From Isoetes taiwanensis (taxonomy: Eukaryota > Streptophyta > Lycopodiopsida > Isoetales > Isoetaceae), in assembly GCA_021234155.1 (NCBI GenBank), contig JAJEKV010000010.1:4500871-4564870 (forward strand): a DNA stretch of 64,000 bases, in the 5' to 3' direction. Below the pieces are notes generated by a model. The model was not told the DNA's origin. It worked only from the letters and a program-made list of their open reading frames with translations, and did not search any database. Made by a program: the position numbers and the translations under genes. Shown here piece after piece: positions 1-64,000 of this stretch (position 1 is its first letter; every line of letters starts with the position of its first letter).

Positions 1-1019
1 GATAGCTAACATCGAGATACCCTAGATTAAAGAAAATAGGCTGACTTGTGTAAGCCGGCCTAATCCATTAAAGGCATGGAATCCTTGACCTTTCTTGTTT
101 TGAAGGAATCAAGGTATAGGAATTTTAAACCTTTTAGTCATTATAAATGGAAGGATGCACTGCAAACAGAGCATAATAGCCAAAAATTTCAATGTTGTGC
201 ATCCATGAAATAAACCAAAAAATTAATATGTTAGATTCACAACAGAGAAAAATTCTGAAGAGCCTGCTATCTGCACATTCAACTTCACAACAATAAAGAT
301 TGATTCTCAGAAGCCTGCTATCTGCACATTCGCCTTGATGTCAAAGATTTAGACTTTCCCTAATTGCAATTTTTTTCTCCAAACAAATTTCTAGTATCGT
401 CATTGGATCCATCCTTGTAATTAAGTTTGGTGAATGAATGTGAAATTTTTGTTCTCTTGCGAAAGCATAAGGAGAGCAATTGAGCAATTTTATCAGCTAG
501 TATTATTTGAACATCAATGTCTAAAACCATCCTTTATATGTAGTGCATCCAATAACATTTTAAATTGTAATCTAGAGACTATAAATGAAAACCACCAAGA
601 GGACTACTTATACCTTTTAAATTACCAGCAAGCCTGCCTTGCAAAGGATCATCATAAATTGCTGGTGTGCTATCACTCAGCTCTGCAAAAAGAATGAGAT
701 AAATAATTAGAATATTGATGGACCTAACAAAATTACAATGGTTCCAGGGCTTGTCTACCATCATGGATAGATAATGGAAGATCTTGGCAAGCATGCAGCA
801 AAACCGAATCAACATTTAGCGGAAACATAAACTTTAAATGCTCCATGCCTCCACGAAAATTTGATTTACTGGTCATGAACTGATCCCTGCATGGCTTGCG
901 AAAGCATGGCACACATTTGGATTCATCATCTGGGTGGATGCTTGAGCTTTCCGAGAAGATTGAAGCTATATTTGACTACGTTGAATATGATTCCCATTTC
1001 TATAGTAACTCATTCATTG
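1..1019. other. AT-rich spacer, no gene recognised
   Basis: No ORF here resembles a known protein. A 15-base phrase (GCTATCTGCACATTC) occurs twice near 265 and 315, suggesting a small local duplication. The short ORFs at 434-697 and 579-815 overlap on opposite strands and look like chance. Confidence 0.5.
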
Positions 1020-1740
1020 TCAAAGGCGCTCTGAAACCCTAAGCGCTTTGAACGCTGGTCACACGTTTTCAATCATAACTTGAGATCTAAAACTCCTTTT
1101 CAGCCAAAATTTGTTGAGTTGGAAATGTATCTCAGAGTTCTTTATGTTGATATGTGATTTGAATATGTTTGAGTAATCTTTTCACATCAAAAGACATAGA
1201 TATTCAGGCTGCAAATCGAAGGCCCAAAAAACCCTAAAGTGTTCATGGTGCTGCCCAAATATTTTTTATTATATCTGGAGATCTAGAATCTCCTTTTCAG
1301 CTGAAATTTATTGCATTGGATAGCCATCTTAGAGTTCTTCCTATCAGTATATGATTTGGATATGTTTGAGTAATCTTTCCTCATCAAAAACACAGATTTT
1401 CGATCTGCAAAGCGAGGGCACAAAAATCCTGAAGTGCTCGTGGTGCTGCCCACACATTTTTGATCGTATCTGGAGAATTAAAACTCCTTTTCAGCTGAAA
1501 TTTATCGCATTGGAAAGCACTCTTAGAGATCTTTCTGATGATAGATGCTTTGACATGTTTTTGAATGGTGTTTCCATAGCAAAACCACAGATTCACAGCC
1601 TGCACCACCACTTTGTGGTTCATATTACATTTTTGTTCATATCTATTTCTCTGTGACTCGATTTCTCATAAAGCTTGCATCATTGGAAAGCTCTCTTAAA
1701 GGTCTTTCCAAAGATATTTGATTTGCTGATGTTTGGCCAG
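1020..1740 (+). repeat. Degenerate tandem repeat of about 195 bp upstream of the LINE
   Basis: Three to four diverged units. The landmark CCTTTTCAGC recurs near 1095, 1292 and 1486, giving a spacing of 194-197 bp. Each unit carries an AAACCCTAA/AAATCCTGAA-like start, a GGTGCTGCCCA phrase and a CATTGGAAAGC phrase. It lies directly 5' of a second repeat block and the LINE ORF1, so it may be part of the LINE 5' leader, comparable to the monomer promoters of some animal L1s. That role is inferred. Confidence 0.6.
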
Positions 1741-1959
1741 GAGTTCAGAGCTTCAGTTCTAGTTTTAGGGTTTCCACCGTTCCATTTTCCAGCACTGTAT
1801 ACTTTTCTTCACTTCTATTGATTTACAGCTCTGTTTTGGTAGCAATATATATCATTGAAATGCTGGTTCTGTGATGATTCTAAAGATATATAGTTTGCAC
1901 ACATTTGTTTAAGATCCGAGAGGAGAAAATAACAAGTTTGCAACCTAGTTTTAAGGCGG

Positions 1960-2487
1960 GATTCAGAGGGCGTGATACCATCCAATCACCTTGGATTCAA
2001 GCATTTACATGCCGGAGGCTTTCAGAGGCCGTCTTAAGGGAAAACTATTGCTGTTTTTTATTTGAGACAAGCGTCTGTAAGGTGGTAAAGGTTGCACTAG
2101 AGGCTGCGCTTGATTTATACATTTGAACACTTTCAAACGGGTGCCTATAAGGTGAAAGAACCTGCACTTGTTTCTTGCACTTGGAGGCATCATCTTGGAT
2201 TCAAACATTGGCATGCTGGAGGCTTTCAAGCATGTGTCTATAAAAAGGAGACCCTTGCCACTATTCATCTGAGACAAGCTTCTATAAGGTGGCACAGATT
2301 GCACTAGAGGCTGCGCTTGAATTTTACATTTGGACACTTCGGACGGGTGTCTGTAACGTGACAAAGCCTATGCCTGCTCCTTACACGTGGAAGCTTTGAG
2401 ATGGACGTCTATACGGGGGCAGAGGTTGTGTGTAATCAAAGTGCTTGGAGGATTTCAGACAAGCGTCTGTAGGATGATACCCTAATC
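1960..2487 (+). repeat. Tandem repeat array in the presumed LINE 5' UTR
   Basis: The phrase TTGCACTAGAGGCTGCGCTT occurs at 2092 and 2299, a 207-bp period. A shorter degenerate motif, ACAAGCGTCTGTAAGGTG or similar, recurs near 2067, 2137, 2232, 2275, 2342, 2402 and 2458. The last copy ends about 20 bp before the ORF1 start codon at 2488. The array is therefore likely the promoter/leader region of the LINE, although no copy elsewhere in the window keeps this end for comparison. Confidence 0.6.
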
Positions 2488-4185
2488 ATGGCAACCCCAG
2501 TGATAGAAGAGCCGGACGAGCCCTGCGACTCTTCATCCCACCCCACTGATATGCATGTGGATGGTGCTGACACGTGGTCCCCTCTACCTAGCGCAGCCAT
2601 GGCAGCAAAACTTCTCCTAGGAGAATATATAGATGCCATCCCCAATCGCAGACTAGACGACACAGGCAAAATTGACAGACGCACACTGAAAGGAGAAGCG
2701 CGGGCAAAGTCTCGTGCAACAAGCATAGCTCGGCATACATATGACAAATACTCTAGTCTAACAGCAAGCCGTATCCATGCATTGTCGCCATCAAACCAGA
2801 CAGTTGAGGAGCATTAGAAACAGGTTCAAGCAATGGCAGAGGGCAACACAGCTCGAATTGCTTGCTTGGCAGAGGAGATGCAGGCCTCCGCATCCAAATT
2901 GCTCAAGAGGCAGCTTGCTACTGAAAAACATCGTGTTTCCAGTAGCGAGACCCGCCTAAAGCAACTGGAGGATGGCCTTCGCCTAGTGCACTCTGAAAGG
3001 CAGAAGAACAAGAAGAGTCTCGTTGACATGCAGGTTTGCATGGATTCCTTGTTCACCGCCATTGAAATCATGATACTGGACAGGCAATGTGTTGAGCAGG
3101 AGATAATTGCAACCATCTCCAGCCTTTGATCAGAAGATGAGGAGGTTGCTATCGTGATGCGAAGAGTCCAGGTCGCCTTTGAAGATAGCCAGTCACGATT
3201 GAGAGCCCTTTAGGGTCAAGACATAGAAAATGGCCTCATCTACAACAAACCATATGTTGGATTCTCGCTTACAAAAGCTGGAGCATAGTTCTGCAGCACG
3301 AGATCAGAAGGTGCAGGAGCTGCAGGCAGCCATCGCTCAACAAGGCGAGGGCCTCCATGCAGAGGCTCATGCATGAGCAATTGCAGTGGTGCATGCATGA
3401 ATTGGCAAGGCGGCAACAATTCCAATAAGAGCTAAGCTCTCGGCTTTAGGAAGGAAAGACCATTACACCTGCCATGACAGTCCCACTTGCCCAAGAGTCT
3501 TTACGACGTCAGCCAGGACCGCTACTACTGCACCGCCAAGCCGCCCATGCCACCACCTCCCCAACGTAGGCCACAACCTACGCCCTGCCGACAGCAAACA
3601 ATACTTGTTGCGTTGGGCAGCATTGACCCAATGATCAGAGAGCTCCAAGAATAGAGACGGAGAAGCCACAATGTGGTGGTACGTGGCCTGACAGAAGAGG
3701 CAGGGGAAGACCTCATTAACCGGCTCCAGATGCTGATCCTCGCTCCAATGACGTTCCACACACCGGTACACATTATTAGGGCGAGCCGCCATCCAGCGTC
3801 TAGACCGCCCTCGAGTAGTTACATTTACAGTACTGAACGCACAAGCAAAAGCAGCCATTTTATGCCAGGGCAGGCAACTGAAGGGACTGCCCTGTATGTT
3901 GACCAAGACTTGACCCCGGCACAACACGAAAACTGCAGGCACGAGTTGGCCAAAGTTAAAAGCGTCTGCAAGATGCAAATCTTCAGGCTGCCAAATGCTG
4001 CTATGAATGCTGTAAACCCTCCAACAACTCCTGACCATGCCTCTCCTTCGCCTACTACAGCCACATGCCCTGCTCTGGTTGCCTCACCTTCGGTTGCTTG
4101 CACATCTCACGCCGCTTCCACTTCTACCATCCTCCCTTCTGCTGCTACCACTGAATCTATAGATGCATCCCCTGCTAACAAATAG
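2488..4185 (+). pseudogene. LINE ORF1 (coiled-coil RNA-binding protein), broken
   Basis: ORF1 proteins of L1-type LINEs bind element RNA and form the ribonucleoprotein needed for retrotransposition. The ATG at 2488 opens an acidic N-terminus; the frame is cut by TAG at 2815 (in a GAGCAT-TAG-AAACAG context, where CAG is expected) and resumes into a charged coiled coil at 2833-3129. Further stops occur at 3127 and 3211, then a frameshift near 3275. The C-terminal block at 3673-4185 contains NVVVRGL and LYVDQDLTPAQ, matching the RRM and C-terminal domains of transposase_22/L1 ORF1p, followed by a Ser/Thr/Pro-rich tail. The intact ORF1 at 40546-41451 supports the assignment. Confidence 0.75.
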
Positions 4186-4189
4186 GAAT

Positions 4190-5066
4190 TGTGCTTCCGC
4201 ATGGTCTCCTAGAATTGTCAGGGATTCCGATGGTAGAAGGGGGATAGTCTCAACTCGGTTGCCACAGACATGGATCTTATCTTCCTCATGGAAACATGCA
4301 GGACACATGATACCCGACTTGCCAGGATACCTGCGCTACTCAGTCTTCAATGATTGCACAGGAAAGCAGGTGCATAGGATGGTTGCCTGCTACTACCGGG
4401 CGACCTTAGATGGACAGGCATAATCGGTATCTATGGGTGCGTGTGCAAAACTGCCATAGCAGACCTCTCTTTGTGGCAGCCTACTACTTCCCACACCCAG
4501 AGCGTAACTTTTTATATCCACTCAGATGTGGATAGGTTGGACCCCTATATCGATCTATATGATGACATACAAAAGCATAAGCAATTGGGCAGTGTCATAC
4601 TCCTTGGCGACTCCAATGCACGCACCGGGGTAGAACAACCCATGAGATTTGATCTCTTGACTGATGATGTGTTCCAGTTATGTCCTACAGAAGGAGCTTG
4701 ACCACGGACATCAAATAACAACCAGGTCACGCGCTATGGTAGGCAGTTGCTTTTGCTCTGTGGTTTCTTTGACCTGCTAATTTGCAATGGATTGACACAG
4801 TGGCCGTCCTCCCGCAAGAGCACTTGCAGGCATGAAAATCAGGGGATTGGATCTAGTGTGGTGGACTATGTGCTGGTGCCTGAGCAGGATATGCATGTTG
4901 CCAAGCACTTACATGTGGGAACAACTAATAGGGATGAAGAGGTTGACTCAAACCACCTACCATTTTACTTGCAGCTGGCTTGGCAGGTTGTGCGAACCCC
5001 CTGTGCGACAACTCCTCACATGCCTCAGCTGCGATTAGATTATGAACATACAGGGCTTATGCCCAG
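4190..5066 (+). pseudogene. LINE apurinic/apyrimidinic-type endonuclease domain, broken
   Basis: This domain nicks target DNA to prime reverse transcription. Its N-terminal motif reads VS*NCQGF near 4204, where a TAG at 4210 replaces the expected Trp. Later motifs are clear: LLGDSNART near 4600 (catalytic Asp/Asn), NGLTQWPSS near 4790, VVDYVL near 4860 and DSNHLPFYL near 4950 (the Ser-Asn/Asp-His active-site segment). Reading requires several frame changes. It is contiguous with ORF1 upstream and the RT linker downstream. The family is endonuclease/exonuclease/phosphatase as found in ORF2 of L1-type elements. Confidence 0.85.
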
Positions 5067-6194
5067 ATGCTTGTAGATGACCTGGCAGAAATTTTGCAGT
5101 ACCCTACATTAGAACAACAGACAGGCCAGCTGATTGACGTTCTTAGGATTGCTGCGGAAAGGTGCTTTGGGATTAGCCGCCCTCGATGGACCTTCAGGAC
5201 CACAAACTTACCACGTAATCAGTGGTTTGATGCGGAGTGCAACGAATACAAATGCTGGCTCCGCCAGGTCACAGATCCTGCTTTACGCCCACACGCAGTC
5301 AGACAGTACCGCATCTTTCTTAAATGTAAAAAAGCCAAGTACATCGCAGCGCAAAAGAAAATGTTCTACCTCCTAGAACGTTACCCCAGGACCCCAGGGA
5401 CGAACATCACTCTCGAGCAGTGGAGGCAACACTTGCAATAGCTATACAACCCTCAGGGTCCACAAACAGCATTATCCTTACAAGAAGGCCTAACACTGCA
5501 AATCACAGAGTGAGACGTGGACCAAGGCTTACATCATCTTGCCAATAAAGTGCCAGATCTGGATGGTATGCAGGCAGAATTGCTCAAGTGGGCAGGGCCG
5601 TTCATATTACTAGTGCTGACCACCTTGTTCGCCCAGCCAATTACCAAACAATCATGTTCAGTTTGGTGTTTGCAAAACTACTAGCTGGGATTTTCGAGTA
5701 GCAGTTGACAGGCTGGGCAGAGGCAGCAGAGGTGCGGACCCTCACCCAGGCATAATTCAAGCCCCAACATTCAACCATTGACCATATCTTCACGTTATCG
5801 AGTCGGGTTGAAGACAACAGGAACTGCCAGCATGACCTATATTGTTGCTTCGTGAACTTTGCGAAGGCTTAGATGTTGTGCCTCGAGAAAAGCTATGGGC
5901 AAGATTGTGACAGCTGGGGGTTCCTGTAGATTTGCAGAATGCAGTGCACAGGTTATGTGAGAGATGGTTAGGCCGGTTATAGCCGACAAGCCAACTTATT
6001 CGATAGTAAGATCGGGGCTTTGCCAAGGGTGCCTTCTCTCTCCAACATTGTTTGGGCTTTACATTAATCAATTGGAGAGATGGCTTGCTGACAATGGGGG
6101 CGACGAAGCTCACCTTCTGCACCGGATCATCATGCAGTTAATATATGCTGATGATGTGGATCTTCTAGCTTACACTCTAGCAGACATGCCATTA
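5067..6194 (+). pseudogene. LINE reverse transcriptase, N-terminal and palm region, interrupted
   Basis: The linker (residues around PRNQWFDAECN near 5210) leads to the RT core. A DLDGMQAELLKWAG segment near 5560 corresponds to RT motif 1. CQGCLLSPTLFGLYIN near 6020 corresponds to motif 4 and YADDVDLLA near 6147 is the catalytic YxDD box. Stops such as TAG at 5439 and 5878 and frameshifts disable the reading. The domain is cut after LADMP at 6194 by the TIR of the 13.6-kb insertion; the rest lies from 19805. Confidence 0.9.
6193..6194. other. TA target-site duplication, left
   Basis: TA precedes the left terminal inverted repeat at 6195, and TA follows the right one at 19803-19804. Both lie inside one LINE reverse transcriptase. 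A TA target is typical of Tc1/mariner-like cut-and-paste elements, though 2 bp alone is weak evidence. Confidence 0.6.
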
Positions 6195-6218
6195 GGGCGG
6201 ATTTGGGGTCTGAAAATG
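6195..6218 (+). repeat. Left terminal inverted repeat
   Basis: Begins GGGCGGATTTGGGGTCTG and is the exact reverse complement of 19779-19802. Beyond it, both ends also show a CCACATCA/CCACGTCA phrase within the next 40 bp, suggesting a longer, diverged terminal region. Confidence 0.8.
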
Positions 6219-6800
6219 GCCTCCTATCAGCCATTCCACATCATATTTCCGCTCCCTTTTTCCCATGCCACCTAGGATACCAAACTCTCATAATTACAGA
6301 TTTGCTTGGAATATTCTTCCGGAATAAGGGGGATTGCACATTCATGGCGCCATATGTATTTAATTCTGTTGGTTGTCAGACGGACTGATGCAACACGTGG
6401 CGCTTCTAAAATGCCACTTGCATTATAGCATACCGGCAACTCATGACGGTGTCTCTTGGTTTGTCAGATACCAAGCGTGCGCGTCACCGCCTTCTACATT
6501 TCAAAATTTGAATGTGTAGGTTGAAGCTTTGTATGAGATCAGACTTTCATTTCGAGGCGCTTATTTTGGCGCGCTTCTTTAACCGATCTTCACTTCATCC
6601 TAATACGGGCTTCCCACCCCTACAATTGAAATTTGAATTTGCTTAATGTATAAAAGCATGGATTGTACGAGAATGGACTTTTCGATTTCCATATGCACGT
6701 TGCAAATTTCAAAAACGGTTAGTATCGGACGCTCGCTCACACGGTTTAATTGTGTTGGGGCATAAAATACCACACCTTCATTTCGCGGCCGTGGGATCTA
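6195..6800 (+). repeat. Left-end direct repeat, copy 1
   Basis: Similar along its length to about 8303-8945: both begin with GGATTTGGGGTCT, then AAAATGGCCTCCTATC, ATTTGCTTGGAATATTC, GGCGCCATATGTATTTAA, TGTATAAAAGCATGGATTGT and ATATGCACGTTGCAAATTTC. Copy 1 has more indels and is probably older or less constrained. A TATA-like TGTATAAAAG occurs at the same place in both, so the block may contain a promoter. Confidence 0.75.
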
Positions 6801-7004
6801 AACAAGATGGAAGTTGCTTGTTGTCAAATTAAACTTAAACACAAGTGAGGGTCGGCTTACGTGGTTTTCTCGAGGAGGGTTTGGAGTTTTTTTTTAAATC
6901 CCAATTATCGACATAGTGTGACGTAGCATCTTGGTATTAAATAGTATGTTAAATTCGAATTATATTGGTGTTCATTTTCAGGTTAAACTCAAATCATATA
7001 GGTT

Positions 7005-7115
7005 TAGGAATAAGGTTAAAAAAGGAAGATATTGGATATTTAGGAATAAGGTTAAAAAAGGAAGATATTGGATATTTAGGTATAAGGTTAAAAAAGGAAG
7101 ATATTGGATATGGCT
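7005..7115 (+). repeat. Three tandem copies of a 36-bp unit
   Basis: The phrase AAGGTTAAAAAAGGAAGATA recurs three times with a 36-bp period, each followed by TTGGATAT. A short coding-neutral tandem array just upstream of the acidic protein gene. Confidence 0.85.
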
Positions 7116-7301
7116 CAAATTTCGAGATATGCACATAATGGCATGTAATGATGGTTGATAGGACTGGAATACGAATAATTCCTACGATTTTCACGTCTAA
7201 TCCAGCCTATATCTATTCCAGCCTAGATTGGCACCCATTCTCCCCCCAATCTCCGCCCAATCTTCGCTAGATCCTCTGCCCAATTTCTCTAGTCCATCGC
7301 C

Positions 7302-7770
7302 ATGAAGAGATCAACTACGGAAGAGCCGGAGGTGTCCTCCAAGAGGCGCCTATTACGGCTGGAAGAGGTGTTACCTCCGCAGTTCCCTCCGCTGCCCACA
7401 GTTCTTGCTCTGAATGCCTCTGATTCCTCTGATTCCTTTGACGAGGAATCAGAGAATGAGGAATCAGAGGAAATTTTGGAGCAGGAGTTCATCACAGGTG
7501 TTCTTGAAGGCTGGAGGAGATTCTTCAGAGAATGAGTGGTCTACCGAAGGAGAAGAAGCCGAAGATGATGAAGAAGATGAAGAAGTTGAAGACGAATCCG
7601 CTGACTTCGAGGAGCTCGACGAATCCGCTGACTTCGAGGAGCTCATGGCGTTAGTTCATGGTACATGCATGTTTTCTTTCTTTTCTTAAGCATTCAACTA
7701 ACGGTTATTTCTTTTTCTTTTTTTTGCAGATGGTGAAGCAGATGAATGAAATTTGTTAGGGCAGAGCACC
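7302..7770 (+). pseudogene. Small acidic Ser/Glu-rich protein gene with one intron, frameshifted
   Basis: ATG at 7302 opens a basic start (MKRSTTEEPEVSSKRR) similar in flavour to the KR-rich starts of the minus-strand coiled-coil proteins of the same element. It then becomes a highly acidic tract rich in Ser, Asp and Glu. The first frame stops at 7535, but the adjacent frame continues in the same acidic composition to about 7660, so a single frameshift near 7510 is likely. An intron is plausible: donor GTACATG at 7661, polypyrimidine tract and acceptor TTTTTTGCAG ending at 7739, then a short last exon. No known domain. An unrelated overlapping-frame explanation is less likely because both frames have the same biased composition in sequence. 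Confidence 0.5.
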
Positions 7771-7795
7771 TCTTATTTTTTTTCCTTGTTCTTAG

Positions 7796-7834
7796 CCTCC
7801 AGCTTGCCTCCAGCTTGCCTCCAGCTTGCCTCCA
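7796..7834 (+). repeat. Four tandem copies of an 11-bp unit
   Basis: AGCTTGCCTCC occurs about four times in a row in the presumed 3' untranslated region of the acidic gene. Confidence 0.8.
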
Positions 7835-8080
7835 CTTCTTACCATATGACTGCAAGCCTCCGGGCTTTTTTGTTGTGAATAGTTGAAGCCTCCGGGCATT
7901 TAAATTTACAAAATGATGTTCTGATGTAAAGCCATACGGCCATAAAAAATTTTGAATGTAAAAAGTTTTTGCTTCTAATTACATTTGAATACCTAACTTG
8001 TTTTTTTACTATACATGTGTTACCACTCTTAAGTACATAAGTCATTATCCCTTTTCAAAGAGCATATTATTTTTCAAGAA

Positions 8081-8148
8081 GGATCACGCCAAGCGAATAG
8101 TACATATGCAACAAAAATGGAACACACTAAATTCGCATCGTGTGATCC
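8081..8148. repeat. Element hairpin 1
   Basis: Imperfect inverted repeat with outer arms GGATCACGCC.. and ..TCGTGTGATCC, about 68 bp. It lies downstream of the acidic protein gene. Same family as the hairpins at 11590, 12531, 13626, 14254, 14479, 15218, 16947 and 19053. Confidence 0.65.
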
Positions 8149-8302
8149 ACTTTCTTATTTGTTGTCAAATTAAAATTAAACACAAGTCCCTCATCAATAG
8201 TCTCCCATTTGCATATAAAATATCTATCATTCCAAGTTATATTATGTTTTATGAACTAAAATGGCCTCCTATCAGCCATTCCACGTCATATTTCCGCTCC
8301 TT

Positions 8303-8945
8303 GGGATTTGGGGTCTCAAAATGGCCTCCTATCGCCCATTCCACGCCATATTTCCGCCTCCTTTTTCCCGCCGATTTGCTTGGAATATTCTCCGGAATAA
8401 GGGGATCGCACATTTATGGCGCCATATGTATTTAATTGCTGGTTGTCGAGACATTGACGCAACACGTGGCGCTTCTAAAAGCCACTTGCATTATAGCATA
8501 CCCGCAACTCATGATGTTGTCTCTTGGTTTGTCGATACCAAGCATGCGATCACCGATTCTTGTCTTGCCCTATTTTCATTTAGAGTCCATGGCCATACAA
8601 GCTTCCCGCCTTCTACATTTCAAAATTTGAATGTGTAGGTTGAAGCTTTGTATCAGACTTTCGTTTCGAGGCGCATGGCGATGGGCCTTTAAAAGTTCAG
8701 AATCGGGATCTTTACTTCATCCCAATACTGGCTTTTTCCCCCCCTACAATTCGAATTTTGAATTTGCTTTTGTATAAAAGCATGGATTGTAGGAGAATGG
8801 ACTTTTCGATTTCCATATGCACGTTGCAAATTTCAAAAACGAGGTTAGTACGGACGTTCGGCTCAAACGAAGCGAATTGTGCTGGGGCATACAAATTGTA
8901 CACCTTCATTTCGCGCCGTGCGATCCACGCGGTATGGAAGCTCCA
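8303..8945 (+). repeat. Left-end direct repeat, copy 2
   Basis: Starts GGGATTTGGGGTCTC, a variant of the terminal inverted repeat, and follows the left end (6195-6800) through its TATA-like box and beyond. A partial third piece (AAAATGGCCTCCTATCAGCC to TTTCCGCTCC) lies immediately upstream at about 8258-8300. This is what a second element end, or a tandem left-end duplication, would leave. Confidence 0.75.
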
Positions 8946-9525
8946 AATGATGTGTGGATAAGGATCCAACTGACTCACGAATATGCTCCAGTCTTCAATC
9001 ACAAAAAAGGAGGTCTAAAAAATAAGAACTTAGATCTCGACATGTTGCGTCTTGCAGGCTCAAAAAGTGTCGACATCTGGGTGGATGGCAGTTTATATCC
9101 ATTGGATCCGTTGAGTGGCAAGAAACCGTCATTTCGGGACGTTTCAAGTTTAGTCCGATTTTGTGGTGACGGTAACTCTGGCCTCTTGGGATATTGTGAG
9201 AGATTGAGAGAGGATGAAGGCATTCGGAATCGAATACAGTTCCTTGAGATGAGCTGCTTCCGATTGTCACAAGAGAATTATAACTTAAACCAGCAGCTCT
9301 TTTTTCTCTCGCTTCATTACTCCACTGTGATGAAGGAAAGGAATGACGGCTTGGGAGGGACTTCTTTGAGATGAAGTGGACAAGTCCAAATTGGTGATAG
9401 GGCAGCTGCAAGAAAAGATCCAAGAGCTCGAAAGAGCAAACTTTGGGCTTCAATGTAGGTTAAAGAATTTGAAGAAAACACCCTTGGCTTGCGAGAAAGG
9501 AAGAAGCACTATCGACCGATAGAGG
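8817..9525 (+). pseudogene. Element gene, N-terminal part with coiled coil, frameshifted
   Basis: An open frame of 185 codons runs from 8817 to 9374; its first 40 codons lie within the duplicated left end, so the true start may be the ATG near 8938. The middle carries a WVDGSLYPLDPLSG segment and a Leu/Gln/Asn-rich helix. After one frameshift near 9365 the frame continues as a coiled coil (KLVIGQLQEKIQELERA) to a stop at about 9523. No enzyme motif is visible. It is probably the upstream part of the large gene continuing to about 11570. Confidence 0.5.
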
Positions 9526-9779
9526 AACCAAGTTTGGATCAGGTGCATTCAGACGCAGTGGTCACGCCACAAGGTCCGTTTACAACACTAGCAAAGGCCA
9601 ATTAAGATCCGGGGAAACTAGAAGCAATCTTGGTTACGAATGAAGAACCTAGCTTACCTAACAGGGGAGATAGTGGACATGATTTGTCAGCCCTACAACT
9701 CTCCTCTCAAGAAGATGGTATTGAAAATGGTACTAGAAGAGATCTACAAGAAGTTAGAAGCTTACGGATGTACAGACTG

Positions 9780-11570
9780 TTTGTGATGATGTAGGCATCA
9801 ATGGAGGTTTGGTTATCGTTCTCTATTCAAGCCATTCCAAGCGTTGAAAAGAATGGGCACAAAAAAAGTATTCGCTCCACGTCCACAAATTGTCGAGAAT
9901 ACAAGGGTTACTAGGACAAAGATGGTGTATGCCATATTAGGAGAGATGCACCACGTTGAATGTGCTGGTCCTGCCATAGCCATAAAAGATAAGAATGGCA
10001 AGGATTGTTGTGATATAGTTGGAATGAATGAACGCAATAATCTTTGGGTTGACCTGGTTACTCTCTTTACAATTCCTTGTCAAATATTATGACTTAACAA
10101 ATTGCGAGTAAAACTAATGGTGAGATTGAAGTTTGCATAAAATTGGATGAAATGGAACTGACCAAGTTTGAGAAGTATGAGAGGGTATCCGTTGTCATCA
10201 TGAATAGAGCAATTGAGAATGCAATTGCACATGCTAAATCAAAGAGCAACAAGAATAATAAAAAAAGATGTAGAGGTGACGGACGAGGAGAAGAAGCGCG
10301 TCGAAAAATGGTTCTCATGTCAATCAAGATGACACCGGTGGTTAGGTCTCTTTAAAGTTCGAGAAAGAAACCCACGAGGTATTGAAATGGGTGTTCAATC
10401 AAACCGACATCCCGAGTCTAATATCTAGATTCGAGGGAGGGGAAAATTGCAAGTAGATCACTATGGATCTTACAAAGTAATTTTTCACTTGGCGCCCGAT
10501 TTAAAAACCGAGAAAACAATGTACAACATAAGTGGAGGAGGACAAGGAACATGCAAAAGTTGTTATGACCGCAATCATGCAAGGAAGTCAAGTAATTGGG
10601 AAGACTGTTTCAACCTTGTCCCTTAACCAAGAAAATGCTCCTAATAGAGGAGAAGAAGATCCCAAGTTCCATGGCATTTTCTCCATTCCATTAGAGAGGG
10701 TTCATATCGCACTTTGCACGGCTTTTTGTGAGAATCATCGACAAGATGATATTTTTGAGCTGCAGATTCGTGTGGAACATTTCGACAAGAAGAGAAGAGA
10801 GGAAGGAATTCGTAGAGTTGAACATGTTCTATCGAATGTGTTTGCATGGTGGCAATGTAAGATTAGAGCTCGATGAGAAACGGGCGGGAAGAACAAGTGT
10901 GTGCCGTCAGAAGGTGTCAATTGAGGGGTGAAAGCTCGACGCTTCATAAAGAATCATAGAGAGGCTCTGAACGGAAACCGGATGGGAGAAAAGGTCTATG
11001 AATTTGGAAAATTGCTGGTTGATGCGAGCAAGACCGCACGAGATGGCGCTCGCTCGGCATTGAAAAAAAAAGCATGGGATGCATTGTCCGAATTGTTCCC
11101 ATACATTCGAGAGAATGGACCTCACAAGAGAAGATGCGTAAAATGTTCGTGCAAGTTTAATAACAAATTTATTAAAGCTTTCATAGACGATGGGGAGAGA
11201 GTGAAGTCACACACTACTTGCACATCTTTTGGGCTCATGCACCTTGGTTTTTAGGAAGTATGGAAGCCTAGCAAAGGTGGAGTGCACAAGGCATGGAGAA
11301 GTCGCATAAACAAGCTAAAATAGCCTTTCATCGTAACACTCAAAGAGGGGTGGAAATGTGGGAACCAACCCTCTAAGACAGATGATGAGAGTGGTTTTAT
11401 AGAAGGGCGATGGCTAACACGACAAGAAGGTCGCTTTAAGGAGCAAACCGAAGTCATAAACACCATTGGCATAATGTCAAGAGAAAAACGGAAAGTTGCT
11501 TGGCAAAATTCTAGGGCCCCACTAGCATCGCGAAGGTGGAGATCTAAGAGACAAAGAATCGGTAAAGTAT
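9780..11570 (+). pseudogene. Large element gene with ERVHI..LHGGNV..KARRF block, broken
   Basis: Recurrent similarity can be followed across frames: GGGQGTCKSCYDRNHAR near 10530 (a possible Cys/His knuckle), FHGIFSIPLERVHIALCTAF near 10675, RIIDKMIFLSCRFVWNIS near 10730, LHGGNVRLELDEKRAGRTS near 10843, VKARRFIKNHREALNGNR near 10926 and FWAHAPWFL near 11233. From memory, these blocks belong to a protein family widespread in mobile-element-like loci of streptophytes and some invertebrates. I know no agreed function for it. At least three frameshifts break it here. A role in mobility of the 13.6-kb element is inferred only from its size and position. Confidence 0.5.
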
Positions 11571-11589
11571 ACTTGTAATGTGTAGCATG

Positions 11590-11657
11590 TTCACATGACG
11601 CCAAGTACTTGCCTCCAACCTTGTTTGCACACAACCGAAGCTTCGCGTCGTGTGATC
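11590..11657. repeat. Element hairpin 2
   Basis: Arms TTCACATGACGCCAAG and CTTCGCGTCGTGTGATC, about 68 bp, just after the end of the large plus-strand gene and before the convergent minus-strand gene. Confidence 0.7.
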
Positions 11658-12106
11658 TTATTTGTATCATACTACCGCGAATAAAGTGGAGTTCGCTATT
11701 GCTTGCATTTATGTGGCTTCGTGGGGTGAAGCTTTACAAGATAATAATAAAAAAGGGTTACTTTTGATTAAAGTTGTGAAAGATGTTACATTGAAAAACA
11801 AAATACAATGACTCATTGTTGCTCCAAAGGCGAGCTCTTCTTCATTATCTTCATCATCATCATCGCTCGCCCTCGCCTTCGCCTTCTTCATCTCTTCTCC
11901 TCAAGCGAGCAATCACCCTATCCAAACGCGTTCCTCCAATCTGTCCACCATCTCTTTGTAAATGTCCCGCTCCCTGTCCCAATAGCACAACGTGTTTTTT
12001 TCGCTGAATTAGCAACCTCGTTGCCGTCATAACCACCTCAAGGCGGTTGTTGGGGCATGTCATCCCGTCCACCTTCTATTCAATCGCTGACGATTTGCCT
12101 CTCCGG

Positions 12107-12298
12107 CTACTGAAGCATGAGAAGGTTGAATTCATTCTCTTCTTCTTTCTGCTGAATTGTAATGGCATTTTCCTTTAGAAGATCATCTTGCTCCTTCAAC
12201 CTCTTCATTAGAACACCCAACACTATGTCAGAAGGGAGTTCTATCCTCTTGCGTTTTCCCTTATCAGCGGTTGAGGATGTGGAGGCCATAGATGACAA
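12107..12298 (-). CDS. Small coiled-coil protein, paralogue 1
   Basis: A 63-codon frame opening MSSMASTSS, followed by a KRKRIELPSDIVLGVLMKR block and a predicted coiled coil (LKEQDDLLKENAITIQQKEEE). The block is shared with the proteins at 13780-14136 and 14642-15030 (pattern KRxRxELPxDIxLxVxMKRxKE), showing that the frame is real. It is shorter than paralogue 2 and may be truncated. The basic patch before the coiled coil suggests a nuclear or nucleic-acid-associated role, but there is no recognised domain. Confidence 0.55.
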   Translation of the reverse strand: MSSMASTSSTADKGKRKRIELPSDIVLGVLMKRLKEQDDLLKENAITIQQKEEENEFNLLMLQ

Positions 12299-12530
12299 AT
12301 GGGAGGGACGTTAAGATTATAGAAGTGAGGAGCAAAGACTTTAACCGGCGGAAGGAGCACAATGCAAGGACCTCAATTTATATATATTAGCACTTGAACA
12401 TATTAAACATACGGTCATCAGCCGCACGCGTGTCGAGCGGATTTCGCTTTCGGTTGTCCGCTAGAACACATTAATGGTACCGTCATTTGGAACACATTAA
12501 TAACTATTCTAACTACATCAGATCACACCA

Positions 12531-12590
12531 CCGCTGAATCGACACGACACGAGCTTTAAAACCCTATGAAGGGTTTCGCTCCGTGTGATC
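12531..12590. repeat. Element hairpin 3
   Basis: Arms GATCACACCACCGC and TTCGCTCCGTGTGATC, 60 bp. It lies upstream of paralogue 1 and downstream of the minus-strand ORF at 12660-12980. Confidence 0.6.
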
Positions 12591-12659
12591 TGTCTTGTCA
12601 TTCTCTCTACCACGGATATTGAAAATTAAAAATAGGAAACATAATATTCAGCACATTTG

Positions 12660-12980
12660 TCAAAAACTTTTCCCAAAGAGAAATAAAACCATTACAAACA
12701 TTAAAAAAAAAATGGGCCCCTCTAGGAGGAGCCCGATGCCTATGATCGCCGGGGCAAGCTCTTCCCCGAGGGCGTTGATAATTTTTTTTCGCTCCTCCAA
12801 CATGATTGCCCGCCCCGCAACCATGTTCTCATATTCCGCAACCTTATCTTCCCGCCATCGAAGTTGAGCTCGGGCAACCTCTCCCGCCGATTGCGGCCCT
12901 AAGCCTCGCTTGGAGATTATATCTCGTGGGCGCTGCATTCGCGGTCTAAGGCAGCCCGTGATTGTCAAGACTAAAATCAC
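12660..12980 (-). CDS. Hypothetical ORF, possible relative of the small coiled-coil family
   Basis: A 106-codon frame with an Arg/Glu-rich helical middle (AQLRWREDKVAEYENMVAG) and a hydrophobic C-terminus. It lacks the KRxRxELPxDI block, but begins close to where a frameshift could join it to sequence upstream around 13000-13200. It may be a broken member of the same family or a chance ORF. Confidence 0.3.
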   Translation of the reverse strand: MILVLTITGCLRPRMQRPRDIISKRGLGPQSAGEVARAQLRWREDKVAEYENMVAGRAIMLEERKKIINALGEELAPAIIGIGLLLEGPIFFLMFVMVLFLFGKSF

Positions 12981-13625
12981 CTCCCTATAGAAGGCGGCCG
13001 TGTCCTCCTCGCAAGAAACCGGCTTGGCGACGCCTTCATCATTCTTTTCTTTTTAGAAGGCGGATCCGTTCCTCCGCCAAAGACTAATGTTCTAAATTTC
13101 TTTGACCAAAACTTGAGACAAGATCTCTAAGCAGGATGGAACCGGAGCCGGAGGCCATTGAAAGTGATGGGAGAACAGGAGAGATGGTCGAGGGCGGATG
13201 TGGTAGAACAGAGATGGCGGATAGGAGAAGACAAAGGCCTCCGACGCTTTATATAGAAACTAGAGATACGTTGGAATCTACGGCCATGAAAACCGATAAA
13301 GTTGTGTAATAATCCCACGAGGCTTAAATTATAGCATGCAATTAGGGCAACGGTAGCCTATGTTCGCATCATGGGATCCGCCATATCCTAGCCGCATCGT
13401 ATGCAGGCCGCATAAAAAAAAGTTGTTATTGTGGCAAACAAGATGCCACGTCCTTGGCATGACGTTGTCTTCCACATGCCACGTATGTGAATAGACGTTG
13501 TCATCCACATGCAAATTCGCATTTACCTGCAAGTTATCACATAATCTAGCTACATATTTGTGTTACATATACTTTTCCATTAATAAATTAGGAATTTATA
13601 CATACAACGAGGTGTACGTTGTGGA

Positions 13626-13695
13626 GATCATACGACGGAAATCCATTGATTGCTACCTAATTGCAAGAATGGCATTTTTCAAGGCCGCGGTGATC
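13626..13695. repeat. Element hairpin 4
   Basis: A decayed copy: GATCATACGACGGAAAT on one side and CCGCGGTGATC on the other. Its loop (CCATTGATTGCTACCTAATT) is identical to that of hairpin 6, because the gene and its hairpin were duplicated together. Confidence 0.65.
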
Positions 13696-13779
13696 TTTTA
13701 ATAAAACAAAACAAGAGAACAGATAGAAGCAAGAAATAGAGCAAATTTTTCTTTGAAACAAAAAATATATATACAATGG

Positions 13780-14136
13780 CTAGGGATCTTCATGATCCTG
13801 TAGCTGAAGCCGTAAAGCTGCGTTCTCATCCTCCGCAGCTCGAAGCTTCTTCTCCATATCTTCTAGCGCCTGCGAAATATTGTGTGCAGTTAAAACTGCC
13901 TCGACCCTATGGCTATTGGCCTCTCGGTACCTGGTTAATGTTGCCGCGAGCTCAAGGTCTCGCTCATGCAGCAGCCCCCTCGTGAATTCTAACCTGTCCA
14001 CCGCCTCCATCTTCTCGGCGACGAGACGGCTGTTTTCGTCGTGAACCTCCTTGAATCTCTTCATCACCACAGCAAGGGTGATGTCCGCGGGCAGCTCTGG
14101 GCGCGGTCGCTTGCTGGAGGAGGATGAAGATGCCAT
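13780..14136 (-). CDS. Small coiled-coil protein, paralogue 2 (intact)
   Basis: A 118-codon frame: a Ser-rich start (MASSSSSSKRPRPELPAD), the shared DITLAVVMKRFKE block at residues 18-30, and a long heptad-like coiled coil from about residue 30 to 112. There are no enzyme motifs. Flanked by hairpin 4 downstream and hairpin 5 upstream. The whole unit of gene, 3' region and hairpin is duplicated at 14450-15120 (paralogue 3). Conservation of the frame among three copies that differ in DNA sequence argues that a protein was selected for while the element was active. Confidence 0.65.
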   Translation of the reverse strand: MASSSSSSKRPRPELPADITLAVVMKRFKEVHDENSRLVAEKMEAVDRLEFTRGLLHERDLELAATLTRYREANSHRVEAVLTAHNISQALEDMEKKLRAAEDENAALRLQLQDHEDP

Positions 14137-14253
14137 CGGAGGAGAAGGCGGAAGGCGGAGAAGATGAGCAGAAGGCGGAAGGCGGAAGAGGATCGGAGGT
14201 CGAAGGCAAGATAGAAGGTCTTCTATTTATAACAGGGATTTCGTAGTAGCTTG

Positions 14254-14317
14254 AGTCACACGACGCGAAGGATGCCGTCGGTCAGAAAATGGACCGTTAC
14301 TTCTCGTGTCGTGTGAG
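14254..14317. repeat. Element hairpin 5
   Basis: Arms GAGTCACACGACGCGAAG and TTCTCGTGTCGTGTGAGG, 64 bp, upstream of paralogue 2. Confidence 0.7.
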
Positions 14318-14478
14318 GAAAAAGGACCGTTACTTCTTCTAACATCTTTTCTTCCAGAGAAAGCTCGTGTGATAATTTTTATTGATAATTTCGGTGATAC
14401 AATCTATACATAAGTAATTTTACTGATACATAACTAAAGATAGAACTTCTCATTGAAGCAAAATAGAACGGCATGGAG

Positions 14479-14543
14479 ATCACACGACGCGAAATCCATT
14501 GATTGCTACCTAATTGCAAGCAAGGCATTTTGCGTCGTGTGAT
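14479..14543. repeat. Element hairpin 6 (best preserved)
   Basis: Arms ATCACACGACGCGAAAT and ATTTTGCGTCGTGTGAT pair over 15 of about 17 bases around a 31-base loop. Located just downstream of paralogue 3. Confidence 0.8.
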
Positions 14544-14641
14544 ATTTTAATAAAACAGAACATACATTGGAACAAGAGGATAGATAGAAGCAAAAAATAG
14601 AGAAAACTTTTCTTTGAAGCAAAAAATAGATAGATACAACG

Positions 14642-15030
14642 ACTAGGGATCTTCATGATCCTCTAGCTGATTTTCATGTCCCGCACCGGCCGTAAGGTCG
14701 CGTTCTCATCCTCCGCAATTTCGGAGCTTCTTCTCCATATCTTCTAAGGCACGCAAAATCGCGGAGCAGTTTCAACCGCCTCGGCCCCCGCTGCGTCGCC
14801 TCTTGGTACATGGCTTAATGTTTCCGCGAGCTCAATGTCTCGCTTCGTCGGCAGGCTCCCCTCGTGAAGGCTAACCGGCGACCGCCTCCATATTCTCGGC
14901 GACGGCGGTTGTTTTCATCATGGATCTCCTTGAATCTCTTCATCACCACCGCAAGGGTGATGTCCACGGCAGCTCGGGCGCGGGGAGTGCTATCTTGGCG
15001 TGGTCGCTTGCTAGAGGAAGATGATGCCAT
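14642..15030 (-). pseudogene. Small coiled-coil protein, paralogue 3, frameshifted
   Basis: The ATG at 15030 opens MASSSSSKRPRQDSTPRARA, then VDITLAVVMKRFKEIHDENN, as in paralogue 2. The frame is lost after about 45 codons, though DNA similarity to paralogue 2 continues to the shared terminal sequence (CTAGGGATCTTCATGATCC) near 14642. It has a short insertion (DSTPRARA) relative to paralogue 2. This is a tandem duplicate that has decayed. Confidence 0.7.
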
Positions 15031-15217
15031 CGGAGGTAAGGTGGAAGGCGGAAGCCGGAAGTAGAAGATGAGCGTAAGGCGGAAGGCGATTGGAGGTCGA
15101 GTGGACATCGGTCTTCTATTTATAACATGAGTCACACGAGCCGCTTCTCGGGCGTCGCGGTGAGGAATAAATAAATTAATTGTTTTTTCCAATAATATTT
15201 CATTTCTTCGAGATAAT

Positions 15218-15282
15218 ATCACACGACGCGAAAACCTAGATATGACGTAAAAATCGATCGATGTATTTCGCGTGATGTGAAT
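15218..15282. repeat. Element hairpin 7
   Basis: Arms ATCACACGACGCGAAA and TTTCGCGTGATGTGAT, 65 bp, upstream of paralogue 3. A shorter partial relative (GTCACACGAGCCGC) lies at 15130-15165. Confidence 0.7.
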
Positions 15283-15381
15283 AAATACAAATAAAATAAT
15301 TTTTATTAGGAATTTCGAAGGACAATCTGTACATAAATAATTTTACCGATACAAGTTGGAAAATATATAACTTCCAATTTT

Positions 15382-16810
15382 TCAAGCTTCGTCGTCAATT
15401 TCATGCTCTTTCAATCCCTCGCCAGACCGATCCAACAAGGCAATGACTTCCATGTTATCGACCCCAGCTTCCAACCTTGGGTGAGTCAAGCCAGCAGCTA
15501 CAAAATTTAACATATTGCTCGCCCGCAGACCGGCTTGGTCATCAAAATATTGTAGCACAACATCCCGCCGAATTGCTATCACCCTTTCAGTGTTTGATGC
15601 CAATTGGGAATGGTTCCTAACATGCATAATGCACGGATGTAATAGACAAACTCGCACCTTTTTGACCTGAAAGTTCGCTGAAGACGATTATCTCCCCATT
15701 AACGAATCTTGAGATATATCGTAACAATGTAGAGTCCTTCAATCTTTCCTCGCCCCCCGTGCATGTCGGCAAGAAAAATCATCTACTTCCCACAAATAAG
15801 AACCCTCAAGCTTATCTTCTTCACATTTATCCTCATCTACGAGGCTTATCCGCCGCTGATTGATCAAGGGCCTCGCCAAACCTCAGAGATCCCGCTGGTA
15901 GCTTTGCACCCGAGACGCTGGAATTCTTCTTCCGCTGGTAGATTCACCTCATCTTGAGCAAATCGAGACTCCAGCCTCTCATAGGCTTCTTTAAGCTTTA
16001 TAGCATTGCCGGTATAATTAGACACTTCAAACATCTCTTTGTCCAAATCCTCTTCAAAATCTAGGCCTAAGTTTACCCATTCGCCAAGGTAATCGATAAG
16101 CTCGTCTTCCCTAGCACACATTCAGAACAAAGACGGGTTCCTCAAGATATCACTTAGCAATAGGTATTCTTTGCCTTCCACTAAAATTGGCGTTATGTCG
16201 ACAACTTCTTTTCATCCTCATCCCCATCCTCATCACCTTCGTAATCATCTCCTCCTCCTGGTTCACCCAAGGCCAAGGTCAAGCTAAAACTCCTACATTC
16301 TTGCTCTTCTTCTTGTAGATCTATCTCCATTTCTACGCCATAGTCAAGATCATCACACATAACTGACCCCTTGGCTTAAAGATTTCATTGTTTCCAAAGT
16401 TGTATCTTCGGTTTGGCCGAAAGGTAATGCAATAACTAACAAATGCAAACCAAAAGAGAAATAAGATACCTTCTTAAGCACAAGGACGCAGCCCAGAGGA
16501 GCCCGCTATGCTAAAGATTCTTGAAAACATCTTCCCCTGCTTTGCAAATGGGAAGCCGCCTCCTCTAGAGCTGGTTTTGGAATCCACGAGCCGGGACATC
16601 CGCAAAGGACGCGGCGCCGAGACCAAGCGGTCCGGGTGAAAGCTAAGGCAACCTCGCGAGCGATAGCATCCAAGCTCGCCATCGCTTGCCATGATGTCCA
16701 ACTCCTTGCAATAGAACGGATAAATCGAAGTCGGGCGCAACTTCCTCGTTGTCATGAGGGGCTGATGCATACCATTCCGTGAACTTCACATAACAATCCA
16801 TGGCGGCCAT
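15382..16810 (-). pseudogene. Minus-strand gene region of the element, several open blocks
   Basis: A start at 16810 (ATGGCCGCCATGG, a good plant Kozak context) opens MAAMDCYVKFTEWYASAPHD and continues acidic for about 35 codons. Frames at 16474-16770, 15864-16121 (LGLDFEEDLDKEMFEVSNYT) and 15382-15657 (RLEAGVDNMEVIALLDR) lie in the same direction. They may be exons or frameshifted pieces of one or two genes. I recognise no family. No family hairpin separates them, which favours a single gene. Confidence 0.35.
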
Positions 16811-16946
16811 TTACTAAAGCAAGAAGATGTTTAGGAGCCGTAAGGCTACCGTCACTTTTGAACTCAAGTAGCCATTGTCGATTATGAAAGGGGACACACC
16901 GTTGTGGGGAGATTTGTCCGCACATTTTAGGGTTAGGGTTATGGTT

Positions 16947-17015
16947 GGATCACACGACGTCAAGACTACTATGTGCAACAAAAAGCACAATGCTTGTCTG
17001 CTTGGCCAGGTGATC
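16947..17015. repeat. Element hairpin 8 (partial)
   Basis: The left arm GATCACACGACGTCAAG is well preserved; the right arm is reduced to CAGGTGATCC. It lies between the block gene ending upstream and the histone-like gene. Confidence 0.5.
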
Positions 17016-17115
17016 CTCACGCATAACATTAAAAAAAAAAAAAGTGCTAAGCTAGGCTTCTAAGAAAGAAATGGACTAAGAGATTAAGCTTATAAAGCCA
17101 TTACATTAAGAAATA

Positions 17116-17700
17116 TTATACATATGAAAAACACAAAGGCACTTCACGGCCTTTTTTTCGGGGGTCTTTCTTCTTGTTGTATTCATCCATAAAATTTTGA
17201 CCATAGTACTCGGGATCCCTTATGCGTAAGACGAGGCGCATGTCCTTGGGCATGACAAAGCCACCCGCTTGGCATGTATTGTTGCAAGTCTGCGAGTCCT
17301 CGAATGCAATCGACACCAACCGGCCGAAGCCATTTGAAGAGCATTTAAGGCGCTTGCTTGAATTCTCAGAATCGGTATGATGTATCGCACCACACTCTTG
17401 CGTAATCTCTTTCACGAGCCCGGCAAATGGGAGACGCTGAATGACCATCTCGGCTTTTCCGATACTTTTAATCTCAAGCTTTTAATGCCAGGGCTTCGCC
17501 TTTCGCCCGCCACTACCCTCACCCACCCCGGCATTTGGAGTTCGTTGCTCGGCCACTCTTCCGCCGTCTCCTCACCCCAAACATTTTGCGAGGATGTTCC
17601 TCGCCGACTCTTTACGGCCTCTCCTCACATTTCTGGTCGCCTTCCCCTTTCGGGGCGTTGGGCCTCCTCCTTTGATTTGAAGGTTCGGGCGATCCGGGAG
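17116..17700 (-). pseudogene. Divergent histone H3-like gene, frameshifted
   Basis: Histone H3 forms the core nucleosome tetramer with H4. The 110-codon frame 17116-17448 reads VIQRLPFAGLVKEITQE (alpha-1 of the H3 fold; canonical IRKLPFQRLVREIAQD), then a divergent alpha-2, then AFEDSQTCNN..GGFVMPKDMRLVLRIR, matching the canonical LFEDTNLCAIHAK..IMPKDIQLARRIR. Upstream, in neighbouring frames, are an SPGIKSLR piece, like PGTVALRE, and a basic PRKGKATRNVRRGRK stretch like an H3 tail, so the N-terminus exists but is frameshifted. After the fold there is a 25-residue extension (YGQNFMDEYNKKKDPRKKG) absent from ordinary H3. It is far more divergent than any plant H3 or CENH3 copy would normally be and is carried inside a mobile element. 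Confidence 0.7.
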
Positions 17701-17743
17701 GAGCAGGAGGAGCAATAAGAGCAAGAAGAGGCGTGCCAAATAA

Positions 17744-18810
17744 TTAATCCCATATATACGCTCGCCGGTCTCTCACATTTCCATCCTCCGGTCTCCGAAC
17801 CGAGTGCACCTCCCTACTTACTCGAGCTGCTTCTCCCACCGTCATCATGCGGATTTCTTTTCCGAAGTCTTCGTTAGGCATGGTGGGAGGAGGAGAATCT
17901 CTATCGAGACTTTGATTCAGATGAAGGAGGCGGACTAATGTAATCACCTGGCCTTACACCACCTGGATGGATCCTTGCAGTTTGCTTAGTTCTTGCCGTG
18001 GCTTCTCAGCGGATGGCGCTTTATACTACGAACACTGACAAAAATAGACAACTGGCTAGAGATAAATAGTAAAAAACAGAAGTTAAAGTAAAATATGATG
18101 GTAACATTTTTAAATAATTGTACGGGACCCTAAAAAAATATCGGACAAAATACGGAACCCTAAAAAAACATCGGACGAAAACACAAATAAAAAACCGAGA
18201 TTCAAAGCGCTAGGCGATAGACAATTTCTTGTTGATCGCGAACTCACTAAACTTTACATTTCCCTCTTGCCTATAACCAATCCTAATGCCATCAATAAAA
18301 TAATGGAAGTCGTCAGCAATCTCCTCTATCTCCATTAGCACTCTTAGCTCTGATAATGGTCGGTGGCTGTATAAATGACTTCCTCCCCTCTCCATACTCG
18401 AATATCCACCGCATCGGAGTGTCTGTTATGGTCCTCAAACGGCTCCCAAAAAGTTGTGCAGCCTCTCTTTTTCTGTTTCCTTCATTCTAGTTGACAATTA
18501 ACGTATAAATATTGTTTTGGAAGAAAGTATCTGAACTTAAAGGAGGACTTAACTATGCGGACCTCTGTTAGTTGACCGGATGATTCGTGGAATCGAACAT
18601 CCCAGTCGAGAACAAAAATAAGCCATCCACAAAATCGGCGGTGGGGAGAAAGCACGATATGTCTTTGAGCTTTTGAACTTCCTGCGCCATCCGGAATATG
18701 TTAGCAAATACCTCAAACGGTGTGAAGATTTTGAAACTCATCCTCACGCCCGGGTTTTGGACATTCCCGCTTGCACCTCGTCGCCCATGCATTTCTTCAT
18801 TGCAATTACA
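17744..18810 (-). other. Minus-strand ORF fragments of the element, unrecognised
   Basis: Short frames at 17744-17947, 18210-18395 (ELRVLMEIEEIADDFHYFID) and 18568-18792 (FEVFANIFRMAQEVQKL) run in the same direction as the histone-like gene. Composition looks coding, but I recognise no domain. Direct repeats of a CGGACAAAATACGGAACCC type occur near 18125-18180 between them. Confidence 0.35.
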
Positions 18811-19052
18811 TTGTTCTCATTAGTCGCGGGCTTACAAAGTTCACTTAAAGGGGCAATTAACCGGCTTCAAGCTCGGTTTTCGATCATGTCCAGAAAACCA
18901 GATGCCTATACCCCGGAAGGTCACGCATCCATACCTTGAAAAGGACAATTCGATGTCTATGTGATACACGACAAGTACACTACTAATACTTTCGCCGGAA
19001 TGACATCCACGACGCCCCGATAAACATAAACCCGCACAATAAATTTGTTTGT

Positions 19053-19117
19053 AACACGACGCCGAAACTATCTCTACGCAGTTAAGTAGTCGATGACTAG
19101 CTTCGCGTCGTGTGATC
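19053..19117. repeat. Element hairpin 9
   Basis: Arms AACACGACGCCGAAAC and GCTTCGCGTCGTGTGATC, 65 bp; the last of the family before the right end. Confidence 0.7.
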
Positions 19118-19778
19118 CGATTAAGGTGGTTACCATTTGCGGGCAATTTTGGGAAGCCGCTTTTGGTGGAGATTAGCTCTTTGGCCATATCGAAGGGGTA
19201 TATGCATGTCGTATTGTTATACTTTCCACTTTCCTACCGCTAGAATTCAACTTGAACTCTTTTATCCTACCTATCCAATGTGTCCAAGACGCCTGATCGC
19301 TTTGTCGCTTAACTCTATGCTCGCCCCTCGTTGATGGCAAAGATACTCACCCACTAACCTATTGAGACAAAACCTCCCACTTCTTGACCTTGGGAGTTCT
19401 GTAAATAGGGCAAGAACACAGAAATTACAGGAGACATGGATTGCAGATGAGGAGTGAAGGCGGAGAGGATGCACATAGAGGCGCCGGAGTGACAGTACAG
19501 AAGTTTGGTGCCAAAATTTGATAAGGGAGTTGGTGACGCTGACAGTAGGCGGTCAAAGTCACCATTATTTTGGGCGGCGAAGCGACTCCCGAAAAATACG
19601 GGCCATTAAAATGGTTGCAATAAAAGCGCAGGCATCCCCTATGAAAATACGCCATGTGGATGCCAAGTAAGCCTGCTCATCCTTCTACCTGCCAAGTAAT
19701 ACTGACTTTCGTAAAAAAGGCGCAAACCTGATTGGTCCTGGTGAATCTGACGTGGAAATCTTTAACCCAAGATAAGGG

Positions 19779-19802
19779 CATTTTCAGACCCCAAATCCGC
19801 CC
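19779..19802 (-). repeat. Right terminal inverted repeat
   Basis: Reverse complement of 6195-6218 without mismatch, followed by TA at 19803-19804 and by the resumed LINE sequence. Confidence 0.8.
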
Positions 19803-19804
19803 TA

Positions 19805-21200
19805 ATGAGCGCCATCTCGATGCCCTAGACACATTCTGACAAGCGACTGATATGCGAGTCAACCTGGCCAAGATTAAGGTGGTCCTCATATCATCCTCAC
19901 GTTAGCCGAGGATCTCCTCCTTCAGTTACCGAGGGCAAAATATGAAACTGGCACCCACATACAAATATTTGGGAGTGGAGTTTCCTTCTACCATGCATTG
20001 GGACACATCCATCACATCCATGCGGCTAGGAGTGATAGCGGACTGGAAGGCACTATATGCAATGCAGAACAATAGTCACAGAGCGGAGCTGTATGATTGG
20101 GCCCATCAGTCGCACCTGTTCAAGGTATCAGTCGCACCGGTTCAAGGTATCAATGGAGCATGTCCTTTTATACGGTGTTGAAGTATGAAACCCAGTATTA
20201 TCCCTCGCTACTTAGAATGACTTGGAGCAGGTGCACAAAGCCTTCTTGGTACGAGCACTGGGGTTGAAGTCCACAGTCCCATATCAAATCTGTTGTAGGA
20301 GACATGTTTCTTGCTTCTTCAGAAGACGGCTCTTGATCATCACATTGTCCATTTTCAGAAGGTGGTCAATATGGACGATGCTTGTCTCCCTAACCTAGCT
20401 TATATCATGACAATGGGGCCGCAGTGCCTCAAGGCTTGCTGGAGGGAAAAGAGAGTTCAATGGTTGGCTAGATGGACTGTGCAGGAGCATAGGTATATAC
20501 ATGTGCAAATAGAGGCAGATCGCCATAGCTTGAGGCATTATCTTGACACTTGCTTCCTCAGTATGCTCTCGGATGCCAATGTCCTTGAACAGGTCAAAAC
20601 GGCATACTACCAGTGCCACATAAATCCCACATCGGAACGGGGCCCGCAATGCTACCTGGATACACATTTTTCTATGTAAAGGCACAGATTCATTGCCTTC
20701 ATTCGCACAGGGGCACACCATCTTCGAATTGAGATGGGCAAATGGATTGGTGAGCCATGCCAAAACAGGCTTTGTCAATGCTGCCAAATGGGAGTCATTG
20801 CGGATGAATCTCATACCCTTCAAAGATGCCCAGTATATGATCAAATCCAGACGCGCTATGCTGAGTTGGTCAGGCCTGACCAGCCGCTACATGTGACATT
20901 GAGCACAGCTTTCGTATGAATATTGGGATCATACCTTCAAGAGGTCATGGATATGTGAGATCAGCTACGTTCTCGCGCACACACTTGACATGTATATATA
21001 CATATATTTCATGATGATGTATACATGTACAGTTTGACAGTATTCTTATTTTGCCACAGTTTTTCCCTCGAAAACCCTTCGAGACAGGGTTTTTTTTTTA
21101 ATTTAGACAGTAATAAGTTTGCTGCACTCCTTCATTGAGTCCCATAGGCAGATTGGTCTCCATGGACGATAAAAATCATTCATTCTTTCTTTCTTTCTTG
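19805..21200 (+). mobile_element. L1-type LINE, right part (RT thumb, zinc knuckle, 3' UTR, tail)
   Basis: Resumes with HLDALDTF and MRVNLAKIKVV (RT, after the YADD box), then MKLAPTYKYLGVEFPS near 19940, a long connection region, and a zinc-knuckle-like CQNRLCQCC..DESHTLQRCPVY near 20755 (zf-RVT pattern C-C-H-C). The 3' UTR holds a hairpin around CTCGAAAACCCTTCGAGACA near 21067 and ends in a TTCT repeat at 21183-21199. The same 3' end is seen in the copies at 34.6, 40.4, 42.2, 58.3 and 63.2 kb. Confidence 0.88.
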
Positions 21201-21692
21201 CCAACTGCAACATCCAAATAGGAATCCATCGAAAACATAGGGAATCCGAAAAATGATAGATGAAAAACTTCTTCGATTTTTGGAAAATCGGGATCTTTTC
21301 CCCGCGTCTAAGCTCCCAAAAAACATTTGAAAAACAATTTAAAAAAATTCCCAAAATATTTTCCACCAGACCGAAAGATCCCAAATTAACAAGACAGATA
21401 TACTATAATTGCCCGCCAAGCTTTGCAATTACTCAAGATTGGAAGCATGATCCAAGTAGCAGCAAATTCGAGATCGATAAGTTGGTTCGATAAGATGGTT
21501 TGAGGACTCAGGATTGATGAGATGGCTTGATGATCAACCATTCGAAATGCTGAAAAGGAAATTGGCGGGTGATCAACAACTGCGATGACCCTGAAGAAAT
21601 AAGTGAAGAACACGAAAAAAGCCCACACACCACCTCCATAGCACCGCATGTCGCAACATGCTAAATTGCATGCCACTAACAAAAACATACCC

Positions 21693-21700
21693 ATTCAAGG
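21693..21700. other. 8-bp target-site duplication, hAT MITE copy 1, left
   Basis: ATTCAAGG here is repeated exactly at 21926-21933 on the other side of the element. Confidence 0.85.
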
Positions 21701-21925
21701 CCCGAGGGATTCACCTTTGATCAACATATAACCCATGAGAGTTCAACGGAGGGGTGTTTTTGGACCATTTGCGGGGTTAGGGATATTTTTAGGTACTGAT
21801 TTGGAGCACTATCTATACACAAAGGGGTCAAATTGCCTTTTAAAATTGCGTATACAAGGGGGGTTTTTTGCTACCATCCGAACGCAGATGCCATACCCCC
21901 GTTATGTATAAGTGCATCCCCCGGG
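21701..21925. mobile_element. hAT-type MITE, copy 1
   Basis: A 225-bp non-coding element with short terminal inverted repeats (CCCGAGGGATTCAC and the complement of CCCGGGGGATGCAC) and an 8-bp duplicated target, the hallmark of hAT-superfamily insertion. It is about 90% similar to the copy at 33175-33405. It has no transposase and would depend on an autonomous element elsewhere. Confidence 0.85.
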
Positions 21926-21933
21926 ATTCAAGG

Positions 21934-22529
21934 TTCCTTTGATTTGTTACCCTCTGCCCTTCCTATTTATGCGAGCTGCTCAAGTTAAGAGTATAGATTT
22001 CAAGAGCAAGTAACGGTTTGATATCACTGAATGTATTGTGTAAGCCCTTCTAGCATGTAAATGTAGATTGTGATGGAATTGTTCTCTTTAGAATTCGACC
22101 ATAGGAGAGCTCTTCATCTTAAATTGAAAGGCTTTTTTTTTTTTTTTTTTTTTTTTGCATAGGCATTCAAGTAGATCTTGTTGGCTTAATTCGGGATTAT
22201 TTTGGAGCCTCGACTTTGTATCAGCTTCTACCAGATGCTTACTTTAGCCATCGACGCTTTTATTGCAAACCATCATGCAAATCCAACACTTGTGGACTAA
22301 AGATTCAATTTAAGCTATCTTTTGAAAGATGCCTAATTTGTTATTTGTTGTTGTTTTTCTAAATGATTATCTTTATAACATTACCCTCTTGAGACCAAAG
22401 GTAATGGATCATATGGATAAATTCTTTAACCTTGTTTATTCTGTATTTTTATTACATTGTCATCTAACTACCTCTAATTTATTAACCAATATGATAAAGT
22501 TCTATTCGAAGCAACTGCATTATACCTTC
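21934..22529. other. AT-rich spacer with a poly(T) run
   Basis: No gene recognised. A run of 24-25 T lies at 22132-22156. Confidence 0.5.
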
Positions 22530-23270
22530 TAGTAGTAGGTGTGAGTAAGATTCTCATGCGTGATCCGTTGGAATTGATAGTAGGTGTTGATAGTAGGTGT
22601 GAGTAAGCTCCTCATCGGCGCTTTGGAATTGGCAAAAATAGATAAAAAGGAAAAAGAAAGAGGGATTGACGAATGGATGTTAGGTAATATGGGTATAAAC
22701 ATATGGGTGTTGATTAACATGGGTAAAAAATTGGCAAGAATATTGTATGTCATGTAAGTGTGAGTAATCTCCTCATGCGTCATGCTTTGGGATTGGTAGT
22801 AACTGTGACTAAGTATGAATAGGCTCCTCATAGATGATACTTTGGAATAGGCTCCTCATAATTGGAATATTGTATGTCATGTAAGTGTGAGTAATCTCCT
22901 CATGCGTCATGCTTTGGATTGGTAGTAACTGTGACTAAGTATGAATAGGCTCGTAGTAGGTGTGAGTAAGCTCCTCATAATAATGTGATATTTGGAATTG
23001 GTAGTAGTAAATGTGAATAAGCTCCTCATGGGTGATACTTTGGAATTGGTGGTAAGCATGATCAAGCTCCTCACGAGTGATGCTTTGGAATTAGTAGTAG
23101 GTGTGAGTAAGGTCCTCATGGGCGGTACTTTAGAATTGGCAGTAGGCGTTGGTAGCATGTCTGAGTAAGCTCCTCATAGGTGATGCTTTGGAATTGGTAA
23201 TAAGCGTGACCAAGTTTCTCAAGGGTAGGTCCCTTGAACGTATTGGTGTTGACTAACATGGGTAAACTCC
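22530..23270 (+). repeat. Minisatellite, unit about 45-60 bp
   Basis: A dozen or more degenerate copies of a unit containing GTAGTAGGTGTGAGTAAGCT and CCTCATGGGTGATGCTTTGG. Unit lengths vary because of internal deletions, and a larger 130-bp block is duplicated at about 22735-22830 and 22865-22950. Non-coding; short ORFs in it only reflect the repeat. Confidence 0.85.
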
Positions 23271-24424
23271 TCAAATTGGGCCGTTGAGGATAGATAAGGG
23301 AGATAGATAGAAAGAGGAGAGATCAGAGATGGGTCTTGTAAAATCTTCTTGAGGCCATTAGTGATAGATAGAGTGCTGAAGATGGAGTCCAATGTGATTT
23401 GCAATGGCAGAAATGAACTTCGAATCCTGCAGCTATAGAGGAAAGTCCTCAATGGCATCAAAACTACGACATATAAAGAATCTAATTTGCATGAAAAAGA
23501 ACTAAGAACGTATCGCTGATGCAAAAGAAAAGGTTTTACAAAGGCTCAACACCACGTTCGATTAGTTGGGCAATTGGCTTAGACAGACTAAATATGAGAA
23601 GAAAATATTGTTCATTTTTTGCTACAAGCTTGATGGATTGATATGCTGAAAGACCCAACTTTTGGAGATGCCTAGATAACCAAGACCCTATACGCTTCAG
23701 ATAAAAAAAAATGGCCTAGTAAAATGGTACACCTTAGTTGCTCCACATTGACATCGATGAGCTTCATGACTAATTTCTATAACTGGTGCTCCAAAGTGCT
23801 CAAAGGTTGATGGTGGGAACCATGATCCAAATCCGGCCTCATTTACATATTTGCTGTGAGACCAGGTGACTATGGCACTGTAGAATGATAAAAATAAAGC
23901 TTGAAGATGACAAATCTAGGTTCACTTCTACATGCTGAGAAACGTCGATGCCTTTGTTGAGTTTTAGTTCCAAAACACATGGATGCTTAGTTCACCACTC
24001 CATGGGAAGCAAGCTTTTCTGCTCATGCATACATAGTGTTTCGTATCATAATGCTTGTTGAGATTAGGAGTATCCCAGTAGCCAATCTATATTCAGGAGA
24101 TGTATGTATAACGTAGAAGCGTGTTTGTTTACTTTTATACTGGGGCCTGATATCGGCCAGTCGCCTTCCTGGTATCAGCCCGCCAGGACGCCGGAGTTAC
24201 CATACCTTGAAAGCTGGGTCTGCGTTCTAATCTTCGCCCTTGCCTGCTGCTGTTGCACGAATTTTGAGCTGCGTCGAGTGGGATATTAATTCTTAGCTCT
24301 GGATTGGTAGTGACATGAAAACCTAATTCAGTTCTCCGGCCGGGGGATTTGTAGCATTGGTACAGATCCTTCCTAATACGATCAGGCACGCAAAGCGTTC
24401 ACTTTTTCGCGTTATTTATTACCC
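23271..24424. other. Spacer upstream of the DNAJC8-like gene
   Basis: No ORF matches a known family. The last 250 bp before the start codon should hold the promoter and 5' UTR of the J-protein gene, but I see no decisive TATA box. Confidence 0.4.
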
Positions 24425-26644
24425 ATGGGGGATATCGATGATGCGCTCTTGAAAGATTTTTTTGCCGAAGTGAGCGAGGTTGAGCGCGACAATGAAGTTG
24501 TGAGGTAATTGCTTGTCAATTTATATGTTTATCCAAATTTTTGCGATTACCAAGTTCTGTTTCTTCTTAGAATCTAGGACTCTGCATATCAATATAGCTG
24601 GTTCCTGCGTCATAAGACATCCTGAGAGTCATTTTTCTCTGCCAAGCAACGAGTCTTTTTTAAGTACTGTCCATCCCCACATTGGCGATGCATGAGCATT
24701 TTATCCAGTAGGCATGCACTTAATTTGGAAAGATATGGAAGTTGTACTTACGTCTATAATTTTTTTAGGGTGCTTGCCTGTTTCAAGCTAAATCCATTCG
24801 AACATCTTAATTTGCCATTTGATTCTACACAAGAGGAAGTCAAGCGACAGTACAGAAAGGTTGGTTTCAGTTCTTGGGTTGTCTTGACATATTTTGTATG
24901 ATAGCTGACATTTTCTATGCCAGCTTTCGCTCTTGGTTCATCCAGATAAGTGCAAACATCCAAAAGCCAAAGAAGCTTTTGCAGGTATATACTATATCGC
25001 TCAACTAATTGCACATGTTTCCAATATAGAGTTAATATAAAGACAAGCTGCAAGTGATTGGCAAACCATTGAAACCACCAAAGACAAACCCTCCACTTCA
25101 AATGGCACGCCCATTTGGGCCATGGAAAAAGTACTCATATTGCAAGATGGACTTAGAAATTGATCCATGCTTTTGATCTTTCTCCAATGCCAGCTTAACT
25201 ATAATCATATTTTCTATGGTTGCCATTTGTTAGCATAGTTTTGAGAGTGAGACATTAGGACAATCCAAGGTGTTCAGGCTATGACCATGGTGATCTGATT
25301 TACTGGGTCACTCCAACGTGTTTATGGGATCCAGATGTTAGGAGGCAGACTTGATTAGCTCAATGCTTAACATTTGGTAGCCTTGATTTGAATTCAAAGA
25401 GTATTTGTAATGTAGGAACTTTGCTGCTTTACATCACTATGGTTTTACTGATTCAAGTATATGACCCTTCAGCATTAGCAAAGGCTCAGCAGCTGCTTTT
25501 AGATCCTGAAGAAAGAAGTTACATTATCACTCAGATAAACTTTGCAAAAGGTACACATGGTGTAATGAATTAAGTGGGAGGATCAGTTATAAGAACTAGG
25601 TTCTTTATTCATATTCTTTTTCGCAGATGAGTTACGAGCAGAAAGGAAGAAAGAGCTGAAAAGGGATAATGCTTCAAAGATCAGATCAATTGTCGATGAG
25701 GTGAATTAATATTCTCTATCTCATTTTTATTGCAAGATGGTTGTGGCATCACAATTGCTAAAACATTATTATTATCATACTTGTTGCAGGGTAGATCTGA
25801 AACTCAATATGAGAATTCAGAAGAATTTAAACAGAAATGGAAGGAAAGAGTTCGTAAGATACTAACTGATCAAGAATGGAGGAGACGTAAAATGCAGATG
25901 CGGGTAAAGTATTAAAAGTTCCATTTTCTATGAACATGAAATGCATATATTTTTTCGTTTGATGTTTAAATCTAATCCATCTGCACTCTTTCAGATATCA
26001 GAAGAAGAAGGCAGGCTTAAGAAAGACGAAGAAGAAGCCCGAGAAATGTGGAAAAGGAAACGAGAAGATGAACAAAAGTGGGAAGACACAAGAGAAAACA
26101 GGGTAAATGGCTCATAATTCTGAGGTTACTATCCATGTTTCTTGGCCAATCTCTACATGAATAGTCTAGTGATTTATTGGCAGAATTTTATTGAGCAAGT
26201 CTGCCAATGAGAATCTGTCATTTTAGGAAAATGAGTTAATTTTGTAGATAAGACGACATATCTTTTCCTTGTCAAAAATATGAAGCCCATGTGATTTATC
26301 CCATTGAAGCCACCCTGCAGGAGCTGTGCAGCTACCCAAGAGTTCTTTTTTTATTACGTATGGTCAAAGTTCTTTTCTGCTAATTTCGTCTTGTATATAC
26401 AGGTTACAAGCTGGAGGGATTTCATGAAAGCAGGCAAAAAGGTATAAATTCATGGTGACGGCATATACCTGTGGCCACAATGCGAAACAATGACTTTATT
26501 AATAATAATTTACGTATATGTATCAGATATTTTAACTTGCTTTTAAATTTTGTGCAGACAAAGAAAGGGGAGCTGCGTCCTCCAAAATTGAAGACAGAGG
26601 ATCCTAACAAGTCATATGTGCAACGTCCTGTTAAACGAGGATAG
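24425..26644 (+). CDS. DNAJC8: DNAJC8/SPF31-like J-domain protein, nine exons
   Basis: A J-protein associated with the spliceosome in animals and plants, acting in the nucleus. Exons fitting GT..AG borders: 24425-24504, 24769-24859, 24924-24984, 25473-25550, 25627-25700, 25790-25903, 25995-26102, 26403-26441 and 26558-26644. The product is about 243 residues, close to the usual ~250. The J domain begins NPFEHLNLPFDSTQEEVKRQ (about residues 34-53) and has an intact HPD in LLVHPDKCKHPKAKEAF. Then come ALAKAQQLLLDPEERSY, a long basic/acidic helix including ILTDQEWRRRKMQMRISEEE, and the conserved end TSWRDFMKAGKK and LKTEDPNKSYVQRPVKRG. Every intron phase joins cleanly and no stop occurs, so the gene appears functional. 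It is the best-supported gene in the window. Confidence 0.93.
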
Positions 26645-28440
26645 TTCTAGTAACAGTGCTGTTGGCTCCTTATTGTAACATAACAAATCATCTCACCAAT
26701 ATTAACAGATTGGTTTACATGGTCGTAAGAACGACTCAATTTAATTTCAATTTACCAAATATTTGAAGGTGGTTGAAGTTTGTAGAAGCCTATTGTAAAG
26801 CTTTAGCAGCAGGTTACAATTTGTATATATTCAATGTGTCTTTAATTTTCTGGAAGATGGTAATGCGAATCACATTAAAGGTGAAGCAGGTTTATTATTG
26901 GCAGTTAAAAATTGTATGATGTTTATTGTCATGGAAGAGGTAATGATGCCGGGAACATCTGGCATGATGTAGCCATGGTCATGGCATGTGTCAATTTAAA
27001 AGCAGGAAGTGGTCAAGAGTGGAGGTCAGTTTGGAGCACTCCAACAGACTCCAATTGTTGCATGCCAGGATGAGGGAGGCCAATCTTTCTGTCGCTCCAT
27101 TTGGAGGACTCTAGCATGTGGCCAGTGTTAGTAGTTTTTCATATTCGATTCAGCCGAAGTTCTATTACTTGATAGGAAATCCAATGGTTGCTGCAATATC
27201 TTTTTAAATTAGTTCTGTAGTTTGAAAAACGTAAGAAAATTTGTTGCTGAAATAGGAGCTTTTTGTATTTAGCTTGTTGGATATATATGGAACGACAGGA
27301 AACTTCATTTAATACGTATACAACATTTCATCCTACAGGTTGGTTGCTTACAACTTGGGTGCAAGGAGGGTCACGCCATAAAGTTTGCATGTCAAATCCA
27401 TATTGTGGGAGGGTATTCATGCAAAGGTTGGGAGTACGATTTCGAGATGGTATTGTATGGGAAGTCGTATAAATATGGTTTTTGAGCAGTTTGATGCCAA
27501 AATTGAGCAGCTTAATATCACGATTTTTTTTTTTTGGTGCTTTTTGTTTGAATTAGGGAGAGAAATTGTGCAATGGTTTAACAAAGGAAAGTTGTTGGGC
27601 CACAATAGAAACTATTGGACTGCAGACATGACCCCAACTTTGAATTTGCATGCCGATTCTGGTGCAACAGTTTGAGATGCATACCAAATCAACGAAATAT
27701 TGTATCCTAAAATTGGGCTAACAGATGAGGACAGATTTTTCTTGGAAGGGCTTGATATGCAAGCTGCATGTTTCGTTTGTAGGCAAGTGAATGGTGAGTA
27801 GAGATCAGTTAAAAAACATTGTTAACGGGTTCCAATCCAGCAAAATTTCATTTTTGTGGGTACAGAGATCGAATTTGGTAGGGGAGGAAGAGGGCATGGA
27901 TTGGTTTTTTTATGGTTGAATCCTCATAGCAAGGTTCTGATTCATCGCTCTGTTGGTGGGTTCTTGATGATTGAATGGTTGCTTTCGGCAGATCCGCTGG
28001 TCCTAAATGCCAGGCAAACAAAGATGCTAGTCTTGAAGAGCTTGTAATGTAATGCTCGTAAGAGGAAAGTGGCTGCATCATTTTGGCTCAATTAACATTC
28101 TTGAACACTAAAAAAAAGTGTAGCATTTAATTTAAAAATGTTGTCAAGAAATCTCTTAGTCTTGTCTTAACATATACGAAGCAGATGCATTTGTTCTTTG
28201 ATGGAATATTTCTGTCTCAGGAAAAAGCCGTAGCACGACACGTGTGTTAAAAAAATAACTTAAAAACTTAAAAAAAGGGATAAAAGCTAGGATTTCTTGC
28301 TCTCCAAGCAACTCCGGCAGACTACCTCAAGATTTTGATATAGATCATGGTATTTGTGGTCTTGAGGTTTTGTTCAGGCCGGATTTGGCCGCACCTGCTG
28401 CAGAAAGGAAAATGATGCAGTCTTTTTTAAGCCATAGCCT
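26645..28440. other. Downstream and intergenic region of the J-protein gene
   Basis: The first 200 bp are probably the J-protein 3' UTR. ORFs at 27263-27472 and 27385-27675 overlap in different frames and show no recognised domain. Nothing else is supportable. Confidence 0.4.
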
Positions 28441-29079
28441 GCCTTCTAAGTCCGCCTTATAATTTCAGGCTGCGGAGTCGTGCAACAACGGCGCCCTGTT
28501 CCACCATAGCCAGAAGCTTCAAGCATTGGGGCTAGGAAATTTCGAGGGCCAAATCCATGCATGTTGCCTCTGGCGGTCGTACGCCAGGCCGTTTCTTTTT
28601 TTGGAGCAAAGTCTAACAATAGACTGTCGGGCGGGAAGCTATGGTTGCGCAAGGCCGTCCTAATAGGTGCTTCCTTCCTATGCCTTTTTTGTTTTGTTTC
28701 CCTCTGTCCATCGTTTTATTTTGTGTGCTTGATGTGCTATCGTGTCCGTTATCTAGGGCGAAATTTTCTTTCTGAAAAAGCTCATTGTGTTTGCGCAGAT
28801 GGTTGGTTCATACGGCTGGAGCAGTGGAGTCCTGGGGCTTCTTCCCTACCCATCCCACATCTTGAGACGGATTTGTCTATGGCAGGTGGCTATCGCTATG
28901 AACAATTTTGCTCCAAATTTTAGTTCATTTCTTTTCTCCCGAAGCCCAAGATAAGAAGGTTTTGCATCTCTGCGACCATTCGCACAGTAGTTGCCATCAT
29001 TTGATTGCTACTTAGAGTCGGCGTTTCTAGCTTACATTTTGTTTAGATTGCAACATAAGTTTGGTTTTCCGTTAAATGG
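28441..29079. other. Unassigned region with a 120-codon ORF
   Basis: The frame 28561-28923 has a Phe/Leu/Cys-rich hydrophobic middle and no recognised motif. It may be chance. Confidence 0.3.
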
Positions 29080-29289
29080 ATGCCCTCTTCTGAGCAAGTA
29101 TTTCATTTTGATGCCAACTGCTTGGGATGGCCAAGCATGCGTAAACATCTAGAAAATCAATTTGGAAAGGAGTACAATTACATTTTCATCTCTGGAAAGA
29201 ACATCATGGGCAAGAGTTACAAAAATGGTATAGTATTCTTACTGCTAAGAGCCATGATCACTGGTATATTTATATTTAACTCAAATTTG

Positions 29290-30760
29290 TTGACTGCAAA
29301 CGGATCAATTGACCACTCAACTTTATTTTCAGGACACTTCTTGAACAATCTTGAAAGTGACATTCCTGCTTTGAGGCGTGTTTCAATTACTTCATTGCTC
29401 TTCATCTTGCCGACATCATGTGAGACTAAGATAAATGCTGAACTATCTACTAGAGATCTTCTAAAGCAGGACTTGCACTTGACCATCATTATTCTGATGA
29501 TGAATATCAACAATCGAAATTATCTGATATTTTGGGTTCTTACATGCCGAGGTACATGAAAAGTGGCCTCATAGAAATTGGGACTTACAAGCAGAAGGAA
29601 AAGAATTTTCTCCAACATTTGCAAAGTTTTTCAAACGCCTCTGTCAAGTATTTGGAAGTGGCGTGATAGATATCTTACATGAACCATTGATAGATGCAGC
29701 AAAATCATTTGATGAAAGAAATAAGCAATGTGTAGCAGCTGAGATTATAGCTGGTATTCTGCGTTCTGGAACAGCATCCGCAAATAAGGCTTGGAATGAT
29801 TGGTTATATTCCACACTTCGAATGGTTGTGCTGCAAGCAAATTTAGAATCTGTGCCTGAATGGACTGCATGCATAAATTTCGCTGTTGGAGGCAAAAGGT
29901 GTTATACCAATGGTGCTCCTCCACTACAACAGAAAATTCTGAAGTGTATATCAGAGGCACTACCAGAAAATGCATCAAACAGTTTGGTATCAAAGTGGAT
30001 AACGTTTATCCGAGCTGCAGTAGAGCTGCAGTGCTTGAAACTAAGCCACAACACATGCTTGAGGAAGAAATAGCCCTCCACCATGAAATCTTGAAGGATA
30101 TTGTGCCTTATGCAACAAGCTCAACGCCACAGGTAAACACCTGACATTTTCCCACAAATTTTAAAATGAAAAGAAAAGAAGGAAACAAAGGAAGTGGCAC
30201 CACAATGATGGAATCTTTAAATATTTAGCAGTATGCTAGCCACATCAAGGAGTTCACCAAGTTAATAACGAAGTTCTATTAGACCTAAAGACTCTTTCAT
30301 AAAAATACTCTTTCATTAGATGCATTTAACAAACCTGGATTGCGAATAAGTATAATAATTTCGATAACAATCTGGCACATGCTCATTAAAAATTCACGGA
30401 GGACCTAGCCAGGAAGGCTCAGCAAGATCTTTAATTAAATAACATGGTTGAGATTCTAATCTCCTGAGAGATAGGAAGGCTCAGCAAGATCTTTAATTAA
30501 ATAACATGGTTGAGATTCTAATCTCCTGAGAGATAAAAAGCAATGTAGCACCAATAGAAAGATATGTGGAAAGCAAATTGCTTAAAAAAACAAAATGTGT
30601 AGACATAGACCAATGAATTTACTAACCATTTTCTGAATAATGAACCAGGTTCGTGAAGGTGTGGGAAGTCTTATCTGTACCATATGCCAACACTTGCAAC
30701 TCGCTACCATGAAACACATTGGAGACCAAGATTGCAAGATGCAATAGCTAATCTTAATGG
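29290..30760 (+). pseudogene. Proteasome activator PA200/Blm10 gene fragment
   Basis: PA200 (PSME4) is a very large HEAT-repeat protein that caps the 20S proteasome. The stretch at about 29555-30000 reads NWDLQAEGKEFSPTFAKFFK, DERNKQCVAAEIIAGILRS, AWNDWLYSTL and ESVPEWTACINFAVGGK, matching a C-terminal HEAT segment of plant PA200. A frameshift near 30000 is followed by HHEILKDIVPYATSSTPQ, a GT donor at 30133, an acceptor ending at 30648, and VREGVGSLICTICQHLQL. Upstream at 29310-29430, HFLNNLESDIPALRRVSITS probably belongs to the preceding exon. Only a small part of an approximately 1800-residue protein is present, and it is frameshifted, so this is a relic or captured fragment. Confidence 0.7.
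30411..30534 (+). repeat. Perfect tandem duplication of 62 bp
   Basis: 30411-30472 and 30473-30534 are virtually identical (start AGGAAGGCTCAGCAAGATCT). Located in the intron of the PA200 relic; the lack of differences implies a recent event. Confidence 0.9.
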
Positions 30761-31025
30761 CTGTCATAATGATTTCTTCGGCAGGATAAAAACAGCTGTT
30801 GTAAAGATCAACTCCATGCTCATATATATAATCATATTATATTTTTCTATTTTCTCTTTTGTCGTTCCTGGTCCGTTCTCAACTAGGGCAACATTGCCTC
30901 TTTTTGGTCATCTACAATATGGAGGTTAGAGTTCTCCAAGTTAGACACATTTAGTAGTCCATACCTGAGTTACTTTCGACTTAATACAAACCCTCATTTG
31001 CCACGAGTAGAGCAAAAGAAATGTT

Positions 31026-31126
31026 CGCGGCGGCCTTGGCCGCCGCGATAAATTTCTTGTAAATTTAAATAACCTATTAACCAAGGCCGCCGCGATAAAT
31101 TTCTTGTAAATTTAAATAACCTATTA
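31026..31126. repeat. GC-rich palindrome and 47-bp tandem repeat
   Basis: 31026-31047 is a perfect 22-base palindrome (half-site CGCGGCGGCC, centre TT). The right half plus about 37 bp downstream (GCGATAAATTTCTTGTAAAT) is repeated 47 bp later. This looks like the end of a decayed foldback or TIR element in an otherwise AT-rich region. Confidence 0.75.
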
Positions 31127-31569
31127 ACGCATGAATTTCCTTCAATTCGACCTCTAGGTTCTCTTTAGCAAGGGGATCAATTCCTCATGCATTTGATATT
31201 CACAAATGAGGCATACATTGGGGTATGATATAGAAGTACTATGATTATTGTTGTTGTTTCAAATTCATGTAAGTGTGCTTATATTGTGCATATGTTGGCT
31301 ATGCAACATATCTGAATGCAAGTAATGTTCCAGAATTGCTAATTTTTTGGAATTCAACCTCTAGGTTCGAATCTGGACATTAAGCTTTTTAGCAAATTTC
31401 ATATTGAAACTATGAAAGGTTCTACAGTCAATATGATTTTTATTTTTATTCTTCCCCCCCTTCTTTTTTAAGAATTGGCCAAAGGATTATTTATCTTGGA
31501 ATGTGGAATATCATGATTAGGGCATGCGTTCTGAATGGAAAGCCAACAAGCCATTTTAACTATTTTGTG
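31127..31569. other. AT-rich spacer
   Basis: No gene recognised between the GC palindrome and the PPR relic. Confidence 0.4.
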
Positions 31570-32290
31570 AAATGAATCAGGAAGGATTACTTTCAGATGA
31601 GTTTGCTTTCTTGAAGATATGCACTAGCCTGAGTAAAGTGCAGCAGTTGCACTCTTCCATCTTGCAATGTGTGCACTTGAATTGAGGGTTTAGGCAATGC
31701 TTTAATTGATATGTATGGCAATGAAAGAACCTGGTACATGCATGCAAAGTGTTCAATAGAATGCCTATGCAGGATATGATCTCATGGAACAACATGATTG
31801 CTGCATTTACAAGGAAAGATTATCATAAGGAGACACTTTATTTGGTTTCACATTGCAATGAGAAGGTATGGTTGCATCCACTAATCTGTTAAATGTAGCA
31901 GTAGGAAAATGGGTTCATGCTTGGATGCAGTATCTGAAAGAATGTAAGATAGGAATGTGCAGTCATGGACAACCACCATATCTGGATATGTTCAAGATAA
32001 TTGTCGTGATCAACTTCTGCCAATTTCAATAAGCTAGGCTAGATGACTATTCTGGAAGAGGTGAACTATGTTCATGATTAAATGCATGTGTTAAAGTAGA
32101 AGCCCTGTTGCAAACTATAAGCTTGTGCATGCCAATGATAATTTGTAAGCTTCTTCTCATATATGGTGCTGAAAATTCGTTGAAGGTGGACGAAGCAGAA
32201 TGCAAACTGGCAGAGGAAAGTGTATTAATGCACGCATTGAATGGGTTGGATTGTCTTATCACTTTGTTCATGAAATTTATATTCAAGTAT
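31570..32290 (+). pseudogene. Pentatricopeptide repeat (PPR, PLS-class) pseudogene
   Basis: PPR proteins bind organellar RNA. Decayed repeat phrases follow each other in shifting frames: SDEFAFLKICTSLSKVQQLH near 31598 (compare the usual FxxxLKACxxLxxxxxGKQxH), KVFNRMPMQDMISWNNMIAA near 31746, NVQSWTTTISGYVQD near 31954 and LNACVKVEALLQ near 32076. The order (L, S, P motifs) is that of a plant organellar PLS-type PPR protein. Multiple stops and frameshifts show it is dead. Confidence 0.75.
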
Positions 32291-32399
32291 CAAGGTCCAT
32301 GCATCAAGACATGCCACGATATTTGGAAATTCCAGTGGCAATATATGAGTTTTCAAGTTGTTTGATTCTTTTACGGGGTTTAATTGGGGCATTGTGATA

Positions 32400-33118
32400 G
32401 TTATCCTGCATGCAAAGGTTTAAAGATGCTCCAAGGAAATGAGACGATGATGTTGCAAATCCATGTAATGTAGAATAGATAATAACATGTTTGGTGCAAA
32501 CCTTTGCCTGCACATGCCAGATATCTGATATCAGCTAGAAACTAGAAGCTCTTTGTGTGCTGTATGGTATAGACTGGATGCAAACATTTAACAGAAACAT
32601 AAGGCTCCAGGACTAGTATTTTAGCTGCAACATTTAATATTTCTGTAGCACAAATAAATGCGAGTAGCTCTTTAGGTTTGCATAGCCCTAGATATGGTGC
32701 AAAGGCAGCCCGAGGAATTTCAAAGTGGGGGGGGAGGGGGGGGGGATGGGGTTTCTTGATTCTGATGTTCTTACTTTGAATCACACTCTGATGACCGGAA
32801 TAAGGCAAAATCCTATGTATTTTTGGAAATGGACCAAAAAAGAAATATTAAGGAGTTTGGAAAACGGATACAGAGAAAAACTTTGTCATGAAGATCTGGA
32901 GGATGGCATCAAATGCGAAGAGTTTTTTTCTTCTCGATTTGCCTTATATCCAACATTCCTTTGCTGATAAGCTTCTTTCCAACCTTTCCTCCTTTTCCAA
33001 TTGGACGAGGAACCAATCTCAGTTTATTCCTCAAGAGAGGTGAAAACAAGGATGCAGTGGCCTTTCGTGCTGTAACGTGGTATACCTCCAACCATAAAAA
33101 GGTACTCATTGATGAAGG
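32400..33118. other. Spacer with a G-rich run
   Basis: A G-rich run with a single A interruption lies at 32727-32745. The frame 32725-32967 (NPMYFWKWTKKEILRSLENG) is unassigned. Confidence 0.35.
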
Positions 33119-33449
33119 GGATAAACACCCCTGCGAGCCCCTTGCAGCAGATAAACGGGCGAGTTCCTTTATCTCCCGGGGGATTCACCTTTGATCAGCG
33201 TATAACCCATGAGAGTTCAACGGAGGGGTGTTTTTTGGACCATTTGCGTACGTATACTTAGGGGTTAGGGGTGTTTTTTGGCACTGATTTGGAGCAATAT
33301 CTATACACAGAGAGGTCAAATTGCCTTTTAAATACAAGGGGGGCTTTTTGCTACCCTCCGAACGCAGATGCCATACCCCCTTTATGTATAAGTGCACCCC
33401 CCGGGCTTTATCTGCTGTAAGGGGCAAGCAGTGGTGTTTATCCCCTTTA
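33119..33449. repeat. Palindromic foldback interrupted by a MITE
   Basis: The left arm at about 33119-33156 (GGGATAAACACCCCTGCGAG then CCCCTTGCAGCAGATAAA) is the inverted counterpart of the right arm at about 33406-33445 (CTTTATCTGCTGTAAGGGGC then GTGGTGTTTATCCC). The hAT MITE lies between them, flanked by its own 8-bp duplication, so the original foldback was only about 90 bp long. Confidence 0.8.
33175..33405. mobile_element. hAT-type MITE, copy 2
   Basis: 231 bp, with ends CCCGGGGGATTCAC and the complement of CCCGGGGGGTGCAC, flanked by exact 8-bp repeats CTTTATCT at 33167-33174 and 33406-33413. Internal sequence is shared with 21701-21925, with a small extra piece near 33247-33262. Confidence 0.87.
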
Positions 33450-34610
33450 ACCGGTAGGCCACAAACGGAGTAGCAAGATTCTCACGACCCAGAGCAAGAT
33501 TTATCACTGGTTCGGATGCCCATAGCAAGATTGTCACGATCCATAACAAGATTATCATGACCACAACAAGATTATCATGACCGAAGCTACCACCAGAGCT
33601 GAACATATATTACCAAGCGGAAGGGGAAGCTGATTCTGGGCGGGTAGTGAAGGTTTCGGCATATCATGGATCTACAATGGACGCTCAAGATTGTACTGAT
33701 CATAAATCCTGCCGGTTAATGTGGCGATCACATTCTGTTCTGCCTGGGAATTTTCCATCTCCACCAAAGCTCGACCTATAGACTATTTTGGATTAGCCGG
33801 ATTCTTCATTATCTCCACATTTACAACTGCATCAAACTAGCCTAGTGCAAAAGCGATCACAGGAGCTCCAACATTTAGAGAAAGCTCTTGCAAAAATACA
33901 ATCCTAGCAACATTTTCCTGAAAAGTTGCTACACTGTCCTAAAAATCTCTCTCAGCCTAAGCCTAAAACCTCAGCCTAAACCTGAGCCTCCTGCTTCACA
34001 TGGTCCTTCACCATAGGTAGTCTATTGATATCCAAATAAGGAATCATCGTCTATAAACGAGAAGAGAAGGAAAAAAAATAAAAGAACATATAAATGAGCA
34101 AATATACATGTAAAAAGTAGAAAGACAATAGCAGACGACTTGTGAATACGTTATGAAAGGTTCGTGTCTCTATATATTACTTTCAAAAAGGCTAGATCAA
34201 CGAATATATACAGGAACATGATGCCTGTATCTCTTAGGTTAGTATACAACAAGAAGATGCTGGCCCATTAAGGGGTTGCCCGTTAGAAAATGGCATGACT
34301 TAAACCACACATTCATCTAGGTCTACTAGTACAAATAGAACTATTTGCAATCGTTGAGAATAACATATTATTCTGTCTATTCAGGCTTGACCTAGTGGCC
34401 TGACTGCATGTTTAATGCAGCAATTTTTCTTAGCCAACACTACCAATGCAAAGCAATTATTTTCAAAGTAAGAAGCTTTATACGGCAATACAAAGAAAGC
34501 CCTGTTTGCATAAATGGACATAGATCTAAACCTTTGTCACAGACCTAGCATGAGTTACAATATCAGGCATAATGGCAATTTTTAAATTCTTTTGCCCTGA
34601 TTGTAGACAA
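33450..34610. other. AT-rich spacer
   Basis: A short repeat of an ACAAGATTATCATGACC type occurs near 33540-33580, and AGCCTAA(A)CCT repeats occur near 33955-33990. No gene recognised. Confidence 0.4.
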
Positions 34611-34659
34611 ATGTATAGAGAATTTTAGTCAAAGCTCTTGAAATTATGTGAACGATAGG

Positions 34660-35499
34660 AAGGAAGGAAGGAAGGAAGTTTATTTTAACGTCCACGGAGG
34701 CCAGAGGCCTATGAGACGGTACATGCAGAGAACAGGCAAAAAAGCCAAAAACCCCAACACCAAAAACAAACAATGTAACTGTACAGTAGAACCCTACTAC
34801 CGGGATGAAAAAACCCCCACTTGGGAGGAAAAACCCTAACAAGAGGGCTCTCAAATACCATGCCCCTCAAGAGCAAGTCGGACGGCCGAAATCTGCGGGA
34901 TGTAAGCTCCGGTCCGCGCTACCATAGGTGATGCGAAGTAATCGATGTAGCGGTGTGTCGAGCATCTAAGATCAGTGTGCCTTCGCTCGGACATGGGCAT
35001 ATCTTTGGCACACTGGAGGGCATGGTGCTCATCCTCTATCGTGCATCTCACAACACCGACATATCCTCTCCTCCCCGGGGATCCCGTGCCCGCCATTCAC
35101 CCCCAAATGACTGTTTCAATTCGAGGTAATGGGAACCCGCCCTTATGGCAGCAATAGCTCTCCGTTTCTTCACAGAGATGTGTGCTTTCTGGCACCGATG
35201 GGGTCCATGCTCAAGGCCGGGATTAATCTGGCGTGATAGTGCTCTGTCTTGGGCTTTGCAAGAGTAGAGGCATCCCACAGGGTGGCAGCATAGCCCGCAT
35301 CCAATTGCCCATTCTGCGCATCAGAATCTGCCAGTGCCACCATCTGTTGGTAATCCATAGACCACCTCCTAAACCATCCCTTACAGTGCTCGTGCCATAC
35401 CCTCTTCAGCCGCTGGGGGCCCTGCGTTAACAACACGGCCTGTGGGGGCAAGCGATGCTCATCCATCCCATCCACCTTATGGAAGCAAGTAAGATTGCT
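34660..35499 (-). mobile_element. 5'-truncated L1-type LINE, minus strand
   Basis: Reading right to left: the C-terminal ORF2 region (ORF 35170-35475), a zinc-knuckle remnant CRCCEM near 35050 followed in another frame by EDEHHALQCAKD, then the 3' UTR with the conserved CGTCCACGGAGGCC phrase and a GGAA repeat tail at 34658-34678. Direct repeats of about 47 bp flank it (34614-34659 and 35500-35546; both contain TATAGAGAATTTTAGT), interpreted as a long, diverged target-site duplication. Confidence 0.85.
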
Positions 35500-35549
35500 T
35501 ATAGAGAATTTTAGTTAAATCTCTTAGAATTATGCAAATAGTAGGGAGA

Positions 35550-37000
35550 TTACTATTCTAGGAACACAAATCATGATAATATACTTCCTATTAAATATTT
35601 AATCCTTCTGGAACAGGAGATTCTTTCCAAGATGTAGAAAGGAAAGAGCGAGAAGGCGTTCTGCCAATCCCTGACCTATGTATATATGGGTATGTATTCT
35701 CGTGTATATATGGGTCACACATGGACTGATATGATTGGATGTTGCAGAAGAAGTATTTTCTAGGTTGTGCAGAATTGTTAATTTCCTTCAATTGTCAGAC
35801 ACAAAATGCAGGCCTTAAAAACATTAGTTTTTAGGGCATGGAAAGGCTACTTTGATACTAAAGATTAAAACAAAAAATGCTTGTAGCATAAAGATCATTG
35901 CACCTTGCATAAAATAAGGAACACAACTAAGCAGATTGAAAATACTTCTGGTGGGCATCCGAGAAGCATTGCCCTGCTTACGGAATTTACTATTAAGAGC
36001 ATGCAGTTGTGTTTCTTCATTGCTGTGCTTAAGAAATTTACTAATAAGAGCATGCAATTGAGTTTCTTTGATATGTGATTACTTAGTATCCTCTAATTCT
36101 TTATACATTACATTCTAACCTAAGATGGAACATGGCACAAGATAATCATCCACTATAGAGAATGTGATCACCTCCTGAACACTGGGTTTCTTATACTTTC
36201 TTTTGCAGTGGCTACATTTTGCACTATTTCTTCTCTCGCACCGAGTATCTTTTACACCCAATATCATTTGCCCCTACTCAAACAAAAGAAATATTTGACC
36301 GTTGCCATTAATTTCTTATAATATTAAGGCATTCTTCGACATGGCTATTTGCCTTTATAGCATGATTCTATATGCGAAAGAGCGGCAGCATATCCTTCCT
36401 AATAAAATGAAGAGTGTCTGTTGCAGTTGTTTAGAAAAAAATCACATCCGCATTACCTTTTGCAAAGTACAAATTAGATCATCTCGTTTTGGAGTTTAAA
36501 CGCTGCCAATTTTAGCAATATGCAAATTGCACAAGGGCCAGCTTGATGGAAGAACCTAAGCAGTTTGTTATACTACCTTCTAATTACCTTAGAAATGAAG
36601 AAATCTTTAGCAGTTCTTGCTAATCAACATGTTCAGAATTAAAATACCAATTCAAATAGGGCCAGATACCACCACAGAGGATCCAACATATACAAGAATT
36701 TAAGAGCAGGTGTTCAGCGGGGCATTATCACAATAAATAAGTAAACGAACAAGCAAACAAACAAACAAACAAACTAATGCAACTAAGTTGAAAACAAAAT
36801 GCATATAGTTTGCCCAGTTCGTTTTGGGTTGAAAAAGGGTATTTTGGCAGTGGGAGTAAGATTTCAGTATTGTATTATATGAAAAAGGGTATTTTTGGGC
36901 AATTTTGAGGAGCTTAAATGGCTTAAGGAGAAAACATCTAAATTCGGTTGGGTGGCGACAATGCATAGTCGAAATTAGGCCTGGATGCAACATCCCTTTT
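35550..37000. other. AT-rich spacer
   Basis: No gene recognised. A phrase (GAAAAAGGGTATTTT) is repeated near 36830 and 36880. The long minus-strand ORF at 36700-37320 shows no domain and overlaps the plus-strand transposon relic. Confidence 0.4.
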
Positions 37001-37019
37001 TGGGAAAGCATGTGAACGC

Positions 37020-38700
37020 ACCTGGGAATTGGGCAGAAGATATTTGCTGGCCGCTTGCATGCCAGAACAGTGGAGCGGAAGGGGGGAGCCGGTTCTGTTG
37101 TTGTGCAAGATGGAAGCCGCCATGGAACGACCAGGTAAGAATTTGAATCTCCTTTGGTTCTTGCGCATGAGCTTGCTGTCACTTTTAGAGCATAATGGAT
37201 CTGCGAAGAGAGGCGAGGCTGAAGGTGAGAGTGTACAAAATGGTGGAGAAAAGAATCATGTTGTAGAGTACTCCGTGTGGCCGTTGCAAGACAAGGGAGG
37301 GCAGTGAATTTGGCATTCATTGGATTACGGAGGATGTCCTCCGGAGTGTAGCAGGATTGGAGAAATTAGAGAGAAGAGATGCAGTGGTGGGATGACGAAT
37401 GTCACACATGGGCAGTGCCTGTAATGGCCAGAGGAGATGTTGTTGTGGATGAAATAGCGACTGCTGGTAGGGGCTGTGATGGGAAGGAGCAATGTGGAGC
37501 TCCGTGGTAGCAAATTGCATTGCTTCGAGGGTATCATTGGATACTGCCTCAAAGATATTGGTAAGTTGCATTTCAGAGCGCATATCCATAATGTGAACTC
37601 GGAGCAGATCAGTAGAGGCAAGGAGTTGTATGCTCTCTATAGTGCTGGAGAGATAAAGCACCTGATGGTGCTCGACAATCGAAATTTGATGGCGAAGGCA
37701 TTGCATTTTGTTTTGTATCATGGGGCCAAATTCCGTGGCGTGTCTATCCTCTATACTATTAGATGCATGCTGCAGCCCGGGAACTTTAGGTTGGCCAGCT
37801 CATGGGTTTTACCCAACAACTCTGCATACGTGTCGCTAGAGAGGGTGCAAGCTGCATGGAGGATTATGCTTTCTCCGCAGACGTGCACATATAAGGATGC
37901 GAGGATGGCCTTATTTGGGTCTCAGCCAGGTGTGATTCCAATTGAACGAATGGGAAAGAGGAGGAAGAGGGTATGGGACACCCCAGGTGTGTTTGAAGAT
38001 GCGGAGGAGAGCTTGGAGAGAGGAAGCAATGGAGAGGAATTCGTATATGCTAGGAGTGGTGTGCAGCGATCGTCTCAGAGCCCGCTGATCCCTTTGCAGA
38101 ATTTATCCCCCTTGACATTAATGATGATGAATTTGATGTTGCATGATGTAGCATTCTCACTCTTTGCTATGACAATGTTCATGTGCTAATGTCTCATGCT
38201 TTCTTATTTTCTTGCAACGGACGATGCCATGAGATGGTCCATAATGATGTTGCGCGAGAGATTTTGGTGATTAGCGACAGTTCGGATAAGGTTGAGTCGG
38301 TGGACCAATCTGTCGTTGATTCTTGTCAAAAGGAAGTGGAATTTGATTTTGTGAAAGCCCTGAAGGATGCGCACGAACCTGTTAGAAGTGTATGTTATGC
38401 TATGTAGAACCTGTGAATGGCGCTTACAGCTGTTTTGGAGGAGATTGAAAGTGCTATGCAGGTCGTGAATTGATGTGATGCGGATTCCATTATCTTCGAG
38501 AGAAGAAGGTTTCGCTCACATCTCAATCTATATAGGGAGCTGCTTATCAAGAAGTTGCGCGAGCTGAAAACTGTGAGGCATTGTCATGACAGTGGCGCCT
38601 GTTAGGTGGCGAGAGGAGAGTGCCATGAGTGCCAGTTCCTGCATGTTGTGGGGGTGTAGTTGCCAATGTGAATAGTGTGATGTGTTTGTAAATTTGAATC
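37020..38700 (+). pseudogene. Possible HUH-endonuclease (rolling-circle) transposon gene relic
   Basis: The 237-codon frame 37476-38189 contains FEGIIGYCLKDIGKLHFRAH near its start. A Tyr-x-x-Lys-Asp cluster of this type is the catalytic motif 3 of HUH (Rep-like) endonucleases. It is followed by NVNSEQISRGKELYALYSAG and LMVLDNRNLMAKALHF, which resemble, from memory, the part downstream of the nuclease in replitron-like transposons. The metal-binding HUH motif should lie upstream, but frames before 37476 are broken and I could not find it. The minus-strand frames are shadows. The downstream frame 38183-38407 (VISDSSDKVESVDQ) may be its acidic C-terminus. A Helitron is less likely because no helicase follows. 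Confidence 0.4.
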
Positions 38701-39424
38701 GATTTTTTTGTGCTGTTGTAGTGGAGGATAACCTTGGTTTTTGTTGTAAATAAATGTAATGTGAATAAGAAATAATGTGGACCATTGACTTTCTTTTGCA
38801 CCATTGGTAGTTTTTCAAGTTTTTGGCTTTAAGAGTTTGGTGGCCACCGATCTGGCATATTATGGGGATATGTTAGATAGGACGCCATAATACATGTTAA
38901 AACGAGTTTATGAAAATTTTGGAAATGCATAATCATCAAAATCAAATCTTAAAATGCTAATTGAAAAAGAAACATACTTGTTGTTGAGCTTGGCTTCATG
39001 AACAGGGAGAACTGCATTATGTTCCTCAATGCAGCCTCTAAATTCTTCTCCAGTATTGAGGGCTTCTAAATAAGATATGGAACAGAAGTCCTATACAAAG
39101 AAAACCTGCAAAAAGGAACCCATCACTCCGCCTCTGTTTCTTGAAGATTTAGGATCTATGGCAGAAGTTTTAGCCCACCAGAGAGTTACAGAAAAAAATG
39201 TTGTCTGAAAAAGGACGTGAAACCTGAAGTAATCTGGGGGTACTTAGAGTTACGGAACAGCATATCTAGTTTTGAATAATATTGAATTGAATAGATTTAT
39301 TACTAAGAAATGAACACAAAGTATGTTTCGTTTATTGAAGGACACAAATGTATGTATCAGAGGACTGAATCCGCGATATCAAATACAAAACATTATTGAG
39401 ACAGCGATTTTAAACGCAAGGCCA
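38701..39424. other. Spacer
   Basis: Includes the probable 3' flank of the dirigent gene near 39300-39424. No other gene recognised. Confidence 0.4.
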
Positions 39425-39961
39425 TCAAATAAACTTTGGAACAACAATTCTAGTGTCAAGCAAAGTGACACTGTCTGGGACCTTGAAGTAGGCATTGGAG
39501 TAATTAGCAAAACCAACAGCAAATCTGAAATCGCCAGTACCACCAACAACAGCGAGCTCTTTGTTTCGATTAATTCCGACAGATTTGTCTGTGCCTTGGA
39601 AAGCAATTGTGCCGTTGTATTTCTTGCTCTCAATCACAGCGCTGAACACCAAAAAAGCATGAGAATTATTTACTGAAGCAATCATGAATGTGCCCTCTGC
39701 GCGCCCAATTTCCTTGGCAGATTTAAAATTGGGGCCGTCCAGGATCTGATTGTCGATGACAAACACAGATCCGAATTGGGTTGTGTTGGTATTTCCATTT
39801 GGGCCTGCTACTTCCACTTCGGTGGCATTGGGCGATGAAATTCCGTTGTCGTAAAGGTATAATTTGAGCTTGATTTTTTTGAATGGCTTGCCTTCGGATC
39901 TGGCTAATGAAACCAGAACTAGAAATTGCAAAAACAGGATCAGGGCTACTCTGCGCTTCAT
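39425..39961 (-). CDS. Dirigent protein, intronless
   Basis: Dirigent proteins act in the cell wall or apoplast and direct stereospecific coupling of phenoxy radicals in lignan and related synthesis. The start at 39961 gives a 178-residue product opening with a signal peptide (MKRRVALILFLQFLVLVSLA). The open frame extends further upstream, but that stretch has no signal peptide and is promoter-like. Family motifs are present: KLKLYLYDNG (about 28-37), FGSVFVIDNQILDGP, IGRAEGTFMIA, the KYNGTIAFQG strand, and ELAVVGGTGDFRFAVGFANY near the C-terminus. Normal length and no stop, so likely functional. It is the only dirigent coding sequence in the window, although its upstream region is duplicated at 42790-43030. 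Confidence 0.93.
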   Translation of the reverse strand: MKRRVALILFLQFLVLVSLARSEGKPFKKIKLKLYLYDNGISSPNATEVEVAGPNGNTNTTQFGSVFVIDNQILDGPNFKSAKEIGRAEGTFMIASVNNSHAFLVFSAVIESKKYNGTIAFQGTDKSVGINRNKELAVVGGTGDFRFAVGFANYSNAYFKVPDSVTLLDTRIVVPKFI

Positions 39962-40029
39962 TTGGGATGAGCGGAATGGTCGCCCAATTGCTGTATGAGA
40001 AATCAGTGCGCTGATGTCTGAAAATTCGG

Positions 40030-40335
40030 CAGATCTATAAAGTATAAATGCAGCAGAGTTAGCGTGGAATCTAAACTGTTTTTTAATCACAATGATGTCA
40101 GCACATACCAATCCTGATGCGACTACAATAAAGAAACAATCAAATGAAAGGCGACAGATATCAATTGCTAAACATATATCAAATGAAAGACGATAGATAT
40201 CAAATGAAAGACGACACTCTCTAAACGTGGGCCACACAAGCCTTGAAAAGCTATAACAACAGCAGTGGGCAAACTTCTTAAATCCTACATACCATTTCCA
40301 GTTCCAAAAAATACTCCATTGTTGCCTTTGTTACT
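40030..40335 (-). promoter_or_regulatory. Dirigent upstream region, duplicated at 42790-43030
   Basis: Contains TATAAAGTATAAATGC near 40036 (TATAAA-like on the plus strand; ATTTATACTTTATA on the gene strand), 70 bp upstream of the start. A tandem ATATCAAATGAAAGACGA repeat lies at about 40165-40212. Much of this region (GTGGGCCACACAAGCCTTGA and neighbours) reappears at 42790-43030 without a coding sequence. Confidence 0.5.
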
Positions 40336-40340
40336 TTAGG

Positions 40341-41628
40341 ATAAGATAAGATAAGATAAAAGATGAATTTTTACGTCCACGGGAACCCAACGGGTTATGG
40401 GATGGCACATGCAAGGGCAATAGCCCATCTAAAACCTGGGGACTAGGCCCCATCACCAAACACAATAACCAAATATTAAAAGGCTGTCAAGAATAAGATA
40501 AGATAATGCTAATGCTAGTGGTAAAATTTATGCTTCTAAAATTATCTAGATATAGCCAATCCAAGAATTGGAAGGCCATTGATCTAGAATAATTGCTGCG
40601 CCTCCCCTGTACACTGCCCATTTCTTTTGCAGGCGGGCTGCCCTCACCTTGCTGAGCTCCTCCTTACGGTTACACAATTGAAGAGGGGAGAGGTCCTCCT
40701 GTACTGAGAAACTAGTCCCTCTGAGATGGTTTCTATGCTGAAGAACATGTAAGCGGCTAAGAGTGTCTTGAAACCGAACCAAAAGATGGCGAGGACGATC
40801 AGGTCTTGCCGCTCCCACCCTAGTAGCGGAGACAACTCCACCAGTCTTCACATGCATGACATCAGTGAAAAAATGCAAAGCAGCATCCATATCAGAATGG
40901 GCATCATCTTCTGCCTCTGCAACCCCTATAATACGCAAGTTCAGGCTCCTAGTAACAGAAGATACTGAGGCAGCCTGCTCCTGTCTGCTAGCTCGGCACT
41001 GCGACTCTTGGTCCCCTTGGGATGGTGGAGATGTCTGTATGCCCACCTCAACATGTTCCCTTTCCAATGTCTGCACTTCCGCTTCAACACAATGCTTCTT
41101 CTGTGGCTGTAATTCTGTATCTAGTGTCTGTACTGAGGCATCACTTGTGCCCACATACTGGGCTTTAGGGTCTGGAACGAAGCCATGTATTAACTGTAAT
41201 AAGTGTGTCCATCTCTCAATAGACACGATCATAGATGTGGCCGTCATTCCTCCATCAGAATGAATGAGTCGTACCTGGTCACGAAGTGTAGGCGACAAAC
41301 ACTTAACTTGCAGGTCTAGAGCACTTTGGAGATCCTCTCGATCTTGGAAGGTAAATGTACCAGGCCTGCTTGTGCCAATATGAAGAGGCCGCTGGGGACC
41401 AAAAAGAGAAGATGGCAAATCCATTATTACACTGGAATTAGCTTGCCCCACAAAGTTTATTGGACGCCGTCATGTTATAGCCACAGGCATATCCGTGGTA
41501 TATCCGTGTCTTTGATATGTTATAGCCACGCACAAAAAAAATTACACGGTGTTTTTGTGGACTTAGTGGATTTTTTGCCATTTAAAGCTGGCTATAACAT
41601 GCCCACATCCGACATTTACCGCGATGGG
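40341..41628 (-). mobile_element. ORF1-only LINE insertion with TTATC tail
   Basis: Compared with the paralogous sequence at 48930-49000, which lacks it, everything between about 40341 and 41625 is inserted. On the minus strand it holds an intact ORF1 (41451-40546), a short TTATC run at 40491-40507, the standard LINE 3' end (40363-40490) and a terminal TTATC repeat at 40340-40362. There is no endonuclease or reverse transcriptase. It may be a half-LINE comparable in layout to mammalian HAL1, or a template-jumping chimera of two LINE RNAs, as the second internal tail hints. Confidence 0.7.
40546..41451 (-). CDS. LINE ORF1 protein, intact (301 residues)
   Basis: An L1-type ORF1p, expected to bind LINE RNA. 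N-terminal 165 residues: Gln/Ser/Thr-rich, with three short repeated x-V/I-Q-T motifs at residues 107-109, 126-128 and 138-140. Residues 171-245 form an RRM-like domain (LNLRIIGVAEAEDDA; ATRVGAARPDRPRHLLVRF). Residues 246-290 form the C-terminal domain (FSVQEDLSPLQLCNRKEELS; KKWAVYRGGAAIIL). No stop or frameshift, unlike the ORF1 at 2488-4185. The long coiled coil typical of vertebrate ORF1p is weak here. Intactness suggests a young insertion or maintained coding capacity. Confidence 0.87.
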   Translation of the reverse strand: MGQANSSVIMDLPSSLFGPQRPLHIGTSRPGTFTFQDREDLQSALDLQVKCLSPTLRDQVRLIHSDGGMTATSMIVSIERWTHLLQLIHGFVPDPKAQYVGTSDASVQTLDTELQPQKKHCVEAEVQTLEREHVEVGIQTSPPSQGDQESQCRASRQEQAASVSSVTRSLNLRIIGVAEAEDDAHSDMDAALHFFTDVMHVKTGGVVSATRVGAARPDRPRHLLVRFQDTLSRLHVLQHRNHLRGTSFSVQEDLSPLQLCNRKEELSKVRAARLQKKWAVYRGGAAIILDQWPSNSWIGYI

Positions 41629-42130
41629 CCCCACAAAATGGAAAAGATGGTTTTTTTCTTTTACTATTTGCACCTTAAAGGTTGCTTGGATTTGCTCCTC
41701 CTAATTTGTCTTAACAAAAGATTAAAGATTTAAAAGTGCAGCACATAGCCGAAGAAGTACAAACTTGACATTGCAATCTCCCATTGGACCCCTGCAGATT
41801 GACGAGAATACACAAGACTCGCATAATGCTTTCGCTCTGGTCTTTAGCTTCTGATAAGCCCCCGCCTTCTCTTGCAGTTTCTCGCCTGCAACTCTACTGG
41901 CAATCTGCACCTTTTTGCGGCTAATTATCCTCTTACACAACCTTCAAAGTTTCTAGAGTCTTTTTACTTCAATGAAACATAATAAGTTGGAGAATATTGG
42001 GGCGCTATGTTATAGCAATCCAATAGCCAACAAGAATGCGCAAACTTCAAAGAAAGAAATTGCAATTCAAACATACTTCAATATAAAAAATCTAGTGGGT
42101 CAATGGGTATTGTTTAGATCTGAAAGCTCA
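41590..42130 (+). repeat. Segmental duplication, copy A
   Basis: Closely similar to about 48960-49650, including CAAAATGGAAAAGATGG, TTGGATTTGCTCCTCC, GAGAATACACAAGAC and TCTAGTGGGTCAATGGGTAT. Non-coding as far as can be seen. Confidence 0.9.
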
Positions 42131-42179
42131 ATTTGTGATTATATGACGAATGCAAGCGTAGAGGCGACCATATTCACTA

Positions 42180-42600
42180 GGAAGGAAGGAAGGAAGGAAG
42201 TTACTTTTATCGTCCACGGAGACCAATCGGTCTATGGGACCCAATACAAAAACGCAGCAAGCGGATTACTGCCCGGATTAAAAAACCCCCGCCCCGAAGG
42301 GTTTTCGAGGGAAAAACCGTGGCAGCAATCAGCCTGCTGACAAACTGTGCTAATCATATAAAATGCAGAAACATCCCAATATATACAGTCATGCACCACC
42401 CCCGTAGTGCCTAGTCAGCGGACAGCCAGGCGGGGGCAAAGGTGACCTCGCAGGTCCAGTACCTCCTGGATGTATGACCCCAGGGCACGTACTGACGGTG
42501 TGTTCATCAGCAAATGCAAGGGCACGTCCAGCCGTACTAAGGGAGCGTATCTGGCCCGAATCTGACTGAACGCTGGGCAACTCTGGAGTATGGGCTGAAA
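42180..42600 (-). mobile_element. 5'-truncated L1-type LINE, minus strand
   Basis: Tail of GGAA repeats at 42180-42200, then the conserved 3' UTR: a CGTCCACGGAGACCAATCGG phrase and a hairpin around CCCCGAAGGGTTTTCGAGGG near 42290-42315. The upstream part (minus-strand frame 42389-42580) is a remnant of the ORF2 C-terminus. The 5' boundary is near 42600; no clear target duplication was seen. Confidence 0.8.
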
Positions 42601-42789
42601 ATAGCCATTCTACATGAATAATTAAAGTACATTTGGAACCTTTGGCTATGTAACTCCCGGTAAATAAAAAGCATATTGTATTAGCCCCTAAAACCCTCGC
42701 TTGTTTAGGTGCATATTTACACGAGGGATGCTTTTAGGCATCGAGAGCTAAAAAATTGCTATGTGAGAATGATGTCTAAAAAGTTGGCA

Positions 42790-43030
42790 AATCTATAAAT
42801 GCAGAGTTAGCCTGGAATGACTGGAATCTACTGTTTTTTTATCACAATATCAGCACATACCAATCCGGATGTGACTACAATAAAGAAACAATAAAATGAA
42901 ACACGACAAATATCAATTGTTTCCATTTAATACTTTGTAACAGCTCTCTAAGCGTGGGCCACACAAGCCTTGAAAAGCAATACCAACATTAGTGGGCAAA
43001 CTTCTTAAATCTTATATAGCCATATTTCTA
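42790..43030. repeat. Partial duplicate of the dirigent upstream region
   Basis: Shares GCAGAGTTAGC, ATCAGCACATACCAATCC, ACTACAATAAAGAAACAAT and GTGGGCCACACAAGCCTTGA with 40055-40270 in the same order. No dirigent coding sequence is next to it, so either the gene copy was lost or only the promoter side was duplicated. Confidence 0.85.
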
Positions 43031-43379
43031 GTTCCCAATTGGCAATTTGTATTACCCTTATACAAATATGCATAAAAATCTATTTGAAATTGTTCTGTGA
43101 TGCGCTAGCTAAACCAAAAATTTCTAGTTTCAACCTGAACAAAGCTTCTCCATCTTGGAATTTTTCCAATAGTGAATACCAAATGAAACATGACAAATTA
43201 TAAACATTATTGCTTAAACAATGTTTTTTTTCTTTTAAAACCATTACCACATACAAGCATTTCATCCACCATGAGTCCCTTCTCACATTTTGCATGTGAT
43301 GGTTTGTCAACAAAACACATTTCAAGTTGCAACTTACGTAATGTACAAGAACTCTCAAGTCTCTAGATGTGGACCACAT

Positions 43380-43758
43380 AGCTCGGCCGCTGACCTTAAT
43401 ATACATGCTTACTTATTTACTATAAAAATCAAGTGACACTAGAAGATTTGCCCATTCACTAATCGTTGAGGGCTTTTAACATGGTCAATACCTCATAAAT
43501 AAGAACTTTTCACTTTGGCAGTCAATAGAGTTAAGCCTAATTGTTACTTTTTCTTTCTTCTTCTTTTTCTTTTTAATGGAGAAAGGGAAGGAAACAATTA
43601 GGCTTAACTCTATTGACTGCCAAAGTGAAAAGTTCTTATTCATGAGGTATTGACCATGTTAAAAGCCCTCAACCATTAGTGAATGGGCAAATCTTCTAGT
43701 GTCACTTGATTTTTATATAAGTAAGCAAGTGTGTATATTAAGGCCCGCGGCCGAGCTC
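43380..43758. repeat. Large inverted repeat (arms about 165 bp, loop 47 bp)
   Basis: The left arm 43380-43545 is the reverse complement of the right arm 43593-43758, with only a few mismatches and a small indel. The loop 43546-43592 is pyrimidine-rich on its left half and purine-rich on its right. A transcript would fold into a near-perfect long hairpin. It may be a foldback element or a source of small RNAs; no coding content. Confidence 0.92.
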
Positions 43759-43759
43759 T

Positions 43760-45637
43760 TTATCCAAGCTCTTTACAACTGCTATCCATATAGGATCAAG
43801 TACCAAAATTACAATATGGAGGCACCTTCAAAAATCACCAGTAGCAGGACATATAAAATAGGGGAATACACAGGTCGACCAAAAATGTCCTGTCAATTCT
43901 CTCCTTCTTCGGCTTTATATAAATCTCTTCAGTTATTGTAGGTCCATAAGAAGAAAAAGATCAGGGTCCAGCTCGTCCTCCTTATCGTCTAAGCCTAAGT
44001 TCATCTCATATGCATAGCATCCTCTTGACCAAAACTTGAGAATTTGCATGTAATTTGTGATTTATTAAGTCAATTGCATTTGCAAGGCAAACCTCAAGTA
44101 ATATCCTATTGTTTAAATTTGGTTTTTCTGGGGTTCCAAAAACTTTTTGGAATTTTTTCTTAATTTGATTTCGTAAGGTTTGGAGGGTTTTGGTGGCCGA
44201 GAAAAGATTCAGGTTCACCAAAAATCGGGCATTTCGTTGTACTATGATTTCGAAATCGGCAATTTTGGGGTCGATGGGTTATCTCAGTTTTCGTGGATTC
44301 TTATCTGGGATAGCTGATCATCGGCATGCCTGCCACGGTTGCCGATGGAGTTGTGGAGATAAAACTATTAGTTATGGAGCATATGAGCATGGATTAAAAT
44401 TTTCAAGGTATTGTGGGCTACGTATTGTCCTCGATGCACTGTACAGACGGCACATGCAGTCCATGGAAATGGTGGTATGAGAAAGCATTTCATATGGTTT
44501 TAATGGTTTCGATTTTAGTCGGATATAGGAATTTTTCTTCAGTGAAGCTTCGATCCATGCAGCATCCCTCAGGACATGCACCACGGCATGGAGCCCAACG
44601 CTGTTATAGTTAGGGGTCGTGATATTATGTTCCTGTTTTTTATTCAAGGCCATAGCTTGCAGCAGGGGATGCATTCAAGCTGATAAAAATTGGGTTGCTA
44701 TGATTTGATATTTTAAGATTTTGTGGCTTTGGGTTATCCATCCCGGATTTCTAATCCTTCTTATTCTCTGCATGCATGCTTGCCACGGTTGCTCACAATA
44801 AGTACTTATAAATCATTCAGGATTTTGTCTGGTCGAAGGTTTGTGGTTTTCCGATTGCCGAGGCAGGTACAATATGTTGTCATATTTTTTGTGCAACTTA
44901 CTGTTCTTTTCTGAATATGGCAATTATACTGCCAGTTAACTGGATGGACTTCCATGGTTTATGTCAATATTATTGTAGAAGGTTGTGTGGCAACCTTCGC
45001 TGGCAAATTGGAGAACATGAAGCCTTGCTACAGCGTCAAAGATGGGTATTGCAGTTGTCAAAAACCATGCAATACAGGTTTGTCACTTTACAACTCTTTC
45101 AAGGTACCTTTGATCCTGGCAGGAGGTGATACAAAACAAAATGAGTCAATTGGGAGAGCCAGCACAACTAGGAGAACTTCAAGAGGTTAGCCTAGTCGTT
45201 AATAGCTTTGTAGCACTTTTGAATTTTGAAATATGTATATTTGGAAAGTTTGAAGGCCAACTTACTGGAACGATGTTGTTAATGAGAGCCCCCAAATCAA
45301 TATCAATAGATGCCTTAATGTAAAAGCCTGCAGCAAGGATGGCACAACCGCAAAGATCGAAACTTTGGCAGTAAGTAATAGCTGCTTAAGCATTACTCAA
45401 TATGCCTGCAAGGCCTCTCTTCATCTTTCTCTTTTTATAGATGTTGCTATGGAGCTGAGCACACCCTGAATCATTCCAATTCTTTGCAGCTGCCAGTTGA
45501 ATGCTTCTTTAGATTTAATTTCTATGTCTATGTTATCCACTTGATTAAACTGACCCCTAAGCGCGTATGTTCTAGAGTTCTTCTTTCCCAGGCCTATTAC
45601 CACTTCTTCCTTTAACACTTCCTACCATTCATCACAG
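43760..45637. other. Region upstream of the OSB gene
   Basis: Transit-peptide and first exons of the OSB gene are expected here but not identified. Frames at 44190-44480 and 44954-45190 are open without a known domain. Confidence 0.35.
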
Positions 45638-47230
45638 AGGAAATATGATTCTGGAAGCTGGGACAGCTATATGGTGGATTTGGAGCATGATTCTAGAAAG
45701 GCTCGGAAGCAGCAAGAGTTAGATGTTGAGGATGATGGCGAGTTTATGAGACCTTCTTTTGTAAACTGGACCAAAGAACTGGCTAATACTGTGTCTTTAA
45801 TTGGCATTGTCAAGGGTGATGTAGAGAAGAAATCCGCGAGCAATGGAAAGCCATATACCCGTTGCAGCTTATCCATTTGGAAGTCATCTAAGGTGCCTCC
45901 TAACAGGTTGGATTAACTTATTTCCAATTCTTAATGTCCTTTCACCTTTTTTTCTTTTATATTGTTGGAGTTGCAATATGATTTTTTAGGAGCAAATTGT
46001 CAATCATATTTCATAACTTTAGTTTTCTATCCTTTTAGCCCATAGTAGAGAACAATTTTGTAGAGTTGGTAAAGCAGGTAATATGTAGCTCTTTGGTTTC
46101 ATGTATGAGTACCAAGGATGATGCTAGAAGGCGTTTCTCTTTGATGCTATTAGACCAATTGGTTTTGGAATCCTCTTCTTTTAAAATGCTCATACGCACT
46201 GCACATCTCGCAGGTTCAACCTTATTTTCTGGTATGAGATAGCAGAAGTTGCAGCATGATATTTGAATGAAGGGGACAAAATCCATGTAACAGGACGCAT
46301 TAATATTGACACGTTTACTGACAAAAGCAATGTTGTTCAAACTTATGTGAAGGTCCGATTTCCAAAGCGGATTACTTTTTTTCTCTTACAATGGCTAAGT
46401 GAATCTGGTGAAGCGGATTTACCTTTTTTCTCTTACAATGGCTAAGTGAATCTGGTGAATCTTTGAGTATAAGGAAAAGGCCATTGAACATCTCCCCTTT
46501 AGTTTGTTAGTCTTTGTTGCTTCCTTGAAGGGCAATACCAAGGAAAGGAAAGCTAATGTGAATTTTTGGGGTGCAAAAAATGAAGGCAGAAAGATTAATG
46601 CATTTGTTCTACTACTTATTCCACAGGTCGCTGTTAATAATGTGCACTTTATCGAACCTGCAAAATCAGATGGGTTTATAGAAGACTTTGCTGATAAATC
46701 TGATGAGGAAACATACTCTCAGGCACTCGGCTTGAAAACGGCTTCTGAGAAGGGTCAAGATGCAGAATCACAAGAAACAAGTCACTCAAATTCAGCTGGT
46801 TTTCAAATAGGTGCTCGCAAACCGTGGGATTCACAGGCGACATCTTATGAAGGTAAAGAAATAGGACATTTGTTTCAAGTATTAAGTGTTTGATCCTATT
46901 ATTAACCTTATGAATCCGATGTTCTGTCTTGAAATTCTTATTTTTCAGATAGAAACTTAGAAACTGCTAAGCTTTGGCAGGCCTTTTTCTCCGATCCCTC
47001 TGCATGGTGGGACAATAGAGGGAAAAAAGTAGGTCTTTTTATTACATTTTGGTTTACTTGCTAGCATTTTTTTGCATGAAGTGACAAATGTACATTATTA
47101 CTTTCAGAAAACCATCAAAAGTCCAGATTTTAGGCATAGAACTACAACCGATGCGCTGTGGGTGGATTCAAAAGGTACACCTGATTGCGTAGCTCAGAAA
47201 CTGTCAAAGTTAGATTCACAGCGAAGCTAA
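45638..47230 (+). pseudogene. OSB: Organellar single-stranded DNA-binding protein (OSB) gene with an in-frame TGA
   Basis: Plant OSB proteins bind single-stranded DNA in mitochondria or plastids and restrain illegitimate recombination. Exons: 45638-45906 (RPSFVNWTKELANTVSLIGI, start of the OB fold), 46214-46352 (FNLIFWYEIAEVAA, stop, YLNEGDKIHVTGRINIDTF), 46627-46852 (VAVNNVHFIEP), 46949-47028 (LWQAFFSDPSAWWDNRGKK) and 47108-47230 (KSPDFRHRTTTDALWV). The last two form the OSB-specific PDF motif. All splice borders fit GT..AG and phases. A TGA at 46257-46259 breaks the OB fold where other family members have a His or similar residue. It may be a pseudogene, a recent mutation, a sequencing error or an edited/readthrough case. 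The 5' exon is not identified. Confidence 0.82.
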
Positions 47231-48929
47231 AGATAAGATAAGATAAACAAATATAAACAAATATAACAAATGAGTCACATTATTATTGAAGATTAAGAAT
47301 GGAAGCCACAACGTTTTGTAATGGGGGAAGCTAAAACATTTTGTAGCAGCGAAGCTGGAGCGTTTTGTAGATGAACAAGGGTTCCAAGCTTACTTTTTCT
47401 CCTCTACTGGATTATTTGTCAATCATTGAGTTTAAAAATGGAAATTCATAATGGAAGCTGATGTAAATAAATTATCTTTGAGATAGAGCCTTTTTTGTAC
47501 GTTTTATTATTCATAACCTTAAAAAGCAAAGATGACATTTTGCCTAACAAATTGGTTCCTTCAGTTTCGTTGTTACATGTTATGCTAATTGTGCTTGCGT
47601 TTTAAGCATTTGCAGGCAACTATATCTTATGTGCTCCCTAATCTATGCAGGAGTCTACAGCTGTAGCTTGGTACATATAGGCCTTTGACTATATGGTAGG
47701 TCTCCACGTATTTCATGCGCGAGTTTGCATTTTTTCAACTATAGAGCACCTGTGCACAGCCATTGCATTCTTTTGTCTAGATTTTTTATCAGTGATTTCT
47801 AATATCATAATTTGACCATGACATGCTCTATAGCTCTTGAAGCAAGAGAAATGTATCGTAAAAAGCATGTGTTCTTATTTGAGGTAAAGTATGAGTATGT
47901 TATTTGTAGTAAAGTCTCTTGGAATACAATGTCCTAAAAAATATAACGATTTGTGAAACTCCTATTATTTAAGAATCAAGTTGTTTTGCCATTTTATTAA
48001 GCTTATACAACAAAACTAGCACTCTGCTTACCAACAAGAAATAATATTGTCCATCAAACTTATCTATTTCCGTTCTTACAGCATGTTTGTCATCGACCTT
48101 AACATCTACCATCCCTCTCAACACAATTACCAGCTATTGCTTCGAACATTTCAAGAATTGGTGCTTTTGTTCTTTCATAGTCACATAAACAGGTTCTAAA
48201 ACATATATTGTAAGCAATTATTATGTTCAAACTTCAACTTCTAATTGAATTGCAAATGGCCCAAAACCACTTGATTGATTAACCCATTTTTTATAATACA
48301 CAAAATACTTATCATAAATCGACAACATCCTACACAATCTCATTTCCAAGGCATACAAATCCAATTTATCTAATTATATGAAAACTCTCATGACCATATT
48401 ATAAGCTTTTACTCATGCCATGACTTCCAATTTTCTTCTTTAGATAAATGGTTGTTAAAATGTTGTTAAACAGTTAAGTAGTTCAATCATTTTAGGATAT
48501 CTCGAATGAGGTTTCATGTATAGAAAAGAAGTACATCCTTGCGAGATTCGAGATTGGAATTGCATCGGCTGCCAAATCTTTGCATACCTATGTTGTAGTG
48601 CACCTTAAACTCTACAAATGCCAATTCACTCATGGCATCCTTATGACACTATTCTAAAGCCTACTAATGCAAAACCATTCTACAATCCACATTTGCTAAA
48701 GCCCGGCAACGCCGGCACCATAACTAGTTATGCTTAATACTGAATTTTCTATTCATTATCAACCTGATCTTTCCATCTTTGCCCTTTAGTTGCCTTTGCA
48801 AGGCCAATCTCGATATAATATTATACCATACTGCATTTTGTTTCATTGACAACATGATATTTTTGAATTGCCCAAAGGGCAAATCTCTGTTTCTTTATAG
48901 AGCGAATTCTGGTCTAAGATTTTGTGGAT
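47231..48929. other. AT-rich spacer after OSB
   Basis: Starts with an AGATAAGATAAGATAAACAA run directly after the OSB stop codon, then two AACGTTTTGTA/AGCGTTTTGTAG-like phrases. No gene recognised in the rest. Confidence 0.4.
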
Positions 48930-49650
48930 CTGAGGTGTCAAAAAGTACTTCGTTGTTCCTTTTGTTACTTTAAGGAGCCACGCAAAATGGAAAAGATGGA
49001 TTTTTTTACTATCTGCAGCTTAAGGGAGGCTTGGATTTGCTCCTCCAAAATTGTCTTTGCAAAAGATTAAGGATTTAAAAGTGCAACATATAGCCAAATA
49101 AGTACAAACCTTCTGACATTGCAATTTCCTATTGAACATCTGCAGATTGACGAGAATACACAAGACAAGAATTACATAATGCTTTCACTCTGGTCTTTAG
49201 ATTCTGATAAACCCCCGTGTTCTCTTATAGTTTCCCATCTACAACTCTACTGGCAAGTTTACACCTTTTTGCGACTAATTATCCTCTTACACAACCTTCA
49301 AAGTTTCTAGAGCTTTTTACTTCAATGAAAAGGAATAAGCTGGAAAATATTGGGGTGCAAATTAGAGGATACGGATGGTATTGAAAGGGCATTAGAAAAT
49401 GTAGGCACAATACTTTGTGCAGCAGGGCAAGTGAGAAAGAGGTGTTCGATGTGACAAAACCATTTTACATTTAATATATATAGAAACCAAAAACTCCAGA
49501 TTGTGTATTTTGTAGAAGTTTGAATTTGAATAATGCAAAGATCTTCCTATGGCGCTATGTAATAGCAATCCAATAGCCAACAGGAATGCAACCCAAAGAT
49601 GCTTCAATATAAAAAATCTAGTGGGTCAATGGGTATTGTTTAGATCTATT
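48930..49650 (+). repeat. Segmental duplication, copy B (unoccupied LINE site)
   Basis: The left part (GTTGTTCCTTTTGTTACTTT then AAGGAGCCACGCAAAATGG) matches both flanks of the insertion at 40341-41625, so it preserves the empty site. It continues parallel to 41630-42130. It also has a 200-bp stretch at about 49365-49555 not present in copy A, either inserted here or deleted there. Confidence 0.88.
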
Positions 49651-49654
49651 CTAT

Positions 49655-49906
49655 TGTATTAGATTGTCTAATCTTCTTAATCTAATCTAAAAGAAATAGT
49701 GTCCATGAGTTTGTCTTCCATGCCCCGTTGTATTCCACGCCCCATCGACGGTGAAGATGGTGCCACGTGGCACAATCTCGGCCCTCTATATCCCCCCAAT
49801 CTTATTTGGGGCCTTGCAAACTTTTATGTTATGTGAGGGATTCAAACCTTGGTCATTGCCCCCCCCCCAAAAAAAAAAAAAAAAAAACTACTACTAGACC
49901 AAGCAT
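49655..49906 (-). mobile_element. tRNA-derived SINE, minus strand
   Basis: On the minus strand the element begins near 49906 with GCTTGGTCTAGTAGTAG (polymerase III A-box-like), then a T run and G run, then CCAAGGTTTGAATCCCTC (B-box-like; canonical GGTTCGAATCC). A 170-bp body follows (GTGCCACGTGGCACCATC near 49760), and a tail of TTAGATT-type repeats at 49663-49690. The A-box to B-box spacing is enlarged by the homopolymers. Tail and boxes together fit a plant tRNA-derived SINE. Confidence 0.75.
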
Positions 49907-50019
49907 TGGTTTATTAAAATACTTAGAAGTTCACATATAGTTAAGAGTGAGGACTAATTAATTCAAGATTGTTTTAAGATGTTCTAGAATAATCTTCTAC
50001 ATTGTTCTGGAATCTAAAC

Positions 50020-50410
50020 ATAGAAAGTTTTTTTGAAACTTTGCAAGAAGCCAAAGTAGAATGTTCTAAGTAGAATGTTCTAGATACTCAGTGTAAGCAC
50101 CTCAGTCTAAAAATGGTAAGTTTTTTTGAAGCTTTGCAAGGAGCCAAAATATAATGTTCTGGAATGTTCTAGATGCTGATCAGGGTAAGCACCTCAGTCT
50201 AAAAATAGAATATTTTCTAAAACTTCTCATACAATCAAAATAGAATGTTTCGGAATGTTCCAGATGCTCATGGATAGGCACCTCAGTCCAAAAATAGAAT
50301 TTTTTTTTGTAACTTTGCAACGAGCTAAAGTAAAATGTTCTGGATTGTTATAGATACTCAGGGTAAGCACCTTGCTAAAATTGGAAAGTTTTTTTGAAAC
50401 TTTGCAAATA
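50020..50410 (+). repeat. Tandem repeat of about 108 bp, four units
   Basis: Each unit has AAGTTTTTTTGAAACTTTGC, AGAATGTTCTAGAT and AAGCACCTCAGTCTAAAAAT. Units are 80-90% alike. Imperfect GAA-TTC inverted motifs (GGAATGTTCTAGA) resemble heat-shock elements, but there is no adjacent gene. Confidence 0.85.
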
Positions 50411-52590
50411 GACCATATTTGATATTTGCTTTCAGCTTTTTAAATCTTCTATGGACCCCTTAGGGAAAAACTCTGAAATACCCTTATGTTTTGCTAAAAT
50501 TAACAAAACGCCCCTAGTTTTGGGGGTATTTTTATAGAAATGATCATAACTTTTTTGTGATGATCCAAATAGAATGAGTCTTTCAGATATATTGTAGAAG
50601 AGGTTGAGATCTTTCCATGAAAGTTAACATCTCCTAAATCGGATTCCAAAATCTCAAGTTATGGTCTCGTAAATCCCTCTGAAATTTCGAGTAGCGGAGG
50701 ATGCAAAGAAGCATGCACAGGTCGACAAAGAAGCAGAGCATGCAAAGAAGCATGCATGCAAAGAAACGGAGCATGCAAAGAAGCATGCGGAAGGGAAAAC
50801 AGGGAAAGACGAATTCGAGAAAATATAACGGTGGAACAAGCAGGGATTGACGGCAACGGATGTGTTTAAGAGGAAGACGTTTGATGCCAGGAAGCAAGCA
50901 CCAGTACAAATGTGGGATACAATGGGGAAAAACATGAAAAAGCATGAAAAAAACAGGCCTACAAGCAGTCAGGACATAGCTATATTACAATTACAGAGAA
51001 AGAAAGAGATGATGATGTGATCAAAGCATATGAGATAACGAAAATTTTGATTTGGGTTTAGATTCACAGTGATAAACCTGGTGTCAAATCCAGAGAAAAA
51101 CATACAACCCTAATTGAACAACAGGATAAAGAATGAAAAGCCCTACAATAACGAATATGAAGATGCTATGGTGATGCAATCAAAATAGCTATAGAACAAG
51201 AAGCAGCAAGTGATGCTTGATACAATCGACGAAAGCAGCAGGCCACAATTGCCAACCAAAGATTTCTCATGCGAGATAAAAAACATGTTAGAGATAGAAA
51301 AAAATTAAGAAGCATTGCTGAACACCCAGAGAACAGAATGAACTCAAAAGATTAGGTGCTACCACCACACCAAGAGAAGCATCGAGCGCCATAACGAGGA
51401 AACCATACAACGTAACTAACATGGCAAATCTCCAATGAACAAGAGGAATGAAAGTGCAACTAAGACCCAAAAAACTGATGTGAGAAGACGCCGATAATGG
51501 AAAAAGAGCCCAAACACGTATATATAGCCTTGTCTCTCCCTAAAATGGCGATCCGACGGTGTCGAATCGCATGCATTAATGCTTGAGTAGATGACTAAGA
51601 TTGTAAAAAACTCTAACTAATCTTTAAAACGCTGCATGTGTTTGTCTATGGAGTTTGAAATTTCTTCAAAATGGATCTGCTTCTTAGCTTTTATCATTTT
51701 CTATGTTGGCATATAAATTATCTCTTTCCATATGGATCTGCTTATCTTCTTTCAATTTCTCTGCTTTCACACAAAAAAGCGTAGATCAACTCTTGTATCT
51801 TTTCCTTGCTTTCACATTAAAGCATAATTTATGCTTCTATCAATCTAGATGATTCTCTTTTCCTTGGATCTCCCTGGATTCAACATGGTGGAAGCGGAGG
51901 AATTCGGCATTCTGGGGTTTTAGCAAGTAGTTGGGGGCACAAGATGCAGAACAGAGTTGTAATCTGCAGACGACATTAGTCTTGCGGCTTATGGATGAAG
52001 CCAAACTCACTAAAGAACCACCATTACTAGGACCCGATATTGTTCCTCCAACACAGGAATTTATTGCTAGAATTGCCTACCGAAAGCATCTTTGGCCCTA
52101 CATATCCGGCTACAGATGCTAAGATCGACTCTGTTCTTTCGCCCTATTTTTGACCGGATGATAAAAAGGCCCTATTTTTCTTCAAGTCTTATGTTCTATT
52201 TTTATCTCCATGTTTATGATCTCGCCTCTTATCCAAAGATTTTTATCATTCTATAGGTTTCTGCCATCGGAGATCCACCATTTTTTCAGAATCCTTTTTT
52301 TCTTCTAGAATCTACCACTTTCAGCTTTCTTCCAAGAACCCACCGCTTTCAGCTTTTTAAATCTTCTAGGATCTGCCTACGAGTTCTTAAACATGTCCTA
52401 AGGTTGCACTAGGTTTTTATTTAAACCTCTTGTTATGCCTTATATTCTATTCTATTCTTATTGTCAGTTGCCACAATGCACTTGGCAATTTAGGCTAGGT
52501 AATATACAACCATGCTGGAACCCCTTCATTTGAGGCCTCGACAGTTTCATAGCTTTAAAGTTTGCCAAGCACACTTACCGAACACACTTT
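50411..52590. other. Unassigned region
   Basis: A cluster of GCATGCAAAGAAGCATGC palindromes at 50695-50790 gives rise to Cys/His/Ala-rich minus-strand ORFs that are repeat artefacts. The frame 51931-52122 (LLGPDIVPPTQEFIARIAYR) is unassigned. Confidence 0.4.
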
Positions 52591-52599
52591 TCTTGAGTT

Positions 52600-53115
52600 C
52601 TATTCACTTGTTGGCATCAAATTGAGAAATTTCTAACATAATGAGTAGTTGCACAAGTTGTTTCGGATATAATTGTTGGGTTCAATTTTATCCTTTGCTT
52701 GTGGGTGACAAAGTTGCTAAGAATATATGGGTCGTTGCTAAGTTGGTATTTATTATGGTCTCATGGCTCCCTATAGCGTGATTTTTTTGTTTCACTTGTT
52801 TCAGATCTCTTTATAGCATACAAATTCACTTGTTTGGGGTCGATTGAAATTTGCTAGTTACATAATGAGTAGTTGCACAAAATGTTTTCGAATTCAATTG
52901 TTTGGAGTCAATTTCATCATAATTGCACAAAATGTTTTCGAATTCAGTTGTTTGGAGTCAATTTCATCCTTTGTTGTGGATTACATAAAGTGCTAATTTC
53001 ATTTTGGTCTTGTGTCTTTCATGTTAAAACAATTTGGAGGCCATTTAAGTGGATGTTGCATCAAAACTTTTTACGGATGCAGTTGTTTGGTGTCATTTTT
53101 TGTGGATTTCAAAGT
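52600..53115 (+). repeat. Degenerate tandem repeat, unit 55 bp or multiples
   Basis: The phrase TTGCACAAAATGTTTTCGAA followed by TTGTTTGGAGTCAATTTCAT occurs twice in immediate succession at 52870-52980 and in weaker form before and after. Non-coding. Confidence 0.8.
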
Positions 53116-53394
53116 TACATATAAGTCATTGCAACAAACGTTGGCATTCTCTTTTTAAATATTATCTGGGGTGGTTAGACGTATGTTGAACCTTTGTATG
53201 TTTGATCTTTTTTAAATTGGGCCTTCCCTTTGTAAAGACCTAGGTTTTAATTCTCATACTGGCTGAAAGATCACTTTTATTCTTTTTTGCTTTTGTCTGA
53301 AACACGTTTCTGTCCCTTTCTAAGTCGTCTTTCATCGATTCATAAAATGTTTTCATCAATTTGGCTAGATCTCTCTATCCGTTTTTGCGTCGTC
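53116..53394. other. Spacer before the GTT-flanked retrosequence
   Basis: AT-rich, no gene recognised. Confidence 0.4.
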
Positions 53395-54960
53395 GTTGTT
53401 GTTGTTGTTGTTGTTTTTTTTTTTTTTTTTTGAAAGTAAGAAGTTTTGTATTGATCAGATAGGAAAATATTACAATACAAAGATCCCTTATGGATCAGAT
53501 ATAATTTAAGCACAAATGATCCCATACGGATCCGAAATCACATCTGCAGCTATAGTATATATAAGCCTTTTCTCAATCTCTTCTTCCGTTTAACTAGTAC
53601 ATCAGCAAAACAGAATACTACAGGAGCAAAATACTTATTTTCCACAAGCTACAGATAAATCTTGAATGCTCTAAACAACCTTCTGCAAAAGTAGAGATGA
53701 AGAGAAGAAGAGACATAGAGTAATCTGAGCAATCTCTCACTAGCGCTTCGAGAGAAGCCACATATGCTTCAATCTATAATCAATTATGCAGTTGAATACC
53801 AAAAACATTAAAGGAAGGCCATTTGCATTGTCGGGATGTGCGGTCGACCAACTACGAAATAAGACACACAGCCCAGCCGCCAAAGCTCTCCTCCAAAGCC
53901 TGGTTCATAATATCTGGTCTTGATATGGGAGCCTCGTCCTGGTCACAATCAAATCCCTACCTCGGCAATCTCAAATAATCTGTCATCTTGTTTCAAATCC
54001 ATAAAATAATGATCAATGAACTTACTCTGCCTTCTTCCAAGAAAACATCCCTAAATCTTTCCGCTAGCAAGAAAGAGCAGAAGGAGGGGGAAAAAGCTTC
54101 GTGATCAGATGACCCATCTTAAAATTAGATTGCCTGGAAGAAATATAAACCTGAAACTGCTTTCTTTATGCACATGCTATAATTTTGCCCCACCTTATAG
54201 GCTCTGCGCCCTTTCGGTGTGCCTTACCTGAGATTTATTGGAGAGGGTGAAAGCATGCTATGGTGTACCACTTTTGGAACCCTCAAAAGTACCTACACTG
54301 GGTACTTTAAAAACTGGTATTTTATGTTTTTTCTTCCCATTAATAACAACTCAAAAAATTTTAATTGAAGGTCAATAACATGTCAATCTATAGTATTAGA
54401 GGGTAACAATACTATTAGAGACTAAAATGAATGAATCAACCTCAAACTTATTGTTTATTGAGACATTTATACAAGTTCCCAGTACCCAGTGCTGAGTACT
54501 TTTCTGGGTAGTTTCGCACTCCCTAAAAAGAACTTTAGATGGTACACCCTAGCATGCATTCACCCGAGAAGAATCCATAGACTACTAGACTGGCCCAAGA
54601 AACAGAGAATCTAGGCTGCTAGAAATCTACAGTTTTTGCTTCATCAAATCCGTAGCGAAAACCATCAAGCCTCTTAGAAACTTGAGAGCAAAAAACCATG
54701 TTAGTGGCTTACCAGCAAGACCATAAAAGACTGCCTTACAAACAGTTCCAAAACTGATTTCCGGACATTCTTTGGAGGGCAAAATCTGCTGAATCCAGAA
54801 GCAAAACCCCTATTAGCATCTGGAGCAAGGAAAAAGATCAAGAAATGCTGCAACAGTGCCGGAAAAAGAGAGGGGAGGAAGGACGGATCTCCCTCTATGC
54901 CACCGCCCTAGCCGCAGGCGCCAAGAAAGCCGTTCCAAGAACCCATCTACTCCCAAAACC
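53395..54960 (-). mobile_element. Poly(A)-ended retrosequence inserted in a GTT microsatellite
   Basis: The plus strand reads (GTT)7, a run of about 19 T (53413-53431), GAAAGTAAGAAGTTTTGTAT, then 1.5 kb, ending at AAAACC immediately before the long GTT array at 54961. On the minus strand this is a sequence ending in ATACAAAACTTCTTACTTTC plus poly(A), an end common in plant poly(A)-type LINEs. GTT repeats on both sides fit a target duplication in a microsatellite. No ORF of note; the 5' part (near 54900) has GC-rich coding-like composition. Confidence 0.65.
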
Positions 54961-55159
<199 letters not shown>

Positions 55160-55459
55160 GTTTGTTCATCTGTGTTGGTCTTTGAGGTATCTTTTGGACC
55201 CTTCCATGCAAAGTGGATATTTATGCTTTAGCAACAAGATCTCAAGTTATTCATGTTGAGATGCTTTTGGTAGTTCGTTGGCTTCTTTTCTTTCTTTAGG
55301 CACCTCTCTCTAAAGATTTGGCTTCGAGGACGCGAGTCTGCAAAGCACCAGCTGTTACTAGATCAGATGACATTACTTCTCAATTTGCGCAAATTCAAGT
55401 GGTTTGCAAATATCATTGGACATTGTTGCTCGGCTTCAACGCTATTGGCAAATTTATTC

Positions 55460-56600
55460 CCATTTGAAGGAGGGCTCCTGACTCAACAAGTGCCGAGGTT
55501 CATATTTCGTATGCTTATTACCTCCCATTTAACAAGACCACTTTGTCATTGAGGCCAGCAGTGAGATTTGAATATCCATTTTATCTTCATCATTGGGTTT
55601 GACATCAACTTTCTTGGCACTTGAGAAGTTTACTCCATGGGTTCTACTTGAATAGTCATAATTTTCTTTCTTTAAGATCGGTCTACGCTCTCACAATTAA
55701 CTTCCTTTGTTTTTATATCATGATTTCAGGGCATTGAGTTACCTACTTACAACTTGCTGCATTAACCTTGTTTTTAGACCCTTGTAGCAACAAATTTTTG
55801 CCTTCTAAGCCATGTGGTCATTAGGTTGCTTTACTAAGTTGTTTGGCTTTCAATTGAGCAGTTTTTAGCATGGTTTAAGATCAAATATCAATTCTACAAC
55901 CATATTTATCAAACCATTTCCCAGATTTGGTCTTACAGCATTTAGTCCTTAGGTAACTTTGCAAATCTTGACCCTACAAACACATTTATCAGACAATCTC
56001 CCAGATTTCGTTTTGTAGCATTGAGAGCTTAGGGAGCTCTACAGATGTCGACTCTGCAATCATTTATCAGACAATTTCCTAGATTTGGTCTTGCGGCATT
56101 GAGTGCTTAGGTAGTTTTACCTTTGAATACAATATTTTTCTCTTCTTCAACCACCATATCTTATTTGTGTGGAAAAATAGGAATACTTTAGCCTTTCTCC
56201 ATTACCTACAAACTGCAAGTCTGCAACCTTGTTTGATCAGGCATCTTCTGGCTTATTCGAACATCTTGTTTCTCATATATGTCATTATAAACTAGGATAT
56301 ACCATGTATCTTCTTCCTAGTTAGAGTATATACCATTTCATAAGATTGCTTTTTCTCCCTCTTTGTGTTTATTTTATTTAGCCAAGTTGCATAACATCCT
56401 GGATTTGAACCAGATAGAGATATCTTGTATTAGACCTCTTTTTCTCTTTTTATTTTTCGTTTTCTTTCTTTATAAGTCTGTTGAGTTTATTTGTTGCAAG
56501 TTGACTTAGTCATGTTTCTTGTTCTAGTGGTACGTTTTTATAATTTTCTTTTGCTTGCATCATTGCCCATCTCGATTCTTGTAAAATCTCCCATCCATTT
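55460..56600 (+). repeat. 1.1-kb direct duplication, copy 1
   Basis: Parallel to about 56830-58070 at an offset of about 1510 bp (left) to 1450 bp (right). Shared: GAGATTTGAATATCCATTTT, TTGGGTTTGACATCAACTTT, CTCCATGGGTTCTACTTGAA and GTCATGTTTCTTGTTCTA. Inside, a unit of about 80 bp (ATTTATCAGACAATTTCC.. TTGCGGCATTGAGTGCTTAG) is tandemly repeated three times at 55900-56115. No coding sequence. Confidence 0.9.
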
Positions 56601-56829
56601 CTTTTGATCAATCATGATCAGGGAAAATTGAATTTTGGTCTCTATAGAATCTAGGTATTAATTTTTGGTCTCCACAATATCTAAGTATCCATCATTCTCT
56701 TATATAGGGCTCCTAACTCGACATGTTTTGAGTATCTCTTATTCTCTAATATGGGCTCACGACGCAACATGTTTTTTGCCACATTATCTTCATTACTAAT
56801 CTTTGGCGTGATATTTTTCAGGGTTCATA

Positions 56830-58070
<1,241 letters not shown>

Positions 58071-58270
58071 CATTGGATTGGGGGAAATTGTAATTTTTTC
58101 TTGTCGTTTCTCCGGGTACATGTTCTTCTTTTTGTATAGTCTATCTCCCCAATATCTTTTAGCGGCTATTCTGCTTCATTCTTATTTTCTATTCTCAAGT
58201 TAATTTAATGTTTCCGTCATTTATTTTTCTCGACTATAATCATGGGGCACCAATTTTTATCTTATGGCCA

Positions 58271-58440
58271 AGGAATAGAATATAATAGAATAGAATAGTT
58301 TTTTTAACGTCCACGGAGACCAATAGGTCATGGGACCCATACAATGGGCTAGTACAATCATTACTACTAGGATTAAAAAACCCCTGCCTCGAAAGGTTTT
58401 CAAGGGAAAAACCTTTGCAGCAATGATGATACTAGACAAG
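58271..58440 (-). mobile_element. LINE 3'-end fragment with TATTC tail, minus strand
   Basis: An AATAGAATAGAATAG run at 58271-58298, then ACGTCCACGGAGACCAATAG and the 3' hairpin (CCTCGAAAGGTTTTCAAGGG near 58386-58408). The body is only about 140 bp, severely 5'-truncated. Confidence 0.85.
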
Positions 58441-60395
58441 CGGAGATAATGACAAGCGGAGAAGGCAATGCTAACATTGTCTTCTTAAATGATATGCTTG
58501 GGTGTGATTGGTGGCGCTTTTCTTCATTTACCTCTCAATGCAATACCATGGCTTCTTGGTTGACACCAATTAGCGTGATGCTCACAATGCATTTTGGTCA
58601 TCTATTTCTTAAAATTTTTGATGAGCTTAATTCTTGAATTTTCCAGGTTAATCTAGTCATCATCGACACTTTCCTTTCTCATTTCTCTCACATACACTTC
58701 TTTATAGCTTATATGATTGATCTTTCTTTATAGCTTATAACATTAGTCTTTTTACTTTTGGTTATTGACACTTGTTCTTGAGCTTTTTATCCTCTTCATA
58801 TTAATTTGTGTACTATCTTCCCTAGCTCTTTTTTGACATCTACAACGAATCTTCATTGACGTGCCTCAACTTTGGCAACCAGATATTCTTCTCTTTCTCA
58901 TATTTTTCTTCTTGTCTTGTTTTTTCTTGCCTTTCACGATTACATTTAGGGTGTATGAGATGGAGTGTTCCTCTTCTTTTGGCCAAATGATGTTGTTTGT
59001 TTGATACATAGAGTCTTCTAAGGATGCAATGGTTCTATGTCATCATAGAATCATCATTCTTGAGAAGATGGCATATCATTGGCCTATTTTTATCAGATTT
59101 TTCCTTTTTTCTTTTGTTTCTCTATATATTGTCATTGTCTTCTAGTTCATTCCTATCGACCTTCTCTTTGAGCGTTTCTTTCCTTTCTTCTTCTTGTTTC
59201 TAGTTTCCCTCCCTATCCTTTCTCATATATCCATGTTTTGCTTCTGCATTTGTTGAGTTTCTTGACGCATCTCTTTTTGTCTTTCACACTGGCTTCTTTT
59301 TTCATAGGCGGATGATCTTCCCCACACTAGTTTGTAGTTGTTTATCCTGGCTAGGTGGTTGATCTTCTCTGTCTTATTATTCTTGTTCTTTTGGCGGATG
59401 TTCTTCCCTGCTCTAGCTTTCACGAGATTCTTCTGTCAGAGCGGATATTCTTCCCTGTCCATCTCATGGTTTTTCTTTATATTCATTTCTGGATTTCATT
59501 TTTTCTTGTGCTCTTTTGAATTTACTCTAGGTTTACTTCTTTTTCATCTCTTACATTTTTTAATGGGCGTCTTCCTTTGAGAAAATGATAGATGCAGGTC
59601 CTTCTTTCAATTTTTGGGCACTTTTTGGAGTTGGCAGCGTTGATGCTTGGCGTGGTAGTCTGCTGACACATAGAGATCATTCGACATATTGCTGCTAGTC
59701 TTGGATCTTATCTTCATCAGTTATATCACTGTTAGTCTATCTTTTATCTTCATGGTTTTCCCCGAAAACCTGAAAGGACAGGGTTTTTAGTCCAATTGAT
59801 AAGATTTTGGACTTTGAGTCTATGTGACTTTATTTCTAACTTAATAAACCCTCGTTGATTGTCTAGTTCCGGGGTTTTTAAAATATGTCTGGCTTTAGAT
59901 TGTTTTGGCCATTCATTGGTACTACTTTACTATTGTACTTGTCTTGTTTTGGAACGCTCAATAAGGAAAGCCAAGATACATAGAGTCTCCCAAGAAATTA
60001 CATTCTATTGTTTCTGAGAAAAACACATAGAGTGTGGCATTAGAGTTTAGAGTTTACTGAAAAGAGCAATTCAATATGTTTGTTTTTGGATTGATCATGC
60101 TTTAGAGTTCAGGAAAAGAGCATAACCCATGTAAATCTTGGTAGTTGTATGATTTTAATAACATATCTCTCAATTTTAGAAAGTTATTAGAGCACTTTTA
60201 GGTAAGTGACAAATCGTAGAAATAGACCATGTCATATTGTACCGTACTAAAAATAAGCTCTTGTTAATTATCGAGCTTATGACTGGATGTGAAGCAAGTA
60301 GAGATATGATCAACAATGAACTAGTGTCCAAAGATGGAGATCAATATATTGCATGTCTGAAAACACAAGTTGCACATTGAACACCATTACAGTCC
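58441..60395. other. Pyrimidine-rich spacer with a LINE-like hairpin
   Basis: Rich in TTCTTT runs. At 59757-59800, CCCCGAAAACCTGAAAGG then ACAGGGTTTTTAGTCC resembles the LINE 3' hairpin in plus orientation, but without the downstream CGTCCACGG phrase, so it is only a possible fragment. No gene. Confidence 0.4.
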
Positions 60396-61890
60396 CCAGG
60401 GCATAACACCCCCCCTCTATGTGACCTAGATTGACGGATCCTATAGATACATCTAGAAATTTGGTAGATCCTACACTTATGACTTCCACAGGTTCTAGAG
60501 GTAGAGGGAGGCCACGACGCCCCCCCACCTTTATGCGAGAAGCAGCCTGTGCAGTTATGTATTTTGCTTCTTTTATTTCTTGTTCTTTTCTTATGATATT
60601 GCATGTCGGTTGCTTTCTAGATTGGAATCTTTACATATGAATCATGCACAAAAGTTATACAAGGTACAACATGTCTTCCTCCAACGGCTATAAGCAATTT
60701 TGGGAAGCCAAAAATTGTGCACGCGTCAAGAGTTTTTGCAAAATCCATAAAGAGTGTCGCAGATGATTTGTTTTACTGGAAAGAACCACATAAGCACACG
60801 AACCAACAAAATAGAAGTAAGTTTGTATCTAGATACTTTTATTGTTATTTAGTGATATACAAGAAGTTTGTAACTAGATTTTTTTTATTATTTTTTTTTA
60901 GTAATATTAAAGAAGTTTGTAACTAGATTTCTTTTATTGTTATTTGATCGTAACTTAAATTTTCAACGATGAAGCACCCTAGAGACTCAGCATGGTGTTG
61001 GATTTGATAAATCTGAATGAAAGCGCAAGATGTTTAGTGAGATAATCATATAGAAATTTATAAAATAGAATACCAATGCATTATGTTTGAGATGATTCGA
61101 TGTTTTGGAAGTATTTATACGTTGTTAGAGTTGAAACTCACATTTCAAATACTATGGTTTTGTAGGACACGCGTTATAGAATGAAGAAAAGCTATGATGT
61201 CTTCGGAGAATACTCCAAAGCCTGAACGAGCAGGTGATGAGTTTAGGGAGTGGGCAATTAAAAAAATCCAAATGGACAAGGCAGGAGATCAGAGACATGC
61301 ACAACAAATGCAGCAGCTGCGTAAGTCCTACAATTACTGGATGTATCTTGTTTATTATTAAAAACTTTACCGAAGTGGTTATGCTACAGTGCGAGAAAGG
61401 AATATACTGGTGCGGCCCATCGACTTGGCAGTGGTGGTGAACTTACGTTTGCCACTAGGTTTCCTAACTTCTTTTTTTTTCCCCTTCTTTTTCCTTTTTT
61501 TTTTAATTCTTTTGGGGGTTCTATTATTCGAGTATAAATAAAGCTAATAAATCTTTTATATTGTTTCATTTCAGTACCAAAAATATGGAAAAGAGCCAAT
61601 ATTTGACCAAGCCCAATTCGCATAACACATGGCCCGTGCACCATACTAATCAAGAAGTAAATTCATATGACATTATTTACGCAATGACATTGATTCTCAC
61701 TGTTTATTAATCATAATTCTTTTGCAGAGAATTATGGCGCGACTAGGCGATGAAAGAGGAGGCATATTGATGCTCCTAACGTGGATTCTGCTAATTATAG
61801 CATTCCCCTTGACGTAGAGGGTGATGTGATAAGCATGCATCCGTATTATTTTGATGGTGATGATGATAGGAGCAGTAGCTATGCTACATA
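60396..61890 (+). pseudogene. Transposon-like gene relic with an AT-hook motif
   Basis: The frame 60431-60640 contains SRGRGRPRRPPTFM, an AT-hook-type DNA-binding motif after an acidic/polar start. Discontinuous open pieces follow: SKSIKSVADDLFYWKEPH-like near 60735, KPERAGDEFREWAIKKIQMD near 61212, and an acidic end near 61790-61890. Exon-like pieces are separated by AT-rich gaps. The layout (AT-hook, helical middle, acidic end) would suit an accessory transposon protein. I recognise no transposase domain. Confidence 0.3.
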
Positions 61891-62029
61891 AACATGTTGA
61901 AACAATTTGAACCATATTTTTTAGTAATCAATTTTTCATTGTATTCTTTTACTCCTTGGAGATACTCATTCCCTCCCCTCCCCCATCCCTCTTTTTTTTC
62001 TTTTTTTAATTTAATCTATTTGCAATTGA

Positions 62030-62290
62030 CATCCGTGATAACAAACCATGGGTACAATTAAAAATCAATCGTGACGCGTGACAACTGCAAATACACATGG
62101 CATAAATATTAATTGGTAATGTGCAACAAATACGATTAAATTTTGTTACATGTCACAAATATTGCATTAGTAATGTGTGACAGAATTATATTTTGTAACA
62201 TGTTACAAGTAGTTCTTCGTTGGTAATGCATCACAAAGCATCTTTTGTGACGCAAATAAAAAAAAGTATTAATTAATGTACCTTCGTTAC
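62030..62290 (+). repeat. Degenerate GTAATGTGTGACA-type subterminal repeats
   Basis: GTGACGCGTGACA, GTAATGTGCAACA, GTTACATGTCACA, GTAATGTGTGACA, GTAACATGTTACA, GTAATGCATCACA and TTGTGACGCA occur in both orientations within 220 bp. Dense short repeats in both orientations are characteristic of the subterminal region of a cut-and-paste DNA transposon. It follows the AT-hook relic, so the two may belong together. Confidence 0.6.
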
Positions 62291-62297
62291 AAACTAT

Positions 62298-63332
62298 ATT
62301 CTATTCTATTAGTGTGGCTAGCAAAGATAATTTGCCATGCCAGGATGCATGGATAAGAATAAAGGAACTCATCTCTGATTGGTCGAAGCAAAATGCTGAT
62401 GTGTATTTTCTCTATTTTCATGTAGAGCCTTTTGGAGACACCATATTTTCTCTAATGATCTGGAATGACTTGGAGCAAGTGCAGAAAGCCTTCTTAGCAT
62501 GGGCACTGGGGGTGAAGTCCATGGTCCCATATTAAATCATGTTGCAGGAGACAGGTTTCTTGCATCTTCAGATGGCAGCTCTTGATCGTCACATCGTCTA
62601 CTTTCGAAGGTGGTCAATATGGACGATGCTCGTCTCCCTAACCTGGCTTATACCGTAGCAATGAGACCGCAGTGCCTCAAGGTCTAATGGAGGGAAAAGA
62701 GAGCTGAGTGGCTGGCCAGACGAAATGTGCAGGAGCACAGATGCATATAGGTGCAAATAAAAATATATCGCCATACCAGCGCCATATAAACTCCACATTA
62801 GAATGGGGCCCATAAAGCTATATACGTACCCATTTGCCTATGAAAAGGCACAAACTCATTGCCTCGATTTGCACATGTGAACATTGTCTCCAAATTGAGA
62901 CCGGCAGAAGGATTGTGGAACCATGCCAAGACATGCTTTGTCAATGCTGCCAAAGGAGAGCCATTGAGGATGAATGCCATACTCTTAAGAGCTGTCCACT
63001 ATATGATCAAATCCAAACACGCTAAATTAATCAATCCGATCAGCCGTTACATGTGATATTGAGCATGACTTCAGTACGGATGTTGGAATCATACCTTCAG
63101 GAGGTCATGGATATGTAGGATTAGCTATGTCCTCGGACACTCACCTGACATGTATGTATATTTCATAATATATATTTGCAGAGTTTGACAACAATTTTAT
63201 TACTGCCACGGTTTTTCCCTCAAAGACCCTTTGAGGCTAGTGTTTTTTTTTAACTCTGTTGCCCTCCTTGATTGGGCCACATAGGCCAATTAGTCTCTGC
63301 AGACGATAAAAACCATTCTATTCTATTCTTAT
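62298..63332 (+). mobile_element. 5'-truncated L1-type LINE, plus strand
   Basis: Carries the ORF2 C-terminal region colinear with 20220-21060 of the large LINE: WNDLEQVQKAFLAWALGVKS near 62460, and a zinc knuckle CQDMLCQCC..EDECHTLKSCPLY near 62930-63000. The 3' UTR hairpin lies near 63210-63250, then CAGACGATAAAAACC and an ATTCT repeat tail at 63315-63332. The left flank has ATTCTATTCTATTA at 62298-62311, matching the tail sequence, so target and tail share the repeat unit. Confidence 0.87.
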
Positions 63333-64000
63333 TATATTTTTTGTTGGTTCATTGGATTCTAGTATATTCTTACAAATATGCTGGATCTAGGGTCTAGACA
63401 TATACATCTCAGACCCACGTATTTAAAAAATGCTCCTCCATACAACAAGTAATACGTATGAAAATATGTTTTAAAAAGAAGAATACATGCCCTAAACCAA
63501 TGCAAGTACACTTGACATAGCCATGCATCTGAGAAGAAACCCAAAGCATAGCGTTCTATCAGCCAAAGAACTTTGCGCAAGTAGCAGAATATCCAAAGCA
63601 TAGCGGCAGGAAACAACGGATTGTACAAGCAGCCCTTGACTGCGCTCCTACAGTCCATATCAAATTTCATAGCTTTCAAAAAACTCCCAAAAGGACATGA
63701 CTGAATGGCTTTGTGAATCTCCACAATTAAGATGGAGACCTTGCATAAATTAATCTGTTCATTTTCTACTATACATTTTGACTTGCTTGCATGTTTAAAA
63801 TGATGAGTTTCAAGCAATTAAATATAAACCACTTGATTTTGAATTTCAATCATTGGACTTTTGAACCCATGTATGCCCACAACCAGGAAGATGAAGACTT
63901 ATTTATGATGCTTAGCACAGATATATATTTTTATATGTGCGCTGGGAGAACTAAATGAGTGAGACTTTGCGTGGCCTTGGGAATTTCTCCAACCATGCAG
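63333..64000. other. Spacer at window end
   Basis: The minus-strand frame 63359-63817 (152 codons) is Cys/Leu/Phe-rich with no recognised domain and is probably chance. Nothing else is supportable. Confidence 0.35.

Follow-up and report, generated by a model that had tools for sequence, protein, structure and literature searches.

Which kind of sequence splits a LINE in this stretch of Isoetes taiwanensis DNA (64,000 nucleotides, hereafter the window), and does it carry the means of its own movement? The original prediction described a mobile element bounded by terminal inverted repeats (TIRs), with cargo genes and no recognised transposase, and left a choice between an undescribed giant mobile element and an endogenised relative of a large DNA virus. 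The best explanation of the whole is very probably that the insertion represents one decayed member of a family of large DNA transposons, present in many copies and carrying several genes, in a land plant, most likely Isoetes taiwanensis, with gene B as its DDE transposase of predicted RAG1/Transib fold.

Limits, insertion site and copies of the element

The element occupies positions 6190..19807 (13,618 bp, no strand assigned) and reads 5'-CATTA...TAATG-3', limits that rest on a perfect TIR, empty LINE sites and colinear copies. The TIR begins at CATTA and is 29 bp long, pairing positions 6190..6218 (left, plus strand) with 19779..19807 (right, minus strand); the exact pairing of ends 13.6 kb apart had been predicted correctly, but not the length of 24 bp. 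When the genome was searched with the left end, all 40 scored matches started at query base 1, and with the right end 39 of 40 did so, the remaining one starting at base 3. CATTA was found at 32 of the 34 left ends examined and TAATG at 28 of the 29 right ends. Eight further two-ended copies (copies E1–E8) were read and were colinear with the window copy, which rules out host DNA lying between two unrelated short elements and bears out the expectation of a repeated giant element. An inner second copy of the left-end region (8304..8930, plus strand), recognised from the direct repeats D1, D2, D9 and D10, was also seen in copies E1–E8. A scan of Rfam at gathering scores gave no match, and a description of the family was not found among the papers listed by searches of the open-access PMC literature.

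The insertion site was compared with LINE paralogues, 30 of which were fetched among 40 listed. All 30 had GACATGC followed directly by AGCGCC, or close variants, with no added bases. When the LINE flanks were joined without CATTA/TAATG they matched Pfam RVT_1 at 45.5 bits, confirming that the reverse-transcriptase frame of the interrupted LINE resumes across the gap; with CATTAATG kept the score was 24.4 bits, against 25.2 for the left flank alone. Because none of the 30 paralogues carries any added bases there, the TA previously read as flanking sequence at either end is part of the element, and the target-site duplication (TSD) at the window site, the single site compared with empty LINE sites, is 0 bp. 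Insertion into CATTAATG with duplication of TA, the true TIR then being 24 bp, is accordingly very hard to maintain. The occurrence of CATTA at the left of all nine paired copies (window included) and of TAATG at the right of eight of them is expected under both readings, but CATTAATG is missing at the site in 30 of 30 paralogues and the LINE frame runs on only without it; a TA target duplication was rejected for the window copy on the empty LINE sites of this one location. In the flanks of the nine copies, 2 bp were common to both sides in one copy and at least 3 bp in none.

Gene B and its relatives

Gene B (8936..11578, plus strand), the large broken gene of the original prediction, was found at the identical position in all nine copies and in one open frame in none of the copies read; its breakage may in part reflect residual nanopore error. 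The window gene was assembled from pieces picked by eye, with X at the joints, and this pieced protein retrieved five relatives (best E 9.4e-56); a profile search then gave 58 proteins, and the genome contains relatives with open frames of 860–931 aa. The family had no match in Pfam, and a PDB search with the sequence profile A3 had none either, but fold searches did yield matches. The AlphaFold model of one relative, P0013, matched the RAG1/Transib fold over ~410 residues at ~15% identity, within a comparison that covered the families listed by VIA-align. Against this, global TM-scores of the model in Foldseek were low (0.25–0.36 by query length) with large rmsd. The solved fold relatives that came up were animal proteins.

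P0013 contains C528-x2-C531, H586-x4-H591 and H761-x4-H766, all between D508 and E785, with pLDDT below 50 around E785. The last three of these residues were present in two of 44 members, the other members ending before them. An N-terminal coiled coil was also found in the transposase. From its homologues and the fold matches of its relative, gene B is recognised as a broken DDE transposase of predicted RAG1/Transib type, contrary to the view that none was recognisable.

Palindromes and cargo genes

The contents proved as unusual as had been predicted, and the hairpins are indeed repeated. Palindromes lie 3' of gene A (8082..8147), immediately 5' and immediately 3' of gene B (8861..8925 and 11589..11657), between genes C and D (12521..12590), 5' of gene D (13311..13378), 3' and 5' of gene E1 (13626..13694 and 14254..14318), 3' of gene E2 (14478..14544), 3' of gene F (15217..15282), between genes F and G (16948..17013) and ~690 bp inward of the right end (19050..19117). 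The palindrome at 13626..13694 is decayed in the window copy and has one mismatch in copies E2, E3 and E4; that at 16948..17013 is below the cut-off in the window copy and above it in copies E1, E2 and E3. It is improbable that this set of palindromes arose from unrelated miniature inverted-repeat insertions that built up within the element. Their fairly constant size (64–72 bp) and conserved arms would suit such an origin, but the loops vary while the arms are kept, the positions correspond between copies when compared by eye, and 49 kb of window sequence beyond the limits of the element contained none. In addition, the perfect palindrome matches listed, out of 73 genome-wide, carry the element's own loops or variants of them.

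On the plus strand, gene A (7303..7760), modelled by eye from ORFs, is short and acidic and probably contains a single intron. The remaining cargo genes are on the minus strand. Gene C (12107..12289) is a short ORF whose start resembles by eye those of genes E1 and E2 (MASTSS...KRKRIELPSDIVLGVLMKR), and gene D (12660..13158) is an ORF-based coiled-coil gene that is open in copy E2. Gene E1 (13780..14136) encodes a coiled-coil protein, MASSSSSSKRPRPELPADITLAVVMKRF..., and alignment identified gene E2 (14640..15030) as its diverged duplicate; in copy E4 the duplicated unit has no sharp border on its right. The acidic protein of gene F (15382..16810) was modelled by eye from ORFs in several copies, and gene H (18210..18960) is an ORF of 243 aa, open in copy E3. 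A Pfam search with genes D, F and H gave no family over the cut-off, and no homologue of gene E1 was found at E <= 0.01 among 41 candidates.

Gene G (17116..17950, minus strand) is probably a divergent histone H3 gene with a C-terminal extension, as judged from similarity to Pfam and PDB entries. Its pieces, arranged by eye towards H3, matched Pfam Histone with 1.8e-10 and 41.5 bits, and the core of the same by-eye arrangement matched H3 in the PDB with 7e-11. Part of the natural ORF in copy E3 scored 1.5e-4 and 22.5 bits, under the curated cut-off of 26.4, and the six-frame Pfam scans of the broken frames in the window copy missed the gene.

Proposed mode of transposition and comparison with known transposons

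In the proposed mechanism the enzyme of gene B would bind the 29-bp ends and make its cuts precisely at CATTA/TAATG by means of D, D and E together with a zinc site (C-x2-C/H-x4-H), and the ends would be joined to the target without stagger, leaving no TSD. The passengers (the probable histone H3, coiled-coil and acidic proteins) most likely aid expression or escape from chromatin silencing, and the palindromes would most likely be bound by a dimeric protein of the element, marking or regulating its genes. A more far-reaching version, which we regard as a long shot, has the genes as cassettes between shared palindromes that act as recombination sites, allowing capture, duplication and swapping between elements in an integron-like manner, while a RAG1-like enzyme would move the whole element by blunt insertion without duplication and the H3 gene product would help it to evade silencing. 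The blurred right border of the E1/E2 unit in copy E4 makes this version somewhat less likely.

The rival with the most to recommend it, though we think it rather unlikely, is that the element is non-autonomous: an intact transposase of the family, encoded elsewhere in the genome, would act on its ends, and gene B would be long-dead cargo. The open-frame relatives in the genome and the lack of any intact gene B would agree with this. So would the comparison of codon positions, in which 13 stretches from nine copies showed no consistent bias and hence gave no sign of selection on any gene or cargo; one of three transposase pieces had 5.9% at third positions against 4.2 and 3.1%, and a non-coding stretch also varied by 1.5 points. 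Against it stand the constant place of gene B in nine of nine copies and the possible contribution of nanopore error to its breakage. Moreover, seven short exact motifs from the ends and palindromes of the element were all absent around the related open frame at C952:7635213, over 4.0 kb on its upstream side and 2.3 kb on its downstream side. Very little probability attaches to an endogenised large DNA virus or a Polinton-like element, with which several genes, a probable histone and intergenic hairpins could be reconciled. In six-frame Pfam searches of the window copy, domains of DNA polymerase B, capsid and packaging ATPase were all missing, a weak test in broken frames that also hid the histone-like gene, but the predicted RAG1/Transib fold and the absent TSD speak against a virus as well. 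A search of viral contigs with the transposase profile yielded no relative that could be confirmed, and the element's ends and the pattern of its copies are typical of cut-and-paste transposition.

The transposase looks like an undescribed branch, in a plant, of the RAG1-type enzyme group. RAG1 is thought to derive from Transib-like transposons, and RAG1/Transib enzymes produce a TSD of 5 bp. With RAG1, ProtoRAG (BbRAGL) and Transib the element shares the fold predicted for P0013, 5'-CA termini and the order D, D, C-x2-C, H-x4-H, E at similar spacing; the RAG1 counterparts are D600, D708, C727, C730, H937, H942 and E962. It differs from them in the low identity given above, a TSD of 0 bp, its plant host, its giant multi-gene make-up and the N-terminal coiled coil. 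A large lycophyte family with a predicted RAG1 fold, the same metal and zinc residues and open-frame relatives offers a new comparison, one that bears on how this enzyme group altered its target spacing (5, 3, 2 and here 0 bp).

Cut-and-paste transposition without a TSD is also described for Spy of the PHIS superfamily (PMC4482050); Spy belongs to the Harbinger group and inserts within AAATTT, whereas the flanks of our nine copies lack AAATTT and the fold is predicted to be RAG1-like. CACTA/EnSpm elements (Transposase_21, PF02992) resemble the element in their occurrence in plants and their 5'-CA..TG-3' ends, but have CACTA in place of CATTA and a TSD of 3 bp in place of 0 bp. PF02992 was absent from the six frames of the element, from the pieced gene B and, for the 44 transposase members, from the first 25 of 60 weak families listed; of its 167 matches in the genome, those listed do not include the window element.

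The CMCT group, as defined in PMC12730594, carries C(2)C and H(3-4)H motifs after the second D and before the last E, motifs shared by CACTA/EnSpm, and in most cases 5'-CA..TG-3' termini. P0013 has such motifs and CATTA...TAATG such termini, but the TSDs listed there are 2–5 bp, zero not being among them, against 0 bp at our empty site. The same paper gives CMCT-type motifs for ESTA, Plavaka, Lanisha and the TET/JBP-carrying fungal transposons, together with passenger genes of likely chromatin or epigenetic role; the present element differs in its plant host, its 0-bp TSD and a histone-like cargo in place of TET/JBP. If the histone-like gene is confirmed, an H3-carrying transposon would be the counterpart of the fungal carriers of DNA demethylases, and chromatin evasion through cargo would become testable in plants.

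Element ends and the empty target site

The element (window 6190..19807) is bounded by a perfect 29-bp inverted repeat, CATTAGGGCGGATTTGGGGTCTGAAAATG. The original prediction had placed the border after CATTA and had taken TA as a target duplication, and three observations spoke against this placement. CATTA was present at 32 of the 34 left ends examined (40 listed) and TAATG at 28 of the 29 right ends examined (40 listed). Joining the flanks of the interrupted LINE without CATTA/TAATG gave an RVT_1 match that spanned the join (45.5 bits, E 9.1e-12); when CATTAATG was retained, the match ended at the join and scored 24.4 bits. The empty site, GACATGC|AGCGCC or near variants, was found with no CATTA/TAATG bases in all 30 LINE paralogues fetched (40 listed; 2247 first-look candidates). 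On the basis of these results we assign CATTA/TAATG to the element. No sequence of 3 bp or more was common to both flanks in any of the nine paired copies (the window's copy and copies E1-E8); 2 bp were shared in one and 1 bp in three. Since the empty site adds nothing and the paired copies share less than 3 bp between flanks, the insertion has no target-site duplication (TSD), the empty-site proof being that of the window's site.

The LINE (window 1-6189 and 19808-20900) belongs to a large family, with 2247 first-look candidates for the joined junction, 40 of them scored. An ORF at window 40546-41469 (-) resembles by eye the 5' part of this LINE. Elsewhere in the window we noted, by eye, a single-exon ORF like a plant dirigent protein (39425-40330, -) and an exon like proteasome activator PA200/PSME4 (29528-30073, +), as well as long simple repeats, GTT x 66 at 54961-55158 and CTAT x 45 at 56852-57032.

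Copies in the genome and their decay

The window corresponds to C908:4500871-4564870 of an assembly of 1,658,258,908 bases in 1110 contigs. For Isoetes taiwanensis, a published assembly drawing on Nanopore v9.4.1, Illumina and Bionano data comprises 1658.30 Mb, 204 scaffolds and 909 contigs (PMC8566536). The left 606 bases of the element gave 40 scored matches, every one starting from base 1 (identity 92-100%, window included), and the right 603 bases gave 40, of which 39 started from base 1 and one from base 3 (95-100%, window included); each search had more than 1000 further first-look candidates. Eight end pairs common to both lists were read. Five of them span 13.4-14.1 kb; the remaining three, which contain other insertions, span 23.8-27.8 kb. 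Relative to the window's element, coverage in each of these copies is 98.7-100%, and identity with gaps included is 90.1-91.4%.

Among six copies (the window's and E1-E5) substitutions amounted to 6.0-8.0% and indels, mostly of one base, to 17-27 per kb. Because short indels are this numerous in a Nanopore-based assembly, residual Nanopore error may account for part of the gene breakage. A comparison of 13 stretches across the nine copies showed no consistent codon-position bias; divergence at positions one to three was 4.2, 3.1 and 5.9% in one transposase piece and 2.7, 4.2 and 4.1% in a right-end stretch taken as non-coding. The divergence levels and the lack of a consistent bias fit a single burst followed by neutral decay.

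The large extra insertions lie in the copies at C952:4145822-4172590, C952:21403322-21431102 and C1026:11961630-11985473 (loci L019-L027). Long ORFs of copies E7 and E8 are alike, that of E8 having a LYLQLDNCSGQNKNR stretch, and the insertion in E8 is perhaps another DDE transposon. Two right ends of the element lie in opposite orientation 14.8 kb apart (C966:349856-350458 and C966:365255-365856). Related transposase genes with open frames of up to 931 aa, such as G000 (C952:7635213-7637738), possibly represent active families. In Adiantum nelumboides the annotated proteins P0054, P0056 and P0058, perhaps gene-model fusions, join pieces of the element's transposase with unrelated Pfam domains.

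Cargo genes and palindromes

Gene G (17116 to about 17950, -) is a probable histone H3. Its pieces, arranged by eye, matched Pfam Histone with 41.5 bits and a solved H3 with E 7e-11; part of the natural gene G ORF in copy E3 scored 22.5 bits, below the cut-off of 26.4, and the gene did not show up in six-frame Pfam scans of the window. We regard a relationship to H3 as likely. The remaining cargo includes a coiled-coil gene present twice (genes E1 and E2), another coiled coil (gene D), an acidic protein (gene F) and gene H, of 243 aa and open in copy E3; none of these gave a Pfam family over cut-off in the ORFs scanned. Gene A, acidic and near the left end, and gene C, short and E-like by eye, were covered by six-frame Pfam scans. 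The left-end region recurs within the element at 8304-8930.

The palindromes consist of inverted arms GATCACACGACGCGAA ... TTCGCGTCGTGTGATC separated by 32-40 bp (six copies). At the cut-off used, each copy held 5 to 11: 9 in the window's copy and 7, 10, 6, 11, 5, 6, 9 and 11 in copies E1 to E8, respectively. No palindrome was detected in 49,392 window bases flanking the element, and 20 shuffles of two-base blocks likewise gave none. The perfect form occurred at 73 places genome-wide, against 0 for the reversed pattern, and among the matches listed the loops were the element's own or variants of them.

On visual inspection, a palindrome, in some cases decayed, lies at most gene borders from B to F. 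On the 3' side of each gene, strong similarity between genes E1 and E2 starts 4 bp beyond the palindrome. It stops within the 5' palindrome in the window, and in copy E4 it reaches the far arm, beyond which weak gapped similarity continues over some 60 bp as far as the next palindrome's arm; the right border of the duplicate is therefore not sharp. Recombination sites and regulatory sites travelling with each gene both fit these arrangements. We favour regulatory sites, since this reading needs fewer assumptions.

Proposed mechanism and known systems

At the level of sequence the comparisons establish that the ends are exact, that the tested site has no TSD and that there are further copies, along with a transposase family and conserved candidate catalytic and zinc residues; the transposase fold is predicted. 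By analogy with RAG1/Transib chemistry, the transposase would nick at the element border, the element would be released, and D, D, E would carry out strand transfer. Since a TSD is missing, joining to the target may be blunt. The palindromes may also have a role, as may the H3-like cargo by analogy with the TET/JBP genes that fungal transposons carry (PMC12730594).

We found no description of the element among the open-access papers listed in our searches, and the words histone and lycophyte are absent from the available portion of a review of giant transposons in eukaryotes (PMC6431247). Spy elements (PMC4482050) likewise insert without a TSD; their target and group differ from those of the element. 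According to PMC12730594, the marks of the CMCT transposases, a group that includes RAG1, are C(2)C and H(3-4)H motifs, TSDs of 2-5 bp and, usually, CA..TG ends. The element has the motifs and the CA..TG ends but not the TSD. It probably belongs near or in the CMCT group; because two of the group's features are present and one is absent, we do not count it among the group's established members and regard it as a new lineage working like that group.
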